This document shows positions 1 through 42,979 of a DNA stretch of 42,979 nucleotides, piece after piece (within the stretch, counting starts at the first letter, position 1; every line of letters starts with the position of its first letter). Source of the stretch: Parcubacteria group bacterium GW2011_GWA2_40_14 (GTDB lineage: Bacteria > Patescibacteriota > Minisyncoccia > Phycocordibacterales > DATDWN01). The notes under the pieces are model-generated. The model was given only the letters and a program-made list of their open reading frames with translations. It did not search any database and had not been told where the DNA came from. A program made the position numbers and the translations under genes. The stretch lies in NCBI GenBank assembly GCA_000996025.1, contig LBYF01000002.1, forward strand, positions 1-42,979. Reading direction: 5' to 3'.

Positions 1-30
1 TAAAAATGTATACTGAATACGAAATAACAC

Positions 31-127
31 ATACGAAATAACGAATTAAAACACGAATAGCTACGAATAATACGAATTTAATTCGTACATTCGTCATCAA
101 TTCGTAGGTCCATTCGTTACTTCGTAT
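31..127. repeat. ACGAAT-type long palindrome, copy 1
   Basis: Two arms of 48 bases (31-78 and 80-127) form an imperfect inverted repeat around base 79. Each arm is made of ACGAAT (or ATTCGT) words spaced about 9-12 bases apart. The outer ends read ATACGAAATAACG and CGTTACTTCGTAT. A partial extra end, ATACGAAATAAC, lies at 17-28, as if a second copy were truncated or nested there. The right end lies 7 bases before the start codon at 135 and runs into TATAAT (125-130). It is related to the copies at 3946, 5652, 28808 and 35902. Confidence 0.9.
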
Positions 128-134
128 AATATAT

Positions 135-923
135 ATGAAAAAGACGATTAAAAAACCTACAAAAGAACCGTATAGAAAAATCAATATCGTTATACCAATG
201 GCTGGAAAGGGCTCTCGTTTTATGGAAGCTGGTTATACATTTCCAAAACCTCTTATAGGTATAAAAGATAAAACCATGATTGAAGTTGTCATTAATAATC
301 TTAGGTCGATACATAACCATCGTTTTATTTTTATTGCCCAAAAAGAACATTGTGAAAAATATGATATTTACAATGTACTAAAACGGGCAACGAATAATCA
401 ATTTGAGTTAATACAGATCAACGGGATTACAGAAGGAGCAGCTTGTACAGTTTTGCTTGCCTCTAATTACATAAACAATGACAATGACTTGCTCATAGCA
501 AATTCTGACCAATATATTGATATAAAAATTGATGATTTTATAAGTAAAAGTCGTAATTCTAAGTCAGATGGGGTTATCATGACATTTAGGTCAAGCCACC
601 CGAAATGGAGTTACGCTCGGACAAACGAAAAAGGTAGGGTTCTGGAAACAGCCGAAAAAAGGGTTATATCTGACAATGCCACTGTCGGTATTTATTATTT
701 TAAAAAAGGAAAAGATTTTGTCTCTGGAGCACAATCTATGATTCATAAAAATATTAGACACAACAATGAATTCTATGTCTGTCCTGTGTTCAACGAACTG
801 ATAATTACTGGCAAAAATATATACACTCATGATATTGGCGCAGAATCAATGCATGGCTTGGGCACACCAGAAGATTTGAATTTATTTATGCAAAAACTTG
901 ATAATGGACAAATTAAAATATAG
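135..923 (+). CDS. Sugar-nucleotide pyrophosphorylase (NTP_transferase family)
   Basis: This predicted cytosolic enzyme joins an NTP to a sugar 1-phosphate or related phosphate, making an activated donor for the locus. The 262-residue protein opens with the GT-A nucleotide-binding loop PMAGKGSRF (residues 21-29), followed by FPKPL (36-40) with the Lys usual in this family. NSDQ (123-126) stands where the metal-binding Asp region is expected. The family is clear, but the base and sugar specificity cannot be read from sequence. The start is the ATG 7 bases after a long palindrome, and no Shine-Dalgarno sequence is visible. The 3' end overlaps the next gene by about 20 bases, so the two are probably co-transcribed. 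Confidence 0.85.
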   Translation: MKKTIKKPTKEPYRKINIVIPMAGKGSRFMEAGYTFPKPLIGIKDKTMIEVVINNLRSIHNHRFIFIAQKEHCEKYDIYNVLKRATNNQFELIQINGITEGAACTVLLASNYINNDNDLLIANSDQYIDIKIDDFISKSRNSKSDGVIMTFRSSHPKWSYARTNEKGRVLETAEKRVISDNATVGIYYFKKGKDFVSGAQSMIHKNIRHNNEFYVCPVFNELIITGKNIYTHDIGAESMHGLGTPEDLNLFMQKLDNGQIKI

Positions 924-1761
924 AGAATATCTTGGTGTGGAAACTAGAGCTAAAATACTTAGGATATTTAATAAAATATTTGGCAAACTACTACGGTATG
1001 TTGCCGATACTTACGAGACAAGGTTAAACCTTGTTTCAAACACCACACAACCTGCAAAATCTGGTTGGTCAATCTTGGTTATAACAACTGGGCAAAATAA
1101 AGAATTTCTGGAACGGTTTATCATTTCCGCCTATCATGAACTACAAAACACGGATTATGAAATCATAGTAGTTGGCCCACCAAAACTTGATCTGTCTTAT
1201 ATTCCAAAAAAAATAAGACTCGTGCATGTGCCGTACAGAGAGTTACACATTTCCACCATATCAGGAGCTATCAGCAAGAAGAAAAATTTTGGGGTAAAAC
1301 AAGCAAAATATGATAAAGTTGTGATTAGTCATGATTATCTCTATTTTTTGCCAGGTTGGAAAAAAGGATATGACAAATTTGGAGATTTTACCGTTTGCAC
1401 CAATGTCGTCTTGGACCAAGAGGGTGAGCGTCAGAAAGACTGGGTTGTTTGGGATTATCCCGGAGTAGGCATGGGACTTTTGCCTTATACAGAGGAATTT
1501 ACGCAGTATCAAATTATAGTTGGAAATTATTTTGTGGTCAAACGGGATTTTTTTCTTGAAAATCCAATAAACGAAAATCTGCGTTGGGGTGAAGGCGAAG
1601 ATGTTGATTGGTCACTCTCTATACGAAAAAAAATAAAATTTAGAATTAATACCGAAAGTAAAGTACAATTTTCCAAAGAGATTTCAAAATATAAAAGAGG
1701 TATTTCTGGAATCTGGTTGGAAGGAACTAAAAAAATAGAGCATATCTTGTTGGACAAATAG
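904..1761 (+). CDS. GT2-like glycosyltransferase, tandem paralogue A
   Basis: This is a predicted GT-A fold glycosyltransferase of about 285 residues. The fold is suggested by the beta-strand SILVITTG, the segment YEIIVVGPPKLDLSYI, SHDYL at the place of the DxD-type metal site, and a late WGEGEDVDWS motif that resembles the GT2 acceptor/ED region. The next gene is a close paralogue over its whole length. The ATG at 904 is preferred; an in-frame TTG at 898 would add two residues. Either start overlaps the nucleotidyltransferase gene. Donor and acceptor are unknown. A repeat-flanked module with the ABC ATPase suggests it helps build the exported glycan (inference). Confidence 0.75.
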   Translation: MDKLKYREYLGVETRAKILRIFNKIFGKLLRYVADTYETRLNLVSNTTQPAKSGWSILVITTGQNKEFLERFIISAYHELQNTDYEIIVVGPPKLDLSYIPKKIRLVHVPYRELHISTISGAISKKKNFGVKQAKYDKVVISHDYLYFLPGWKKGYDKFGDFTVCTNVVLDQEGERQKDWVVWDYPGVGMGLLPYTEEFTQYQIIVGNYFVVKRDFFLENPINENLRWGEGEDVDWSLSIRKKIKFRINTESKVQFSKEISKYKRGISGIWLEGTKKIEHILLDK

Positions 1762-1788
1762 AAATATAAACAGTATATTAGTCAAGAT

Positions 1789-2631
1789 ATGTCTAGACCA
1801 AAGTATAAAAAATATATTACTCCTAACATCTATAAAATATTCAAGGGAATATTTGGCAAGCCACTGCGCTATATTGCCGATAGATACGAGACAATATGGA
1901 ACCCTGTTCCAAAAACTCCTTCTAGAGCTATAACTGGTTGGTCAGTAGTAGTCATAACCGATGGAAACAACAAGTCATCACTGGAGCTTTTTATTAAATC
2001 TGCATACAACGAACTCTGTGGCACAGATTATGAAATAATCGTGGTTGGCCCGCCAAAACTTGACCTGTCTTATATTGAAAAGGATATTATAATTATGCAT
2101 GTGCCATACAAGGAGTTGTCTCTTTGGACCGTACCAGGAGCTGTAGCCAGAAAGAAAAACTTTGGGGCGAAACAAGCAAAATATGATAAGGTTGTGCTCA
2201 GTCATGATTATTTGGTCTTCCAGCCGGGTTGGAAAAAAGGATATGATAAGTTTGGGGACTTTAGTGTTTGCACCAATGTCGTCTTGGATATAGATGGCAA
2301 TCGTCACAGAGATTGGGTCACTTGGGACTACCCTGGGATAGGTCAATCACTCTTGCCATATAACCATGAGTGCACAGAGTACCAAACTATTGGAGGAAAC
2401 TACTTTGCAGTTAATAGAGATTTTTTTCTGGAGCATCCAATGAATGAAAATCTGCGTTGGGGTGAAGGCGAGGACATTGACTGGTCGTTTTCCATAAGAA
2501 ATAAAATAAAGTTTAGAATGAATGCCGAAAGCAAAGTACAACATTCAAAAAGAAAAACGAAAGGTATCTTCGGAAACTGGTTAGAGGGAACTCAAAAAAT
2601 AGAAGCTATCTTAAAACAAAAAACCCTATGA
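1789..2631 (+). CDS. GT2-like glycosyltransferase, tandem paralogue B
   Basis: This 280-residue protein is a tandem duplicate of the preceding gene. It shares long identical or near-identical stretches, including YEIIVVGPPKLDLSYI, PGWKKGYDKFGDF, VCTNVVLD, NENLRWGEGED and the SHDYL metal-site candidate. The N-terminal YKIFKGIFGKPLRYIADRYE also matches its neighbour. The main differences lie in the middle (residues about 115-135) and at the C-terminus, which fits diverged acceptor or donor preference. The gap to paralogue A is 27 bases with no obvious Shine-Dalgarno sequence. The stop is TGA, used as ordinary termination. Substrate is unknown. Confidence 0.75.
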   Translation: MSRPKYKKYITPNIYKIFKGIFGKPLRYIADRYETIWNPVPKTPSRAITGWSVVVITDGNNKSSLELFIKSAYNELCGTDYEIIVVGPPKLDLSYIEKDIIIMHVPYKELSLWTVPGAVARKKNFGAKQAKYDKVVLSHDYLVFQPGWKKGYDKFGDFSVCTNVVLDIDGNRHRDWVTWDYPGIGQSLLPYNHECTEYQTIGGNYFAVNRDFFLEHPMNENLRWGEGEDIDWSFSIRNKIKFRMNAESKVQHSKRKTKGIFGNWLEGTQKIEAILKQKTL

Positions 2632-2672
2632 CTATTTTTAATCTTATACAAACTTTAAGAACTTAGTACTTT

Positions 2673-3953
2673 ATGAACTTTATGAACTCCACAAAACCTG
2701 CTATAGAAATAAAAAATATAGGTAAAAAATATAATATCAACCATCAAGGTGGTGGTTATGTTACTTTGCGTGAAGTTATAATGGAAACTGTTAAATCCCC
2801 TATTAAATCCTTAAAATCCAAAATTAAACAGGTTATTGGCAAAGATCAAAAAGAAGAGTTTTGGGCCCTAGATAATGTAAGTTTTAATGTAAAAAGGGGC
2901 GAAATTATCGGAATTATTGGACCAAATGGTGCCGGCAAAAGCACACTCCTGAAAATTCTTTCTCAAATTACTCCACCTACAACAGGAGAGATAAAAATTA
3001 GTGGAAGTGTTGGTTCGCTCCTAGAAGTCGGCACTGGATTTCACCCAGAACTGACTGGGCGAGAAAATATTTTCCTAAACGGCGCCATACTTGGCATGAC
3101 GCGCAAACAAACTGCTAGAAAATTTAATGAGATTGTGGAATTTTCCGGTATCGGTAAATTTCTAGACACTCCAGTCAAACATTACTCTAGTGGTATGTAT
3201 GTCCGTCTTGCCTTCTCTGTTGCCGCCCATATGGAACCGGACATTTTAATAGTTGATGAAGTATTGGCGGTTGGAGATGCTGAATTCCAGAAAAAATGTC
3301 TCGGAAAAATGAATGACATAACAAAATCCGATGGACGAACAATCATATTTGTTAGTCACAACTTAGATGCTATTGAGAGACTTTGCACTAAGACAATTTT
3401 ACTGAAAAAAGGCAAAATAATAAAAGTCGGCGAAACATCAGATGTAATAAATTATTATTTGAATGTTGAGTCATCTTTAAACTCTATAGTCGAATTCAAA
3501 GAAAAAAGTAATCTTCAAGGTCAAATAAAAAAAGTTACTATTTTGGATAAAAATAACGAGCCGAGAGTAAGAATACCGGTTAGTGAAAAATTTTTTATTG
3601 AGATTGAATTGGATATCAAAGAAAAATTGGAACAGAAAATGATTTTCTTACACTTCTACTATCACGGAGAAATAATACTTGTTTCGACTGAAGGTGATAA
3701 AACAGGGGTATATAAAAACTATGATGTTGGTACTTATAAAACCCGTGTGGAAATACCGGCATACTTGTTTCAAGTCGGTATGCTTTTTCTTAATATAGAC
3801 CTGAAACACTTAACAAATATGATTGACCAAGTCATTGATATTAGTATAGAAATCACAAACGAGAATAGTTCGAGAGAGCCAATATCTGGCGACAACTATT
3901 GGGGTAAAATATCAACCATCTTGGACTACAAAACCATACGAATTAACGAATAG
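2673..3953 (+). CDS. Polysaccharide ABC exporter ATPase, Wzt/TagH type
   Basis: This would be the cytoplasmic ATPase half of an ABC exporter for O-antigen, teichoic-acid or similar glycans. Visible motifs are Walker A GPNGAGKST (83-91), signature YSSGM (171-175), Walker B ILIVDE (191-196) and the switch His in FVSHN (His229). An insert before Walker A (about residues 30-65) and the EVGTGFHPELTGREN stretch are typical of the Wzt subfamily. Residues from about 265 to 426 form a separate C-terminal domain like the carbohydrate-binding Wzt_C domain, which selects finished chains. The usual Wzm permease gene is not adjacent or elsewhere in the window. The last residues (IRINE) and the stop codon are encoded by a palindromic repeat. 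ATG 2682 is an alternative start. Confidence 0.92.
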   Translation: MNFMNSTKPAIEIKNIGKKYNINHQGGGYVTLREVIMETVKSPIKSLKSKIKQVIGKDQKEEFWALDNVSFNVKRGEIIGIIGPNGAGKSTLLKILSQITPPTTGEIKISGSVGSLLEVGTGFHPELTGRENIFLNGAILGMTRKQTARKFNEIVEFSGIGKFLDTPVKHYSSGMYVRLAFSVAAHMEPDILIVDEVLAVGDAEFQKKCLGKMNDITKSDGRTIIFVSHNLDAIERLCTKTILLKKGKIIKVGETSDVINYYLNVESSLNSIVEFKEKSNLQGQIKKVTILDKNNEPRVRIPVSEKFFIEIELDIKEKLEQKMIFLHFYYHGEIILVSTEGDKTGVYKNYDVGTYKTRVEIPAYLFQVGMLFLNIDLKHLTNMIDQVIDISIEITNENSSREPISGDNYWGKISTILDYKTIRINE

Positions 3954-4031
3954 ATCTACGAATTGATAACGAATGTACGAATTAAATTCGTATTATTCGT
4001 AGCTATTCGTGTTTTAATTCGTTACTTCGTA
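3946..4031. repeat. ACGAAT-type long palindrome, copy 2
   Basis: An imperfect inverted repeat of about 86 bases. Its arms meet at the centre ACGAATTAAATTCGT (about 3981-3995), and each arm carries several ACGAAT words. The left end is in frame with the ABC ATPase gene and supplies its last codons (Arg-Ile-Asn-Glu) and the TAG stop. The right end closes with CGTTACTTCGTAT, about 50 bases before the transketolase start at 4080. With copy 3 it exactly brackets the two transketolase genes. Confidence 0.9.
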
Positions 4032-4079
4032 TGTGCTATTTTTGTTGTATAAAAGAGCAAATTGTGATAGTTTAGACTC

Positions 4080-4886
4080 ATGAAAAATGCTAAAAATAGA
4101 GTTACAGTGGCTGAAAAAACGATAAAAAACCTAAAAAGAAAGGTAATTGAGATAGCTTCAAAATCAGGAGAAGACCACCATATTGCAAGCGCTTTTTCAA
4201 TCATGGATATCTTGTGGGTTCTATATGAAAAAATTCTTTCAATATTCCCAAATAAACCACAGCATCCAGAGCGAGATATTTTCATTTTGAGTAAGGGTCA
4301 GGCATCGCTTGGTCTATATGCCATTCTTCATGAAAAAGGTTTTTTTGACACAAAAACATTGGAAAGTTTCAGCAAATACAACAGCATTCTTGGTGGACAT
4401 CCAATGAAAAATACCAAGGTTGGTATTGAATCATCAACGGGGTCTTTGGGACATGGCATGCCAATAGCTGTGGGTATTGCCCTTGGCTTAAAAATTCAAA
4501 ATAAAAAACAAAAAGTATTTGTACTCATCGGTGATGGAGAGGCCAATGAAGGAACAGTTTGGGAATCAGCCCTCCTTTCTTCTCATCATAAATTAGATAA
4601 CCTATGTTGTATTATTGACCACAACCATTCCACAGACCGGGCCTTATCTATAGATAGCATGAAAGATAAATTTGAATCTTTTGGCTGGAAAGTCTCTACT
4701 GTAGACGGGCACAATCATAAAGAAATAGAAAAATCCTTAAGAACAAAGCATCCCAAACATCCTCTGGCTGTTATAGCTAACACCATAAAAGGCCATGGAG
4801 TTTCCATGATGAAAGACAATCCGGCATGGCATCGCAAGTCTCCGAACAAAGAAGAATTTGAACTGATAATGAAAGAATTAAATTAA
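4080..4886 (+). CDS. Transketolase, N-terminal (TPP-binding) subunit
   Basis: This is the thiamine-diphosphate-binding half of a split transketolase, which moves two-carbon ketol units between sugar phosphates. At 268 residues it has the family's usual length. GDGEANEG (151-158) and D180 with HNHS (181-184) form the TPP/metal motif. Upstream, STGSLGHG (119-126) and SKGQASLGLYA are also family hallmarks. The partner subunit follows after 9 bases, so the two are co-expressed. In this locus it could make or consume sedoheptulose 7-phosphate for the heptose genes at 20.8-23.8 kb. It could instead serve general pentose metabolism, since CPR genomes often carry such a pair. Confidence 0.9.
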   Translation: MKNAKNRVTVAEKTIKNLKRKVIEIASKSGEDHHIASAFSIMDILWVLYEKILSIFPNKPQHPERDIFILSKGQASLGLYAILHEKGFFDTKTLESFSKYNSILGGHPMKNTKVGIESSTGSLGHGMPIAVGIALGLKIQNKKQKVFVLIGDGEANEGTVWESALLSSHHKLDNLCCIIDHNHSTDRALSIDSMKDKFESFGWKVSTVDGHNHKEIEKSLRTKHPKHPLAVIANTIKGHGVSMMKDNPAWHRKSPNKEEFELIMKELN

Positions 4887-4895
4887 ATAAATATC

Positions 4896-5669
4896 GTGAG
4901 AAAACAATTTGTAAAAACCGTAGAAGAAATATTGGGCAAAAACGAAAAAGTTGTTCTTCTTCTTGGAGATATAGGAGTTTTTGGATTTAGAGAATCTTTT
5001 AAACTTTACCCCACACGTGTATATAACATAGGAATCCTAGAGCAATCCACTATTAGCGTCGCCTCCGGTTTGAGCATGACTGGCCTTATTCCTATTATAC
5101 ACACTATTGCCCCGTTTATAACCGAAAGATGTTTTGAACAAATCAAAAATGATTTCGGCTATCAAAAAATAGTTGTGCCTGGAACGGCAGAAGAATTTGA
5201 CACATTATTCAAAGAATCATACAACAATGGCAATATAACATATTTCAGATTGAGCGAGAGAAAAAATCAAACTGAAGTAAAGGTAAAATTTGGCAAAGCT
5301 AATGTTATAAAGAAAGGAAAACTGGCAACAGTTATAGCTGTCGGTCCGCTTTTGGATAAAGTTATTTCGGCTACTCTAAATCTAGATGTAACCGTAATAT
5401 ATCTAACAACACTGCGACCATTTGATACTGAAACAGTCAGGAAAAATATCGTTGGAAATAAAGTTTTAATATGTGAACCATATTATAGTGGCGCTATTAC
5501 CTCCAATATAATTAATTCTTCAAAGAATCCTCTGAAAATAGACCTTCTAGGAATACCTCATGAATTTCTGACAAATTACGGTAAAATGGAAGAACACGAT
5601 GAATATATTGGGTTTACAGAAAAAGAAATTGAAAAAAGAGTAAAAAAACTAATACGAAGTAACGAATGA
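4896..5669 (+). CDS. Transketolase, C-terminal (pyrimidine-binding) subunit
   Basis: This is the partner of the previous gene. GILEQS (46-51) carries the Glu (E49) that activates the TPP pyrimidine ring. The chain continues through a transketolase C-terminal domain with VIAVGPLLD and YLTTLRPFDTE. It has 257 residues, shorter than the roughly 300-315 of many stand-alone C-subunits. The stretch between about residues 75 and 105 looks condensed (QIKNDFGYQKIVVPGTAEEF), so a loop seems to be missing. The start is GTG at 4896 with no other good choice. The last residues (IRSNE) and the TGA stop lie inside palindrome copy 3. Confidence 0.87.
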   Translation: MRKQFVKTVEEILGKNEKVVLLLGDIGVFGFRESFKLYPTRVYNIGILEQSTISVASGLSMTGLIPIIHTIAPFITERCFEQIKNDFGYQKIVVPGTAEEFDTLFKESYNNGNITYFRLSERKNQTEVKVKFGKANVIKKGKLATVIAVGPLLDKVISATLNLDVTVIYLTTLRPFDTETVRKNIVGNKVLICEPYYSGAITSNIINSSKNPLKIDLLGIPHEFLTNYGKMEEHDEYIGFTEKEIEKRVKKLIRSNE

Positions 5670-5778
5670 AAACACGAATGGCTACGAATAATACGAAAAA
5701 AGAATAATACGTATTGATAATATGTAGTTTTTTTCGTATATTCGTTATTAATTCGTGTTTTAATTCGTTATTTCGTAT
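5652..5778. repeat. ACGAAT-type long palindrome, copy 3
   Basis: This 127-base imperfect inverted repeat runs from ATACGAAGTAACGAATGA to TCGTTATTTCGTAT. It has an extended AT-rich centre (about 5694-5735, with TACGAAAAAA opposite TTTTTTTCGTA). The left end encodes the final codons and TGA stop of the transketolase C-subunit. The right end stops three bases before the ATG at 5782, leaving no room for a Shine-Dalgarno sequence. Confidence 0.9.
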
Positions 5779-5781
5779 ATT

Positions 5782-6813
5782 ATGGGTAAATTAGCACAAA
5801 TTATAATAGATGATGCAAAAAATTCCACAAAAGGAATAGATTTTCTTGAATTAAAAAACAAAACTGTTTTGATTACTGGTGCTTCTGGACTTGTCGGTAC
5901 ATATCTTTTAGCGGGACTCTCAAATGTGTCACAAAAAAATTATCCGAAGAAAATTTACGCTGTTTGCCAGAGTAACCCAGAAAAACATTGGCAAGAAATA
6001 ACGGATAGTTTAAAAACAACTGTCATGCGAGGAGACTTATGCGACGATGCTTTTACAAATAAATTACCGGAAGCAGATATTATTATACATGCCAGTGGTT
6101 ACGGCCAACCTGGAAAATTCATGGCTAACCCAATAAAAACTACCAAATTAAACACCACAGTCACCATAAAACTTTTGGAAAAACTGAAACCAAAAGGCAA
6201 ATTTCTTTTCATAAGCTCAAGCGAAGTCTACAGCGGACTCTCAAATCCTCCCCATAGAGAAAACCAGATAGGCACAACAAATACAGACCATCCACGCTCA
6301 TGCTACATAGAAAGCAAACGTTGTGGCGAAGCTATTGTTTTTTCCGCTAGAAACCAGGGAATTGATGCAAAATCAGCTCGCCTCTCGCTTGCCTATGGTC
6401 CAGGCACAAAAACTGATGACAAAAGAGCCATAAACGGATTCATCGGGCGGGCACTTACAGAGAGAAAAATAGAATTGATGGACGCTGGAGAGGCCTTGCG
6501 AACATATTGCTACATAACAGACGCAACCCAAATGATGTGGAATATTTTGCTCCACGGCAAGGAAAATATTTACAATGTCGGCGGAATTTCCAGAACTACA
6601 ATAGCTAAACTGGCAAAACTCATAGGAAAAATAACAAAAGTGCCAGTCATTATTCCAAAATTGAAAAAACGAGCTCTAGCTTCAGCCCCAGAAGATGTCC
6701 GTTTAGATTTGCAAAAAGTTACAAAAGAATTCGGCAAAAAAGATTTTGTCTCTCTCAAAAACGGCCTTCGCAGAACTATCGAATGGCAGAAAGAATTGTA
6801 TAAGCAGTTATGA
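5782..6813 (+). CDS. NAD-dependent sugar epimerase/dehydratase (extended SDR) A
   Basis: An extended short-chain dehydrogenase acting on a nucleotide sugar. ITGASGLVG (31-39) is the NAD-binding Rossmann loop, SSSEVY (145-150) supplies the active-site Ser region, and YIESK (175-179) is the catalytic YxxxK. RLSLAYGPGT is typical of the UDP-glucuronate decarboxylase and dTDP-glucose dehydratase side of the family, but the exact reaction (4-epimerase, 4,6-dehydratase or decarboxylase) cannot be assigned. At 343 residues it is of normal length. Its start codon lies 3 bases after palindrome copy 3, so initiation does not use an upstream Shine-Dalgarno sequence. Confidence 0.85.
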   Translation: MGKLAQIIIDDAKNSTKGIDFLELKNKTVLITGASGLVGTYLLAGLSNVSQKNYPKKIYAVCQSNPEKHWQEITDSLKTTVMRGDLCDDAFTNKLPEADIIIHASGYGQPGKFMANPIKTTKLNTTVTIKLLEKLKPKGKFLFISSSEVYSGLSNPPHRENQIGTTNTDHPRSCYIESKRCGEAIVFSARNQGIDAKSARLSLAYGPGTKTDDKRAINGFIGRALTERKIELMDAGEALRTYCYITDATQMMWNILLHGKENIYNVGGISRTTIAKLAKLIGKITKVPVIIPKLKKRALASAPEDVRLDLQKVTKEFGKKDFVSLKNGLRRTIEWQKELYKQL

Positions 6814-6960
6814 ACGTACTGATTTTTCATATAATAAAATACACTAAACTCTCACGGTCGTACAAAATTAATGTATGTCTATAAAATCAACATAAGTGTT
6901 TTAATAAGTTTAAACATTAGTAAATTAGTAAAATTAAATAAAATATGCTAGGATTTTTGA

Positions 6961-8025
6961 ATGCAAAAAAATAGGAAAGAAAGATTTTTTATTACAGGCG
7001 GAATGGGCTACATTGGCTCGGTTTTTGGGAGGGAAGCACTGAAAAAGGGACATGATGTCTGCCTGTATGATTCTTTAATGTACGAGCAGAACCGAGTGCG
7101 AATGATGAAGGAAATCAGGGCGGTAGATACAAAAAAGACTGAATTGAAATTTATTGTCGGTGATACTAGAAATACAGAACTCCTTACAAAATCAATAGAA
7201 GAATTCAAACCTACATATGTACTGCATCTTGGAGAACTCTCCAGTGTTTATGCTTGCAACCATCACCCCGCGCTGACAGAGGACATAAACTATACAGCTT
7301 CAAAGAAAGTTATGGATATTTGCCAGAAATTAAATATTAAAGTTTTATACAACTCCTCTTCCAGTGTTTACGGTGTACAAAAAGATAATAAATTGATGAC
7401 AGAAAAAGATCTTCTTCCAAAACCGACAGATTATTACTGCACCTTCAAACTGAAAATGGAAGAGTGTATAAAAAACAAAGTAAAGAAAAATCCAAACTTT
7501 AAAATAATCGTTTTCAGACCTGCAACTGTTTTTGGCCTTTCCCCGCGTCTTCGCATTGAACTTCTACCAAACCATTTTACATACATGGCTGTGGCTCACA
7601 ATATGATACGTATATCAGAGCTCAATGCTTATCGAGCGGCTATGGATATTGATGAACTTGTCATGGGCTATTTCAAAGTTATAGAAAAAGGCAATTGGAA
7701 AGATTTGATTTATAACATTGGTCATCATAACTTGAGTAAAGGCCAGTTTGCAAAAGGAATACAAAATGTCTTAAAATGCGATGTCGGTCTGGCGCCAGAC
7801 ATGGGTAACCTCCGAAATCTCCAGATAGACTGCTCCAAATTCAATAAAGAATTTGATTTTAAACCAAATATCTCCTACGAGAAAAGCATTAAAAAGGTAG
7901 CCGACTGGATGCAAAAAAATTTGAAAAATTTACAAAGTTCAAACTTCGTGGAACTTCTAAACATGCCGTTGGATGAATGGCACAAAATCTGCCAGTCAAA
8001 CGTAGCCATCACTCCTCGTAGATAA
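6961..8025 (+). CDS. NAD-dependent sugar epimerase/dehydratase (extended SDR) B
   Basis: A 354-residue extended SDR. ITGGMGYIGS (11-20) is the dinucleotide-binding loop, NSSSSVYG (131-138) holds the catalytic Ser region, and YCTFK (159-163) fits YxxxK. HLGELSSVYACNHHP replaces the common HLAA substrate-loop pattern and is somewhat unusual. It probably interconverts a nucleotide sugar used by the neighbouring glycosyltransferases. The gene follows a 147-base spacer (6814-6960) that is very AT-rich and may hold a promoter; I see no convincing -35/-10 pair there. A strong Shine-Dalgarno sequence for the next gene begins just after the stop. Confidence 0.82.
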   Translation: MQKNRKERFFITGGMGYIGSVFGREALKKGHDVCLYDSLMYEQNRVRMMKEIRAVDTKKTELKFIVGDTRNTELLTKSIEEFKPTYVLHLGELSSVYACNHHPALTEDINYTASKKVMDICQKLNIKVLYNSSSSVYGVQKDNKLMTEKDLLPKPTDYYCTFKLKMEECIKNKVKKNPNFKIIVFRPATVFGLSPRLRIELLPNHFTYMAVAHNMIRISELNAYRAAMDIDELVMGYFKVIEKGNWKDLIYNIGHHNLSKGQFAKGIQNVLKCDVGLAPDMGNLRNLQIDCSKFNKEFDFKPNISYEKSIKKVADWMQKNLKNLQSSNFVELLNMPLDEWHKICQSNVAITPRR

Positions 8026-8042
8026 GAAAAAGGAGAGCGTTA

Positions 8043-8990
8043 ATGCTGTTGAAACAAAATATGGTCGATATACTGAAAAAAATAGGACCGAAAGAGTTTG
8101 GGAACATGCTAGGAAGCAAGATTTCAAATTTTGTGGCAAAAAAAATCATAGAAGCAAAACTGGTTTATTCTCCCATAAACAGTAAAAAAAGAGACGAGGT
8201 CATTTTAAAAATAGTCTCTGTGCTTTTAGACGACTCTATCCCCTTCTCTGGGAAACATCGCTTTGACCAGTGGGAAAAAGGTTGGAAGGAAAATTTTGAT
8301 CTCTACTCAAAAACCAAAGATGACAAAGGTCTTGTGCCAAAATATTATGGCAAATACGATATTGTCAGAGTAAATGGGGACTTCGTTAAAGCAGTCTCGT
8401 CAAATTTTGAGGCAAATATGATAAGTATTATCGTCTACTTCGCAGTAGATAAATACTTAAAAAATGTTGAAAATATATTTGAATTCGGCTGTGGTCCTGG
8501 GCATAACCTTATAAAAATACGACAAATAAATCCAAAAGCCGACATATGGGGTTTGGACTGGGTAGCTTCATCACAAGAAACAGTAAAACAAATAGCTCTA
8601 AAACACGGGGATAAAAAAATGTTTGCAAAACAGTTTGATTATTTTAATCCTGACTTTAAATTTAAATTGTCTCCAAAATCCGGAATACTGACTATGGCCA
8701 GCTTAGAGCAGACGGATGATAATTACAAAAAATTCATTGATTATATATTAAAAAATAGACCTAAAATAGTGGTCAATATTGAGCCAATGGCGGAGACCTT
8801 AGACTCAACTCATCTACCGGATTATCTTTCCATAGAATATTTCAAAAAAAGAAAGTATTTGAATGGTTATGTTGATTATCTAAAAGAACTGGAAACAAAG
8901 GGAAGGGTGAAAATAATAAACACTCAAAGGACAAATTCTGGAAGCATGTTTGTAGACGGGCATTCATTAATTGTCTGGCGACCATTATAG
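8043..8990 (+). CDS. Class I SAM-dependent methyltransferase
   Basis: This is a predicted cytosolic methyltransferase of 315 residues. EFGCGPGHN (147-155) is motif I of the SAM-binding Rossmann fold. GLDWV and the later NIEPM region fit the following strands. The first 140 residues form an extra N-terminal domain seen in sugar-modifying methyltransferases. It may methylate a sugar in the chain or on a nucleotide sugar; the target is unknown. The clear Shine-Dalgarno sequence AAAGGAGAG (8029-8037) before the ATG at 8043 is one of the few strong ones in this locus. Confidence 0.78.
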   Translation: MLLKQNMVDILKKIGPKEFGNMLGSKISNFVAKKIIEAKLVYSPINSKKRDEVILKIVSVLLDDSIPFSGKHRFDQWEKGWKENFDLYSKTKDDKGLVPKYYGKYDIVRVNGDFVKAVSSNFEANMISIIVYFAVDKYLKNVENIFEFGCGPGHNLIKIRQINPKADIWGLDWVASSQETVKQIALKHGDKKMFAKQFDYFNPDFKFKLSPKSGILTMASLEQTDDNYKKFIDYILKNRPKIVVNIEPMAETLDSTHLPDYLSIEYFKKRKYLNGYVDYLKELETKGRVKIINTQRTNSGSMFVDGHSLIVWRPL

Positions 8991-9011
8991 AATAGTTCAT
9001 AAAGAAATATA

Positions 9012-10082
9012 ATGAAAAAAATTCTCATACAATTGTCTAGTCCTGTTTTTGCAAATAACGCTTTTTTTAATGACAAAGATGAGAATAACATGCTGGCTCC
9101 ATGGCGCGAAGTAAAGAGCCGTCTGGCTAATTTAGGATACGATTTAGTCACAGCTGATGATAATCCTGTTAAAGACTGCTCAAGAATTATCTTTATGGAC
9201 GCGGTTACACTAGGAGAAAGGCCTCCATTTGCCAAAAGATTGAAATGGCAACTTAAAAGACTGCTTGGACAAAAAGTTGATTCATTTTATCCAACGAGGC
9301 AATTATATAAAGAAGGAATAGAAGCCGGCATGAGAGATAGAATGCTTTTTATTATCTGGGAAGGTCGTTCTGTTTATGAGCAAAACTTTGTGGAATCATT
9401 ATGGAAAAAATTTGACAAAATACTGACTTGGGACGATAACCTGGTGGACCATGACAAATTTTTTAAGTATTTTTTGCCAATTCCTCCAAGAGACAAGAGA
9501 CCAGATAGCGTTCCTTTTTCCCAGAAAAAATTACTGGTTAATATGTCTATAAATAGATACTCTACTTATAAACATGAACTATATTCAATCAGAAGAAAAT
9601 CTATTAATTACTTTGAATCTGGTTACCCAAATGATTTTGATTTATACGGCCTTAGATGGGATAAAGCGGTTACTAGGTTACAGAGACTTTTTCCATTCCT
9701 TGTAAAAAAACGTAAAACGTATAGGGGTATAGCCGAAGACAAACTTGGAACCTTTTCCCGTTACAAATTCTGCCTCTGTTATGAAAACAATGGAGATGCA
9801 AATGGTTATATAACTGAAAAAATTTTTGACGCTATGAATGCTGGAACAGTTCCGATATATCTAGGAGCTCCTAACATAGAGGAATATGTAGATAGAGACA
9901 CATTTATAGACAGAAGACATTTCAAAAATGACGAAGAATTGGCAAGGTTTCTTACAAACATGAAAGAGGAAGGGTACAATAAATACATAGAGGCGGGCTT
10001 ACGCTTCATTAAAAGTGAAAGGTATGATAAATTTCTACCTGGACACTTGGCTGATTCAGTAATTAAAGCTCTGAATATATAA
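9012..10082 (+). CDS. GT10 family (alpha-1,3/4-fucosyltransferase-like) glycosyltransferase
   Basis: The C-terminal half carries the GT10 signature: YKFCLCYENN (251-260), GYITEKIFDAM (265-275), and AGTVPIYLGAPNIEEYV from 277. These form the GDP-sugar-binding lobe of alpha-1,3-fucosyltransferases. The N-terminal half (1-170) is a weakly conserved acceptor domain. There is no signal or membrane segment, as in bacterial homologues. It should transfer fucose or a similar GDP-linked 6-deoxy sugar or heptose to the glycan. No recognisable GDP-fucose synthesis genes (gmd, fcl) lie in the window, so a different GDP donor is possible. The next gene starts 4 bases after its stop. Confidence 0.88.
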   Translation: MKKILIQLSSPVFANNAFFNDKDENNMLAPWREVKSRLANLGYDLVTADDNPVKDCSRIIFMDAVTLGERPPFAKRLKWQLKRLLGQKVDSFYPTRQLYKEGIEAGMRDRMLFIIWEGRSVYEQNFVESLWKKFDKILTWDDNLVDHDKFFKYFLPIPPRDKRPDSVPFSQKKLLVNMSINRYSTYKHELYSIRRKSINYFESGYPNDFDLYGLRWDKAVTRLQRLFPFLVKKRKTYRGIAEDKLGTFSRYKFCLCYENNGDANGYITEKIFDAMNAGTVPIYLGAPNIEEYVDRDTFIDRRHFKNDEELARFLTNMKEEGYNKYIEAGLRFIKSERYDKFLPGHLADSVIKALNI

Positions 10083-10086
10083 TAAA

Positions 10087-11061
10087 ATGAGAAATATAAA
10101 CCTTAGCTATGTAATCACTACATACAATAAACTGCCATATTTAAAAAATGTATTGTCTTTACTTATAGAAAATATTAAAGAAGACGAAGAAATAGTTGTG
10201 ACGGACGGAGCTTCCACAGATGGAACTGCCGAGTATCTAAAAAAACTTTTTGATGAGGGAAAAATTCATCAGTATGTTTCTGAAAAAGATTATGGTGAAG
10301 CTCATGGCTGGAACAAAAGCTGGCTTATGGCTAAAGGAGCATTAATAAAAATTATTACAGATGATGATGCTTTTTATTATCCAGGAATACAAAAATGCAA
10401 AGAATTTATGCTCACTCACCCAGAAATAGACGCTATGGGAACAGAGGGATTATTTGCTAAAGTTGTCCATGAATCTGCATTTGTAAACTCGGGAATGTAT
10501 AGTGGAGACCATCCCAGCAAGAGGTCAGATTATACGACAGAATACACGAAATGGAGAGACACCGGAAAACCTTTTGCTTTTTGTGATTTGGGTTGGATGC
10601 TACGAAGAAGTTCTATACCTGTATTTGGTTTATGTGACCCCACATATGTCAGTTTAGACGCAGAGTTTTCCATTAGACTAACTCATGGCAAGGCAAATCT
10701 GGCTTGGTATACAGGAAAAACATGGTCTAGAATATTAAATCCTAACAGTAACAGCGTTTTGTATTATAAAAAAATTTGGCAAGACTATGAAAAACTAAAC
10801 CTCATATATCCCCATTCAAACCTAGAAGACGATCCGTCTCACAAAAAATGGTACAATTTTTTGCCAAAAAATATCAAAGTTCCACTAAAAAAACTACGCG
10901 ATAAAATATTTATAAAAAAACCCGACTCTAGAAACAGCTACACCCCAACAGACGATGACTGGAAAGCTATATTTAAACTGCGAGTAGACGAGCTAACTCA
11001 AGTTTATAATAAAGAAGCGGGTGTATTCATCTACAAGAAGAACCAACTAAATACAAAATGA
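10087..11061 (+). CDS. GT2 family glycosyltransferase
   Basis: A GT-A glycosyltransferase of 324 residues. VITTYNKLPYL (9-19) starts the nucleotide-binding domain. VVTDGASTDGT (37-47) and ITDDDAF (90-96) give the Asp residues that hold the metal and the nucleotide diphosphate. GEAHGWNKSWLMAKG matches the usual GEAxGxNxGxxxAxG pattern of WfgS/WfeV-like enzymes. No membrane segments are visible. It ends in an ATGA overlap with the carbamoyltransferase, so the two are translationally coupled and may act on the same residue (inference). Donor and acceptor are unknown. Confidence 0.87.
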   Translation: MRNINLSYVITTYNKLPYLKNVLSLLIENIKEDEEIVVTDGASTDGTAEYLKKLFDEGKIHQYVSEKDYGEAHGWNKSWLMAKGALIKIITDDDAFYYPGIQKCKEFMLTHPEIDAMGTEGLFAKVVHESAFVNSGMYSGDHPSKRSDYTTEYTKWRDTGKPFAFCDLGWMLRRSSIPVFGLCDPTYVSLDAEFSIRLTHGKANLAWYTGKTWSRILNPNSNSVLYYKKIWQDYEKLNLIYPHSNLEDDPSHKKWYNFLPKNIKVPLKKLRDKIFIKKPDSRNSYTPTDDDWKAIFKLRVDELTQVYNKEAGVFIYKKNQLNTK

Positions 11062-12917
11062 ACAACATCGACAAAACTCTTTTTATAGGAACCAAGTTTT
11101 TTGGACACGACAGCGCTTTGTTTATAGTGGAACCAGATGAAAAAAATATTTTTGGCATGTCTACAGAAAGAATGACGAGGTATAAACACGACCCTCTCTC
11201 CCCCCAAGATGTACTGGAACGCTATATTGAATACAGAAAATTAGATACTAGTAAAGTCAAGCGTATATTTGTTGGATACTCATTTACGACAGACGATTAT
11301 ACTCTACCAGAAGACTTCTACTTTTTTAATAAACATTTTAGGTCTCATTTCAACGTTTCCTTCAAAAAAGATGTTGATCTAAAACTTGTAGAATTCAAGG
11401 GCTATTTTTTAATAAAAAAGATTTATAAACTATTGAGCTCAATCCATGGAATAAAACTGGCTCTGGGACTTTTTTATAACAAAATATTTGGACAAAAAAG
11501 AAAAACTATTAGACTGCATATTCATGACATGTTAGCTAAAAAGTTTCCTAAAGCTAAAATATCTATAGAATGTTATGACCATGAGACTTGCCATGCCATA
11601 TCGTCTCATTATACATCACCATTCCAGGAGGAACTTCTATTTACATTTGACGGTTATGGAGATGGAAACTTCTCAAAAATATTTATTGCAAATAAAGAAA
11701 ATGTCAGAGAAATTGCCACATCAAAATATGAGGAAATAAACATCGGAACAACTGATGAACCGGAAATGCTAATTGGGTCAGTCGGTGTTATATATTCGTA
11801 TTTTACTGGTCTATTGGGTTTTATACAAACTGCTGATGAAGGCAAGGTGGAAGCATTGGCAGCGTATGGAACACCAATCCATAATCTGCTAAATGATATG
11901 GTATCATTATTCTCCATTAACAAAAATAATGGTCTAGAAATAGACCCAAAAAAAGCCGCTATTATACTAAAAAATGACCGTATAAAAAAGATTGTGTCAG
12001 AAAATAAAAAAGAAGATATTGCAGCCAGCGTTCAAAAATTTCTAGAAATCGTCACTAAAAAATACCTCTTGCATATAAAAAACATCGCCCCTTTTAAGGC
12101 GATGTCCTTATCTGGAGGAATTGCCGCAAATGTCATAAACAACCTGGGGATTTTTGAAGAAATAACAGAAAATATTCATGTTATCCCAGCGATGGCTGAT
12201 GATGGTTCTGCTCAAGGCGCCGCTATTATAGCCCTTCTAGACAATGGCTACACATACAACAGTTTATATTGGATGAGAGACCTTATTATGCCCTATTATG
12301 GTACATCCTATACAACTGATGAAATTAAATCTTCCTTTGATTCGCATAAAAAGGAGATTTCTTATGAATTTTTAGGAGAAATTTGGCCAGAAAAAGTCGG
12401 TGAACTTATAGCTCAAGAAAAGATTGGGGCTATTTTCCATGGAAAAATGGAGTGGGGCCCTCGTGCTCTCGGTAATCGCAGTATTTTAGCAAGTCCATTG
12501 AAAATTGATTTTCGAGACAGAATAAACAAAGAGATAAAGCGCAGACCAGCATTTCAACCTTTTTGTCCTTCTATACTAGAAGAGGAACGAGAAAGACTGT
12601 TCGACAAGTCATACGAAAACAAACATATGACATGCGCTTTCCATATGAAAAAAGAATTCGCCGAGCAACTTCAAAGCGCAGTGCATATAGACGGCACTGC
12701 CAGAGCCCAATTTGTAGAAGAGAAAGATAATCCACAATATTATCGCATACTGAAAAAAGTTAAAGAATTGACAGGATTTGGTGTTATAATTAACACATCT
12801 TTCAATAAACACGGTAGAACTATCGTAGAATCCCCTAATGACGCGATAAGAGACTTCATAGACACAGATATGGATTATTTAGTGATAGAAGGATTCCTCG
12901 TCAACCGAAAGAAATAA
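11058..12917 (+). CDS. NodU/CmcH-type O-carbamoyltransferase 1
   Basis: This would transfer a carbamoyl group from carbamoyl phosphate, via carbamoyl-adenylate, to a sugar hydroxyl. Family marks are GHDSAL near the N-terminus, YDHETCHAISSHYTS and LSGGIAANV in the Kae1-like half. MEWGPRALGNRSIL, FQPFCPSIL and INTSFNKHGRTIV lie in the C-terminal YrdC-like half. Its 619 residues are within the family range. A second member lies at 38360-40069 and differs in length and sequence, so two positions may be carbamoylated. It is coupled to the upstream GT2 by ATGA. Confidence 0.9.
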   Translation: MNNIDKTLFIGTKFFGHDSALFIVEPDEKNIFGMSTERMTRYKHDPLSPQDVLERYIEYRKLDTSKVKRIFVGYSFTTDDYTLPEDFYFFNKHFRSHFNVSFKKDVDLKLVEFKGYFLIKKIYKLLSSIHGIKLALGLFYNKIFGQKRKTIRLHIHDMLAKKFPKAKISIECYDHETCHAISSHYTSPFQEELLFTFDGYGDGNFSKIFIANKENVREIATSKYEEINIGTTDEPEMLIGSVGVIYSYFTGLLGFIQTADEGKVEALAAYGTPIHNLLNDMVSLFSINKNNGLEIDPKKAAIILKNDRIKKIVSENKKEDIAASVQKFLEIVTKKYLLHIKNIAPFKAMSLSGGIAANVINNLGIFEEITENIHVIPAMADDGSAQGAAIIALLDNGYTYNSLYWMRDLIMPYYGTSYTTDEIKSSFDSHKKEISYEFLGEIWPEKVGELIAQEKIGAIFHGKMEWGPRALGNRSILASPLKIDFRDRINKEIKRRPAFQPFCPSILEEERERLFDKSYENKHMTCAFHMKKEFAEQLQSAVHIDGTARAQFVEEKDNPQYYRILKKVKELTGFGVIINTSFNKHGRTIVESPNDAIRDFIDTDMDYLVIEGFLVNRKK

Positions 12918-12937
12918 AAGAATTATAATAAGACAAT

Positions 12938-13702
12938 ATGCTAATTAAAGATTATACGAAAAAAATTACGCCGAAATTTTTACATAAATCATTGACAAAA
13001 ATTTACTTCTATTATATATTTTTAAAAGACTTTAGTGCTTTTAAAAAAGCCTCTCAAAGGAGCTCACGATTTAATCTGTTATGGAGAGATCGTTTTCCTA
13101 GAGCCTTTGATAAAACGCCTACAACAAACTTTGACACCCACTATATATATCATCCTGCTTGGGCAGTTAGAATTGTCAAGAAAATAAATCCGGAAGTCCA
13201 CGTGGATATTTCATCTACTTTATCTTTTTCTGGAATGTTATCGGCCTTTATTCCTGTAAAATTTTATGATTATAGGCCGGTAAATCTAAGACTTCCAAAT
13301 CTGACTACGGAGAAAGCTGACTTGCAGAATCTTCCATTCAAAGACTCCAGTATTAAATCACTTTCATGTATGCACGCTGTCGAACATATAGGCCTAGGAA
13401 GATACGGAGACCAAATAAATCCAGATGGGGATCTGAAAGCCATTTCTGAACTAAAAAGAGTTCTGGCTCATGGGGGAAATCTTTTATTTGTAGTCCCAAT
13501 CGGTAAACCGAAAATCATGTTTAATGCACACAAAATATATTCGTACGAGCAAATAATAAGTTACTTTTCTGATTTGAATCTGAAGGAATTTTCTCTTATT
13601 TTAGATGGCGCGCAAAACGCTGGTATAATATACAACGCAACTAAAGAATTAAGTGATAACCAAAAATATGGTTGTGGTTGTTTTTGGTTTGTAAAAAAAT
13701 AA
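12938..13702 (+). CDS. DUF268-family methyltransferase-like protein
   Basis: The 254-residue protein resembles the DUF268 family. That family has a degenerate methyltransferase-like fold and is common in polysaccharide loci. Visible are HVDISSTLSFSGML in place of the usual glycine-rich SAM loop, DYRPVNL after the second strand, ADLQNLPFKDSSI and CMHAVEHIGLGRYGD (motif-4-like), then GGNLLFVVPIG. The usual GxGxG is absent, so SAM binding is uncertain. It probably acts in glycan modification, judged only by neighbours. Downstream lies the GIY-YIG element. Confidence 0.72.
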   Translation: MLIKDYTKKITPKFLHKSLTKIYFYYIFLKDFSAFKKASQRSSRFNLLWRDRFPRAFDKTPTTNFDTHYIYHPAWAVRIVKKINPEVHVDISSTLSFSGMLSAFIPVKFYDYRPVNLRLPNLTTEKADLQNLPFKDSSIKSLSCMHAVEHIGLGRYGDQINPDGDLKAISELKRVLAHGGNLLFVVPIGKPKIMFNAHKIYSYEQIISYFSDLNLKEFSLILDGAQNAGIIYNATKELSDNQKYGCGCFWFVKK

Positions 13703-13709
13703 AACATGA

Positions 13710-13730
13710 CCCTGTAGTGAAATTTTAGCT
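13710..13730. repeat. Left terminal inverted repeat of the GIY-YIG element
   Basis: The repeat begins CCCTGTAGTGA and ends TTTTAGCT, just before the GIY-YIG ORF. It pairs with the right copy at 14006-14026; by hand alignment, 18 of 21 positions are complementary. The same outer 11 bases recur at 25667-25677 in a short element with no ORF. Confidence 0.85.
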
Positions 13731-13735
13731 CGATT

Positions 13736-14011
13736 ATGTTCTACACTTATGTTTTAAAAAGTAATAGTGGTGAGTTGTACATAGGATATACTCATGACCT
13801 AAAGCGTAGATTTGTAGAACATAATCAAGGGTTAAATCTTTCGACTAAAAAATACAAACCATGGGTAATTATTTATTACGAATGTTGTCTTAACCAAAGT
13901 GATGCTAAGCGAAGAGAAAGATATCTTAAAACCACACAAGGTGGTAGATTATTGAAGAGACGATTAAAAGATTATTTTTATAAAGAAAGGTCGAAAGATT
14001 TAACAAGCTAA
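13736..14011 (+). CDS. Small GIY-YIG endonuclease-like protein (UPF0213/YhbQ type)
   Basis: This is a 91-residue single-domain protein of the GIY-YIG nuclease fold. YVL (5-7) and YIG (15-17) are the name-giving motifs; R25 and H29 in LKRRFVEH and E61 in RRERYLK fit the catalytic Arg, His and Glu. It has no additional DNA-binding domain. It is out of keeping with the surrounding sugar genes and sits between terminal inverted repeats, with its TAA stop inside the right repeat. The likely role is mobility or maintenance of that element, or a DNA-repair-like nuclease (inference). The start is the ATG six bases after the left repeat. Confidence 0.88.
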   Translation: MFYTYVLKSNSGELYIGYTHDLKRRFVEHNQGLNLSTKKYKPWVIIYYECCLNQSDAKRRERYLKTTQGGRLLKRRLKDYFYKERSKDLTS

Positions 14012-14026
14012 AATTCTACTACCGGG
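14006..14026. repeat. Right terminal inverted repeat of the GIY-YIG element
   Basis: The repeat begins AGCTAAAATT and ends CTACTACCGGG. Its first bases include the stop codon of the GIY-YIG ORF (14009-14011), and the GT11 gene starts on the very next base (14027). Its outer 12 bases, TCTACTACCGGG, recur exactly at 25685-25696. Confidence 0.85.
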
Positions 14027-14878
14027 ATGATAATCATTAAATTGATGGGTGGACTTGGTAATCAAATGTTTCAATACGCCTTGGGACGCAATTTGTCTTT
14101 GATACACAACACTCCTTTTAAAGTAGACTATTCGTATTTAAAAGTACCGAACCAAAGCCAGAGGACTTTGAGAGTGGGCAACTATAGAACAATATTAGAA
14201 GAAGTTACGGATAAAGAAATTGCTTCTTATACATCTACTTTTCAAAAGATTCTAGATAAAATACGCTCAAATAAAAAAATGATTGTAGAAAAATCAAATA
14301 TTTTTGACCCGAACATTTTACTCCAAAATGACGGATATTTTTATGGATATTGGAATGACGAGAAATACTTCGAAGCAAACGAGAAAATAATAAGGGATGA
14401 TTTTAAGCTTAAAGCACCTTTTGGAAAAAGTGCAGAAGCGATTTTAGAAAGAATAAATGTTCTATCAAATTCAACTAGTATACATATTCGTCGTGGAGAC
14501 TATGTTTCTATCAAAAAAATTGCTGATACGCATGGAACTCTTCCATTCTCATATTATGAAAATGCTATAGATAAAATTAAAGACAAATTTCCCGATGTTA
14601 CATTCTTCGTTTTTTCTGATGATATTGAATGGGCAAAGAAAAATTTTCCAAGAAAATATTCAATTATTTTTGTCTCAAATCCTCTTATACCAGATTACGA
14701 AGAACTCATGCTAATGAGTCTCTGCAAACACAACATCACTGCAAATAGCACATTTAGTTGGTGGGCAGCATGGTTAAATGCAAATCCAAATAAGATTGTT
14801 GTTGCGCCAAAAAAATGGTTTGTTGATGAAACCAAATATAATGATGATTTAATCCCGGAAAATTGGATAAAACTATAA
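14027..14878 (+). CDS. GT11 family (alpha-1,2-fucosyltransferase-like) glycosyltransferase
   Basis: This is a 283-residue GT-B enzyme of family GT11. MGGLGNQMFQYA (7-18) is the N-terminal family signature, HIRRGDY (153-159) is the conserved GDP-sugar-binding motif, and NSTFSWWAAWL (240-250) closes the active site. It should transfer fucose or a related GDP-linked sugar in alpha-1,2 linkage. It accompanies the GT10 enzyme, but no GDP-fucose synthesis genes are seen here. The ATG directly abuts the GIY-YIG repeat; an insertion there would have replaced any original ribosome-binding site. The next gene starts one base after its stop. Confidence 0.93.
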   Translation: MIIIKLMGGLGNQMFQYALGRNLSLIHNTPFKVDYSYLKVPNQSQRTLRVGNYRTILEEVTDKEIASYTSTFQKILDKIRSNKKMIVEKSNIFDPNILLQNDGYFYGYWNDEKYFEANEKIIRDDFKLKAPFGKSAEAILERINVLSNSTSIHIRRGDYVSIKKIADTHGTLPFSYYENAIDKIKDKFPDVTFFVFSDDIEWAKKNFPRKYSIIFVSNPLIPDYEELMLMSLCKHNITANSTFSWWAAWLNANPNKIVVAPKKWFVDETKYNDDLIPENWIKL

Positions 14879-14879
14879 T

Positions 14880-15926
14880 ATGAATATTGAAAAACCTATA
14901 GTGACAGTGGTCATGGCAGTTTACAACAATGAGAAATACATCCAAACAGCAATTGATAGTATTTTGGGTCAAACTCTAAAGAATCTTGAGCTGATTATTA
15001 TCTATGATTTATCAAGTGACAGAACAAAGGAAATTGTCAGTGGATATAATGATTCTCGTATTATATTTATAGAAAATAAGGAAAGACTTGGTCCTGTGTC
15101 CTCGCGTAACATTGGACTAAAGCGAGCTAGAGGAATTTATATAGCTATTATGGATGGAGATGATATCAGTCTTCCAAAGAGACTGCAAAATCAAGTGGGG
15201 TATATGGAAAGAAATAAAGACATAGCAATTTCTGGAACTTGGTCAAAAACATTTGGAGCAAAACATAACTATATTACTAGACACCACACAGACCCAGACC
15301 AGATTAAAGCTAACCTGCTTTTCCGAACTTCTCTTACTCATTCTTCTATTATTATGAGAAGAGAATTTATGAACAAGCATAATATTACATATACTGAAAA
15401 CCAAATTCCTCCTTTTCCTGAAGACCTAGATCTCTACTCTAGGGTATCTCGTATCGGAAAACTTGGTAATATAAATAAGGTCTTACTGCTCTATAGAAAA
15501 CACCAAGAGCAATCTTCCAAAGAAAATGTGGGCATTCAAATAGAGCACGCAAGGCGAATTTTGGCTTATCAATTAAATAATCTTGGTATTATCCCAACTG
15601 AAAAAGATATAGACACACTTATTTCTTTCAAAAGATATCTTTTTTTGGACGATTCCAACTTTTTTGGTGAACTTGAATTGTTATTTGATAAAATTATAAA
15701 TGCCAATAAAAAAAGCAATACCTACAAAGAAAAAGCTTTAAAAAAAGTATGTGGTGAAGTTTGGCTTGAGACAGCTATTGCATATTCCATAAATAACGAA
15801 AATGCATGGAAAACATTTTGCAATGGTGCTCCTGGGCGGTGGATCAAACTTTCACCGCGAAATGTGGCTAAAATTTTAAAGCTTCTGTTTAAAACTATTG
15901 TACTTATATTTAAAAATAATATCTAA
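14880..15926 (+). CDS. GT2 family glycosyltransferase with extended C-terminus
   Basis: A 348-residue GT-A enzyme. VVMAVYNNEKYI (10-21) and DLSSDRT (43-49) begin the donor site, and MDGDD (91-95) is the DxD-type metal site. FPEDLDLYSRV gives the catalytic ED region and LLLYRKH a late family motif. The C-terminal 120 residues are alpha-helical and unassigned. The protein at 26685-27713 is a paralogue with the same C-terminal extension (compare KIINANKKSNTYKEKAL with KIIKANVRTNVYAKESL). Its 3' end overlaps the convergent epimerase gene by 4 bases. Specificity is unknown. Confidence 0.87.
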   Translation: MNIEKPIVTVVMAVYNNEKYIQTAIDSILGQTLKNLELIIIYDLSSDRTKEIVSGYNDSRIIFIENKERLGPVSSRNIGLKRARGIYIAIMDGDDISLPKRLQNQVGYMERNKDIAISGTWSKTFGAKHNYITRHHTDPDQIKANLLFRTSLTHSSIIMRREFMNKHNITYTENQIPPFPEDLDLYSRVSRIGKLGNINKVLLLYRKHQEQSSKENVGIQIEHARRILAYQLNNLGIIPTEKDIDTLISFKRYLFLDDSNFFGELELLFDKIINANKKSNTYKEKALKKVCGEVWLETAIAYSINNENAWKTFCNGAPGRWIKLSPRNVAKILKLLFKTIVLIFKNNI

Positions 15927-16870
15927 CCGAAAAGCTTGGGATTCTTTTGTAAATAAGCCACTGTCTTTCGTATACCATCCTTAATACTAAACTGGGGCTT
16001 CCAACCCAAATGTCGCAGTTTTTTGTTATCCAGATGGACAAAGTTGTTATCCCCCTTCCAACCACGATTACCTCCTTTGTACTTTTTCTTGATGATAATA
16101 TCGGCAGAACTCAAAATTGTATCTACTATTTCATCTATAGTCAAAACGCCATCATGACCAATGTTGAAAATATTTACTTCTCCCTTTTTAACTTTGTCTA
16201 TAACCATAAAGATGCCTCGTATGGCATCTCCGATATATACTGAAGACTTCTTTGGTGTTCCGTCAGAAAAAAGCGGGAGAACTGTTGCGCCATTCTTTAT
16301 TTTCTTGAGCACATCAAAAATTATTCCGTGAGTATATCTTTCACCTATAAATGAAGCGAATCGGAAAATGTAGGCATTCCAACCATAGTAGCTGGCATAG
16401 GAGCGTATATAGCCCTCCGCAGCTGCCTTTGTGGCTCCATATAACGACGTAGGTTCAAATGGATAGGATTCAGGGGTCGGATGTACCTTAGCGTCTCCGT
16501 ATACTGATGATGTAGAGGCAAATGCTATGTTTTTAACATTATTCTTTTTCATTGCCTCTAAGACTGACTGGGTAGCTTCAAGATTCTGCATATGGTCAAC
16601 GTCATGATTGAGAAAACCTGCTTTAGTATCAGCATGAGCTGCAAAATGAAAAACAAAATCTACTCCACTCATGGCTTTAGATAATTTTCTAGTATTAAGC
16701 ACATCTCCCTTAACTAAACTAAATTTTTTATTTTTTAAGTTATGTTCAATAAAAAGCTTCTTACCCGTTGAAAAGTTATCATAGACAATAACCGAGTGGC
16801 CACGTTTTAAGACATAGTCAGCTATATGAGAACCTATGAACCCTGCCCCACCAGTGACTAAATATTTCAT
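15923..16870 (-). CDS. NAD-dependent nucleotide-sugar 4-epimerase (GalE-like SDR)
   Basis: A 315-residue extended SDR. TGGAGFIGSH (6-15) binds NAD, STSSVYG (119-125) holds the active-site Ser/Thr, and YGATK (144-148) is YxxxK. Its overall shape is that of UDP-glucose/UDP-GlcNAc 4-epimerases. It is the last gene of a five-gene minus-strand operon starting at 20754, coupled to the upstream oxidoreductase by an ATGA overlap. It could epimerise the product of the upstream unusual dehydrogenase (inference), or make UDP-Gal/GalNAc. Confidence 0.87.
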   Translation of the reverse strand: MKYLVTGGAGFIGSHIADYVLKRGHSVIVYDNFSTGKKLFIEHNLKNKKFSLVKGDVLNTRKLSKAMSGVDFVFHFAAHADTKAGFLNHDVDHMQNLEATQSVLEAMKKNNVKNIAFASTSSVYGDAKVHPTPESYPFEPTSLYGATKAAAEGYIRSYASYYGWNAYIFRFASFIGERYTHGIIFDVLKKIKNGATVLPLFSDGTPKKSSVYIGDAIRGIFMVIDKVKKGEVNIFNIGHDGVLTIDEIVDTILSSADIIIKKKYKGGNRGWKGDNNFVHLDNKKLRHLGWKPQFSIKDGIRKTVAYLQKNPKLFG

Positions 16871-17844
16871 AATTTTTTATATGATTGCTTAATAATTTCT
16901 AAAACATATTTTGCTTCTCTCAAAGACTTGTTGCTAACATCGTGTTTACGTATTTTTTGAAAAAAGATGTTGCACTCTCTTTTCCATGATAAATCCTCGT
17001 CAGGGAAATTATGCTCGGTTATTTTTGGTGGTCCCATTTTTTTACTCATTTTATACAATGTTAGTTTTTCTGCACCGTAACTTCTACCTAGCCCATCTAT
17101 TTGAATTTTTGCTGTCCGGAGCATTATTTCAAAAGAAAAGAGATTTTTCCACTCAAGGCAAGTTGCTGATAAATTTGCGGCCACATTCCCACCCTTTAAA
17201 AGCAAGAAGGATGTATCCTCAAGTTTTGTTTTCCAAAAAAGAGTTCCGACGAAACTGCCATGATACTTCAATTCTCCAGAGAAATAATTCACCAAATCAA
17301 TAAGATGAGACCCTTGATCCAAGAGTTCGCCTCCACCTGCTATATCTTTATCAAATCTCCATTCTTTTTCGTATCCTAATCTTCCTCCATGGCCGTACTT
17401 GGCTCGAATGAACAAAACTTCACCGAATTTTTTTGAATCAACAATTTCTTTTGCCTTAAGTATTGCCGGATGATACCTGTGATTATAGCCGAACATTACC
17501 ACCACTTTTTTATATCCATAAGCTTTAATGATTTCTTCCAAATCCTTGGTACTCCTCCCTCCAGGTTTTTCTACTAATACATGTTTGCCATGCAAGATAG
17601 CTGACGCAGCAATTTTAGATAAATATTTATTAGGTGTTGATATAATTAATGCTTCTATATGGAAATCATTTACTACTTTTTTCCAATCTGTCTCACTCTG
17701 ACAGTTAAATTCACGGGCAAACCTTTGCGCCTTTTTTTTATCTGTATCGCAAATAGTAGCTAAGTGTGCACCCTTTGGCAGAAATAAGGCCCTTTTCCTT
17801 CCTATTAAACCTGCTCCAATGATTGCAACATTTATTTTTTTCAT
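16867..17844 (-). CDS. Gfo/Idh/MocA family oxidoreductase
   Basis: An NAD(P)-dependent sugar oxidoreductase. With the ATG at 17844 the protein is about 325 residues. AIIGAGLIG (7-15) is the Rossmann loop and EKPGG (92-96) carries the family's Lys. The C-terminal half has the AGGGELLDQGSHLIDL motif with the conserved Asp and His. The frame is open upstream to 17925, but that start would lie inside the dehydrogenase gene and add residues before the Rossmann strand. The chosen ATG is 4 bases after the upstream TAG stop. Family members oxidise or reduce sugar nucleotides at C3 or elsewhere; the substrate here is unknown. Confidence 0.87.
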   Translation of the reverse strand: MKKINVAIIGAGLIGRKRALFLPKGAHLATICDTDKKKAQRFAREFNCQSETDWKKVVNDFHIEALIISTPNKYLSKIAASAILHGKHVLVEKPGGRSTKDLEEIIKAYGYKKVVVMFGYNHRYHPAILKAKEIVDSKKFGEVLFIRAKYGHGGRLGYEKEWRFDKDIAGGGELLDQGSHLIDLVNYFSGELKYHGSFVGTLFWKTKLEDTSFLLLKGGNVAANLSATCLEWKNLFSFEIMLRTAKIQIDGLGRSYGAEKLTLYKMSKKMGPPKITEHNFPDEDLSWKRECNIFFQKIRKHDVSNKSLREAKYVLEIIKQSYKKL

Positions 17845-17848
17845 ATTA

Positions 17849-19132
17849 CTATATTCCCATTCCAATGTATGTGAAACCATTCTTTCTGTATAGATCGGCC
17901 GGAAGAAAGTTTTTTGTGTCAACAATAACAGCCTTATTCATGAGAGGCGCAATGGTCTGTGGGTTAATTTCCTTAAACTCATCCCAATCAGTCATTAACA
18001 CCACCATATCAAGTTTACGGAAAAAATTCGGAAGCTTTGTACAGACTTCAATGAAGGGGCTACTTGCAATAGGCTTTTTTATTGCTGGATCAAAAGCCTT
18101 AATGATACAACCTTTAGCTTTCAGTAGCACTGCCAACTCTAGCGACATTGACCTTCTCAAAGTATCAGTTTTAGGTTTATAGGTCAATCCAAGAATTCCT
18201 ATGGTTTTACCCCTAAGTGAGAAATTAGGAATCATTATTTTTTTAAGAAGCATGGGCAATCTGCCTTTGTTGACAGCATATACTGCATCAAGTAACTTTG
18301 ATGCAGTATTGGTCTCTTTGGCTATTTTCCGAAGAGATTGAACGTCCCTACCTAAAGTCCCACCACCAAACCCTAGTCCTGGGTTTAGTGAAGCGTGTGG
18401 ACTGACTCGTTTATCTGATTTCAGAGCTTTTACCACGTCCGTCATGTCCGCCCCTACTTTTTCTGAAATATCAGACAGTTCGCTACTCCAGGAAATGCAG
18501 AGGGCGAGGTAGCTATTCAAGGCATGTTTAACCATTTCTGCACTTTCCAAGCCCATAGTTATAATTGGGCAATTAAACGAAAAATTGCGTTCAAATTGCT
18601 TTAATTCTTCACTATTATCTGACCCCAAAATGATGCGGTCCGGTTCTAAAAAAGATGAGAAAGCTTGACCGAGTTTTAGGTTCTCAGGAAAATAGACTAC
18701 TTTTGGATTCTTCCATCCTTTTTTCTTTAAAACATTAATCAAAGTTCTTGATGTCCCAACCGGAATCTGGCTTGATATGACAATAACGGTTCGAGATGAT
18801 ACGTTTGCGGCGACAATTTTAAATAGTTTCTTAATTATACTCATATCAGAGGTATCTTTGTCATCAACCTCCACATCATAAGTGATGAAAATATAATCCT
18901 TATCTCTCAAAATCTTTTCTTCCGTAGAAAAGATTAAATTTTTGTTTATATGTTTTTTCAATAGTTCGTCAAGATCAGGCTCAAAAATTGGTGTAATCCC
19001 TTTATTAAGATTTTTTATTAAATTTTTATCAATATCAAAACCAAAAACATTAAACCCTAGTTTGGCTAAAGATGTTGCATAAACACAACCCAAGTGCCAA
19101 AGTCCAACAACTGCAACATTTTTATTTTTCAT
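17849..19132 (-). CDS. UDP-glucose/GDP-mannose dehydrogenase family protein lacking the catalytic Cys
   Basis: The 427-residue chain follows the nucleotide-sugar 6-dehydrogenase plan. VAVVGLWHLG (6-15) binds NAD, PVGTSR (124-129) is the conserved Thr loop, and PENLKLG (149-155) carries the Glu. AEMVKHALN (198-206) holds the active-site Lys202 and Asn206. In ordinary members the next motif is GFGGSCFPKD, whose Cys forms the thiohemiacetal. Here it reads GFGGGTLGRD (254-263), with Thr259 in place of Cys. A full alcohol-to-acid oxidation by the usual mechanism is therefore unlikely; a single oxidation step is possible (inference). It overlaps the upstream SDR by 11 bases. Confidence 0.85.
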   Translation of the reverse strand: MKNKNVAVVGLWHLGCVYATSLAKLGFNVFGFDIDKNLIKNLNKGITPIFEPDLDELLKKHINKNLIFSTEEKILRDKDYIFITYDVEVDDKDTSDMSIIKKLFKIVAANVSSRTVIVISSQIPVGTSRTLINVLKKKGWKNPKVVYFPENLKLGQAFSSFLEPDRIILGSDNSEELKQFERNFSFNCPIITMGLESAEMVKHALNSYLALCISWSSELSDISEKVGADMTDVVKALKSDKRVSPHASLNPGLGFGGGTLGRDVQSLRKIAKETNTASKLLDAVYAVNKGRLPMLLKKIMIPNFSLRGKTIGILGLTYKPKTDTLRRSMSLELAVLLKAKGCIIKAFDPAIKKPIASSPFIEVCTKLPNFFRKLDMVVLMTDWDEFKEINPQTIAPLMNKAVIVDTKNFLPADLYRKNGFTYIGMGI

Positions 19133-19967
19133 AAAAAAAATCGTTATCTATTCTCCGTAATTTAAACAAGTCATTCTTCTTTAACTTTTTCAAGATATCA
19201 GTCCTATCCCATTTAGCGCTTAACAATCTTCCACTTATATGATCTGCCTCGGGTGAGCATAGAAAAGCTACCAAACTAGTAATTTGCTCTGTGGAACTTT
19301 CCCCTTCTTTCTTTTGTTTCAAAGCGTCATTGTACATTTGGAGTCCAGCTTTCTTTTGTCCTTGGGCGATCAAATAATCCGTGATGCCCGTATTGACCGA
19401 ACCGGGCGAGATACAGTTCACTTGTATGCCTAATACCCCAATCTCTGTGGCTAGGGTCTCCGTAAAACCAGAGACAGCAATCTTTGATGTATAGTAAGCT
19501 GAAAAGTTAGGTAATGCTTTTTTCCCACCTATACCTCCTCCAGCCAAATTGACAATCTTGCCCTTTTTTTGTTTTTTCATAATAGGCAACACAAATCGTG
19601 TGCAATATACGGTCCCAAAGACATTTGTTTCTATTGTTTTTGTCCACTTTTTCAAGTCCGCCCTGGTAAACTCCCCAATTTCACCATAAATCCCAGCATT
19701 GTTGATTAATATATCAATGGTCCCAAATTTTTTTAGAGCAAAATTTATCAGCCAACGACAATCAGAAATTTTAGAAACGTCAGCCGTAATACCAAAAAAT
19801 CTTTTGCCGGTTGGATCTATTTCTCTAGAAATTGCATCGACATCTTCCTTTTTCCGCGCACAGATAAGTACTGTAGCCCCACGTTCAAAAAAATTCGTAG
19901 CGATTGCCTTACCAATGCCTTTTGACCCTCCAGTAACTATGACATATTTACCGCTAAAATCATTCAT
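19122..19967 (-). CDS. Classical SDR oxidoreductase with atypical active-site Ser
   Basis: A 281-residue classical short-chain dehydrogenase. VTGGSKGIGKAIA (11-23) is the TGxxxGxG loop, INNAG (88-92) the central motif, and YYTSK (158-162) the YxxxK pair. The strand that normally carries the catalytic Ser reads VNLAGGG (139-145), so Ser appears replaced by Ala or Gly. The fold is certain; activity may be altered or may use another residue. A C-terminal extension beyond 250 residues holds SAKWDRTDILKKLKKND. It starts one base after the transaldolase gene ends and overlaps the next gene by 11 bases, so it belongs to a coupled operon. Confidence 0.83.
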   Translation of the reverse strand: MNDFSGKYVIVTGGSKGIGKAIATNFFERGATVLICARKKEDVDAISREIDPTGKRFFGITADVSKISDCRWLINFALKKFGTIDILINNAGIYGEIGEFTRADLKKWTKTIETNVFGTVYCTRFVLPIMKKQKKGKIVNLAGGGIGGKKALPNFSAYYTSKIAVSGFTETLATEIGVLGIQVNCISPGSVNTGITDYLIAQGQKKAGLQMYNDALKQKKEGESSTEQITSLVAFLCSPEADHISGRLLSAKWDRTDILKKLKKNDLFKLRRIDNDFFYEK

Positions 19968-19968
19968 A

Positions 19969-20754
19969 TTAGAGTTGTTTTTTTAGCGCTTGCCATGATG
20001 CATCAAAATCTGCATTGGTTTCAATTGTTCGCTGACTATAGAGCATTGCTTGGAGTACAGCAGGTTGAATTGTTACAATATTTGCACCAGCAGCAAAGGC
20101 CTGGCCAATCTGTGATACATTGCGAATACTGCCAACAATCAACTTTGGAATATCATATCCACCACTTTTTAGAAAATTTATAAGCCCCTCTGTAATTTTT
20201 GCTGGATGAGAATTTACATCAGTTAGCTGTCCAAGGATTGGATGATTTTTCTGAAACTCATTACTAGTTCTATATTTCTCTTGATCCTCAATACTGCGAG
20301 CCCAAAATAAACTAACGAATGACGGTGTTGGGTGATTTCTGATTGCTAGTGATGCGATTACTAGTTGTTCAAAGTTCATCATTGCAGTAACGTTCACAGG
20401 AATCTTTAAGTCGCCAAGTTTTTTTATAACATTTAAACACTTTATGTCCGAGGGAATCATTGGGACCTTAACAATAATATTCCTGGCAATTTGTCTGTAT
20501 TTTTTTGCTTCGCTGACCATTTGTTCAATACTGGCAGTACTATCCGTAAGCTCAATGGAAACCGGTTTGTCATTCATTATCTTACAAATCTTTTTGATTG
20601 TCGGGATTACTTGTTTCAAAGTCAATCCATCTTTTAGCATAATGCTTTGATTTGTGGTAACGCCATCAATAATCCCCGTAGCGTTCCATTTTTCAATTTC
20701 TTTTACACTGGATGAGTCAAGAAAAATACTGCGGTTATAATCAATTTTTTTCAT
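19969..20754 (-). CDS. Transaldolase family protein (TalC/Fsa-like)
   Basis: A 261-residue TIM-barrel aldolase. FLDSSSVKEIEKW (11-23) and GVTTNQSI (31-38) match the transaldolase start, and NIIVKVPM (92-99) carries the Schiff-base Lys (K96). NVTAMM and FVSLFWAR follow, where short transaldolases have similar segments. It is larger than the compact FSA group (about 220). It may move three-carbon units to balance sedoheptulose 7-phosphate for the heptose genes just upstream, or make or split a special ketose for this operon (inference). A Shine-Dalgarno sequence (AAGGAAAAG on the minus strand, 20762-20770) precedes the ATG. It is first in a five-gene operon. Confidence 0.85.
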   Translation of the reverse strand: MKKIDYNRSIFLDSSSVKEIEKWNATGIIDGVTTNQSIMLKDGLTLKQVIPTIKKICKIMNDKPVSIELTDSTASIEQMVSEAKKYRQIARNIIVKVPMIPSDIKCLNVIKKLGDLKIPVNVTAMMNFEQLVIASLAIRNHPTPSFVSLFWARSIEDQEKYRTSNEFQKNHPILGQLTDVNSHPAKITEGLINFLKSGGYDIPKLIVGSIRNVSQIGQAFAAGANIVTIQPAVLQAMLYSQRTIETNADFDASWQALKKQL

Positions 20755-20818
20755 ATTATTACTTTTCCTTTTTTAGATTATAAGTGATATAATATACTCT
20801 TAATTAGCAATTTGCAAT
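20755..20818. promoter_or_regulatory. Divergent promoter region, transaldolase operon / gmhB
   Basis: This spacer separates two divergent operons. A plus-strand TATAAT lies at 20788-20793, 25 bases before the ATG at 20819. A minus-strand TATAAT lies at 20777-20782, 22 bases before the ATG at 20754. Neither has a convincing -35 box at the normal distance. Two near-consensus -10 boxes so close together suggest back-to-back transcription; this is based only on motifs. Confidence 0.5.
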
Positions 20819-21409
20819 ATGAAAAATAGGGCTTTATTCATAGATAGAGATGGCGTAATCAACCATATGATATTGCAAAAGAATGGCAACTTTGATTCCC
20901 CGCAAAATCCCGCCCAAATCATGCTTGTGGATGGCGTTGTTGATGTAATTTTACTAATGAATAATCTAAATATTCCTGTTATAGAAGTATCCAACCAACC
21001 CGGAGTTGCCCTTGGAAAAATGAATTGGCAACTTCTAGAGAATATAGAAAACAAGATTCATTCTTTACTTAATGAACGAGGAGTACATATACATAAATCT
21101 TATCGATGCTTCCACCATCCAGAATCTGGTATAAGTGACCTTAAGATGATTTGTCAGTGTCGAAAACCGAATCCCGGACTTTTGCTACAGGCAACCTCTG
21201 AATACAAACTAGACCTTGAACAATGTATCATTTTGGGAGATAATGCTACTGATATGGAAGCTGGCAGAAAAATCGGGTGCAGGACCATACTCTTTTTTCA
21301 TACAAACGACCTGCCACACAAGATAAAGACTAAAGAAACATATCCCGCTGAATTCAGAGTTCGCTCACATGCCGAAGTTATTCCTATATTAAAAAAATTA
21401 TTTTTATGA
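20819..21409 (+). CDS. gmhB: HAD phosphatase, D-glycero-manno-heptose-1,7-bisphosphate phosphatase-like
   Basis: A 196-residue HAD-IIIA phosphatase. FIDRDGVINH (7-16) has the nucleophile and acid Asp (DxD). EVSNQPGV (56-63) is motif II. C97, H99, C112 and C114 match the Zn-binding loop of GmhB, followed by CRKPNPG (114-120) with the Lys of motif III. GDNATDMEAG (140-149) is motif IV. GmhB removes the C7 phosphate from heptose 1,7-bisphosphate. The next gene, a guanylyltransferase candidate, overlaps by ATGA, and the kinase and isomerase genes lie just beyond, which supports this role. A histidinol-phosphatase activity is a less likely alternative. Confidence 0.87.
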   Translation: MKNRALFIDRDGVINHMILQKNGNFDSPQNPAQIMLVDGVVDVILLMNNLNIPVIEVSNQPGVALGKMNWQLLENIENKIHSLLNERGVHIHKSYRCFHHPESGISDLKMICQCRKPNPGLLLQATSEYKLDLEQCIILGDNATDMEAGRKIGCRTILFFHTNDLPHKIKTKETYPAEFRVRSHAEVIPILKKLFL

Positions 21410-22128
21410 AAGCTATAATTGTTGCAGGTGGTACAGGAGGACGACTGCGACCGCTGACTGATAACATTCCGAAGCCGATGATTGAAATTTCTGGTAAACC
21501 CATTCTGGAGCATATCATCAATTTTTTAGGCAAAAATGGTGTTAAAGATATTATTCTTGCCTTATGTCATTTACCCGAGCCAATCATGAATTATTTCAAA
21601 GATGGCAAAGATTTTGGTGTAAATATCACCTATGTTTTTGAGGACCCAAAAGTACCTATGGGCACTGCAGGGGCAATCTTCTCCGCCCGCAAGCACATAT
21701 CTGATACATTTATTGTGGAATACGCAGACACATTAAGAGAACTTGATGTTGAAGAAATGATAAAGTTTCATAAAGCATCTGGAAGCTTTGCCACTATTAA
21801 TGCATATCAACATCGTGGCATTAATCATAAAAGTACTTTGCATTTTACCGAAGATAATATACTTACTAAATTTGAAGAACGTCAAACCTCACAAAACCTA
21901 GAGAAAGGTTTTGCTTGGTCAAACGCTGCCTTTTATATATTCAATCCAGAAATATTTGAATATATCAACGAAAATACAAAATCAGATTTTTCACATGATA
22001 TTTTCCCAAAATTATTATCACTGAACAAAAAGATTTCTGTATTTCCCACTACAAGTTATTTAATGGATATCGGAACGATAGAAAGTTTAGAGAAAGCTAG
22101 AGAGGATATGGCTAAAAAGTCTGCCTAA
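21406..22128 (+). CDS. hddC: Heptose-1-phosphate guanylyltransferase-like nucleotidyltransferase
   Basis: A 240-residue GT-A nucleotidyltransferase. VAGGTGGRLRPLT (6-18) is the nucleotide-binding loop; the usual GTR reads GGR, a small departure. IPKPM (21-25) carries the conserved Lys, VEYADTLRE the metal-site Asp, and YLMDIGTIESLEKA the closing family motif. Its place beside gmhB, gmhA and hddA homologues suggests D-glycero-D-manno-heptose 1-phosphate guanylyltransferase (HddC), giving GDP-heptose. From sequence alone another hexose-1-phosphate nucleotidyltransferase is possible. Its last 4 bases overlap the convergent gmhA gene. Confidence 0.8.
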   Translation: MKAIIVAGGTGGRLRPLTDNIPKPMIEISGKPILEHIINFLGKNGVKDIILALCHLPEPIMNYFKDGKDFGVNITYVFEDPKVPMGTAGAIFSARKHISDTFIVEYADTLRELDVEEMIKFHKASGSFATINAYQHRGINHKSTLHFTEDNILTKFEERQTSQNLEKGFAWSNAAFYIFNPEIFEYINENTKSDFSHDIFPKLLSLNKKISVFPTTSYLMDIGTIESLEKAREDMAKKSA

Positions 22129-22709
22129 CTTCGTAATTTCGGATGTGTGACAATTGAGTGCCAGATGACAGCTTGAAAACTTTCCGAAAGTGGTGTAATC
22201 AGTTCAGGTTCCGAAATGGGAAGATGAATTGATACTTTTGCCACTTTTTTGGTATAACCTCCATCACGACTTACAATACCAAGAATTGGACTACCCACTT
22301 TTTTTGCAAATTCCAAAGCTTTAACAATATTAACGCTTATGTTTTTTTCTATATTTCCGCCACCAACAGAAAAGACCATAACCACATCATTTGAACTTAG
22401 TTGGCTAACCTCTAACCACTTATTAAAGACAGTATCAAAGCCATCATCATTCGCGCGGGCTGTCAATTCAGAGACATTATCCGTAGGGGCATAAGCTTCT
22501 ATCTTGCAAATTTTGCGAAAATCATTTACTGCGTGAGAGCAGTTTCCGGCAGACCCGCCAACACCGAGTAAGAAAAGTCTGCCGCCTTTTTTCTTGAGAT
22601 TGACTAGGACTTTTATAGTTGCCTCAATTTCTTGTCGATTAATTTGACCTATGAGCTTGACTGCAGCATCTAGGTACATCCCAATATAATTTGTCATTTT
22701 TGTTTGCAT
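22125..22709 (-). CDS. gmhA: Sedoheptulose-7-phosphate isomerase-like SIS protein
   Basis: A 194-residue SIS-domain protein. FLLGVGGSAGNCSHAVNDF is the phosphosugar-binding Ser loop, with the His of the GmhA metal site. VSELTARANDDGFDTVF matches the GmhA segment that reads SxxxNDxGFxxxF. MVFSVGGGNIEKN is the second loop, where the usual STSGNS is changed to SVGGGN. GmhA converts sedoheptulose 7-phosphate to D-glycero-D-manno-heptose 7-phosphate. The kinase gene lies 4 bases upstream in the same operon. ATG 22697 (Met5) is an alternative start. Confidence 0.83.
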   Translation of the reverse strand: MQTKMTNYIGMYLDAAVKLIGQINRQEIEATIKVLVNLKKKGGRLFLLGVGGSAGNCSHAVNDFRKICKIEAYAPTDNVSELTARANDDGFDTVFNKWLEVSQLSSNDVVMVFSVGGGNIEKNISVNIVKALEFAKKVGSPILGIVSRDGGYTKKVAKVSIHLPISEPELITPLSESFQAVIWHSIVTHPKLRS

Positions 22710-22713
22710 AATG

Positions 22714-23772
22714 TTAAAAATTCAGTACAACTTTACTACCTTCCATATCAAATCGCACCTTCGTCTCTTCCAAACCTATTTCTTTCATCCTTTTTCTAAA
22801 AGCCGACTTATTATCTTTAACATAAAAGACAAACCAACCTCCGCCTCCTGCACCCATTATCTTTCCTCCAGAAGCTCCACTCTTCATGGCTTCAGCATAC
22901 CATCTGTCTATCTGGGAATTAGAAACATGCTTTGATAATGTTTTCTTTATCTGCCAATGTTTGTCAAGGGTAACGCCAAAACTATCTACATCACCCTTCA
23001 AAAGATATTCTTTAGCTTTTTGACCTAATTTTTTTATATCATCCAGAGCTTTAATATGCCTTGCTGTAGCATGCTCTTTCTGGTCCGCAAGTGCTAAACT
23101 GGTATCCCTTAATATACCCGTTCTAAAAAACAAAAGGTTTGATTCCAATTCTAGAATTGTATGTAAAGATAAATGCAAAGGATAAACTGTAACCTTCCCT
23201 GTCGTATCCCTTTCAAAATATTTAAAACCTCCAAGAGCAACGATGTATTGGTCTTGCGGACCAATAAAATCACGACCTATCTTAAAACGCTCAATAGAAA
23301 AAGCTTTCTTTGCCAAATCAAGCTGTGAAATAGATTCTCTCTTTAAGCAATATAAAGCATTCAATAGTCCAACCTCTAGAGCTGCTGAACCACCTAAACC
23401 AGACCTTCCTGACACTTCCGAGTTAATATTGAGACTTACTCCGCTTAGTATTCCCGTGTGTTCAAGACAGGCTTTAACATATGGGTTTGGAATATCTTTG
23501 TATGAATGGCCTTGCGTGGCTTCCTGGCCATATGAGTAACTTATAAAGTTCGGATTCTCGCCCATAGTCAGTGTCACAACTAAATAGCGATTAATGGAAA
23601 CACTGACCCAAGCTCCACCGTGAAGATTACTGTACCAATCAACATCTGTTCCCCCACCAGAGAGTGTAATGCGCATAGGTGTTTGAGTAACTATGACCGC
23701 CCTATCGCGAGAATTATGAGCATAGTAGTTTTCCTTGGGATTTTTACCCATCTTTTTCTGAATTTTTGACAT
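22714..23772 (-). CDS. hddA: D-glycero-D-manno-heptose 7-phosphate kinase-like GHMP kinase
   Basis: A 352-residue GHMP kinase. TPMRITLSGGGTDVDWY (31-47) is the N-terminal family motif of HddA, GRSGLGGSAALEVG (122-135) the ATP loop, and GGKIMGAGGGGWFVFYV the C-terminal motif. HddA phosphorylates heptose 7-phosphate at C1 for the GDP-linked branch, in contrast to HldE of the ADP branch. The ATG at 23772 is chosen because a TATAAT box with a matching -35 ends 6 bases upstream. The longer open frame to 23862 would start upstream of that promoter. gmhA follows after 4 bases. Confidence 0.88.
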   Translation of the reverse strand: MSKIQKKMGKNPKENYYAHNSRDRAVIVTQTPMRITLSGGGTDVDWYSNLHGGAWVSVSINRYLVVTLTMGENPNFISYSYGQEATQGHSYKDIPNPYVKACLEHTGILSGVSLNINSEVSGRSGLGGSAALEVGLLNALYCLKRESISQLDLAKKAFSIERFKIGRDFIGPQDQYIVALGGFKYFERDTTGKVTVYPLHLSLHTILELESNLLFFRTGILRDTSLALADQKEHATARHIKALDDIKKLGQKAKEYLLKGDVDSFGVTLDKHWQIKKTLSKHVSNSQIDRWYAEAMKSGASGGKIMGAGGGGWFVFYVKDNKSAFRKRMKEIGLEETKVRFDMEGSKVVLNF

Positions 23773-23778
23773 AAGGGA

Positions 23779-23806
23779 ATTATAACTATGATAGCGACGA
23801 ATGCAA
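23779..23806 (-). promoter_or_regulatory. Promoter for hddA-gmhA, probably leaderless
   Basis: On the minus strand TTGCAT (23801-23806) and a perfect TATAAT (23779-23784) are separated by 16 bases. Only six bases separate the -10 box from the ATG at 23772, so the transcript should begin at or next to the start codon. A plus-strand TATAAT (23817-23822) nearby could serve the divergent methyltransferase gene. Confidence 0.6.
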
Positions 23807-23865
23807 GTAAATATTATATAATTGCTTTTGTTCCAAAAAAATGTTTTAATGAAATAATACAAAAA

Positions 23866-24846
23866 ATGATTGGCAAAATACTAAAAAATGTAGTCCACCA
23901 ACTATTGATTAAGTGCATAATTATAAAAAATAAGTTTGGAGATAAACTCTCTGACTGGATGTTGCCAGAGGGAACAGAAGAAGAAAAATTTAGAATTAGT
24001 ATTCTAAGAAATGACATAAACTCTCTCCCCAAACTTCAAGAAAAAGATTCTATTGTCTCCGAACAAGAATGGGATAGACATAGAATGACTCTGCGAGATC
24101 ATATTATGAGACTGGATCCGCGTAATTTTTTGCGCTGGCCAGTGGTTATTTCCACAATGTTTTTTTCTGGAAAAATTGTAGAACTGGAATACTTAAAAAG
24201 TCTTCCAGATTGGGCAGAATACGATAAAGCTATTACCGAATCTACTATAGGTAAACCAAAAAACTTCCCTGATTTTAAGAGATCAAGCGGTAATCTCATC
24301 CACCATGCATACAGTATCGCTCTTTTTTCTGAAACATTCTCTCTTAAAATAAAGTCTTGTCATAATATTTTTGAATTTGGCGGTGGGTATGGTAGTCTAG
24401 TTCGTTTTATGTATCAATTTGGATTTACAGGGAAATATATCATTTTTGATCTTCCAGAATTTTCTTTCCTTCAGAAATACTATCTTTCTGGAATCCCGAG
24501 ACTTGGTATTGACTTCAACAAAAATACAGAAAGAACGGAGAAAGTAGTCTCACTGACAACAACCATTGAACAAAGCGTGAACTCCGTCGGAAATAAGCCA
24601 TTAGACATTTTTATAGCCCTTTGGTCACTTAGTGAATGTCCTATTGCCCTTAGGGAAGAAATTTTCAAATTACTACCATTGCCAAAATATTTCCTAATTG
24701 CTTACCAAGAAAAATTCAACAATATTGACAATGTTGATTATTTCAAAAAATTGGCCATTCTACGTCCAGAGTACAGATGGATTGACTTTCCTATTTTACA
24801 TCTGCCGGGCAATCGTTATTTTTTTGGCAAAAAAATAGAAGGGTAG
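23866..24846 (+). CDS. Putative sugar O-methyltransferase
   Basis: A methyltransferase of about 326 residues with the ATG at 23866. EFGGGYGSLVR (170-180) is the SAM-binding motif I and has the FGGGYG form typical of the putative sugar O-methyltransferase family. FDLPEFSFLQKYYL follows as the second strand region, and LWSLSECPI as motif-4-like. The N-terminal 130 residues are a family-specific domain. The frame is open to an ATG at 23788, but a TATAAT at 23817-23822 would put the transcript start after it. The 3' end overlaps the convergent nucleotidyltransferase gene by 31 bases. The sugar methylated is unknown. Confidence 0.8.
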   Translation: MIGKILKNVVHQLLIKCIIIKNKFGDKLSDWMLPEGTEEEKFRISILRNDINSLPKLQEKDSIVSEQEWDRHRMTLRDHIMRLDPRNFLRWPVVISTMFFSGKIVELEYLKSLPDWAEYDKAITESTIGKPKNFPDFKRSSGNLIHHAYSIALFSETFSLKIKSCHNIFEFGGGYGSLVRFMYQFGFTGKYIIFDLPEFSFLQKYYLSGIPRLGIDFNKNTERTEKVVSLTTTIEQSVNSVGNKPLDIFIALWSLSECPIALREEIFKLLPLPKYFLIAYQEKFNNIDNVDYFKKLAILRPEYRWIDFPILHLPGNRYFFGKKIEG

Positions 24847-25538
24847 TCCTTTTTTACCTGCTCTAGGGCAGTAAAAGTTCCTATATCAACAAGATAACCT
24901 GACAAATGATAGCCGTACATTTTAATTCCTTTTTCCAAAAGAGAAGGAAAAATATCCTTGCCAAAATCATAATCTCTATCTTCCGGTATATAGGAAAAGA
25001 TTTCTGGTTCAAATATATATATACCGGCATTGACAAGGTTTGTAGTAACTTCTTCTGGTTTGGGTTTTTCTTTAAACCAGAGTATGCACTCTCTTTCATC
25101 TAATCCGACTATTCCCTTCCCGGTTAGATCTTCAAAACGCTTAAGGGCTATAGAAACAATACCCTTTTTTGTATCGTGAAATTTTTCAAAATCTTTTAAA
25201 TCTAAAGAAAAAAAGTTATCACCGTAGATGACAAGACATTTTTCATTCCCGACAAAATCTTTAAAATTTTTGAATCCTCCAGCTGTTCCAGATAATGTTT
25301 TTTCTATTGAATAGCGAATTTTTGCTCCAAACCTTGAACCATCGCCGAAAAAGTCGGTAATAACATCCGGTAAATAAAAAAGGTTGATACCGATGTCACG
25401 AATTCCATTTTCAACTAACCATTCTATGTGATGTTGTAAAAGAGGTTTCCCACCGATTTCCACCATTACTTTTGGTATGGTGTCGGTAATTGGGCGTAAT
25501 CGTGTACCTAAACCTGCGCAAAGAATTACTGCTTTCAT
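24816..25538 (-). CDS. Nucleotidyltransferase (NDP-sugar synthase)
   Basis: A 240-residue sugar-1-phosphate nucleotidyltransferase. AVILCAGLGTRLRPI (3-17) with GLGTRLRP is the nucleotide loop, and IPKVMVEIGGKPLLQH contains the conserved Lys. CLVIYGDNFF holds the metal-binding Asp, and YLVDIGTFTALEQV ends the chain. It is similar in plan to hddC at 21406 but has the standard GTR. It could be a mannose-1-phosphate guanylyltransferase or a glucose-1-phosphate nucleotidyltransferase. The ATG at 25538 (Met8 of a longer open frame) starts at the family's normal position. Confidence 0.85.
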   Translation of the reverse strand: MKAVILCAGLGTRLRPITDTIPKVMVEIGGKPLLQHHIEWLVENGIRDIGINLFYLPDVITDFFGDGSRFGAKIRYSIEKTLSGTAGGFKNFKDFVGNEKCLVIYGDNFFSLDLKDFEKFHDTKKGIVSIALKRFEDLTGKGIVGLDERECILWFKEKPKPEEVTTNLVNAGIYIFEPEIFSYIPEDRDYDFGKDIFPSLLEKGIKMYGYHLSGYLVDIGTFTALEQVKKDYPSIFLPKK

Positions 25539-25643
25539 CCCGTTAGTAGAAAATAGCATCGCTCTCCGAGCAGAATGTTATTTTAAGATTATATGTTGTT
25601 AATTTAGACTTTATCATACTTATCATTTTATGGATTTATCCAA

Positions 25644-25697
25644 TGCTATTTTCACTACGGGATGTACCCTGTAGTGAGCTTTGCTCTACTACCGGGG
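25644..25697. mobile_element. ORF-less miniature of the GIY-YIG element (MITE/REP-like hairpin)
   Basis: The core hairpin is 25667-25697. CCCTGTAGTGA on the left and TCTACTACCGGG on the right are base-for-base the two outer ends of the GIY-YIG element at 13710-14026. They are joined here by only seven bases, forming a stem of about 13 pairs with one bulge and one mismatch. Immediately left, GCTATTTTCACTACGGG (25645-25661) read on the other strand resembles the same left end again, so two facing ends form a second hairpin. The spacer around it (25539-25697) holds no gene. Confidence 0.8.
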
Positions 25698-26627
25698 TCA
25701 TTTTAGTGATTTTTTGTAATATTCTATTGTTTTGACTAATCCATCATGCAGATTAGTTTTTGGTTTCCATCCAACAGATTTGTAAATCATGGATATATCC
25801 GCCACCAGTTTCATTGGGTCCCCCGGTCTTTCTCCTTGGTCTATTATTTCCAGTTTTTTTCCTGTGATTTTAACAATTTCTTCTAGCACATCTCGCATAA
25901 TAACCCCAGAACCTGAACCTATATTGAAAATGTTGCAACCCGGAAGATCCATTACTGCAATATGAGCCTCTGCGATATCTTTTACAAAGACATAATCTCG
26001 AAATTGTTTCCCGCCCCAGTACAATTTTACCGACTTACCTGCAAGGGCTCCTTTAATCCACAGAGGAACTGCGCGAGTAGGGGGTTTTTGCTCATCGTGT
26101 GGACCATAAGCGTTAAAATAACGCAAAGACACACTCTCTATTCCAAAGCTATGATAATAAGCATTGAGTATTGACTCAAATGCTAATTTGCTTGCTCCGT
26201 ACGGTTGCATCGGTTTTTTAATTTGGTCTTCTTTTACAGGAATCTCTTTTGGTTCACCATATACAGAAGCAGATGAGGAAAAAATGATTTTTTTCACGCC
26301 TGCATTACGCATACTTTCAAGCAGTTTGACTCCATTTATCACATTGTTTTCAATATACGAAAGAGGATTATCAAAAGAAAATTTAATAATACTGAATGCG
26401 GCGAAATGCATAACCACATCTACCCCCTCCAAAGCTTTTTCAAGTATTTTTTCATCAACTATAGAAGCTTTATAAAACTTAGCTCTTTTGTCTACAAATT
26501 TTTCATATCCAAAAGATAGGTCATCAATAACCTTGACTGAATGTCCATAATCGCAAAGAAGTTTTACTGTATTTGAGCCAATAAAACCAGCTCCGCCTGT
26601 AACTAAGATTTTCTTTTTAGCCGACAT
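25698..26627 (-). CDS. UDP-glucose 4-epimerase-like SDR
   Basis: A 309-residue extended SDR. TGGAGFIGSN (10-19) binds NAD, SSSASVYG (117-124) holds the catalytic Ser, and YGASK (143-147) is the YxxxK pair. LRYFNAYGPHDE and FRDYVFVKDIAEAH are hallmarks of GalE and related UDP-sugar 4-epimerases. It most likely makes UDP-galactose or UDP-GalNAc/GlcNAc for the glycan. It is distinct in sequence from the epimerase at 15923-16870. The stop lies directly beside the miniature repeat element; the start is 57 bases from the divergent GT2 gene. Confidence 0.88.
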   Translation of the reverse strand: MSAKKKILVTGGAGFIGSNTVKLLCDYGHSVKVIDDLSFGYEKFVDKRAKFYKASIVDEKILEKALEGVDVVMHFAAFSIIKFSFDNPLSYIENNVINGVKLLESMRNAGVKKIIFSSSASVYGEPKEIPVKEDQIKKPMQPYGASKLAFESILNAYYHSFGIESVSLRYFNAYGPHDEQKPPTRAVPLWIKGALAGKSVKLYWGGKQFRDYVFVKDIAEAHIAVMDLPGCNIFNIGSGSGVIMRDVLEEIVKITGKKLEIIDQGERPGDPMKLVADISMIYKSVGWKPKTNLHDGLVKTIEYYKKSLK

Positions 26628-26647
26628 AGGAACACTTTAGCATAACC

Positions 26648-26675
26648 TTGATAAAAATGTCTAAAACTGTATTAT
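26648..26675 (+). promoter_or_regulatory. Promoter for the GT2 gene at 26685
   Basis: TTGATA (26648-26653) and TATTAT (26670-26675) are separated by 16 bases, each one base from consensus. The -10 box ends 9 bases before the ATG at 26685, so the leader would be only a few bases long and initiation near-leaderless. Confidence 0.6.
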
Positions 26676-26684
26676 AGTGAAATA

Positions 26685-27713
26685 ATGAACAAAGAGTCAC
26701 CTTTTGTTAGTGTCATTCTGCCTATTTATAATAGTGAGGAGTATCTCAAAGACTCCATCGGAAGTATCCTGAATCAAACATATAAAAATATTGAGTTGTT
26801 ACTCCTAATTTCCGCTAGAACTAACAGGGAGAGCTTAGATGTAATAAATTCTTTTACTGATGCTCGAATACGACGAATATACCGCACACCAGAAGAAAAC
26901 CTGCCAATAGCTCTAAACAGAGGGATTAGAGAGTCTAAAGGCAAATACATCGCTAGAATGGATGCTGATGATATCAGTATGAGCAATCGTTTGGAAGAGC
27001 AAGTCAATTTTATGGAGAGGCATCAAGATGTGGGGGTAGTTGGCTCTTGGGTCAAAACAATTGGCACTGGCAAAAGTTTTATAAATAAAGCTTTGACAAA
27101 TCCAGAAGACATTCGGGTCAATCTTCTTTTTTACACTTCCATGGTGCATCCATCCACTATGTTTCGCAGGAGTCTCTTAGAAAAATTTAACCTAGAGTAC
27201 GACGGAACATTTGATGAAGTAGAAGATTATGACATGTGGGTACGATGTTCAGTTTGTTTTCCAATAACCAATATAAACAAAGTGCTACTTTTATATCGTA
27301 TACACAAAAACAGTAAGTTCCAAACTCATAGAAAAGAAGTAAGAGATGTAACCTACAAAATCAGATTGAAATTACTGCAAAAGCTGGGTCTTAATCCGAG
27401 TGGAGAAGAGATGATAACTCACAATTCTCTCGATCCGATGGAAGGAGAAAATGTTGATGTCTTTTTAAAAAAAGAAGGAGAGTGGCTGACTAAAATCATA
27501 AAGGCCAATGTAAGAACAAATGTATATGCCAAAGAATCACTTTCCAAAATAATTTATAATCGCTGGTACGCAATATGTGGAGCTAATACAAAAGAAGGAT
27601 TAGTTGTATGGAAGAAATTCATACAGTCTCCATTCTTTCATATAAACAAACCTGGACATATATGGGACTGTATAAAAATGTTTATTAAATGTGTTATAAT
27701 TTTACAAACTTAA
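26685..27713 (+). CDS. GT2 family glycosyltransferase, paralogue of 14880-15926
   Basis: A 342-residue GT-A glycosyltransferase. VSVILPIYNSEEYL starts the donor-binding domain. The variable region that usually reads DDGSxD is altered to LISARTNRES. RMDADD is the DxD-type metal site, FDEVEDYDMWVR holds the catalytic Asp/Glu region, and LLLYRIHKNS a late motif. The C-terminal third resembles that of the 14880 gene, indicating duplication within the locus. It has its own promoter (26648-26675) and converges on the GT4 gene with a 20-base overlap of the coding ends. Donor and acceptor are unknown. Confidence 0.86.
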   Translation: MNKESPFVSVILPIYNSEEYLKDSIGSILNQTYKNIELLLLISARTNRESLDVINSFTDARIRRIYRTPEENLPIALNRGIRESKGKYIARMDADDISMSNRLEEQVNFMERHQDVGVVGSWVKTIGTGKSFINKALTNPEDIRVNLLFYTSMVHPSTMFRRSLLEKFNLEYDGTFDEVEDYDMWVRCSVCFPITNINKVLLLYRIHKNSKFQTHRKEVRDVTYKIRLKLLQKLGLNPSGEEMITHNSLDPMEGENVDVFLKKEGEWLTKIIKANVRTNVYAKESLSKIIYNRWYAICGANTKEGLVVWKKFIQSPFFHINKPGHIWDCIKMFIKCVIILQT

Positions 27714-28806
27714 CTATGTTTTCGGCTCTTTTGTCCCATGTGCATCCAAGAACTTTTAGAAAAGCCTTATCGGCTAATTTTCTGCCAGCTTCTGGATTTT
27801 CATATAAATATGTGATTTTATTGGCTAAATCCTTCGGATTATCTGGTATTGAGGAAATAGCGCAATCAAAAAGCATCTCATCTATAATCGGCAGATTTGA
27901 ATAGACTATAGGTTTCTTGCTAAACATATATTCATAGACTTTCATCGGAAAACCGTACTCTCTGAAATGTGGCTTATCAGGATATGGAATAACAAGCATA
28001 TCCATGGCCTGCTCAAAAGCCGGTACTTCATGCGCCTTTACCGCCTTAAGAAAAAAGGCTCTGTCAGAGACACCCAGATTTTCTGCTATAGCTTGGTTTT
28101 CTTCTATTTCTTTTTTATCCATCGCTCCTACAAAAATCATTTTTATATTTTTATCCGATATATAAGTCAAAGCTGCAGTCATAGTGCCCACTCCTTTCTC
28201 CATACCCATAGTTTTATAAAAACCGACATAGCCAACCAATGTTCCATCTAGAGGAAATCCTAAACGTTTGCGCAAATCCTTTATTGTCTCGGAGGTATGT
28301 TTAAACATTTCCACATCTACCCCTCCATATGAAACCAAAACTTTATGGCTGTTAATACCAGATGCACGAACGATTGAGTCTTTTATTTTTTTTGTGGTTG
28401 AAACCAAATAGTCGCTATTTTTAGCAATAAAATTATCTCGCCAATCCTCAAACAACTGATGCCAATCAGAAAAAACTTTGTAACGAAATCTTAAGACTTT
28501 TCGCCAGAAAATAAGTGTGACGGAGAGATATGGGTCATTTGAAAATAAAACGGTCTCTTTTGTATTGTATTTCTTGGCCAGAATAAAATAAGGCAGATAG
28601 AAAAAATAAAAAACTGACCGTAAAGAAGCCCATGAGTTTATGGAAATTACATTGGTATTTCCAAAGTTATCTCCCAGAGGTCCGGCTATAACAAATGTAA
28701 AGTCGCCTGCCAAAACTCGGTTAAAAGCCGTAGCCATAGATTTCATATATATATAGACAGGTCTGGCTGACGGATATTTATATGATGTTAAAAATATAAA
28801 TCTCAT
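27694..28806 (-). CDS. GT4 family glycosyltransferase
   Basis: A 370-residue GT-B fold enzyme with a short N-terminal lobe (ILTSYKYP-like start, MRFIFLTSYKYPSARPV) and a clear GT4 C-terminal lobe. VGYVGFYKTMGMEKG opens the donor domain. FREYGFPMKVYEYMFSKKP with LPIIDE gives the EX7E-like nucleotide-sugar site. It shares MGMEKG, PMK(V/I)(Y/F)EYM and WDKRAE with the N-terminal half of the fusion protein at 33664-35901, so the two are related. The start codon is one base from palindrome copy 4, leaving no room for a Shine-Dalgarno sequence. Confidence 0.87.
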   Translation of the reverse strand: MRFIFLTSYKYPSARPVYIYMKSMATAFNRVLAGDFTFVIAGPLGDNFGNTNVISINSWASLRSVFYFFYLPYFILAKKYNTKETVLFSNDPYLSVTLIFWRKVLRFRYKVFSDWHQLFEDWRDNFIAKNSDYLVSTTKKIKDSIVRASGINSHKVLVSYGGVDVEMFKHTSETIKDLRKRLGFPLDGTLVGYVGFYKTMGMEKGVGTMTAALTYISDKNIKMIFVGAMDKKEIEENQAIAENLGVSDRAFFLKAVKAHEVPAFEQAMDMLVIPYPDKPHFREYGFPMKVYEYMFSKKPIVYSNLPIIDEMLFDCAISSIPDNPKDLANKITYLYENPEAGRKLADKAFLKVLGCTWDKRAENIVKFVKL

Positions 28807-28807
28807 A

Positions 28808-28902
28808 ATACGAAATAACGAATAAAAACACGAATAGCTACAAATAATATCACAGAAAGTCCCTTTTCGTAGCTATTCGTGGACTCATTCGTTACTTCGT
28901 AT
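28808..28902. repeat. ACGAAT-type long palindrome, copy 4
   Basis: A 95-base imperfect inverted repeat running from ATACGAAATAACGAAT to CGTTACTTCGTAT, with AGCTAC(A/G)AAT words in both arms. The centre (about 28848-28864) is not ACGAAT-like. It separates two divergent genes: the left end is one base from the GT4 start (28806, minus) and the right end is 43 bases before the SDR start at 28946. Confidence 0.88.
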
Positions 28903-28926
28903 TATATTATACAAAAAAGGGACTTT
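28857..28926. repeat. Secondary inverted repeat overlapping palindrome copy 4
   Basis: AAAGTCCCTTTT (28857-28868) and its exact reverse complement AAAAGGGACTTT (28915-28926) face each other across 46 bases. One arm lies in the centre of palindrome copy 4 and the other just outside its right end. Pairing of these arms would compete with the palindrome hairpin, giving two alternative folds upstream of the SDR gene. Confidence 0.65.
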
Positions 28927-28945
28927 ATGGTAAGGTAAAATACAC

Positions 28946-29842
28946 ATGACCAAGAAAAAACAAAAAAAGAATGGTGTCAGAAAGATTGATGTAAAAAAGG
29001 ATAGGTTTCTGGTGACTGGTGGAACAGGTTCTTTGGGAAGACATATTATAAAGAAACTTCTAAACCTTGGAGCAAAAAATATTATATCTATTAGTAGAAA
29101 TGAGGACTTAATAAAACAAGCTGAACTGGAAATTAATTCCCCTTATGTCAAATTCAAAATAGGAAATATTTCGGATGAAGAGATGATAAAAAACCTTATG
29201 GAAAGGGTGGATGTTGTCTTTCACACCGCCGCCATAAAGCACGTTTCTTTGGCTGAACAGAATCCGCGAGAAGCATACCGCGCAAATATATCTGGTCTAC
29301 TTAACATATTGAACGCAAGTTCTTCTCTAAAACGCTTCGTTCACACCTCCTCTGATAAAGCCATTGGTGTTATGAATTGCTACGGAGCAACGAAACTTTT
29401 GGGAGAATACTTGGTTCGAGAAAGTAATGAATTGTATAATGACGACTCATATCTAGTTATTCGTTGTCCAAACTTTTTGGGTTCTCGCGGTTCTGTTCTG
29501 GATATGTGGAAAAAACAATTGGCAAATGCTAATAAAATAAAAATAAGCGACCCGGATATGACCAGATATTTTATCACCCTTCCGAATGCAACCGAATTTA
29601 TAGTAGATATGGGTCTTACAGATAAACCAGATGCCAAAAAAATATATTATCCTTTAAAATATACAAAAAAATTCAGACTGGAAGACTTAGCTAAGGCATT
29701 CTTAAAAGTCCACGGCAATAAAACTTCATCAATTCAAATCACTGGCGCCACACCCGGAGAAAAGAAACACGAGGATTATATCTCTGACGTGTCTTTAACT
29801 CCAATAAGCGAGCTGGTCTCCATGATAGACCAATTGGTATAA
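28946..29842 (+). CDS. Polysaccharide biosynthesis SDR (PseB/CapD/WbpM-like)
   Basis: A 298-residue soluble SDR of the UDP-GlcNAc 4,6-dehydratase (inverting PseB) and C5-epimerase (CapE) group. TGGTGSLG (24-31) binds NAD(P). AAIKHV (95-100) and TSSDKA (134-139) are signatures of this group, and YGATK (146-150) is YxxxK, preceded by the usual Asn/Cys. MTRYFITLP is also characteristic. It likely starts a UDP-linked 6-deoxy-amino sugar branch (UDP-FucNAc or UDP-QuiNAc type). Which reaction it performs cannot be fixed, as later pathway enzymes such as CapF/CapG are not seen. TAAAAT at 28936-28941 is a weak -10 candidate. Confidence 0.87.
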   Translation: MTKKKQKKNGVRKIDVKKDRFLVTGGTGSLGRHIIKKLLNLGAKNIISISRNEDLIKQAELEINSPYVKFKIGNISDEEMIKNLMERVDVVFHTAAIKHVSLAEQNPREAYRANISGLLNILNASSSLKRFVHTSSDKAIGVMNCYGATKLLGEYLVRESNELYNDDSYLVIRCPNFLGSRGSVLDMWKKQLANANKIKISDPDMTRYFITLPNATEFIVDMGLTDKPDAKKIYYPLKYTKKFRLEDLAKAFLKVHGNKTSSIQITGATPGEKKHEDYISDVSLTPISELVSMIDQLV

Positions 29843-29846
29843 ATCC

Positions 29847-29874
29847 TTGTATAAAATGTCAAAAAATGTATCAT
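29847..29874 (+). promoter_or_regulatory. Promoter for the radical SAM gene
   Basis: TTGTAT (29847-29852) and TATCAT (29869-29874) are separated by 16 bases. They are followed by the strong Shine-Dalgarno sequence AAGGGAG (29901-29907), five bases before the ATG at 29913. This ordinary leader contrasts with the leaderless or Shine-Dalgarno-free starts common in the rest of the window. Confidence 0.5.
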
Positions 29875-29912
29875 ATGTTCAGAAGTTCTTAGAAATATAG
29901 AAGGGAGTTTGT

Positions 29913-31394
29913 ATGAGAGTTTGTCTGAATGTTCCACCTTCTTTGATACTTTCTGATGAGAGATTGATGATGCATCTCGGCATCCTAAAAGTCGGAAGTG
30001 TATTGAAAGAAAAAGGAATTCCCGTGGATCATTTAGATCTCTCGGGAGTAAAAAACTACACAGCTGTGATAAAAACCTATATCGCCGATAATGATACACT
30101 CATTTTCGGCATTACCGCAACCAGTCCGCAAATCCCCGCTTCTGTTGCGCTGGTCAAAGCAATTAAGGAAAAGAGACCGGAGGCCAAGGTTATCTTGGGT
30201 GGATCTCACGTCACCTTAGTCAATGCCGCCTTTCGCAAAGAAGTTGCCAAAGGAATTTCCGGAAGAGCGACTCGTGCCTTTCAAAAACTGGATGGGTTGT
30301 TTGACACCATGATTGCCGGTGATGGAGAGCTTGCAATGCTTCATGCTTTGGAAAATCCAAATCTGAAGTTTATTGATGCAGACGATCCAAAGTCAGATCT
30401 TTTTCTCAATTCTACCTCGCTTAATGCGCTACCGTGGCCAGCAAGAGACCTTGTCGATGTTCCAAGCTACAAATACACGATCGATGGAATACGCGCCATC
30501 ACTATGATTCTACAGCTTGGATGTCCATTTGGTTGTGGTTTTTGCGGAGGCAGAGAATCACCATTCCTTCGCAGAGTCAGGTTGCGGGACACAGAAAATG
30601 CCATCGCCGAAATGCGACACATCTATGAGACATATGGTCTAAGAGGTATCATGTTTTACGACGATGAACTCAATGTTAACCCGCAAATGATTCCCTTGAT
30701 GCACGGCATCGCTAGACTCGGAAAGGAGCTCGGAATAGAGTGGAAGTTGCGAGGGTTTGTAAAATCTGAACTCTTTACAGCAGAACAAGCTTCGGTAATG
30801 TACGAGGCGGGATTCAGAGAAATCCTCATCGGCTTTGAGTCTGGTTCACCCCTCATCCTGAAAAATATTAACAAACGGGCAACAAAAGAAGACAACACAA
30901 GATGCGTTGAGCTCGCTCGAGACGCCGGTTTGCGTGTAAAAGCTCTGATGTCCATGGGGCATCCCGGGGAGAGTGAACAAACCGTGAGAGAGACTGAAGA
31001 ATGGATTCTGGCAATGAAGCCAGACTCATTTGACTTGACTCGTATCACAGTTTATCCAGGCACTCCGTATTTTGACCACGCTGTGCCGCATGCAACCCAA
31101 GATGGTGTCTGGATATACACCATAAACGGCTCCAATCTCTACTCTCGCGAAGTAGACTTCACGACAAACTTCCTCTACTACAAAGGTGATCGAGGTGATC
31201 GGATGGGTCTCAACCAATTTTTCACTTTTACTGACTTCTTGTCAGCAGAAGACCTGGGTCAACTCAGGACAGAAACTGAAACTCGACTGAGAGAAAAACT
31301 AGGACAACCATTCCAAGATGATGCTCCAGCTATCCAGTTTGAGCATTCTATGGGTATGGGTCTGCCAGAACACATCTTACGAAGTTCTAGCTAA
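29913..31394 (+). CDS. B12-binding-domain radical SAM protein
   Basis: A 493-residue protein with an N-terminal cobalamin-binding-like Rossmann domain (about 1-160: IFGITATSP, VILGGSHVT, AGDGE) and a radical SAM barrel. The barrel has the cluster motif CPFGCGFC (204-211; Cys204, 208 and 211). FYDDELNVN, GFESGS and GHPGES are typical of this family, which includes methylases and cyclases; the substrate is unknown. The DxHxxG His ligand is not evident. The gene has its own promoter, Shine-Dalgarno sequence and terminator, and visibly higher GC than its neighbours (31 of 60 G/C at 30541-30600 versus 19 of 60 at 8041-8100). It is a candidate for recent acquisition. Confidence 0.9.
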   Translation: MRVCLNVPPSLILSDERLMMHLGILKVGSVLKEKGIPVDHLDLSGVKNYTAVIKTYIADNDTLIFGITATSPQIPASVALVKAIKEKRPEAKVILGGSHVTLVNAAFRKEVAKGISGRATRAFQKLDGLFDTMIAGDGELAMLHALENPNLKFIDADDPKSDLFLNSTSLNALPWPARDLVDVPSYKYTIDGIRAITMILQLGCPFGCGFCGGRESPFLRRVRLRDTENAIAEMRHIYETYGLRGIMFYDDELNVNPQMIPLMHGIARLGKELGIEWKLRGFVKSELFTAEQASVMYEAGFREILIGFESGSPLILKNINKRATKEDNTRCVELARDAGLRVKALMSMGHPGESEQTVRETEEWILAMKPDSFDLTRITVYPGTPYFDHAVPHATQDGVWIYTINGSNLYSREVDFTTNFLYYKGDRGDRMGLNQFFTFTDFLSAEDLGQLRTETETRLREKLGQPFQDDAPAIQFEHSMGMGLPEHILRSSS

Positions 31395-31430
31395 AAGGGC
31401 TGGGGAATTCCCCATGCCCTTTCTTTTTTA
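31394..31430 (+). terminator. Intrinsic terminator after the radical SAM gene
   Basis: AAAGGGC (31394-31400) pairs with GCCCTTT (31416-31422). Inside, TGGGG and CCCCA pair around an AATT loop. The result is about 12 pairs with one bulged T, followed by CTTTTTTATTT. It begins on the last base of the stop codon and terminates plus-strand transcription before the convergent Nudix gene. Confidence 0.85.
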
Positions 31431-32039
31431 TTTATATTTTATTTTATAATTTAGGCGTCTTGCAAGATCATACACTTGATATCTGGCTAGAGTGTATGTG
31501 ATTAAAGTTGGATTAGTCAAAGCTTTTGCTAATGGTACAACAACAATTTCAGTAAATTCTTTTTCACTCATTAAACCATGGCTTTGTTTACGCAAATGTG
31601 ACAACATCTTTAAACTATCAATTTTTAAATCAACGATTCCCAAGTGAACGACCTGGTCGCAAAAAGATGGTGCATGATGTTGTTTACCAGCTATAACAAT
31701 GGAAGAGGGGGTAACATTAATGCCTGACTCTTCTAATAGTTCTCTGGCCATTTCGTGCTTGACTTTTTTACCTTCTTTAGTTAATCCACCAGGTGCTTCT
31801 AAACAAAGTGAATCAACAGCAGGACGATGCTGACGGATTAAAACCACATACCAATCCTTTTTTAATTTATCGTAAAAATATGGCAATACACTGACAGCTG
31901 GACCTGTTTCAAAAACATGTCGTACAAACTTATATCGAGAACCATTTTTCATCTTCACTTCAGCTGTTCTTCGTGTAAAACGAAAAATATTATGAAATTT
32001 TTTCGAGATTGCCTCAATTTTTATTACTTTGCCTTTCAT
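31428..32039 (-). CDS. Nudix hydrolase (NDP-sugar pyrophosphatase-like)
   Basis: A 203-residue Nudix protein. The box runs from G85 to I107, with REL LEESGI at residues 99-107. The first conserved Glu of the G-x5-E pattern is replaced by Lys91, while the metal-binding Glu residues (100, 103, 104) are kept. VSVLPYFYD, VLIRQHRP and CLEAPGG resemble ADP-ribose/NDP-sugar pyrophosphatases. It may recycle or limit nucleotide sugars. It lies 4 bases downstream of galU in a three-gene operon (GT2, GalU, Nudix). Substrate is not certain. Confidence 0.85.
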   Translation of the reverse strand: MKGKVIKIEAISKKFHNIFRFTRRTAEVKMKNGSRYKFVRHVFETGPAVSVLPYFYDKLKKDWYVVLIRQHRPAVDSLCLEAPGGLTKEGKKVKHEMARELLEESGINVTPSSIVIAGKQHHAPSFCDQVVHLGIVDLKIDSLKMLSHLRKQSHGLMSEKEFTEIVVVPLAKALTNPTLITYTLARYQVYDLARRLNYKIKYK

Positions 32040-32043
32040 ATAA

Positions 32044-32937
32044 TTATAATTTTAGGGATTTAATGAACTTCTTTAGGGGTTTGGCAAATTTTGGATGTGT
32101 TATTCCAAAATTTATTGTGGCTCTTATAAAATCAAGCTTGTTGCCCGTATCTTGAATTTTTCCTTTGCATTCATAGGCGTACATTTCATGTGTATGAGAA
32201 TATACTTTTAACGCGTCTGCCAATTTTACTTCTCCATTTGTATGATTTTTTACCAGATTTTCCAGAATGGAGAAGAATTCTGGTGTTAAAATATACTTAC
32301 CGGTCAAAATCAGCCTACTGGGAGCCAAAGCCGGCCCAGGCTTTTCTATGATGTCAACGACTTGATGAAGTCTGCCTTTTGATTTTTTCGGTTTGATAAC
32401 GCCAAACCGTGAAGTGGCCTCCAAGGGAACTTTCTCGACAGAAACAACCGGAACATTTTTTTCTTCGTACACTTCCATAAGCTGTTGTATAAACGGATGG
32501 TCGTCAAAACCCAAAAGATCCCCCATGCTTACCACAAACGCTTCATTTGATTTTATAAAGGGACGGGCAAATAAAATAGAATGACCGTCTCCCAAAGTGC
32601 TTTGCTTTTTAATATAACGAAATTTAATTTTCTTGATGAGCTCGTGAAGTTTTATGAGATCCTCTGGGGCATCATCAGGTTTTGAAAAGGCTTTTTCTAA
32701 ATATGCATCCTGATATTTTGGAGAAAAATATTTTTGTATGCTGTCCTTGCTCTGATTTAAAATAAAAATTATCTCTTTTATACCAGACTCTACAGCCTCT
32801 TCCACTAAGTATTGAAGTATGGGCTTATCTACCAGATGAGTCAGCTCCTTTGGGTAAGCTGTAGAAGACGGGGCAAACCTTGTGCCCAAGCCAGCCAATG
32901 GAACAATTAATTTAGTAATAGGATGTTTTGAAGCCAT
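32044..32937 (-). CDS. galU: UTP-glucose-1-phosphate uridylyltransferase
   Basis: A protein of about 297 residues from the ATG at 32937. LIVPLAGLGTRFAPSS (10-25) and YPKELTHLVDKPILQY (28-43) are the GalU nucleotide loop and substrate Lys region. VEEAVESGIKEIIFI and VSMGDLLGF with the metal-site Asp follow in the expected order. GalU makes UDP-glucose, which feeds the epimerases and other UDP-sugar enzymes of this locus. The usual GTRFLPATK reads GTRFAPSST, slightly off consensus. An open frame continues upstream to 33000 but overlaps the GT2 gene; the chosen start lies 5 bases after that gene's stop. Confidence 0.9.
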   Translation of the reverse strand: MASKHPITKLIVPLAGLGTRFAPSSTAYPKELTHLVDKPILQYLVEEAVESGIKEIIFILNQSKDSIQKYFSPKYQDAYLEKAFSKPDDAPEDLIKLHELIKKIKFRYIKKQSTLGDGHSILFARPFIKSNEAFVVSMGDLLGFDDHPFIQQLMEVYEEKNVPVVSVEKVPLEATSRFGVIKPKKSKGRLHQVVDIIEKPGPALAPSRLILTGKYILTPEFFSILENLVKNHTNGEVKLADALKVYSHTHEMYAYECKGKIQDTGNKLDFIRATINFGITHPKFAKPLKKFIKSLKL

Positions 32938-32942
32938 TACTT

Positions 32943-33635
32943 TTAATTTATAAACCTGTATCTGATAATTGTCCAGAGAATTTTGAAACCATGTCGCCAA
33001 TTCATTTTCTTGCCTTCAGCATAACTTCTGGGATAATAGTGTATGGAAACATCCACAGGTTTGTATCCTCGTTTCAATATTTTACACATAAGTTCATTAT
33101 CAAAATCAAAATCATTCGTTTTAACATCAATAGAATCCAAAAGTTTTTTTGTAAAAGCTTTATAGCATCCTTCATATTCTCCGGCATTATTTAAATAAAG
33201 AATATTAGTAGTCCAAGTTATAGCAAAATTACCAAGCCAACCTAAAATACCCACAGATATGCGGTTAGTTTCCCTTAATCGATTTTCTATGCGGACTCCG
33301 TTAGTGACTTCTGTTTTATTATCCAATATTGGCTTTATCACAGCAGGATAATCTTGAGGATCATATTCTAAGTCAGCGTCCTGAAAAATAACAATATCCC
33401 CTGTAACTTCCTTTAATCCAGCTTTAATAGCACCCCCCTTACCACGATTTGGATTAAGTGTAACCACTTTTATACCCTCAACACCTTTCAATGTATCTTT
33501 CGTATGGTCACTTGAACCATTATCCACAACAATAATCTCTTTTTCTAAATCCAAACGGGCATCTTTAACACGCTTTATAATTTCTAGAATCGTCTTCTGT
33601 TCATTGTAAGCAGGAATTATTATTGATAGTTTCAT
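32943..33635 (-). CDS. GT2 polyprenyl-phosphate glycosyltransferase (DPM1-like)
   Basis: A 230-residue GT-A enzyme. LSIIIPAYNEQKT (3-15), VVDNGSSDHT (36-45) and FQDADLEYDP (84-93) are the donor and metal motifs of dolichyl-phosphate mannosyltransferase-like enzymes, followed by NRGKGGAI and GVR(I)ENRL-like segments. These enzymes load a sugar onto undecaprenyl phosphate on the inner membrane face, for use by membrane GT-C enzymes such as those at 33664 and 36628. The ATG at 33635 (Met17 of the longer frame) gives a standard N-terminus. There is no transmembrane domain. It heads the GT2-galU-Nudix operon. Confidence 0.88.
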   Translation of the reverse strand: MKLSIIIPAYNEQKTILEIIKRVKDARLDLEKEIIVVDNGSSDHTKDTLKGVEGIKVVTLNPNRGKGGAIKAGLKEVTGDIVIFQDADLEYDPQDYPAVIKPILDNKTEVTNGVRIENRLRETNRISVGILGWLGNFAITWTTNILYLNNAGEYEGCYKAFTKKLLDSIDVKTNDFDFDNELMCKILKRGYKPVDVSIHYYPRSYAEGKKMNWRHGFKILWTIIRYRFIN

Positions 33636-33663
33636 ATAATGCAGGTAGTATATCTCAAAAAAA

Positions 33664-35901
33664 CTAGAATGGTAGGTTGACAAAGTCTAGTATGAATGCG
33701 TCCATTAAATAGGTCGAGAGGACATATAATACAAAAATTGGGAAAAGGAATATCAATTTTGAATGGATTTTTTTTATATATAAACTAGAAACAATAACAA
33801 CTGCTGGCATAGTAATAAATAAAACTCGTGTCACTATTGGCCAAACAAAAACAACAGTAGAGGAAAGGAGAACTAACCAAATAAATATTGTATTTTTATC
33901 TAGATTTTTATCTTGAAATACTTCTTTCGTTCGTTTGAAAAAAATATACGCTCCACCCAAAAACAAAAACCAGCCGAAATTATATAAACTTCCGAATGAT
34001 TTTATATATTCAAGGATACGAGAGTTGTAAACATAAATCGGCTGATTGAAAAACCAATCAATATAAGTGTAGTGGTAAACAGAAAAAATGTGTAAATTCA
34101 GAACAAGCATTGGAGTAAAAGAGAGCAACCCTGTAATAAACATTTTTTTTATCATGTTTGACCAATCTTTCCAATAAATAAAAATAATCAAGCCGAAAAT
34201 AACCACGTAAGCCAAAAAAGCGTATTCTTTGAACAAACCCCCAATACCAACCAGTACAGAGGATATCCAAAGCCATTTAGTTTCTTTAGTCTCAAGGTAT
34301 CTATAGGAATAATACAAAGATGCCACATAAAAAGCCCAACCACCCATATCCATAAGATAAGAAAGACCAAAGACAACAACGGCATAATTTGTGACTAAAA
34401 ATAAAGTTCCAAAAAAAGCGGTCTTTGAATGACCTATAATCCTGCGCAGTAGAGAATAAAAAAACATTCCCATTATAATATATAAAAGACTATTCTGTAC
34501 TAACCATGATAATAGAATATTGTCAACTAATATATCGATGGCTCTGACTGATTGCAAACCTAGATATGTGGTAACAATCCTATATGGAGTAAATCCTGAA
34601 GGTTCTATGCCAGTTTCTAACACTAGAATAGCATCAACATAGGAAACACTATCACCTACAACTTGAGGACCAATGGCATAAATAGAAAAAACTGACAAAA
34701 ATATAAGTAATAAAAATAAACTGATTTTAAATTTATCTCTAATATAAGAGGACGAAAGAAATTTGATTAATCTTTCGGCTCTTTTGTCCCAACTGTGCTC
34801 CTCTATTTCTTTCCTTGCATTTTCACTTATTTCTTTAGCAAAATCTGGATTATTATCTATTTTCAATAGACCATTGACCATACTGTCAACATCACCAGAT
34901 TCTGTGTATATAGCGGAATTTTCGCCTAAAACCTCTTTTATAGAGTTAAGGTTTGTAGTAATAATAGGACGCCGACTTGACATATATTCAAATATTTTCA
35001 TTGGTGACATATAGAATTCATAGTGGTCATTTTTCGGAAAAGGAGCAATAAGAGCACTTGAAGCTCCTAAATATGCTGGTACTTCGGTATTTTTAACAAA
35101 GCCAGCAAAAATCACTCGGTCTTTAAGACCACTTTCATCAACAATTTTTTTATAGAAAGAAATATCTCCTTCAGTTCCACCAACCAACATCAAGATAAAT
35201 TTTTCAGGTAATCTTTTAAGCACCGAGAAAAGTGTGGACAGGCCTTTTTCCATACCCATAGTACGAAGCATCCCCACATATGTAATTATAAATTTGTCTT
35301 CTGGAAGTTCTAATTTTCTCCTGGCTTCATTTGTGGAAATGTTCGGTAAGAACGATTTAAAATCTACAGCATTTGATTCATAAATAATTCTCTCTTCAGT
35401 AATACCAAATTCTTTCATTATTTTTTCTTTCTTCCAGCGATTAGTAGCAATTATTTTCCAAACTCTTTTGAACAATAAACTGTAAAATCCTTTTTGATTT
35501 TTGGGATAATTATGAATCTCGTAAACAGTTTTTGGAAAAAAAATGGAAGCGAACAATAGTGGTGGCGTGTCGCATGAAATTATGACATCTTGTTTGTTTG
35601 CTTTGAAAAGGAGGTATAGGACGCAAGATATAGAAAACGAAAAAAGACTTATAAGAAAGGTAATTTTTTCCAAAAACCCGATAAAGAGCAAATCCAAAAC
35701 AGGTAAAAAAACCACTTTAAAATTATCTTTTGTGCCAAAATATTCAGAAGATGTTTTTGAAGTCCGCTTCAGTCTGCGAGGAACTAGGACGATAGTCTCC
35801 ATTCCTGCATTACAAAAAGCTTCTGCCATTTTGGCAGTGAAAAAGGCAATGCCTAATTCTGCAGGAAATCTACCATGATATATCAAGAATATCTTTTTCA
35901 T
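33664..35901 (-). CDS. Fusion: GT4 glycosyltransferase plus GT-C-like membrane domain
   Basis: A 745-residue protein in two parts. Residues 1-385 form a full GT4 glycosyltransferase (YHGRFPAELGIAFF start, YVGMLRTMGMEKG at about 208-220, SPMKIFEYMSSRRP at 299-312, SWDKRAERLI at 370-379). Residues from about 392 to 745 form a polytopic membrane region of roughly 9-10 hydrophobic helices. Just after its first helix lies VGDSVSY, resembling the acidic first-loop motif of GT-C enzymes. It could add one sugar inside and another from a polyprenyl-phosphate donor outside, or the membrane part could only anchor it (inference). The start codon directly abuts palindrome copy 5. No frameshift or internal stop is seen. 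Confidence 0.83.
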   Translation of the reverse strand: MKKIFLIYHGRFPAELGIAFFTAKMAEAFCNAGMETIVLVPRRLKRTSKTSSEYFGTKDNFKVVFLPVLDLLFIGFLEKITFLISLFSFSISCVLYLLFKANKQDVIISCDTPPLLFASIFFPKTVYEIHNYPKNQKGFYSLLFKRVWKIIATNRWKKEKIMKEFGITEERIIYESNAVDFKSFLPNISTNEARRKLELPEDKFIITYVGMLRTMGMEKGLSTLFSVLKRLPEKFILMLVGGTEGDISFYKKIVDESGLKDRVIFAGFVKNTEVPAYLGASSALIAPFPKNDHYEFYMSPMKIFEYMSSRRPIITTNLNSIKEVLGENSAIYTESGDVDSMVNGLLKIDNNPDFAKEISENARKEIEEHSWDKRAERLIKFLSSSYIRDKFKISLFLLLIFLSVFSIYAIGPQVVGDSVSYVDAILVLETGIEPSGFTPYRIVTTYLGLQSVRAIDILVDNILLSWLVQNSLLYIIMGMFFYSLLRRIIGHSKTAFFGTLFLVTNYAVVVFGLSYLMDMGGWAFYVASLYYSYRYLETKETKWLWISSVLVGIGGLFKEYAFLAYVVIFGLIIFIYWKDWSNMIKKMFITGLLSFTPMLVLNLHIFSVYHYTYIDWFFNQPIYVYNSRILEYIKSFGSLYNFGWFLFLGGAYIFFKRTKEVFQDKNLDKNTIFIWLVLLSSTVVFVWPIVTRVLFITMPAVVIVSSLYIKKIHSKLIFLFPIFVLYVLSTYLMDAFILDFVNLPF

Positions 35902-36025
35902 ATACGAAATAACGAATTAAAACACGAATGACTACGAATAATACGAAGTAACGAAATGATACACGAAAAACTGTGAATTAGGAACCATTTCGTAGTTATT
36001 TGTAGATTTATTCGTTATTTCGTAT
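35902..36025. repeat. ACGAAT-type long palindrome, copy 5
   Basis: A 124-base imperfect inverted repeat running from ATACGAAATAACGAATT to CGTTATTTCGTAT. It has a degenerate centre (about 35955-35985) that carries an additional ACGAAGTAACGAAAT motif. It fills the entire space between two minus-strand genes: the right end lies one base beyond the methyltransferase stop (36027) and the left end touches the ATG of the fusion gene (35901). Confidence 0.9.
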
Positions 36026-36026
36026 A

Positions 36027-36665
36027 CTACTTTATTGCGAATACATAATAACCGGAAGTCGTCGTTCTCCTTTCAGTTTTAAATACTGCATCTAAAAAAT
36101 CTGCCAAAGGGTCTATTACGAACCGAAGACGATGTTGAAATGGAATAAAGAACAAAAGAGCTTTGAAATAACCTCCTCTTTTAACACATTCAACTTTAGA
36201 AAAATCTTTAAAGAGAAGTTCAATTGCATCATCAAAAAATCGCCAGTAATCAGGGTAGAAGCCCTTTTTTGCATGATATGGGTAGATGGACGGCACATGA
36301 AAAAACATCTTGCCTCCATGCCGTAGGACACGATGCATCTCATCCATGGCCTTCTGTGGGTCCCTGACATGCTCTAAAACAGAATGGCAGATAATAGCAT
36401 CAATTGAGCCCTCAGGAAGAGGAATGTTGTGAATATCACCAACGATATCTGCTCCGGTATTTTTATCATAATCCATAGTCTTGTAGTCTGAATTTGCAAA
36501 TAGCTCCTTATATGAAGAGAGCCATTTTGTAAATGGTTTCCCTCCACCAACATCCAAAATAACTTTCTCTTTACTTATTTCCTTAATCTTATTTTCTATA
36601 AATTTTTGGCAGTTCATTTTATCAAAGTTAATATACCGATATATCCGGTATGCCATGACAATCAT
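36027..36665 (-). CDS. Class I SAM-dependent methyltransferase (Methyltransf_11 type)
   Basis: A methyltransferase of up to 212 residues. VILDVGGGK (35-43) is SAM motif I, GDIHNIPLPEGSID the post-motif strand, and CHSVLEHVRDP motif IV with EHV. LRHGGKMFFHVPS is the closing motif. The DVGGGKP form is common in capsule-locus methyltransferases. Start choice is uncertain: ATG 36665 or 36656 would overlap the upstream membrane gene by about 30-40 bases, and ATG 36617 would not overlap and would still keep motif I. The target is unknown. Confidence 0.83.
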   Translation of the reverse strand: MIVMAYRIYRYINFDKMNCQKFIENKIKEISKEKVILDVGGGKPFTKWLSSYKELFANSDYKTMDYDKNTGADIVGDIHNIPLPEGSIDAIICHSVLEHVRDPQKAMDEMHRVLRHGGKMFFHVPSIYPYHAKKGFYPDYWRFFDDAIELLFKDFSKVECVKRGGYFKALLFFIPFQHRLRFVIDPLADFLDAVFKTERRTTTSGYYVFAIK

Positions 36666-38319
36666 ATACAGTGGCAGACATTTTTTTATCTACCTCCGTA
36701 TATAATACCTTACAAGTATCAAAATATTTTCGATAGACACTCCTTTGGTCTATCCTAGGCACATCTAACACAAAATAATATGCTTTGTTCTGATTCATAT
36801 AATCTATTTGTCCCGGAAATTTGGGGTCAATATATAAACGCCTCCCATATTTACCTATTCCTCGTATTTCATGCCCACCATTATCATTAAAAGTAATGAT
36901 TTTATCAATATCTGGATTATTTTTTATATATTCCACCGCAGGATAAAGTAAAAATTGAGCATGCCCATTCCAATGCCCCACAAGATATTCTTCTACAAAT
37001 AGGCCATTATACACCAAACCAAGTGGTAGGAGGAAAATAAGAACTAATTTTTTGTACTGCGGTTTGATCATTGCAAATACCACTGCTACGAGACTAATAA
37101 TCCAGGAAAAACCGATAACTAAAAAAGAAACATAAAAACCTAGTGGCCCTGAGCCTCCAGAAAATGGATAAACAAAATTCCATTTAAGACTTGCTATCCT
37201 AGTAATCCACTCCGACTTTGGATGGAGTGACGGAACATAGTGTGGCAATGATTGAAGTAAAATTAAAATTAGACCAATTATTAAACCGAACAGAAAAAAT
37301 TCTTTGGTACGCCGGTCTTTTGTTCTCACAATCTGGGCTATAACCAAAGTGGTCAAAACCGTAAGTGGCAAAACAAGAAGTTGTAAATATCTGTCAAGCG
37401 CTCCTGCAGAAAAATCAAATAGAATAACATAAAAGACTATGGAAAATAGAAGAAAAAATATAAACAACTTTGCTTTATAAAAAATTCCTTTTAAATCGAG
37501 TAATGGTACAAGAACTAAAAATGGAGAGGAGTACAACAATGCTTTAATGCATTGTATAACTGTCTGAAACCAGGAGCGAGAAGAGAAGTCTATTAAAAAA
37601 CGTCCCCAGTAACTAATAGACTCTTCAAGCTTAAAAAAGGGAAAAATTTTCACCGAAAAAACGAGAAGAACTGTGAGCAGGCCGAGAAAAAAACCCAATC
37701 TTACGATATATCGTAAGATATCTTTCTTGCTTATATCATTTTTCTTTGACCAAATAAAATCAGCTATTATAGCAAAAATGGCCAAAAGAAAACTGACCTT
37801 AACTAAAAATCCCAATATGCAAGCAAGACCTAACAGAATAAGCCATTTATATTTTTCCTTGCCGGTGGTTTTTTTAATTTTAAAATATCCAATCAGTGCC
37901 AAAAGAAAAAAGAATGGCATAATCTCTCCATCCGTATCAACCATAAGAGACGCCAACACTGAAAAATAAGAAAAAATCCAAATGAAAGAAGCGATAAGAG
38001 CTTCCTTTCGCCCAAACAAAAATCTCATCAAATAATATAAAAGCAATAAATTTAATAATCCAAAGAAGACTGGAACAAATCGAAAATGGGTGTTAAAACC
38101 TATCATAGACCCCGCCGTACGATAAATAAATTGCCCTAAAGGCGGATGCGGTATTGTAGAGCCAATATTAGCCGGATTAACTACAATAGGCCATTTGTAT
38201 TCGTCTTGGTGAAGTGGTAAACCTGCCCCTCCCAAACGAGTTGCCAAGAAAAGCAAAACCAGTATAAAAAGCGTTGTCTTTTCATGCATCTTAAACCAGT
38301 CAATTATTCTATTTATCAT
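36628..38319 (-). CDS. GT39-type (PMT/ArnT-like) membrane glycosyltransferase
   Basis: About 563 residues from the ATG at 38319, with about ten or more hydrophobic helices. After the first helix (17-32), LHQDEYKW (36-43) carries the paired acidic residues of the ArnT/PMT first loop, and PHPPLGQF (57-64) is a further family motif. Such enzymes move a sugar from polyprenyl phosphate to an acceptor on the outer side of the membrane. A soluble C-terminal domain of about 100 residues follows the last helix. The DPM1-like GT2 genes and GtrA in the same region could supply the lipid-linked donor. The frame is open upstream to 38397, but that would overlap the carbamoyltransferase. Confidence 0.85.
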   Translation of the reverse strand: MINRIIDWFKMHEKTTLFILVLLFLATRLGGAGLPLHQDEYKWPIVVNPANIGSTIPHPPLGQFIYRTAGSMIGFNTHFRFVPVFFGLLNLLLLYYLMRFLFGRKEALIASFIWIFSYFSVLASLMVDTDGEIMPFFFLLALIGYFKIKKTTGKEKYKWLILLGLACILGFLVKVSFLLAIFAIIADFIWSKKNDISKKDILRYIVRLGFFLGLLTVLLVFSVKIFPFFKLEESISYWGRFLIDFSSRSWFQTVIQCIKALLYSSPFLVLVPLLDLKGIFYKAKLFIFFLLFSIVFYVILFDFSAGALDRYLQLLVLPLTVLTTLVIAQIVRTKDRRTKEFFLFGLIIGLILILLQSLPHYVPSLHPKSEWITRIASLKWNFVYPFSGGSGPLGFYVSFLVIGFSWIISLVAVVFAMIKPQYKKLVLIFLLPLGLVYNGLFVEEYLVGHWNGHAQFLLYPAVEYIKNNPDIDKIITFNDNGGHEIRGIGKYGRRLYIDPKFPGQIDYMNQNKAYYFVLDVPRIDQRSVYRKYFDTCKVLYTEVDKKMSATVYDCHGIPDISVY

Positions 38320-38359
38320 ATAGCAAGATGGTATCAAAATAAAGTTATTTTGAATACCG

Positions 38360-40069
38360 TTACTTTTTACGTTTGCATAAATATTGTCCCAAAACAATAT
38401 AATCCATTTCTGTGTTCAAAAAACATTTTATAGCATCATTTGGGGTGCAAACAATCGGTTCGCCCTTAACATTAAACGAGGTGTTTAAGAGAAGACTTAC
38501 TCCGGTTAATTTCTTGAACTCGTTAATAAGATTCCAATATCTGGGATTGGTCTGTTTGGAAACTGTTTGGATTCGAGCAGTGCCATCAACGTGTGTTACT
38601 GCTGGAATGATTTTCTGTTTATCTGCACGTACCGGACAAACAAAAAGCATGTAAGGTGAGATGCCAGAATCAAAGTATTGCTCCACATCTTCTTCCAAAA
38701 CAGAGGGAGCAAACGGGCGATATGGCTCTCTAAATTTTATCTTACGGTTTACAATATCTTTCATCTCTCTCCGTCGCGGATCTGCAAGGATACTGCGATT
38801 GCCAAGCGAACGTGGCCCCCACTCCATCCTGCCCTGATACCAGCCGACCACATTTCCTTCCGAAATTAAACGTGCCGCTTCTTGTTCTATATCTTCTCGA
38901 ATTTCATAATCTAGCTCAAATTTTTTTATAGCTTCTAGAACCGCCCTCTCACTATACTCTGGTCCCCAATACGCATGCTCCATTTGAAAAGTTCGCGGTT
39001 TGTCTAAAATATGATGCCAAATATAAAAACAAACACCTATCGTGCAACCGGGATCATAAGCCGATGGTTGAATCCAAATATTATCAAATATTTTTTTCTG
39101 TAATAACTTCCCATTAGCGGAGGAATTTAGGGCCACACCACCAGCCATAACCAAGTTTTTCTCTCCAGTATTTTTTTGTAACCAAAAAGCCATATCAAAA
39201 AAAATATCTTCCAAGACTTTTTGTCCGCTAGAGGCATAATGTTTATATTCTCCCGTTTGCACAGAATTCTCGTCCGCACAAGCTGGACCAAATTCTTTTA
39301 TCCATTTATCGGAATAAGCAAAGTTACCACCTAAATGAAAAGAAAACCAAGAATTATCGTTTAGCAATTTTCCTTCTTTGAACTTAATCATTTTGGAAAA
39401 AACATCATAGTATTTTGGCTCTCCATAAGAAGCCAGGCCCATAACTCTATATTCATCTGCAAGCATTTTGTATCCCAGATACTGTGTAAGCGCTCCATAA
39501 TAAAGACCGAGCGAATGTGGCAAATAAGTTCTTTTAATAACTCTCATTTTATTGCCATTACCAATACCCAAAAGAGTGGTGCAAGACTCCCCGCAGGCAT
39601 CCACAGTTAGAATAGCCGCTTTTTCGTATGGAGAAACAAAAAAGGCGCTCGATGCATGGGCTATGTGATGTTCAATATAATAAAACTTTCCATTAAACCC
39701 AAGTTTTCGCAATTTGAATGGAACAGCTAAATGCTGAAAAAGTGTAAAAACAGATCCTCGCCACTCCTTATCATTCTTAAATGTAGATAGGGAGCGTGGA
39801 AAATATCGAATTAGCCACCAAATGCGCTTTAAGAGGCCTTTCCATGGTTGCCAATAAAATCCGGCATATTGCACATCGGAAAGTTTTATACCTGTTTCTT
39901 TTAGACAATACTCTATAGCGCTTATAGGAAATCGGCTGTCATATTTTTTGCGAGTGAAACGCTCTTCTTCAACTGCGGCAATAAGAACACCGTCTGCAGT
40001 AAGCGAGGCCGCGCTCTGATGAATATTGCAACTAATGCCTAAAATATAAATTGGATTCTTTGTATTCAT
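38360..40069 (-). CDS. NodU/CmcH-type O-carbamoyltransferase 2
   Basis: A 569-residue carbamoyltransferase from the ATG at 40069 (a TTG at 40075 is possible). ILGISCNIHQSAASL (9-23) and AAVEEERFTRKK (31-42) are the N-terminal motifs, and EHHIAHASSAFF holds the metal-binding His pair. LVMAGGVALNS completes the Kae1-like part. GRMEWGPRSLGNRSIL and LLNTSFNVKGEPIV lie in the C-terminal part. It is about 50 residues shorter than the copy at 11058 and closer to the standard NodU plan. It follows the RmlD-like gene by 2 bases, so a deoxy sugar might be its acceptor (inference). Confidence 0.92.
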   Translation of the reverse strand: MNTKNPIYILGISCNIHQSAASLTADGVLIAAVEEERFTRKKYDSRFPISAIEYCLKETGIKLSDVQYAGFYWQPWKGLLKRIWWLIRYFPRSLSTFKNDKEWRGSVFTLFQHLAVPFKLRKLGFNGKFYYIEHHIAHASSAFFVSPYEKAAILTVDACGESCTTLLGIGNGNKMRVIKRTYLPHSLGLYYGALTQYLGYKMLADEYRVMGLASYGEPKYYDVFSKMIKFKEGKLLNDNSWFSFHLGGNFAYSDKWIKEFGPACADENSVQTGEYKHYASSGQKVLEDIFFDMAFWLQKNTGEKNLVMAGGVALNSSANGKLLQKKIFDNIWIQPSAYDPGCTIGVCFYIWHHILDKPRTFQMEHAYWGPEYSERAVLEAIKKFELDYEIREDIEQEAARLISEGNVVGWYQGRMEWGPRSLGNRSILADPRRREMKDIVNRKIKFREPYRPFAPSVLEEDVEQYFDSGISPYMLFVCPVRADKQKIIPAVTHVDGTARIQTVSKQTNPRYWNLINEFKKLTGVSLLLNTSFNVKGEPIVCTPNDAIKCFLNTEMDYIVLGQYLCKRKK

Positions 40070-40071
40070 TC

Positions 40072-40980
40072 TCAATTAATTTCCTTCGTAAATTCTCTCA
40101 GATATTCCTTAAGACAAACCTTCCAATCTCTAGTGAGATGTGGAGCAATCTTTTTTAATTCAATATTGGTTAACACTTCAGAACGAGGACGTGGAGCAAA
40201 CCACGTTTCTTTAACGAAGTCAGATGTTACTTTTCGGACTTTAATTTTATTTGATAATTTAAAATATTTAACAATTGCAACTGCCACATCATAACGACTA
40301 CAATTCCCTTGGCAAGCTCCGTGGTAAATCCTACCATAAAGTTCATGTTCCAGAATATATTTGATACTCTTGGCAAGATCATGAGTATAACAAGGCGTAC
40401 CGTATTTATCCGTAACCACATTCAGTTCTCTTATCCCAACTTGGAGTTGTTTGATTATTTTATTTACAAATTTCTTATCTTTCTTCGGCCCGCCTCCCAT
40501 CATCCAACCGGCCCGAATAACTACTGATTTAGGAAGGTCTCTTGCTATAAGCTCACCTGCGTATTTTGATTTACCATAAACACTCAAAGGATTCGGTATA
40601 TCTTTTTCATTATATTCATCCTTTTCGCCGTCAAATATACCAGCTGTAGAAATGTATAAGAGTGGAAGATTATGTTCTCTTGCATAATCTGCAATATTTC
40701 GTACACCATCAGTATTTGTGGCGTAAGCTTCTTCTGGATGAAGTTCGCAGTACTCCATGTCCGTCAGAGCGGCAAGGTGAATAATGTAGTTTGGTTTTAC
40801 TTTAGCGAGGTATTTGGCAACATCTTTACTTGACGATACATCAAGCCTATCCAGCCACGCAACGTTAACATCAATGTCGCTGGCATAGACATGACAAATA
40901 TCTGTAAAAACTTCGTGTACGGCCTCGCCAAGCATACCTCCACAACCAGTTATTGCTACTCTGTCACTCTTATTAATCAT
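40072..40980 (-). CDS. RmlD-like NAD(P)-dependent sugar reductase
   Basis: A 302-residue extended SDR of the dTDP-4-dehydrorhamnose reductase group. AITGCGGMLGEAV (9-21) binds NAD(P). HLAALTDMEYCE (68-79) matches the HxAAxTxVDxxE pattern, and YGKSKYAGE (135-143) is the YxxxK region, with STAGIFDG before it. It likely reduces a 4-keto-6-deoxy nucleotide sugar. The RmlA, RmlB and RmlC partners were not recognised with confidence nearby, so the name rmlD is not used. It sits 5 bases after the GT2 gene and 2 bases before the carbamoyltransferase. Confidence 0.87.
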   Translation of the reverse strand: MINKSDRVAITGCGGMLGEAVHEVFTDICHVYASDIDVNVAWLDRLDVSSSKDVAKYLAKVKPNYIIHLAALTDMEYCELHPEEAYATNTDGVRNIADYAREHNLPLLYISTAGIFDGEKDEYNEKDIPNPLSVYGKSKYAGELIARDLPKSVVIRAGWMMGGGPKKDKKFVNKIIKQLQVGIRELNVVTDKYGTPCYTHDLAKSIKYILEHELYGRIYHGACQGNCSRYDVAVAIVKYFKLSNKIKVRKVTSDFVKETWFAPRPRSEVLTNIELKKIAPHLTRDWKVCLKEYLREFTKEIN

Positions 40981-40985
40981 TATGA

Positions 40986-41696
40986 TTATAGTAAGCCAAG
41001 CCTCAATTTTATCATATCTTTTATAGTATTCAAAATAAGTTTAGGTTTGGAGCCAGAGGCAATCCCTGTCTTTCTTTTATAATGAACGACAGGAAATTGA
41101 GCAATCTTAAAACCTATTTTATTCGCTTTCAAGATTAATTCAGCGTCTATAAATGCGCCGGATGGATCACTATTTATTTTTATTTTGTCCAGAACAGATT
41201 TCTTAAAGATCTTCAGAGCGCAATTAATGTCTTTGAAAGATGTAAAAAATAGAATACTAATAAGAAAATTATATACCAAAGACTGAATTTTTCTAAAACC
41301 AGAAACGGCTTTTTTTATAGCATATCCGGCAATAACATCATTATCTTTGAGAAAGTGGAGGTATGGCACAGAATCCATGACATCATACTGGTTATCACCA
41401 TCCGTATACATAATATAGTCATATTTTCCATTTTCAAAACCTTCTTTCAGTGTGGCTGTGTATCCTTTATTTTTGATGTGATGAACAACTCGTGTGTTTG
41501 GAAATTTTCGTGCCATTTCCTCAGCAACCTCGCCCGTCTTATCTTTTGCACCATCATCTATTATAACAATTTCAAATTTCTGGCTATTTTCTTTCAAAAA
41601 ATCAAAGACGGTTGGTATCAAATTCGGCAAATTTCCTTCATCGTTATACGCTGGACAAAAAAAAGAGACTGAGCTTAATTTAAAATTTTCTGTCAT
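40986..41696 (-). CDS. GT2 glycosyltransferase, polyprenyl-phosphate sugar synthase-like
   Basis: A 236-residue GT-A enzyme. SFFCPAYNDEGNL (11-23), IIDDGAKDKT (45-54) and YTDGDNQYD (97-105) match the dolichyl/undecaprenyl-phosphate glycosyltransferase group. LLFF-rich text around INCALKIFKKSVLD is the usual late segment. It probably charges undecaprenyl phosphate with a sugar. A GtrA-family gene two positions upstream in the same operon supports a lipid-linked donor path, since GtrA proteins are thought to flip such lipids. The next gene upstream ends 9 bases before its start. Confidence 0.87.
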   Translation of the reverse strand: MTENFKLSSVSFFCPAYNDEGNLPNLIPTVFDFLKENSQKFEIVIIDDGAKDKTGEVAEEMARKFPNTRVVHHIKNKGYTATLKEGFENGKYDYIMYTDGDNQYDVMDSVPYLHFLKDNDVIAGYAIKKAVSGFRKIQSLVYNFLISILFFTSFKDINCALKIFKKSVLDKIKINSDPSGAFIDAELILKANKIGFKIAQFPVVHYKRKTGIASGSKPKLILNTIKDMIKLRLGLL

Positions 41697-41705
41697 TTTT
41701 ATTTC

Positions 41706-42728
41706 TTAATTTAACTCTTTTACTAACTTTTTCATTAAAACATTTAAACTTTGGGACTGGGTAAAAGAACCTAATTTTTGTTGTATTTCTAACCTCTGGT
41801 GCGGGTCAAATAAACGCTGTATAGAGCTGGCTATGGCCTTTGGCGTGGCTTCTGTTATGCAAATGTCCGGCAGAAGATTAGTTAGAGATGTGTTGGAAAC
41901 GAGGGGTATGGCTCCACAAGCAGATGCCTCCACTATGGTCTTATCGAATGAGCCGGATGGGGTAAGATTGAGATATATTTCGTGACTGCTATATATCTCC
42001 GGCAACTTATCTTGAGAGACTGCTTCCATAAAACTGACAGAAGAAGACAGATTTTGTTCCAGTACTATACTTTTTAAAAAGGCCAGATAATCAAAATCTT
42101 TTTGGATGGGAGAGCCAACGATAATCAAAGATATTTGAGAGCCGGATGAAACCAGTTCTTTAACAGCAGAAAGCGCCAGTTCTATATGTTTTATAGGGGC
42201 AATACGTGAAACCATACAAACGGAATATTTTTGACGGATAATGTGAGCCACAGGTTTAAAAAGTTCCGTATCAATACCTGCTGGCATAATGACAGTCTTT
42301 TCGAAGCGAGTGGTGAAAGATTGGATGGATGTACAAAATACTTTCGTAGAAAGCAAAACTGCAAAACGAGTAAGAATACTGCCGTAAGGATGATTTCTCC
42401 ATAGATAAACTGGAATTCCTTTTAATTTCCAATACAAACCAGCCAGCAGAACATACTCCTCATTCATATGCACAAAAACTTTGTCGTATGAGCCGGAAAT
42501 TAGCCACAAATACTTGTACAAATTAATTATATATCTAAATTTAGAAACTGCTTTTTCTTTTCCTAAAGAGTATACCGTCACATTTTTTGCTAAATCAAAA
42601 GAACCCTTTTCCAAGCAGATAACAGAAACGGATAGAGCTCGCTCGGATATTTTTTTTATCCATCCATGAAAAAAGCCCAATACCGGATCCATAGAGTCAA
42701 CCTTTTGGGTAAAAATAAGAAGTCTCAT
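41706..42728 (-). CDS. GT4 family glycosyltransferase
   Basis: A 340-residue GT-B enzyme. The N-terminal lobe contains LIFTQKVDSMDPVLGFFHGW and YDKVFVHMNEEYVLLAGLYW. The C-terminal donor lobe contains VSRIAPIKHIELAL, IIVGSP and the motif TIVEASACGAIPLVSNT, the GT4 ExxACGxP-type site. The sugar is unknown. Its ATG overlaps the TGA of the upstream GtrA gene (ATGA), so the two are translationally coupled. Confidence 0.87.
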   Translation of the reverse strand: MRLLIFTQKVDSMDPVLGFFHGWIKKISERALSVSVICLEKGSFDLAKNVTVYSLGKEKAVSKFRYIINLYKYLWLISGSYDKVFVHMNEEYVLLAGLYWKLKGIPVYLWRNHPYGSILTRFAVLLSTKVFCTSIQSFTTRFEKTVIMPAGIDTELFKPVAHIIRQKYSVCMVSRIAPIKHIELALSAVKELVSSGSQISLIIVGSPIQKDFDYLAFLKSIVLEQNLSSSVSFMEAVSQDKLPEIYSSHEIYLNLTPSGSFDKTIVEASACGAIPLVSNTSLTNLLPDICITEATPKAIASSIQRLFDPHQRLEIQQKLGSFTQSQSLNVLMKKLVKELN

Positions 42729-42979
42729 AGGAGGTTTTCTTCCTTTTTATATTTAAAAACAAAATCTCTGGAAATAAAAAATGTGCAACAAGCCACAAGA
42801 CCGCCGGCAAAAACTTGGGATGAGATCACTCCCACATGAATATAATCTACAAATATATACATAAGCAATGTGTTCAGAGAAAGCCCAAACAATGATGTCC
42901 CGAGGTATATAACAGTTTGTTTGTGTATGCCGTCCGTAGAATGGTCCTTGAATGTCCAAAATTTTTGAAGAGTAAAACT
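42725..42979 (-). CDS. GtrA family membrane protein, C-terminal part (cut by window edge)
   Basis: The frame is open from the window edge for 84 residues to a TGA at 42725-42727. It reads SFTLQKFWTFKD at the edge, then two hydrophobic helices (about YLGTSLFGLSLNTLLMYIF and VISSQVFAGGLVACCTFF), then ISRDFVFKYKKEE. The KFWTF and (R)DFVFK repeats after paired helices are the mark of GtrA proteins. These four-helix proteins are thought to flip undecaprenyl-phosphate-linked sugars. About the first 50 residues are missing. The stop overlaps the GT4 start by ATGA. An ATG-initiated frame at 42753-42959 on the same strand is a shadow. Confidence 0.8.
   Translation of the reverse strand, partial: SFTLQKFWTFKDHSTDGIHKQTVIYLGTSLFGLSLNTLLMYIFVDYIHVGVISSQVFAGGLVACCTFFISRDFVFKYKKEENLL

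Follow-up and report, generated by a model that had tools for sequence, protein, structure and literature searches.

We favor, with moderate confidence, the reading that the cassette at positions 15923–23772 of the window (the whole stretch of DNA that was analyzed, 42,979 nucleotides from Parcubacteria group bacterium GW2011_GWA2_40_14) moves horizontally and makes a nucleotide-activated, probably GDP-activated, long-chain sugar by the logic of lincosamide octose biosynthesis. Its nucleotide-sugar dehydrogenase, which has Thr in place of the catalytic Cys, would form a ketone at C6. More tentatively, we propose that this widespread and undescribed cassette makes one C8 nucleotide sugar for surface glycans, and that two of its enzymes would be new catalytic types: the dehydrogenase, whose Thr/Gln/Leu/His/Trp set would let it make or transiently use a C6 ketone, and the Ser-less SDR that is its obligate partner. 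If true, lincosamide-type building of eight-carbon sugars would be a widespread surface-sugar pathway that even a genome as small as about 0.64 Mb contains, and a two-step dehydrogenase fold would have been converted into a one-step ketone-forming or redox-neutral enzyme through replacement of most of its second half-reaction. The features of the cassette are as follows.

15923–16870, minus strand: extended SDR, NAD-dependent epimerase/dehydratase, 315 aa (PF01370)
16867–17844, minus strand: Gfo/Idh/MocA oxidoreductase, 325 aa (PF01408; ATG at 17844, earlier TTG at 17925)
17849–19132, minus strand: Cys-less nucleotide-sugar dehydrogenase of the UDPG_MGDP_dh family, 427 aa (Pfam domains, fold, Thr259)
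18344–18373, minus strand: GFGGGTLGRD motif of the dehydrogenase, residues 254–263, with the Thr259 codon at 18356–18358 (read from the translation)
19085–19105, minus strand: altered dinucleotide loop of the dehydrogenase, G10-L-W12-H13-L-G15-C16 (canonical, GxGYVG)
19122–19967, minus strand: classical SDR, 281 aa, with Gly143 at the catalytic Ser position (PF00106, fold)
19533–19553, minus strand: VNLAGGG motif of the SDR, residues 139–145 (read from the translation)
19969–20754, minus strand: transaldolase of the TAL_FSA family, 261 aa (PF00923)
20819–21409, plus strand: HAD-IIIA phosphatase, GmhB-like, 196 aa (below the GmhB equivalog cut-off)
21406–22128, plus strand: sugar-1-phosphate nucleotidyltransferase, 240 aa (PF00483; HddC, 109 bits)
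22125–22709, minus strand: SIS-domain sugar-phosphate isomerase, GmhA-like, 194 aa (PF13580; gmhA, 53 bits)
22714–23772, minus strand: GHMP-type sugar kinase, HddA-like, 352 aa (PF00288/PF08544; ATG at 23772, earlier TTG at 23862)

The nine genes are arranged in three short operons. The SDR and dehydrogenase ORFs overlap by 11 nt, the transaldolase and SDR genes are spaced by 1 nt, and the ATG of the Gfo/Idh/MocA gene lies 4 nt past the dehydrogenase stop. These spacings bear out an earlier note on the window, which had described a coupled operon. That note had suggested that five coupled genes may form a distinct sugar pathway; the coupling stood, but the system proved larger, with nine genes.

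For the window dehydrogenase, PF03721, PF00984, and PF03720 all scored above their Pfam cut-offs, and TIGR03026 gave 302 bits (cut-off 190). No enzyme-specific equivalog model reached its cut-off with this protein. The predicted structure (pLDDT 95) adopted the UDP-glucose dehydrogenase fold, having a TM value of 0.92 to 4a7p. In the alignments to 4a7p and 3gg2, Thr259 lined up with the catalytic Cys, whereas K202, N206, and D263 matched the catalytic Lys, Asn, and Asp, as the earlier note had claimed; all three are retained in 77/77 family members. The same note had regarded the NAD loop as kept. This turned out to be wrong, as the loop reads GLWHLG, in which Trp has taken the place of the middle Gly of GxGxxG. 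A second, partial family member in the same genome (contig C16) retains the Cys, in GAGGHCFIKD.

Three aligned seed proteins, from the window, a Lawsonia intracellularis plasmid, and a Rhizobium jaguaris plasmid, were used to search a collection of 84,980 species genomes for relatives. The search yielded 187 relatives; 80 loci were retained, and 77 full dehydrogenase sequences were aligned. Thr occupied the Cys position in 77/77 members, which had been collected with peptide patterns that excluded the Cys motif, and Cys was present in 13/13 canonical comparison enzymes. Fifteen members were collected independently of peptide patterns, by searching whole-genome proteins or with profiles, and all of them carried Thr at this position together with GGTLxRD and PENLxLG. 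Trp and His in the dinucleotide loop were each found in 77/77 members, although the Trp count is partly biased by one search pattern that contained GLWH; among the 15 pattern-free members, 13 had the Trp, one had Tyr, and one was unreadable. Every canonical enzyme read in Actinomycetota and in a Streptomyces-like genus had the Cys (GGSC), and nearly all of them had the STVPVG-type and PEFLRE motifs. The signature SQxPVG, PENLxLG, and GGTLxRD would let annotation pipelines avoid the UDP-glucose 6-dehydrogenase label.

The earlier note had suggested a family tree as a check, and had held that a Cys supplied from elsewhere in the active site would refute its reading. In the tree, the Cys-less enzymes formed one side of a branch with a support of 100/99, against a small outgroup of 13 canonical enzymes that includes some long branches; the Cys-less enzymes share the invariant GGT and the same neighbors. 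Inspection of the 77-member alignment column by column revealed no compensating Cys in the window enzyme. The only column with Cys in more than 90% of the members was 223, where the window enzyme has Ser.

The partner SDR showed a parallel replacement. Its stretch KIVNLAGGG places G143 at the catalytic Ser, in agreement with the previous reading of VNLAGGG as lacking the Ser; both Y158 and K162 are retained. The Ser position was Gly in 71/71 partner SDRs, Tyr158 and Lys162 were each found in 71/71, and the Asn was found in 70/71. The residue preceding the Gly was Ser in 62 sequences, Ala in six (the window among them), and Cys in three. The predicted structure was an ordinary SDR fold (pLDDT 92). 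Because the Thr is invariant in the dehydrogenases (77/77) and the Gly in the partner SDRs (71/71), these replacements are, on the evidence of the alignments, not decay.

The same holds for the remaining enzymes. The Gfo/Idh/MocA protein, 44% identical to its Lawsonia plasmid counterpart, retained the EKP and other catalytic-site residues in 68 homologues. The epimerase retained YxxxK in 68 homologues, and its motif STSSVYG sits where RmlB-type dehydratases have Asp-Glu. The transaldolase Lys was conserved in 48 homologues, and the SIS isomerase shared 55% identity with its counterpart in the Lawsonia cassette. Because these active-site residues are conserved, we judge that the cassette is not decayed.

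To place the replaced residues, we used the published alignment of 229 NDP-sugar dehydrogenases, which lists 18 invariant residues with roles, among them Cys260, and in which Tyr10 is reported to catalyze the final thioester hydrolysis (PMC4794789). In human UGDH, changing Cys276 to Ala leaves the reaction from UDP-glucose incomplete (PMC3184952). Fourteen of the 18 residues are kept or mostly kept in the Cys-less family, and four are lost (numbering of PMC4794789): Cys260 is replaced by Thr, Thr118 by Gln, Gly9 by Trp, and Gly257 by Ala or Ser. The Gln at Thr118, the catalytic-water position, was found in 77/77 members, as was His at Tyr10; Glu145 was replaced by Leu in 76/77. The residues of the first oxidation, Glu141, Lys204, Asn208, and Asp264, were each present in 77/77, and the NAD contacts Asp29 and Arg327 are kept. 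Much of the second half-reaction has thus been lost as a block, and a different set of residues has become fixed in its place. Since several of its residues were lost together, oxidation to the carbonyl only is the natural reading of the Cys-less dehydrogenase. C6 of a hexose is a primary alcohol, oxidizable twice. In sugars of more than six carbons C6 is secondary, so its oxidation would stop at the ketone, and the Cys and the thioester-hydrolysis residues would become dispensable. The previous proposal of an alcohol oxidized only to an aldehyde or ketone therefore survives in part: the second half-reaction has lost several of its residues, but a C6 ketone is indicated rather than an aldehyde.

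The cassette is conserved as a unit. Of the 40 loci flanked by at least 9 kb in each direction, 23 had all nine genes; the dehydrogenase and SDR occurred together in 40/40 and the Gfo/Idh/MocA gene in 39/40. The gene order EPI-UGD-SDR-GFO-GHMP-NTP-SIS-HAD-TAL was found in 15 loci. The order and orientation of the window recurred in three other CPR contigs (L024, L025, and L028), one from Taylorbacteria and two from Daviesbacteria. Pairwise identities are correlated among the nine genes. UGD-SDR gives the best value of all pairs (Spearman 0.87), which makes the SDR the partner that co-evolves most closely with the dehydrogenase, and the epimerase and Gfo/Idh/MocA pair gives 0.85. The hosts include CPR lineages, Chloroflexota, Acidobacteriota, Pseudomonadota, Planctomycetota, Verrucomicrobiota, Lentisphaerota, Myxococcota, Chlorobiota, Actinomycetota, Nitrospirota, Elusimicrobiota, Cyanobacteriota, Bdellovibrionota, and two archaea. 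Within CPR the cassette dehydrogenase is rare: among 240 genomes of the phylum it was found in the window's own genome and in one other (G1365), and a search of 60 near-relative genomes found no close homologue. Vertical inheritance in CPR was rejected on these counts. Because of this rarity and the lack of a close homologue in the near relatives, horizontal transfer is favored, and the distribution fits a cassette that moves horizontally. A literature search found no description of the cassette, including that of Lawsonia with its transaldolase, nor of Cys-less dehydrogenases.

A GtrB/ArnC-like transferase was detected at 150 bits or more in 21 non-CPR loci, in 15 of them within 1.5 kb; no GtrB-like gene turned up in the window. 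In the window, L024, and L029, GT11-type transferases are located close to the cassette. The known members of GT11 use GDP-fucose.

On our preferred reading, the transaldolase would add three carbons to a sugar phosphate, and the SIS isomerase would convert the ketose phosphate to the aldose phosphate. The GHMP kinase would then phosphorylate C1, the HAD phosphatase would take off the terminal phosphate, and the nucleotidyltransferase would attach the nucleotide. Remodeling of the activated sugar would fall to the epimerase, the dehydrogenase, the Gfo/Idh/MocA enzyme, and the SDR. Here the Cys-less dehydrogenase would oxidize the secondary C6 alcohol to the ketone, and the SDR would probably reduce or isomerize the keto-sugar, a step that would stand in for the LmbS transamination. 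Because a GtrB/ArnC-like glycosyltransferase adjoins the non-CPR cassettes, we suggest that in these the sugar is loaded onto polyprenyl phosphate for a surface glycan. We infer the substrates, the ketone product, the role of the SDR, and the surface-glycan fate from this arrangement of genes and residues, and the C6 position solely from where the canonical enzymes act. As to chain length, C8 appears the better choice and C7 is possible, since the transaldolase of the Rhizobium cassette passes TIGR02134, a general transaldolase model; the enzyme could simply make sedoheptulose 7-phosphate.

The altered loop allows a different course for the dehydrogenase. With Trp in place of the second Gly of GxGxxG, NAD binding may be impaired, or the cofactor could be bound tightly or sit in an unusual position. 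The enzyme might then retain its NAD and perform no net redox, acting as a dehydratase or epimerase: C6 would be oxidized transiently, loss of the C8 hydroxyl or an inversion would follow, and the hydride would be returned, after which the SDR would reduce the keto-sugar. The conversion of GDP-octose to GDP-lincosamide reportedly includes 6-epimerization, 6,8-dehydration, 4-epimerization, and 6-transamination, according to a 2020 report. The whole conversion is carried out by LmbM, LmbL, CcbZ, and CcbS (PMC12945683), which speaks for such chemistry, as do Trp12 and His13, which could favor a cofactor that does not dissociate. However, Trp12 could serve another role, and we regard this course as rather unlikely, though it is the best placed of the alternatives.

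The C7 option leads to a second alternative, that the cassette makes a modified GDP-heptose on which the Cys-less enzyme still forms the C6 ketone. The transaldolase would only supply sedoheptulose 7-phosphate, and the other four activation enzymes would be those of the GDP-D-glycero-D-manno-heptose pathway. The kinase, phosphatase, and isomerase are indeed nearest to HddA, GmhB, and GmhA in NCBIfam, and the TIGR02134 match of the Rhizobium transaldolase is in line with this role. The heptose equivalog cut-offs, however, were all missed in the window, most of them widely (HddA, 175 of 600 bits; HddC, 109 of 300; gmhA, 53 of 209; GmhB, 114 of 178), and they were likewise missed in the Rhizobium cassette. 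Moreover, the dedicated transaldolase is present even in genera expected to have a full pentose phosphate pathway (Rhizobium and Paraburkholderia). We consider a heptose product unlikely.

That two neighboring genes have each lost a catalytic residue, the Cys in one product and the Ser in the other, could also suggest that the two proteins are non-catalytic and act as sugar-nucleotide-binding regulators or scaffolds. This is very improbable, as Lys202, Asn206, and Asp263, the SDR residues Tyr158 and Lys162, and also Glu150 and Arg326 are invariant over very divergent members, and the positions that changed have each settled on a new residue, unlike in decay. Least plausible of all, and rejected, is that the cassette is the bradyrhizose operon, an uncharacterized 11-gene cluster of photosynthetic Bradyrhizobium whose annotated dTDP-glucose 4,6-dehydratase and sugar-modifying genes recall the cassette epimerase (PMC4743980): the cassette dehydrogenase (four genomes) and photosynthetic reaction-centre genes (27 genomes) never co-occurred among 272 Bradyrhizobium-like genomes, in a search that scores few candidates per genome and may miss some. 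In the wider family, reaction-centre genes were found in one of ten cassette-bearing genomes (G310). This genome is not among the cassette carriers of the sampled genus.

Compared with the UDP-glucose, GDP-mannose, and UDP-ManNAc dehydrogenases, the Cys-less family has the domains, the fold, the catalytic Lys, Asn, and Asp, and Glu141 in common, but the Cys, Tyr10, Thr118, Glu145, and Gly9 are replaced. Likewise, the partner SDR shares the fold, the TGxxxGxG loop, and the Asn, Tyr, and Lys with classical SDRs such as FabG, glucose 1-dehydrogenase, and gluconate 5-dehydrogenase, whereas their catalytic Ser is Gly throughout its family. With the GDP-D-glycero-D-manno-heptose pathway (GmhA, HddA, GmhB, and HddC), the cassette shares the chemical order of steps for activating a long sugar phosphate; it differs in having a dedicated transaldolase and four extra oxidoreductases.

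The closest likeness in overall logic is to the lincosamide octose. LmbL is a UDP-glucose-dehydrogenase homologue, and LmbZ is a Gfo/Idh/MocA protein. The GDP-octose gene set comprises lmbR, N, P, K, O, M, L, Z, and S, encoding a transaldolase (LmbR), an isomerase (LmbN), a kinase (LmbP), a phosphatase (LmbK), a guanylyltransferase (LmbO), an epimerase (LmbM), a dehydrogenase (LmbL), an NAD(P)-dependent oxidoreductase (LmbZ), and an aminotransferase (LmbS) (PMC4351081, PMC12945683). Comparison of the gene lists matched eight of the nine cassette genes to lmbR/N/P/K/O/M/L/Z, by enzyme class only. The classes for extension, isomerization, C1 phosphorylation, terminal dephosphorylation, and nucleotidyl transfer are common to both systems. 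The lincosamide pathway also has the LmbS aminotransferase and genes for the thiosugar and amino-acid condensation, which the cassette does not have; no LmbS-type aminotransferase was recognized among the window ORFs or the recurrent neighbors. LmbL was not recognized among the matches in 296 genomes of the Streptomyces-like genus, and those matches were canonical enzymes. In these genomes and 397 of Actinomycetota, where LmbL was likewise sought, the cassette type was recognized only in G064 and G817, and the other enzymes that were read were canonical. Unlike the lincosamide pathway, the cassette has an additional SDR, which lacks the Ser and is tightly tied to the dehydrogenase, and it occurs in many phyla, often among glycosyltransferases.

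The GtrB/ArnC-like polyprenyl-phosphate glycosyltransferase is a candidate for transferring the product sugar of the nine-gene cassette, which is proposed to be a nucleotide-activated long-chain sugar. The gene often adjoins the cassette. It was found at 5288–6334 of L021, a locus of another genome carrying the cassette dehydrogenase, and homologues were present in 20 other loci, with identities of 49–82% between loci. In the window, several other genes were noted near the cassette, in the same glycan region or amid glycosyltransferases.

Other genes noted in the window (window positions)
4080–5669: transketolase divided between two neighbouring genes of 268 and 257 aa; judged by eye; part of the glycan region that also holds the cassette
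11058–12917 and 38360–40075: two NodU/TobZ-like carbamoyltransferase genes amid glycosyltransferases; judged by eye
14027–14878: GT11 (fucosyltransferase-family) gene, PF01531, adjoining the cassette
29913–31394: gene of the glycan region, judged by eye to encode a probable radical SAM protein whose start is B12-binding-like

GT11-like genes also lie close to the cassette in two other loci (L024 and L029). The split transketolase could serve as a sugar phosphate source for the cassette transaldolase.

Inspection of the dinucleotide loop (GxGxxG; window 19085–19105) showed that the middle Gly is replaced by Trp across the whole family of dehydrogenases with Thr at the catalytic Cys position, with Tyr in one member.

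The cassette was also observed in two archaeal MAG contigs, L034 and L036 (Nitrosopumilaceae, Methanoperedens). The aligned stretch of the Methanoperedens genome contains one TAA, which is probably the gene's own stop. All nine cassette genes reside on the large plasmid of the pig pathogen Lawsonia intracellularis (L020, locus 3748–20297), where they are annotated only as generic enzymes.
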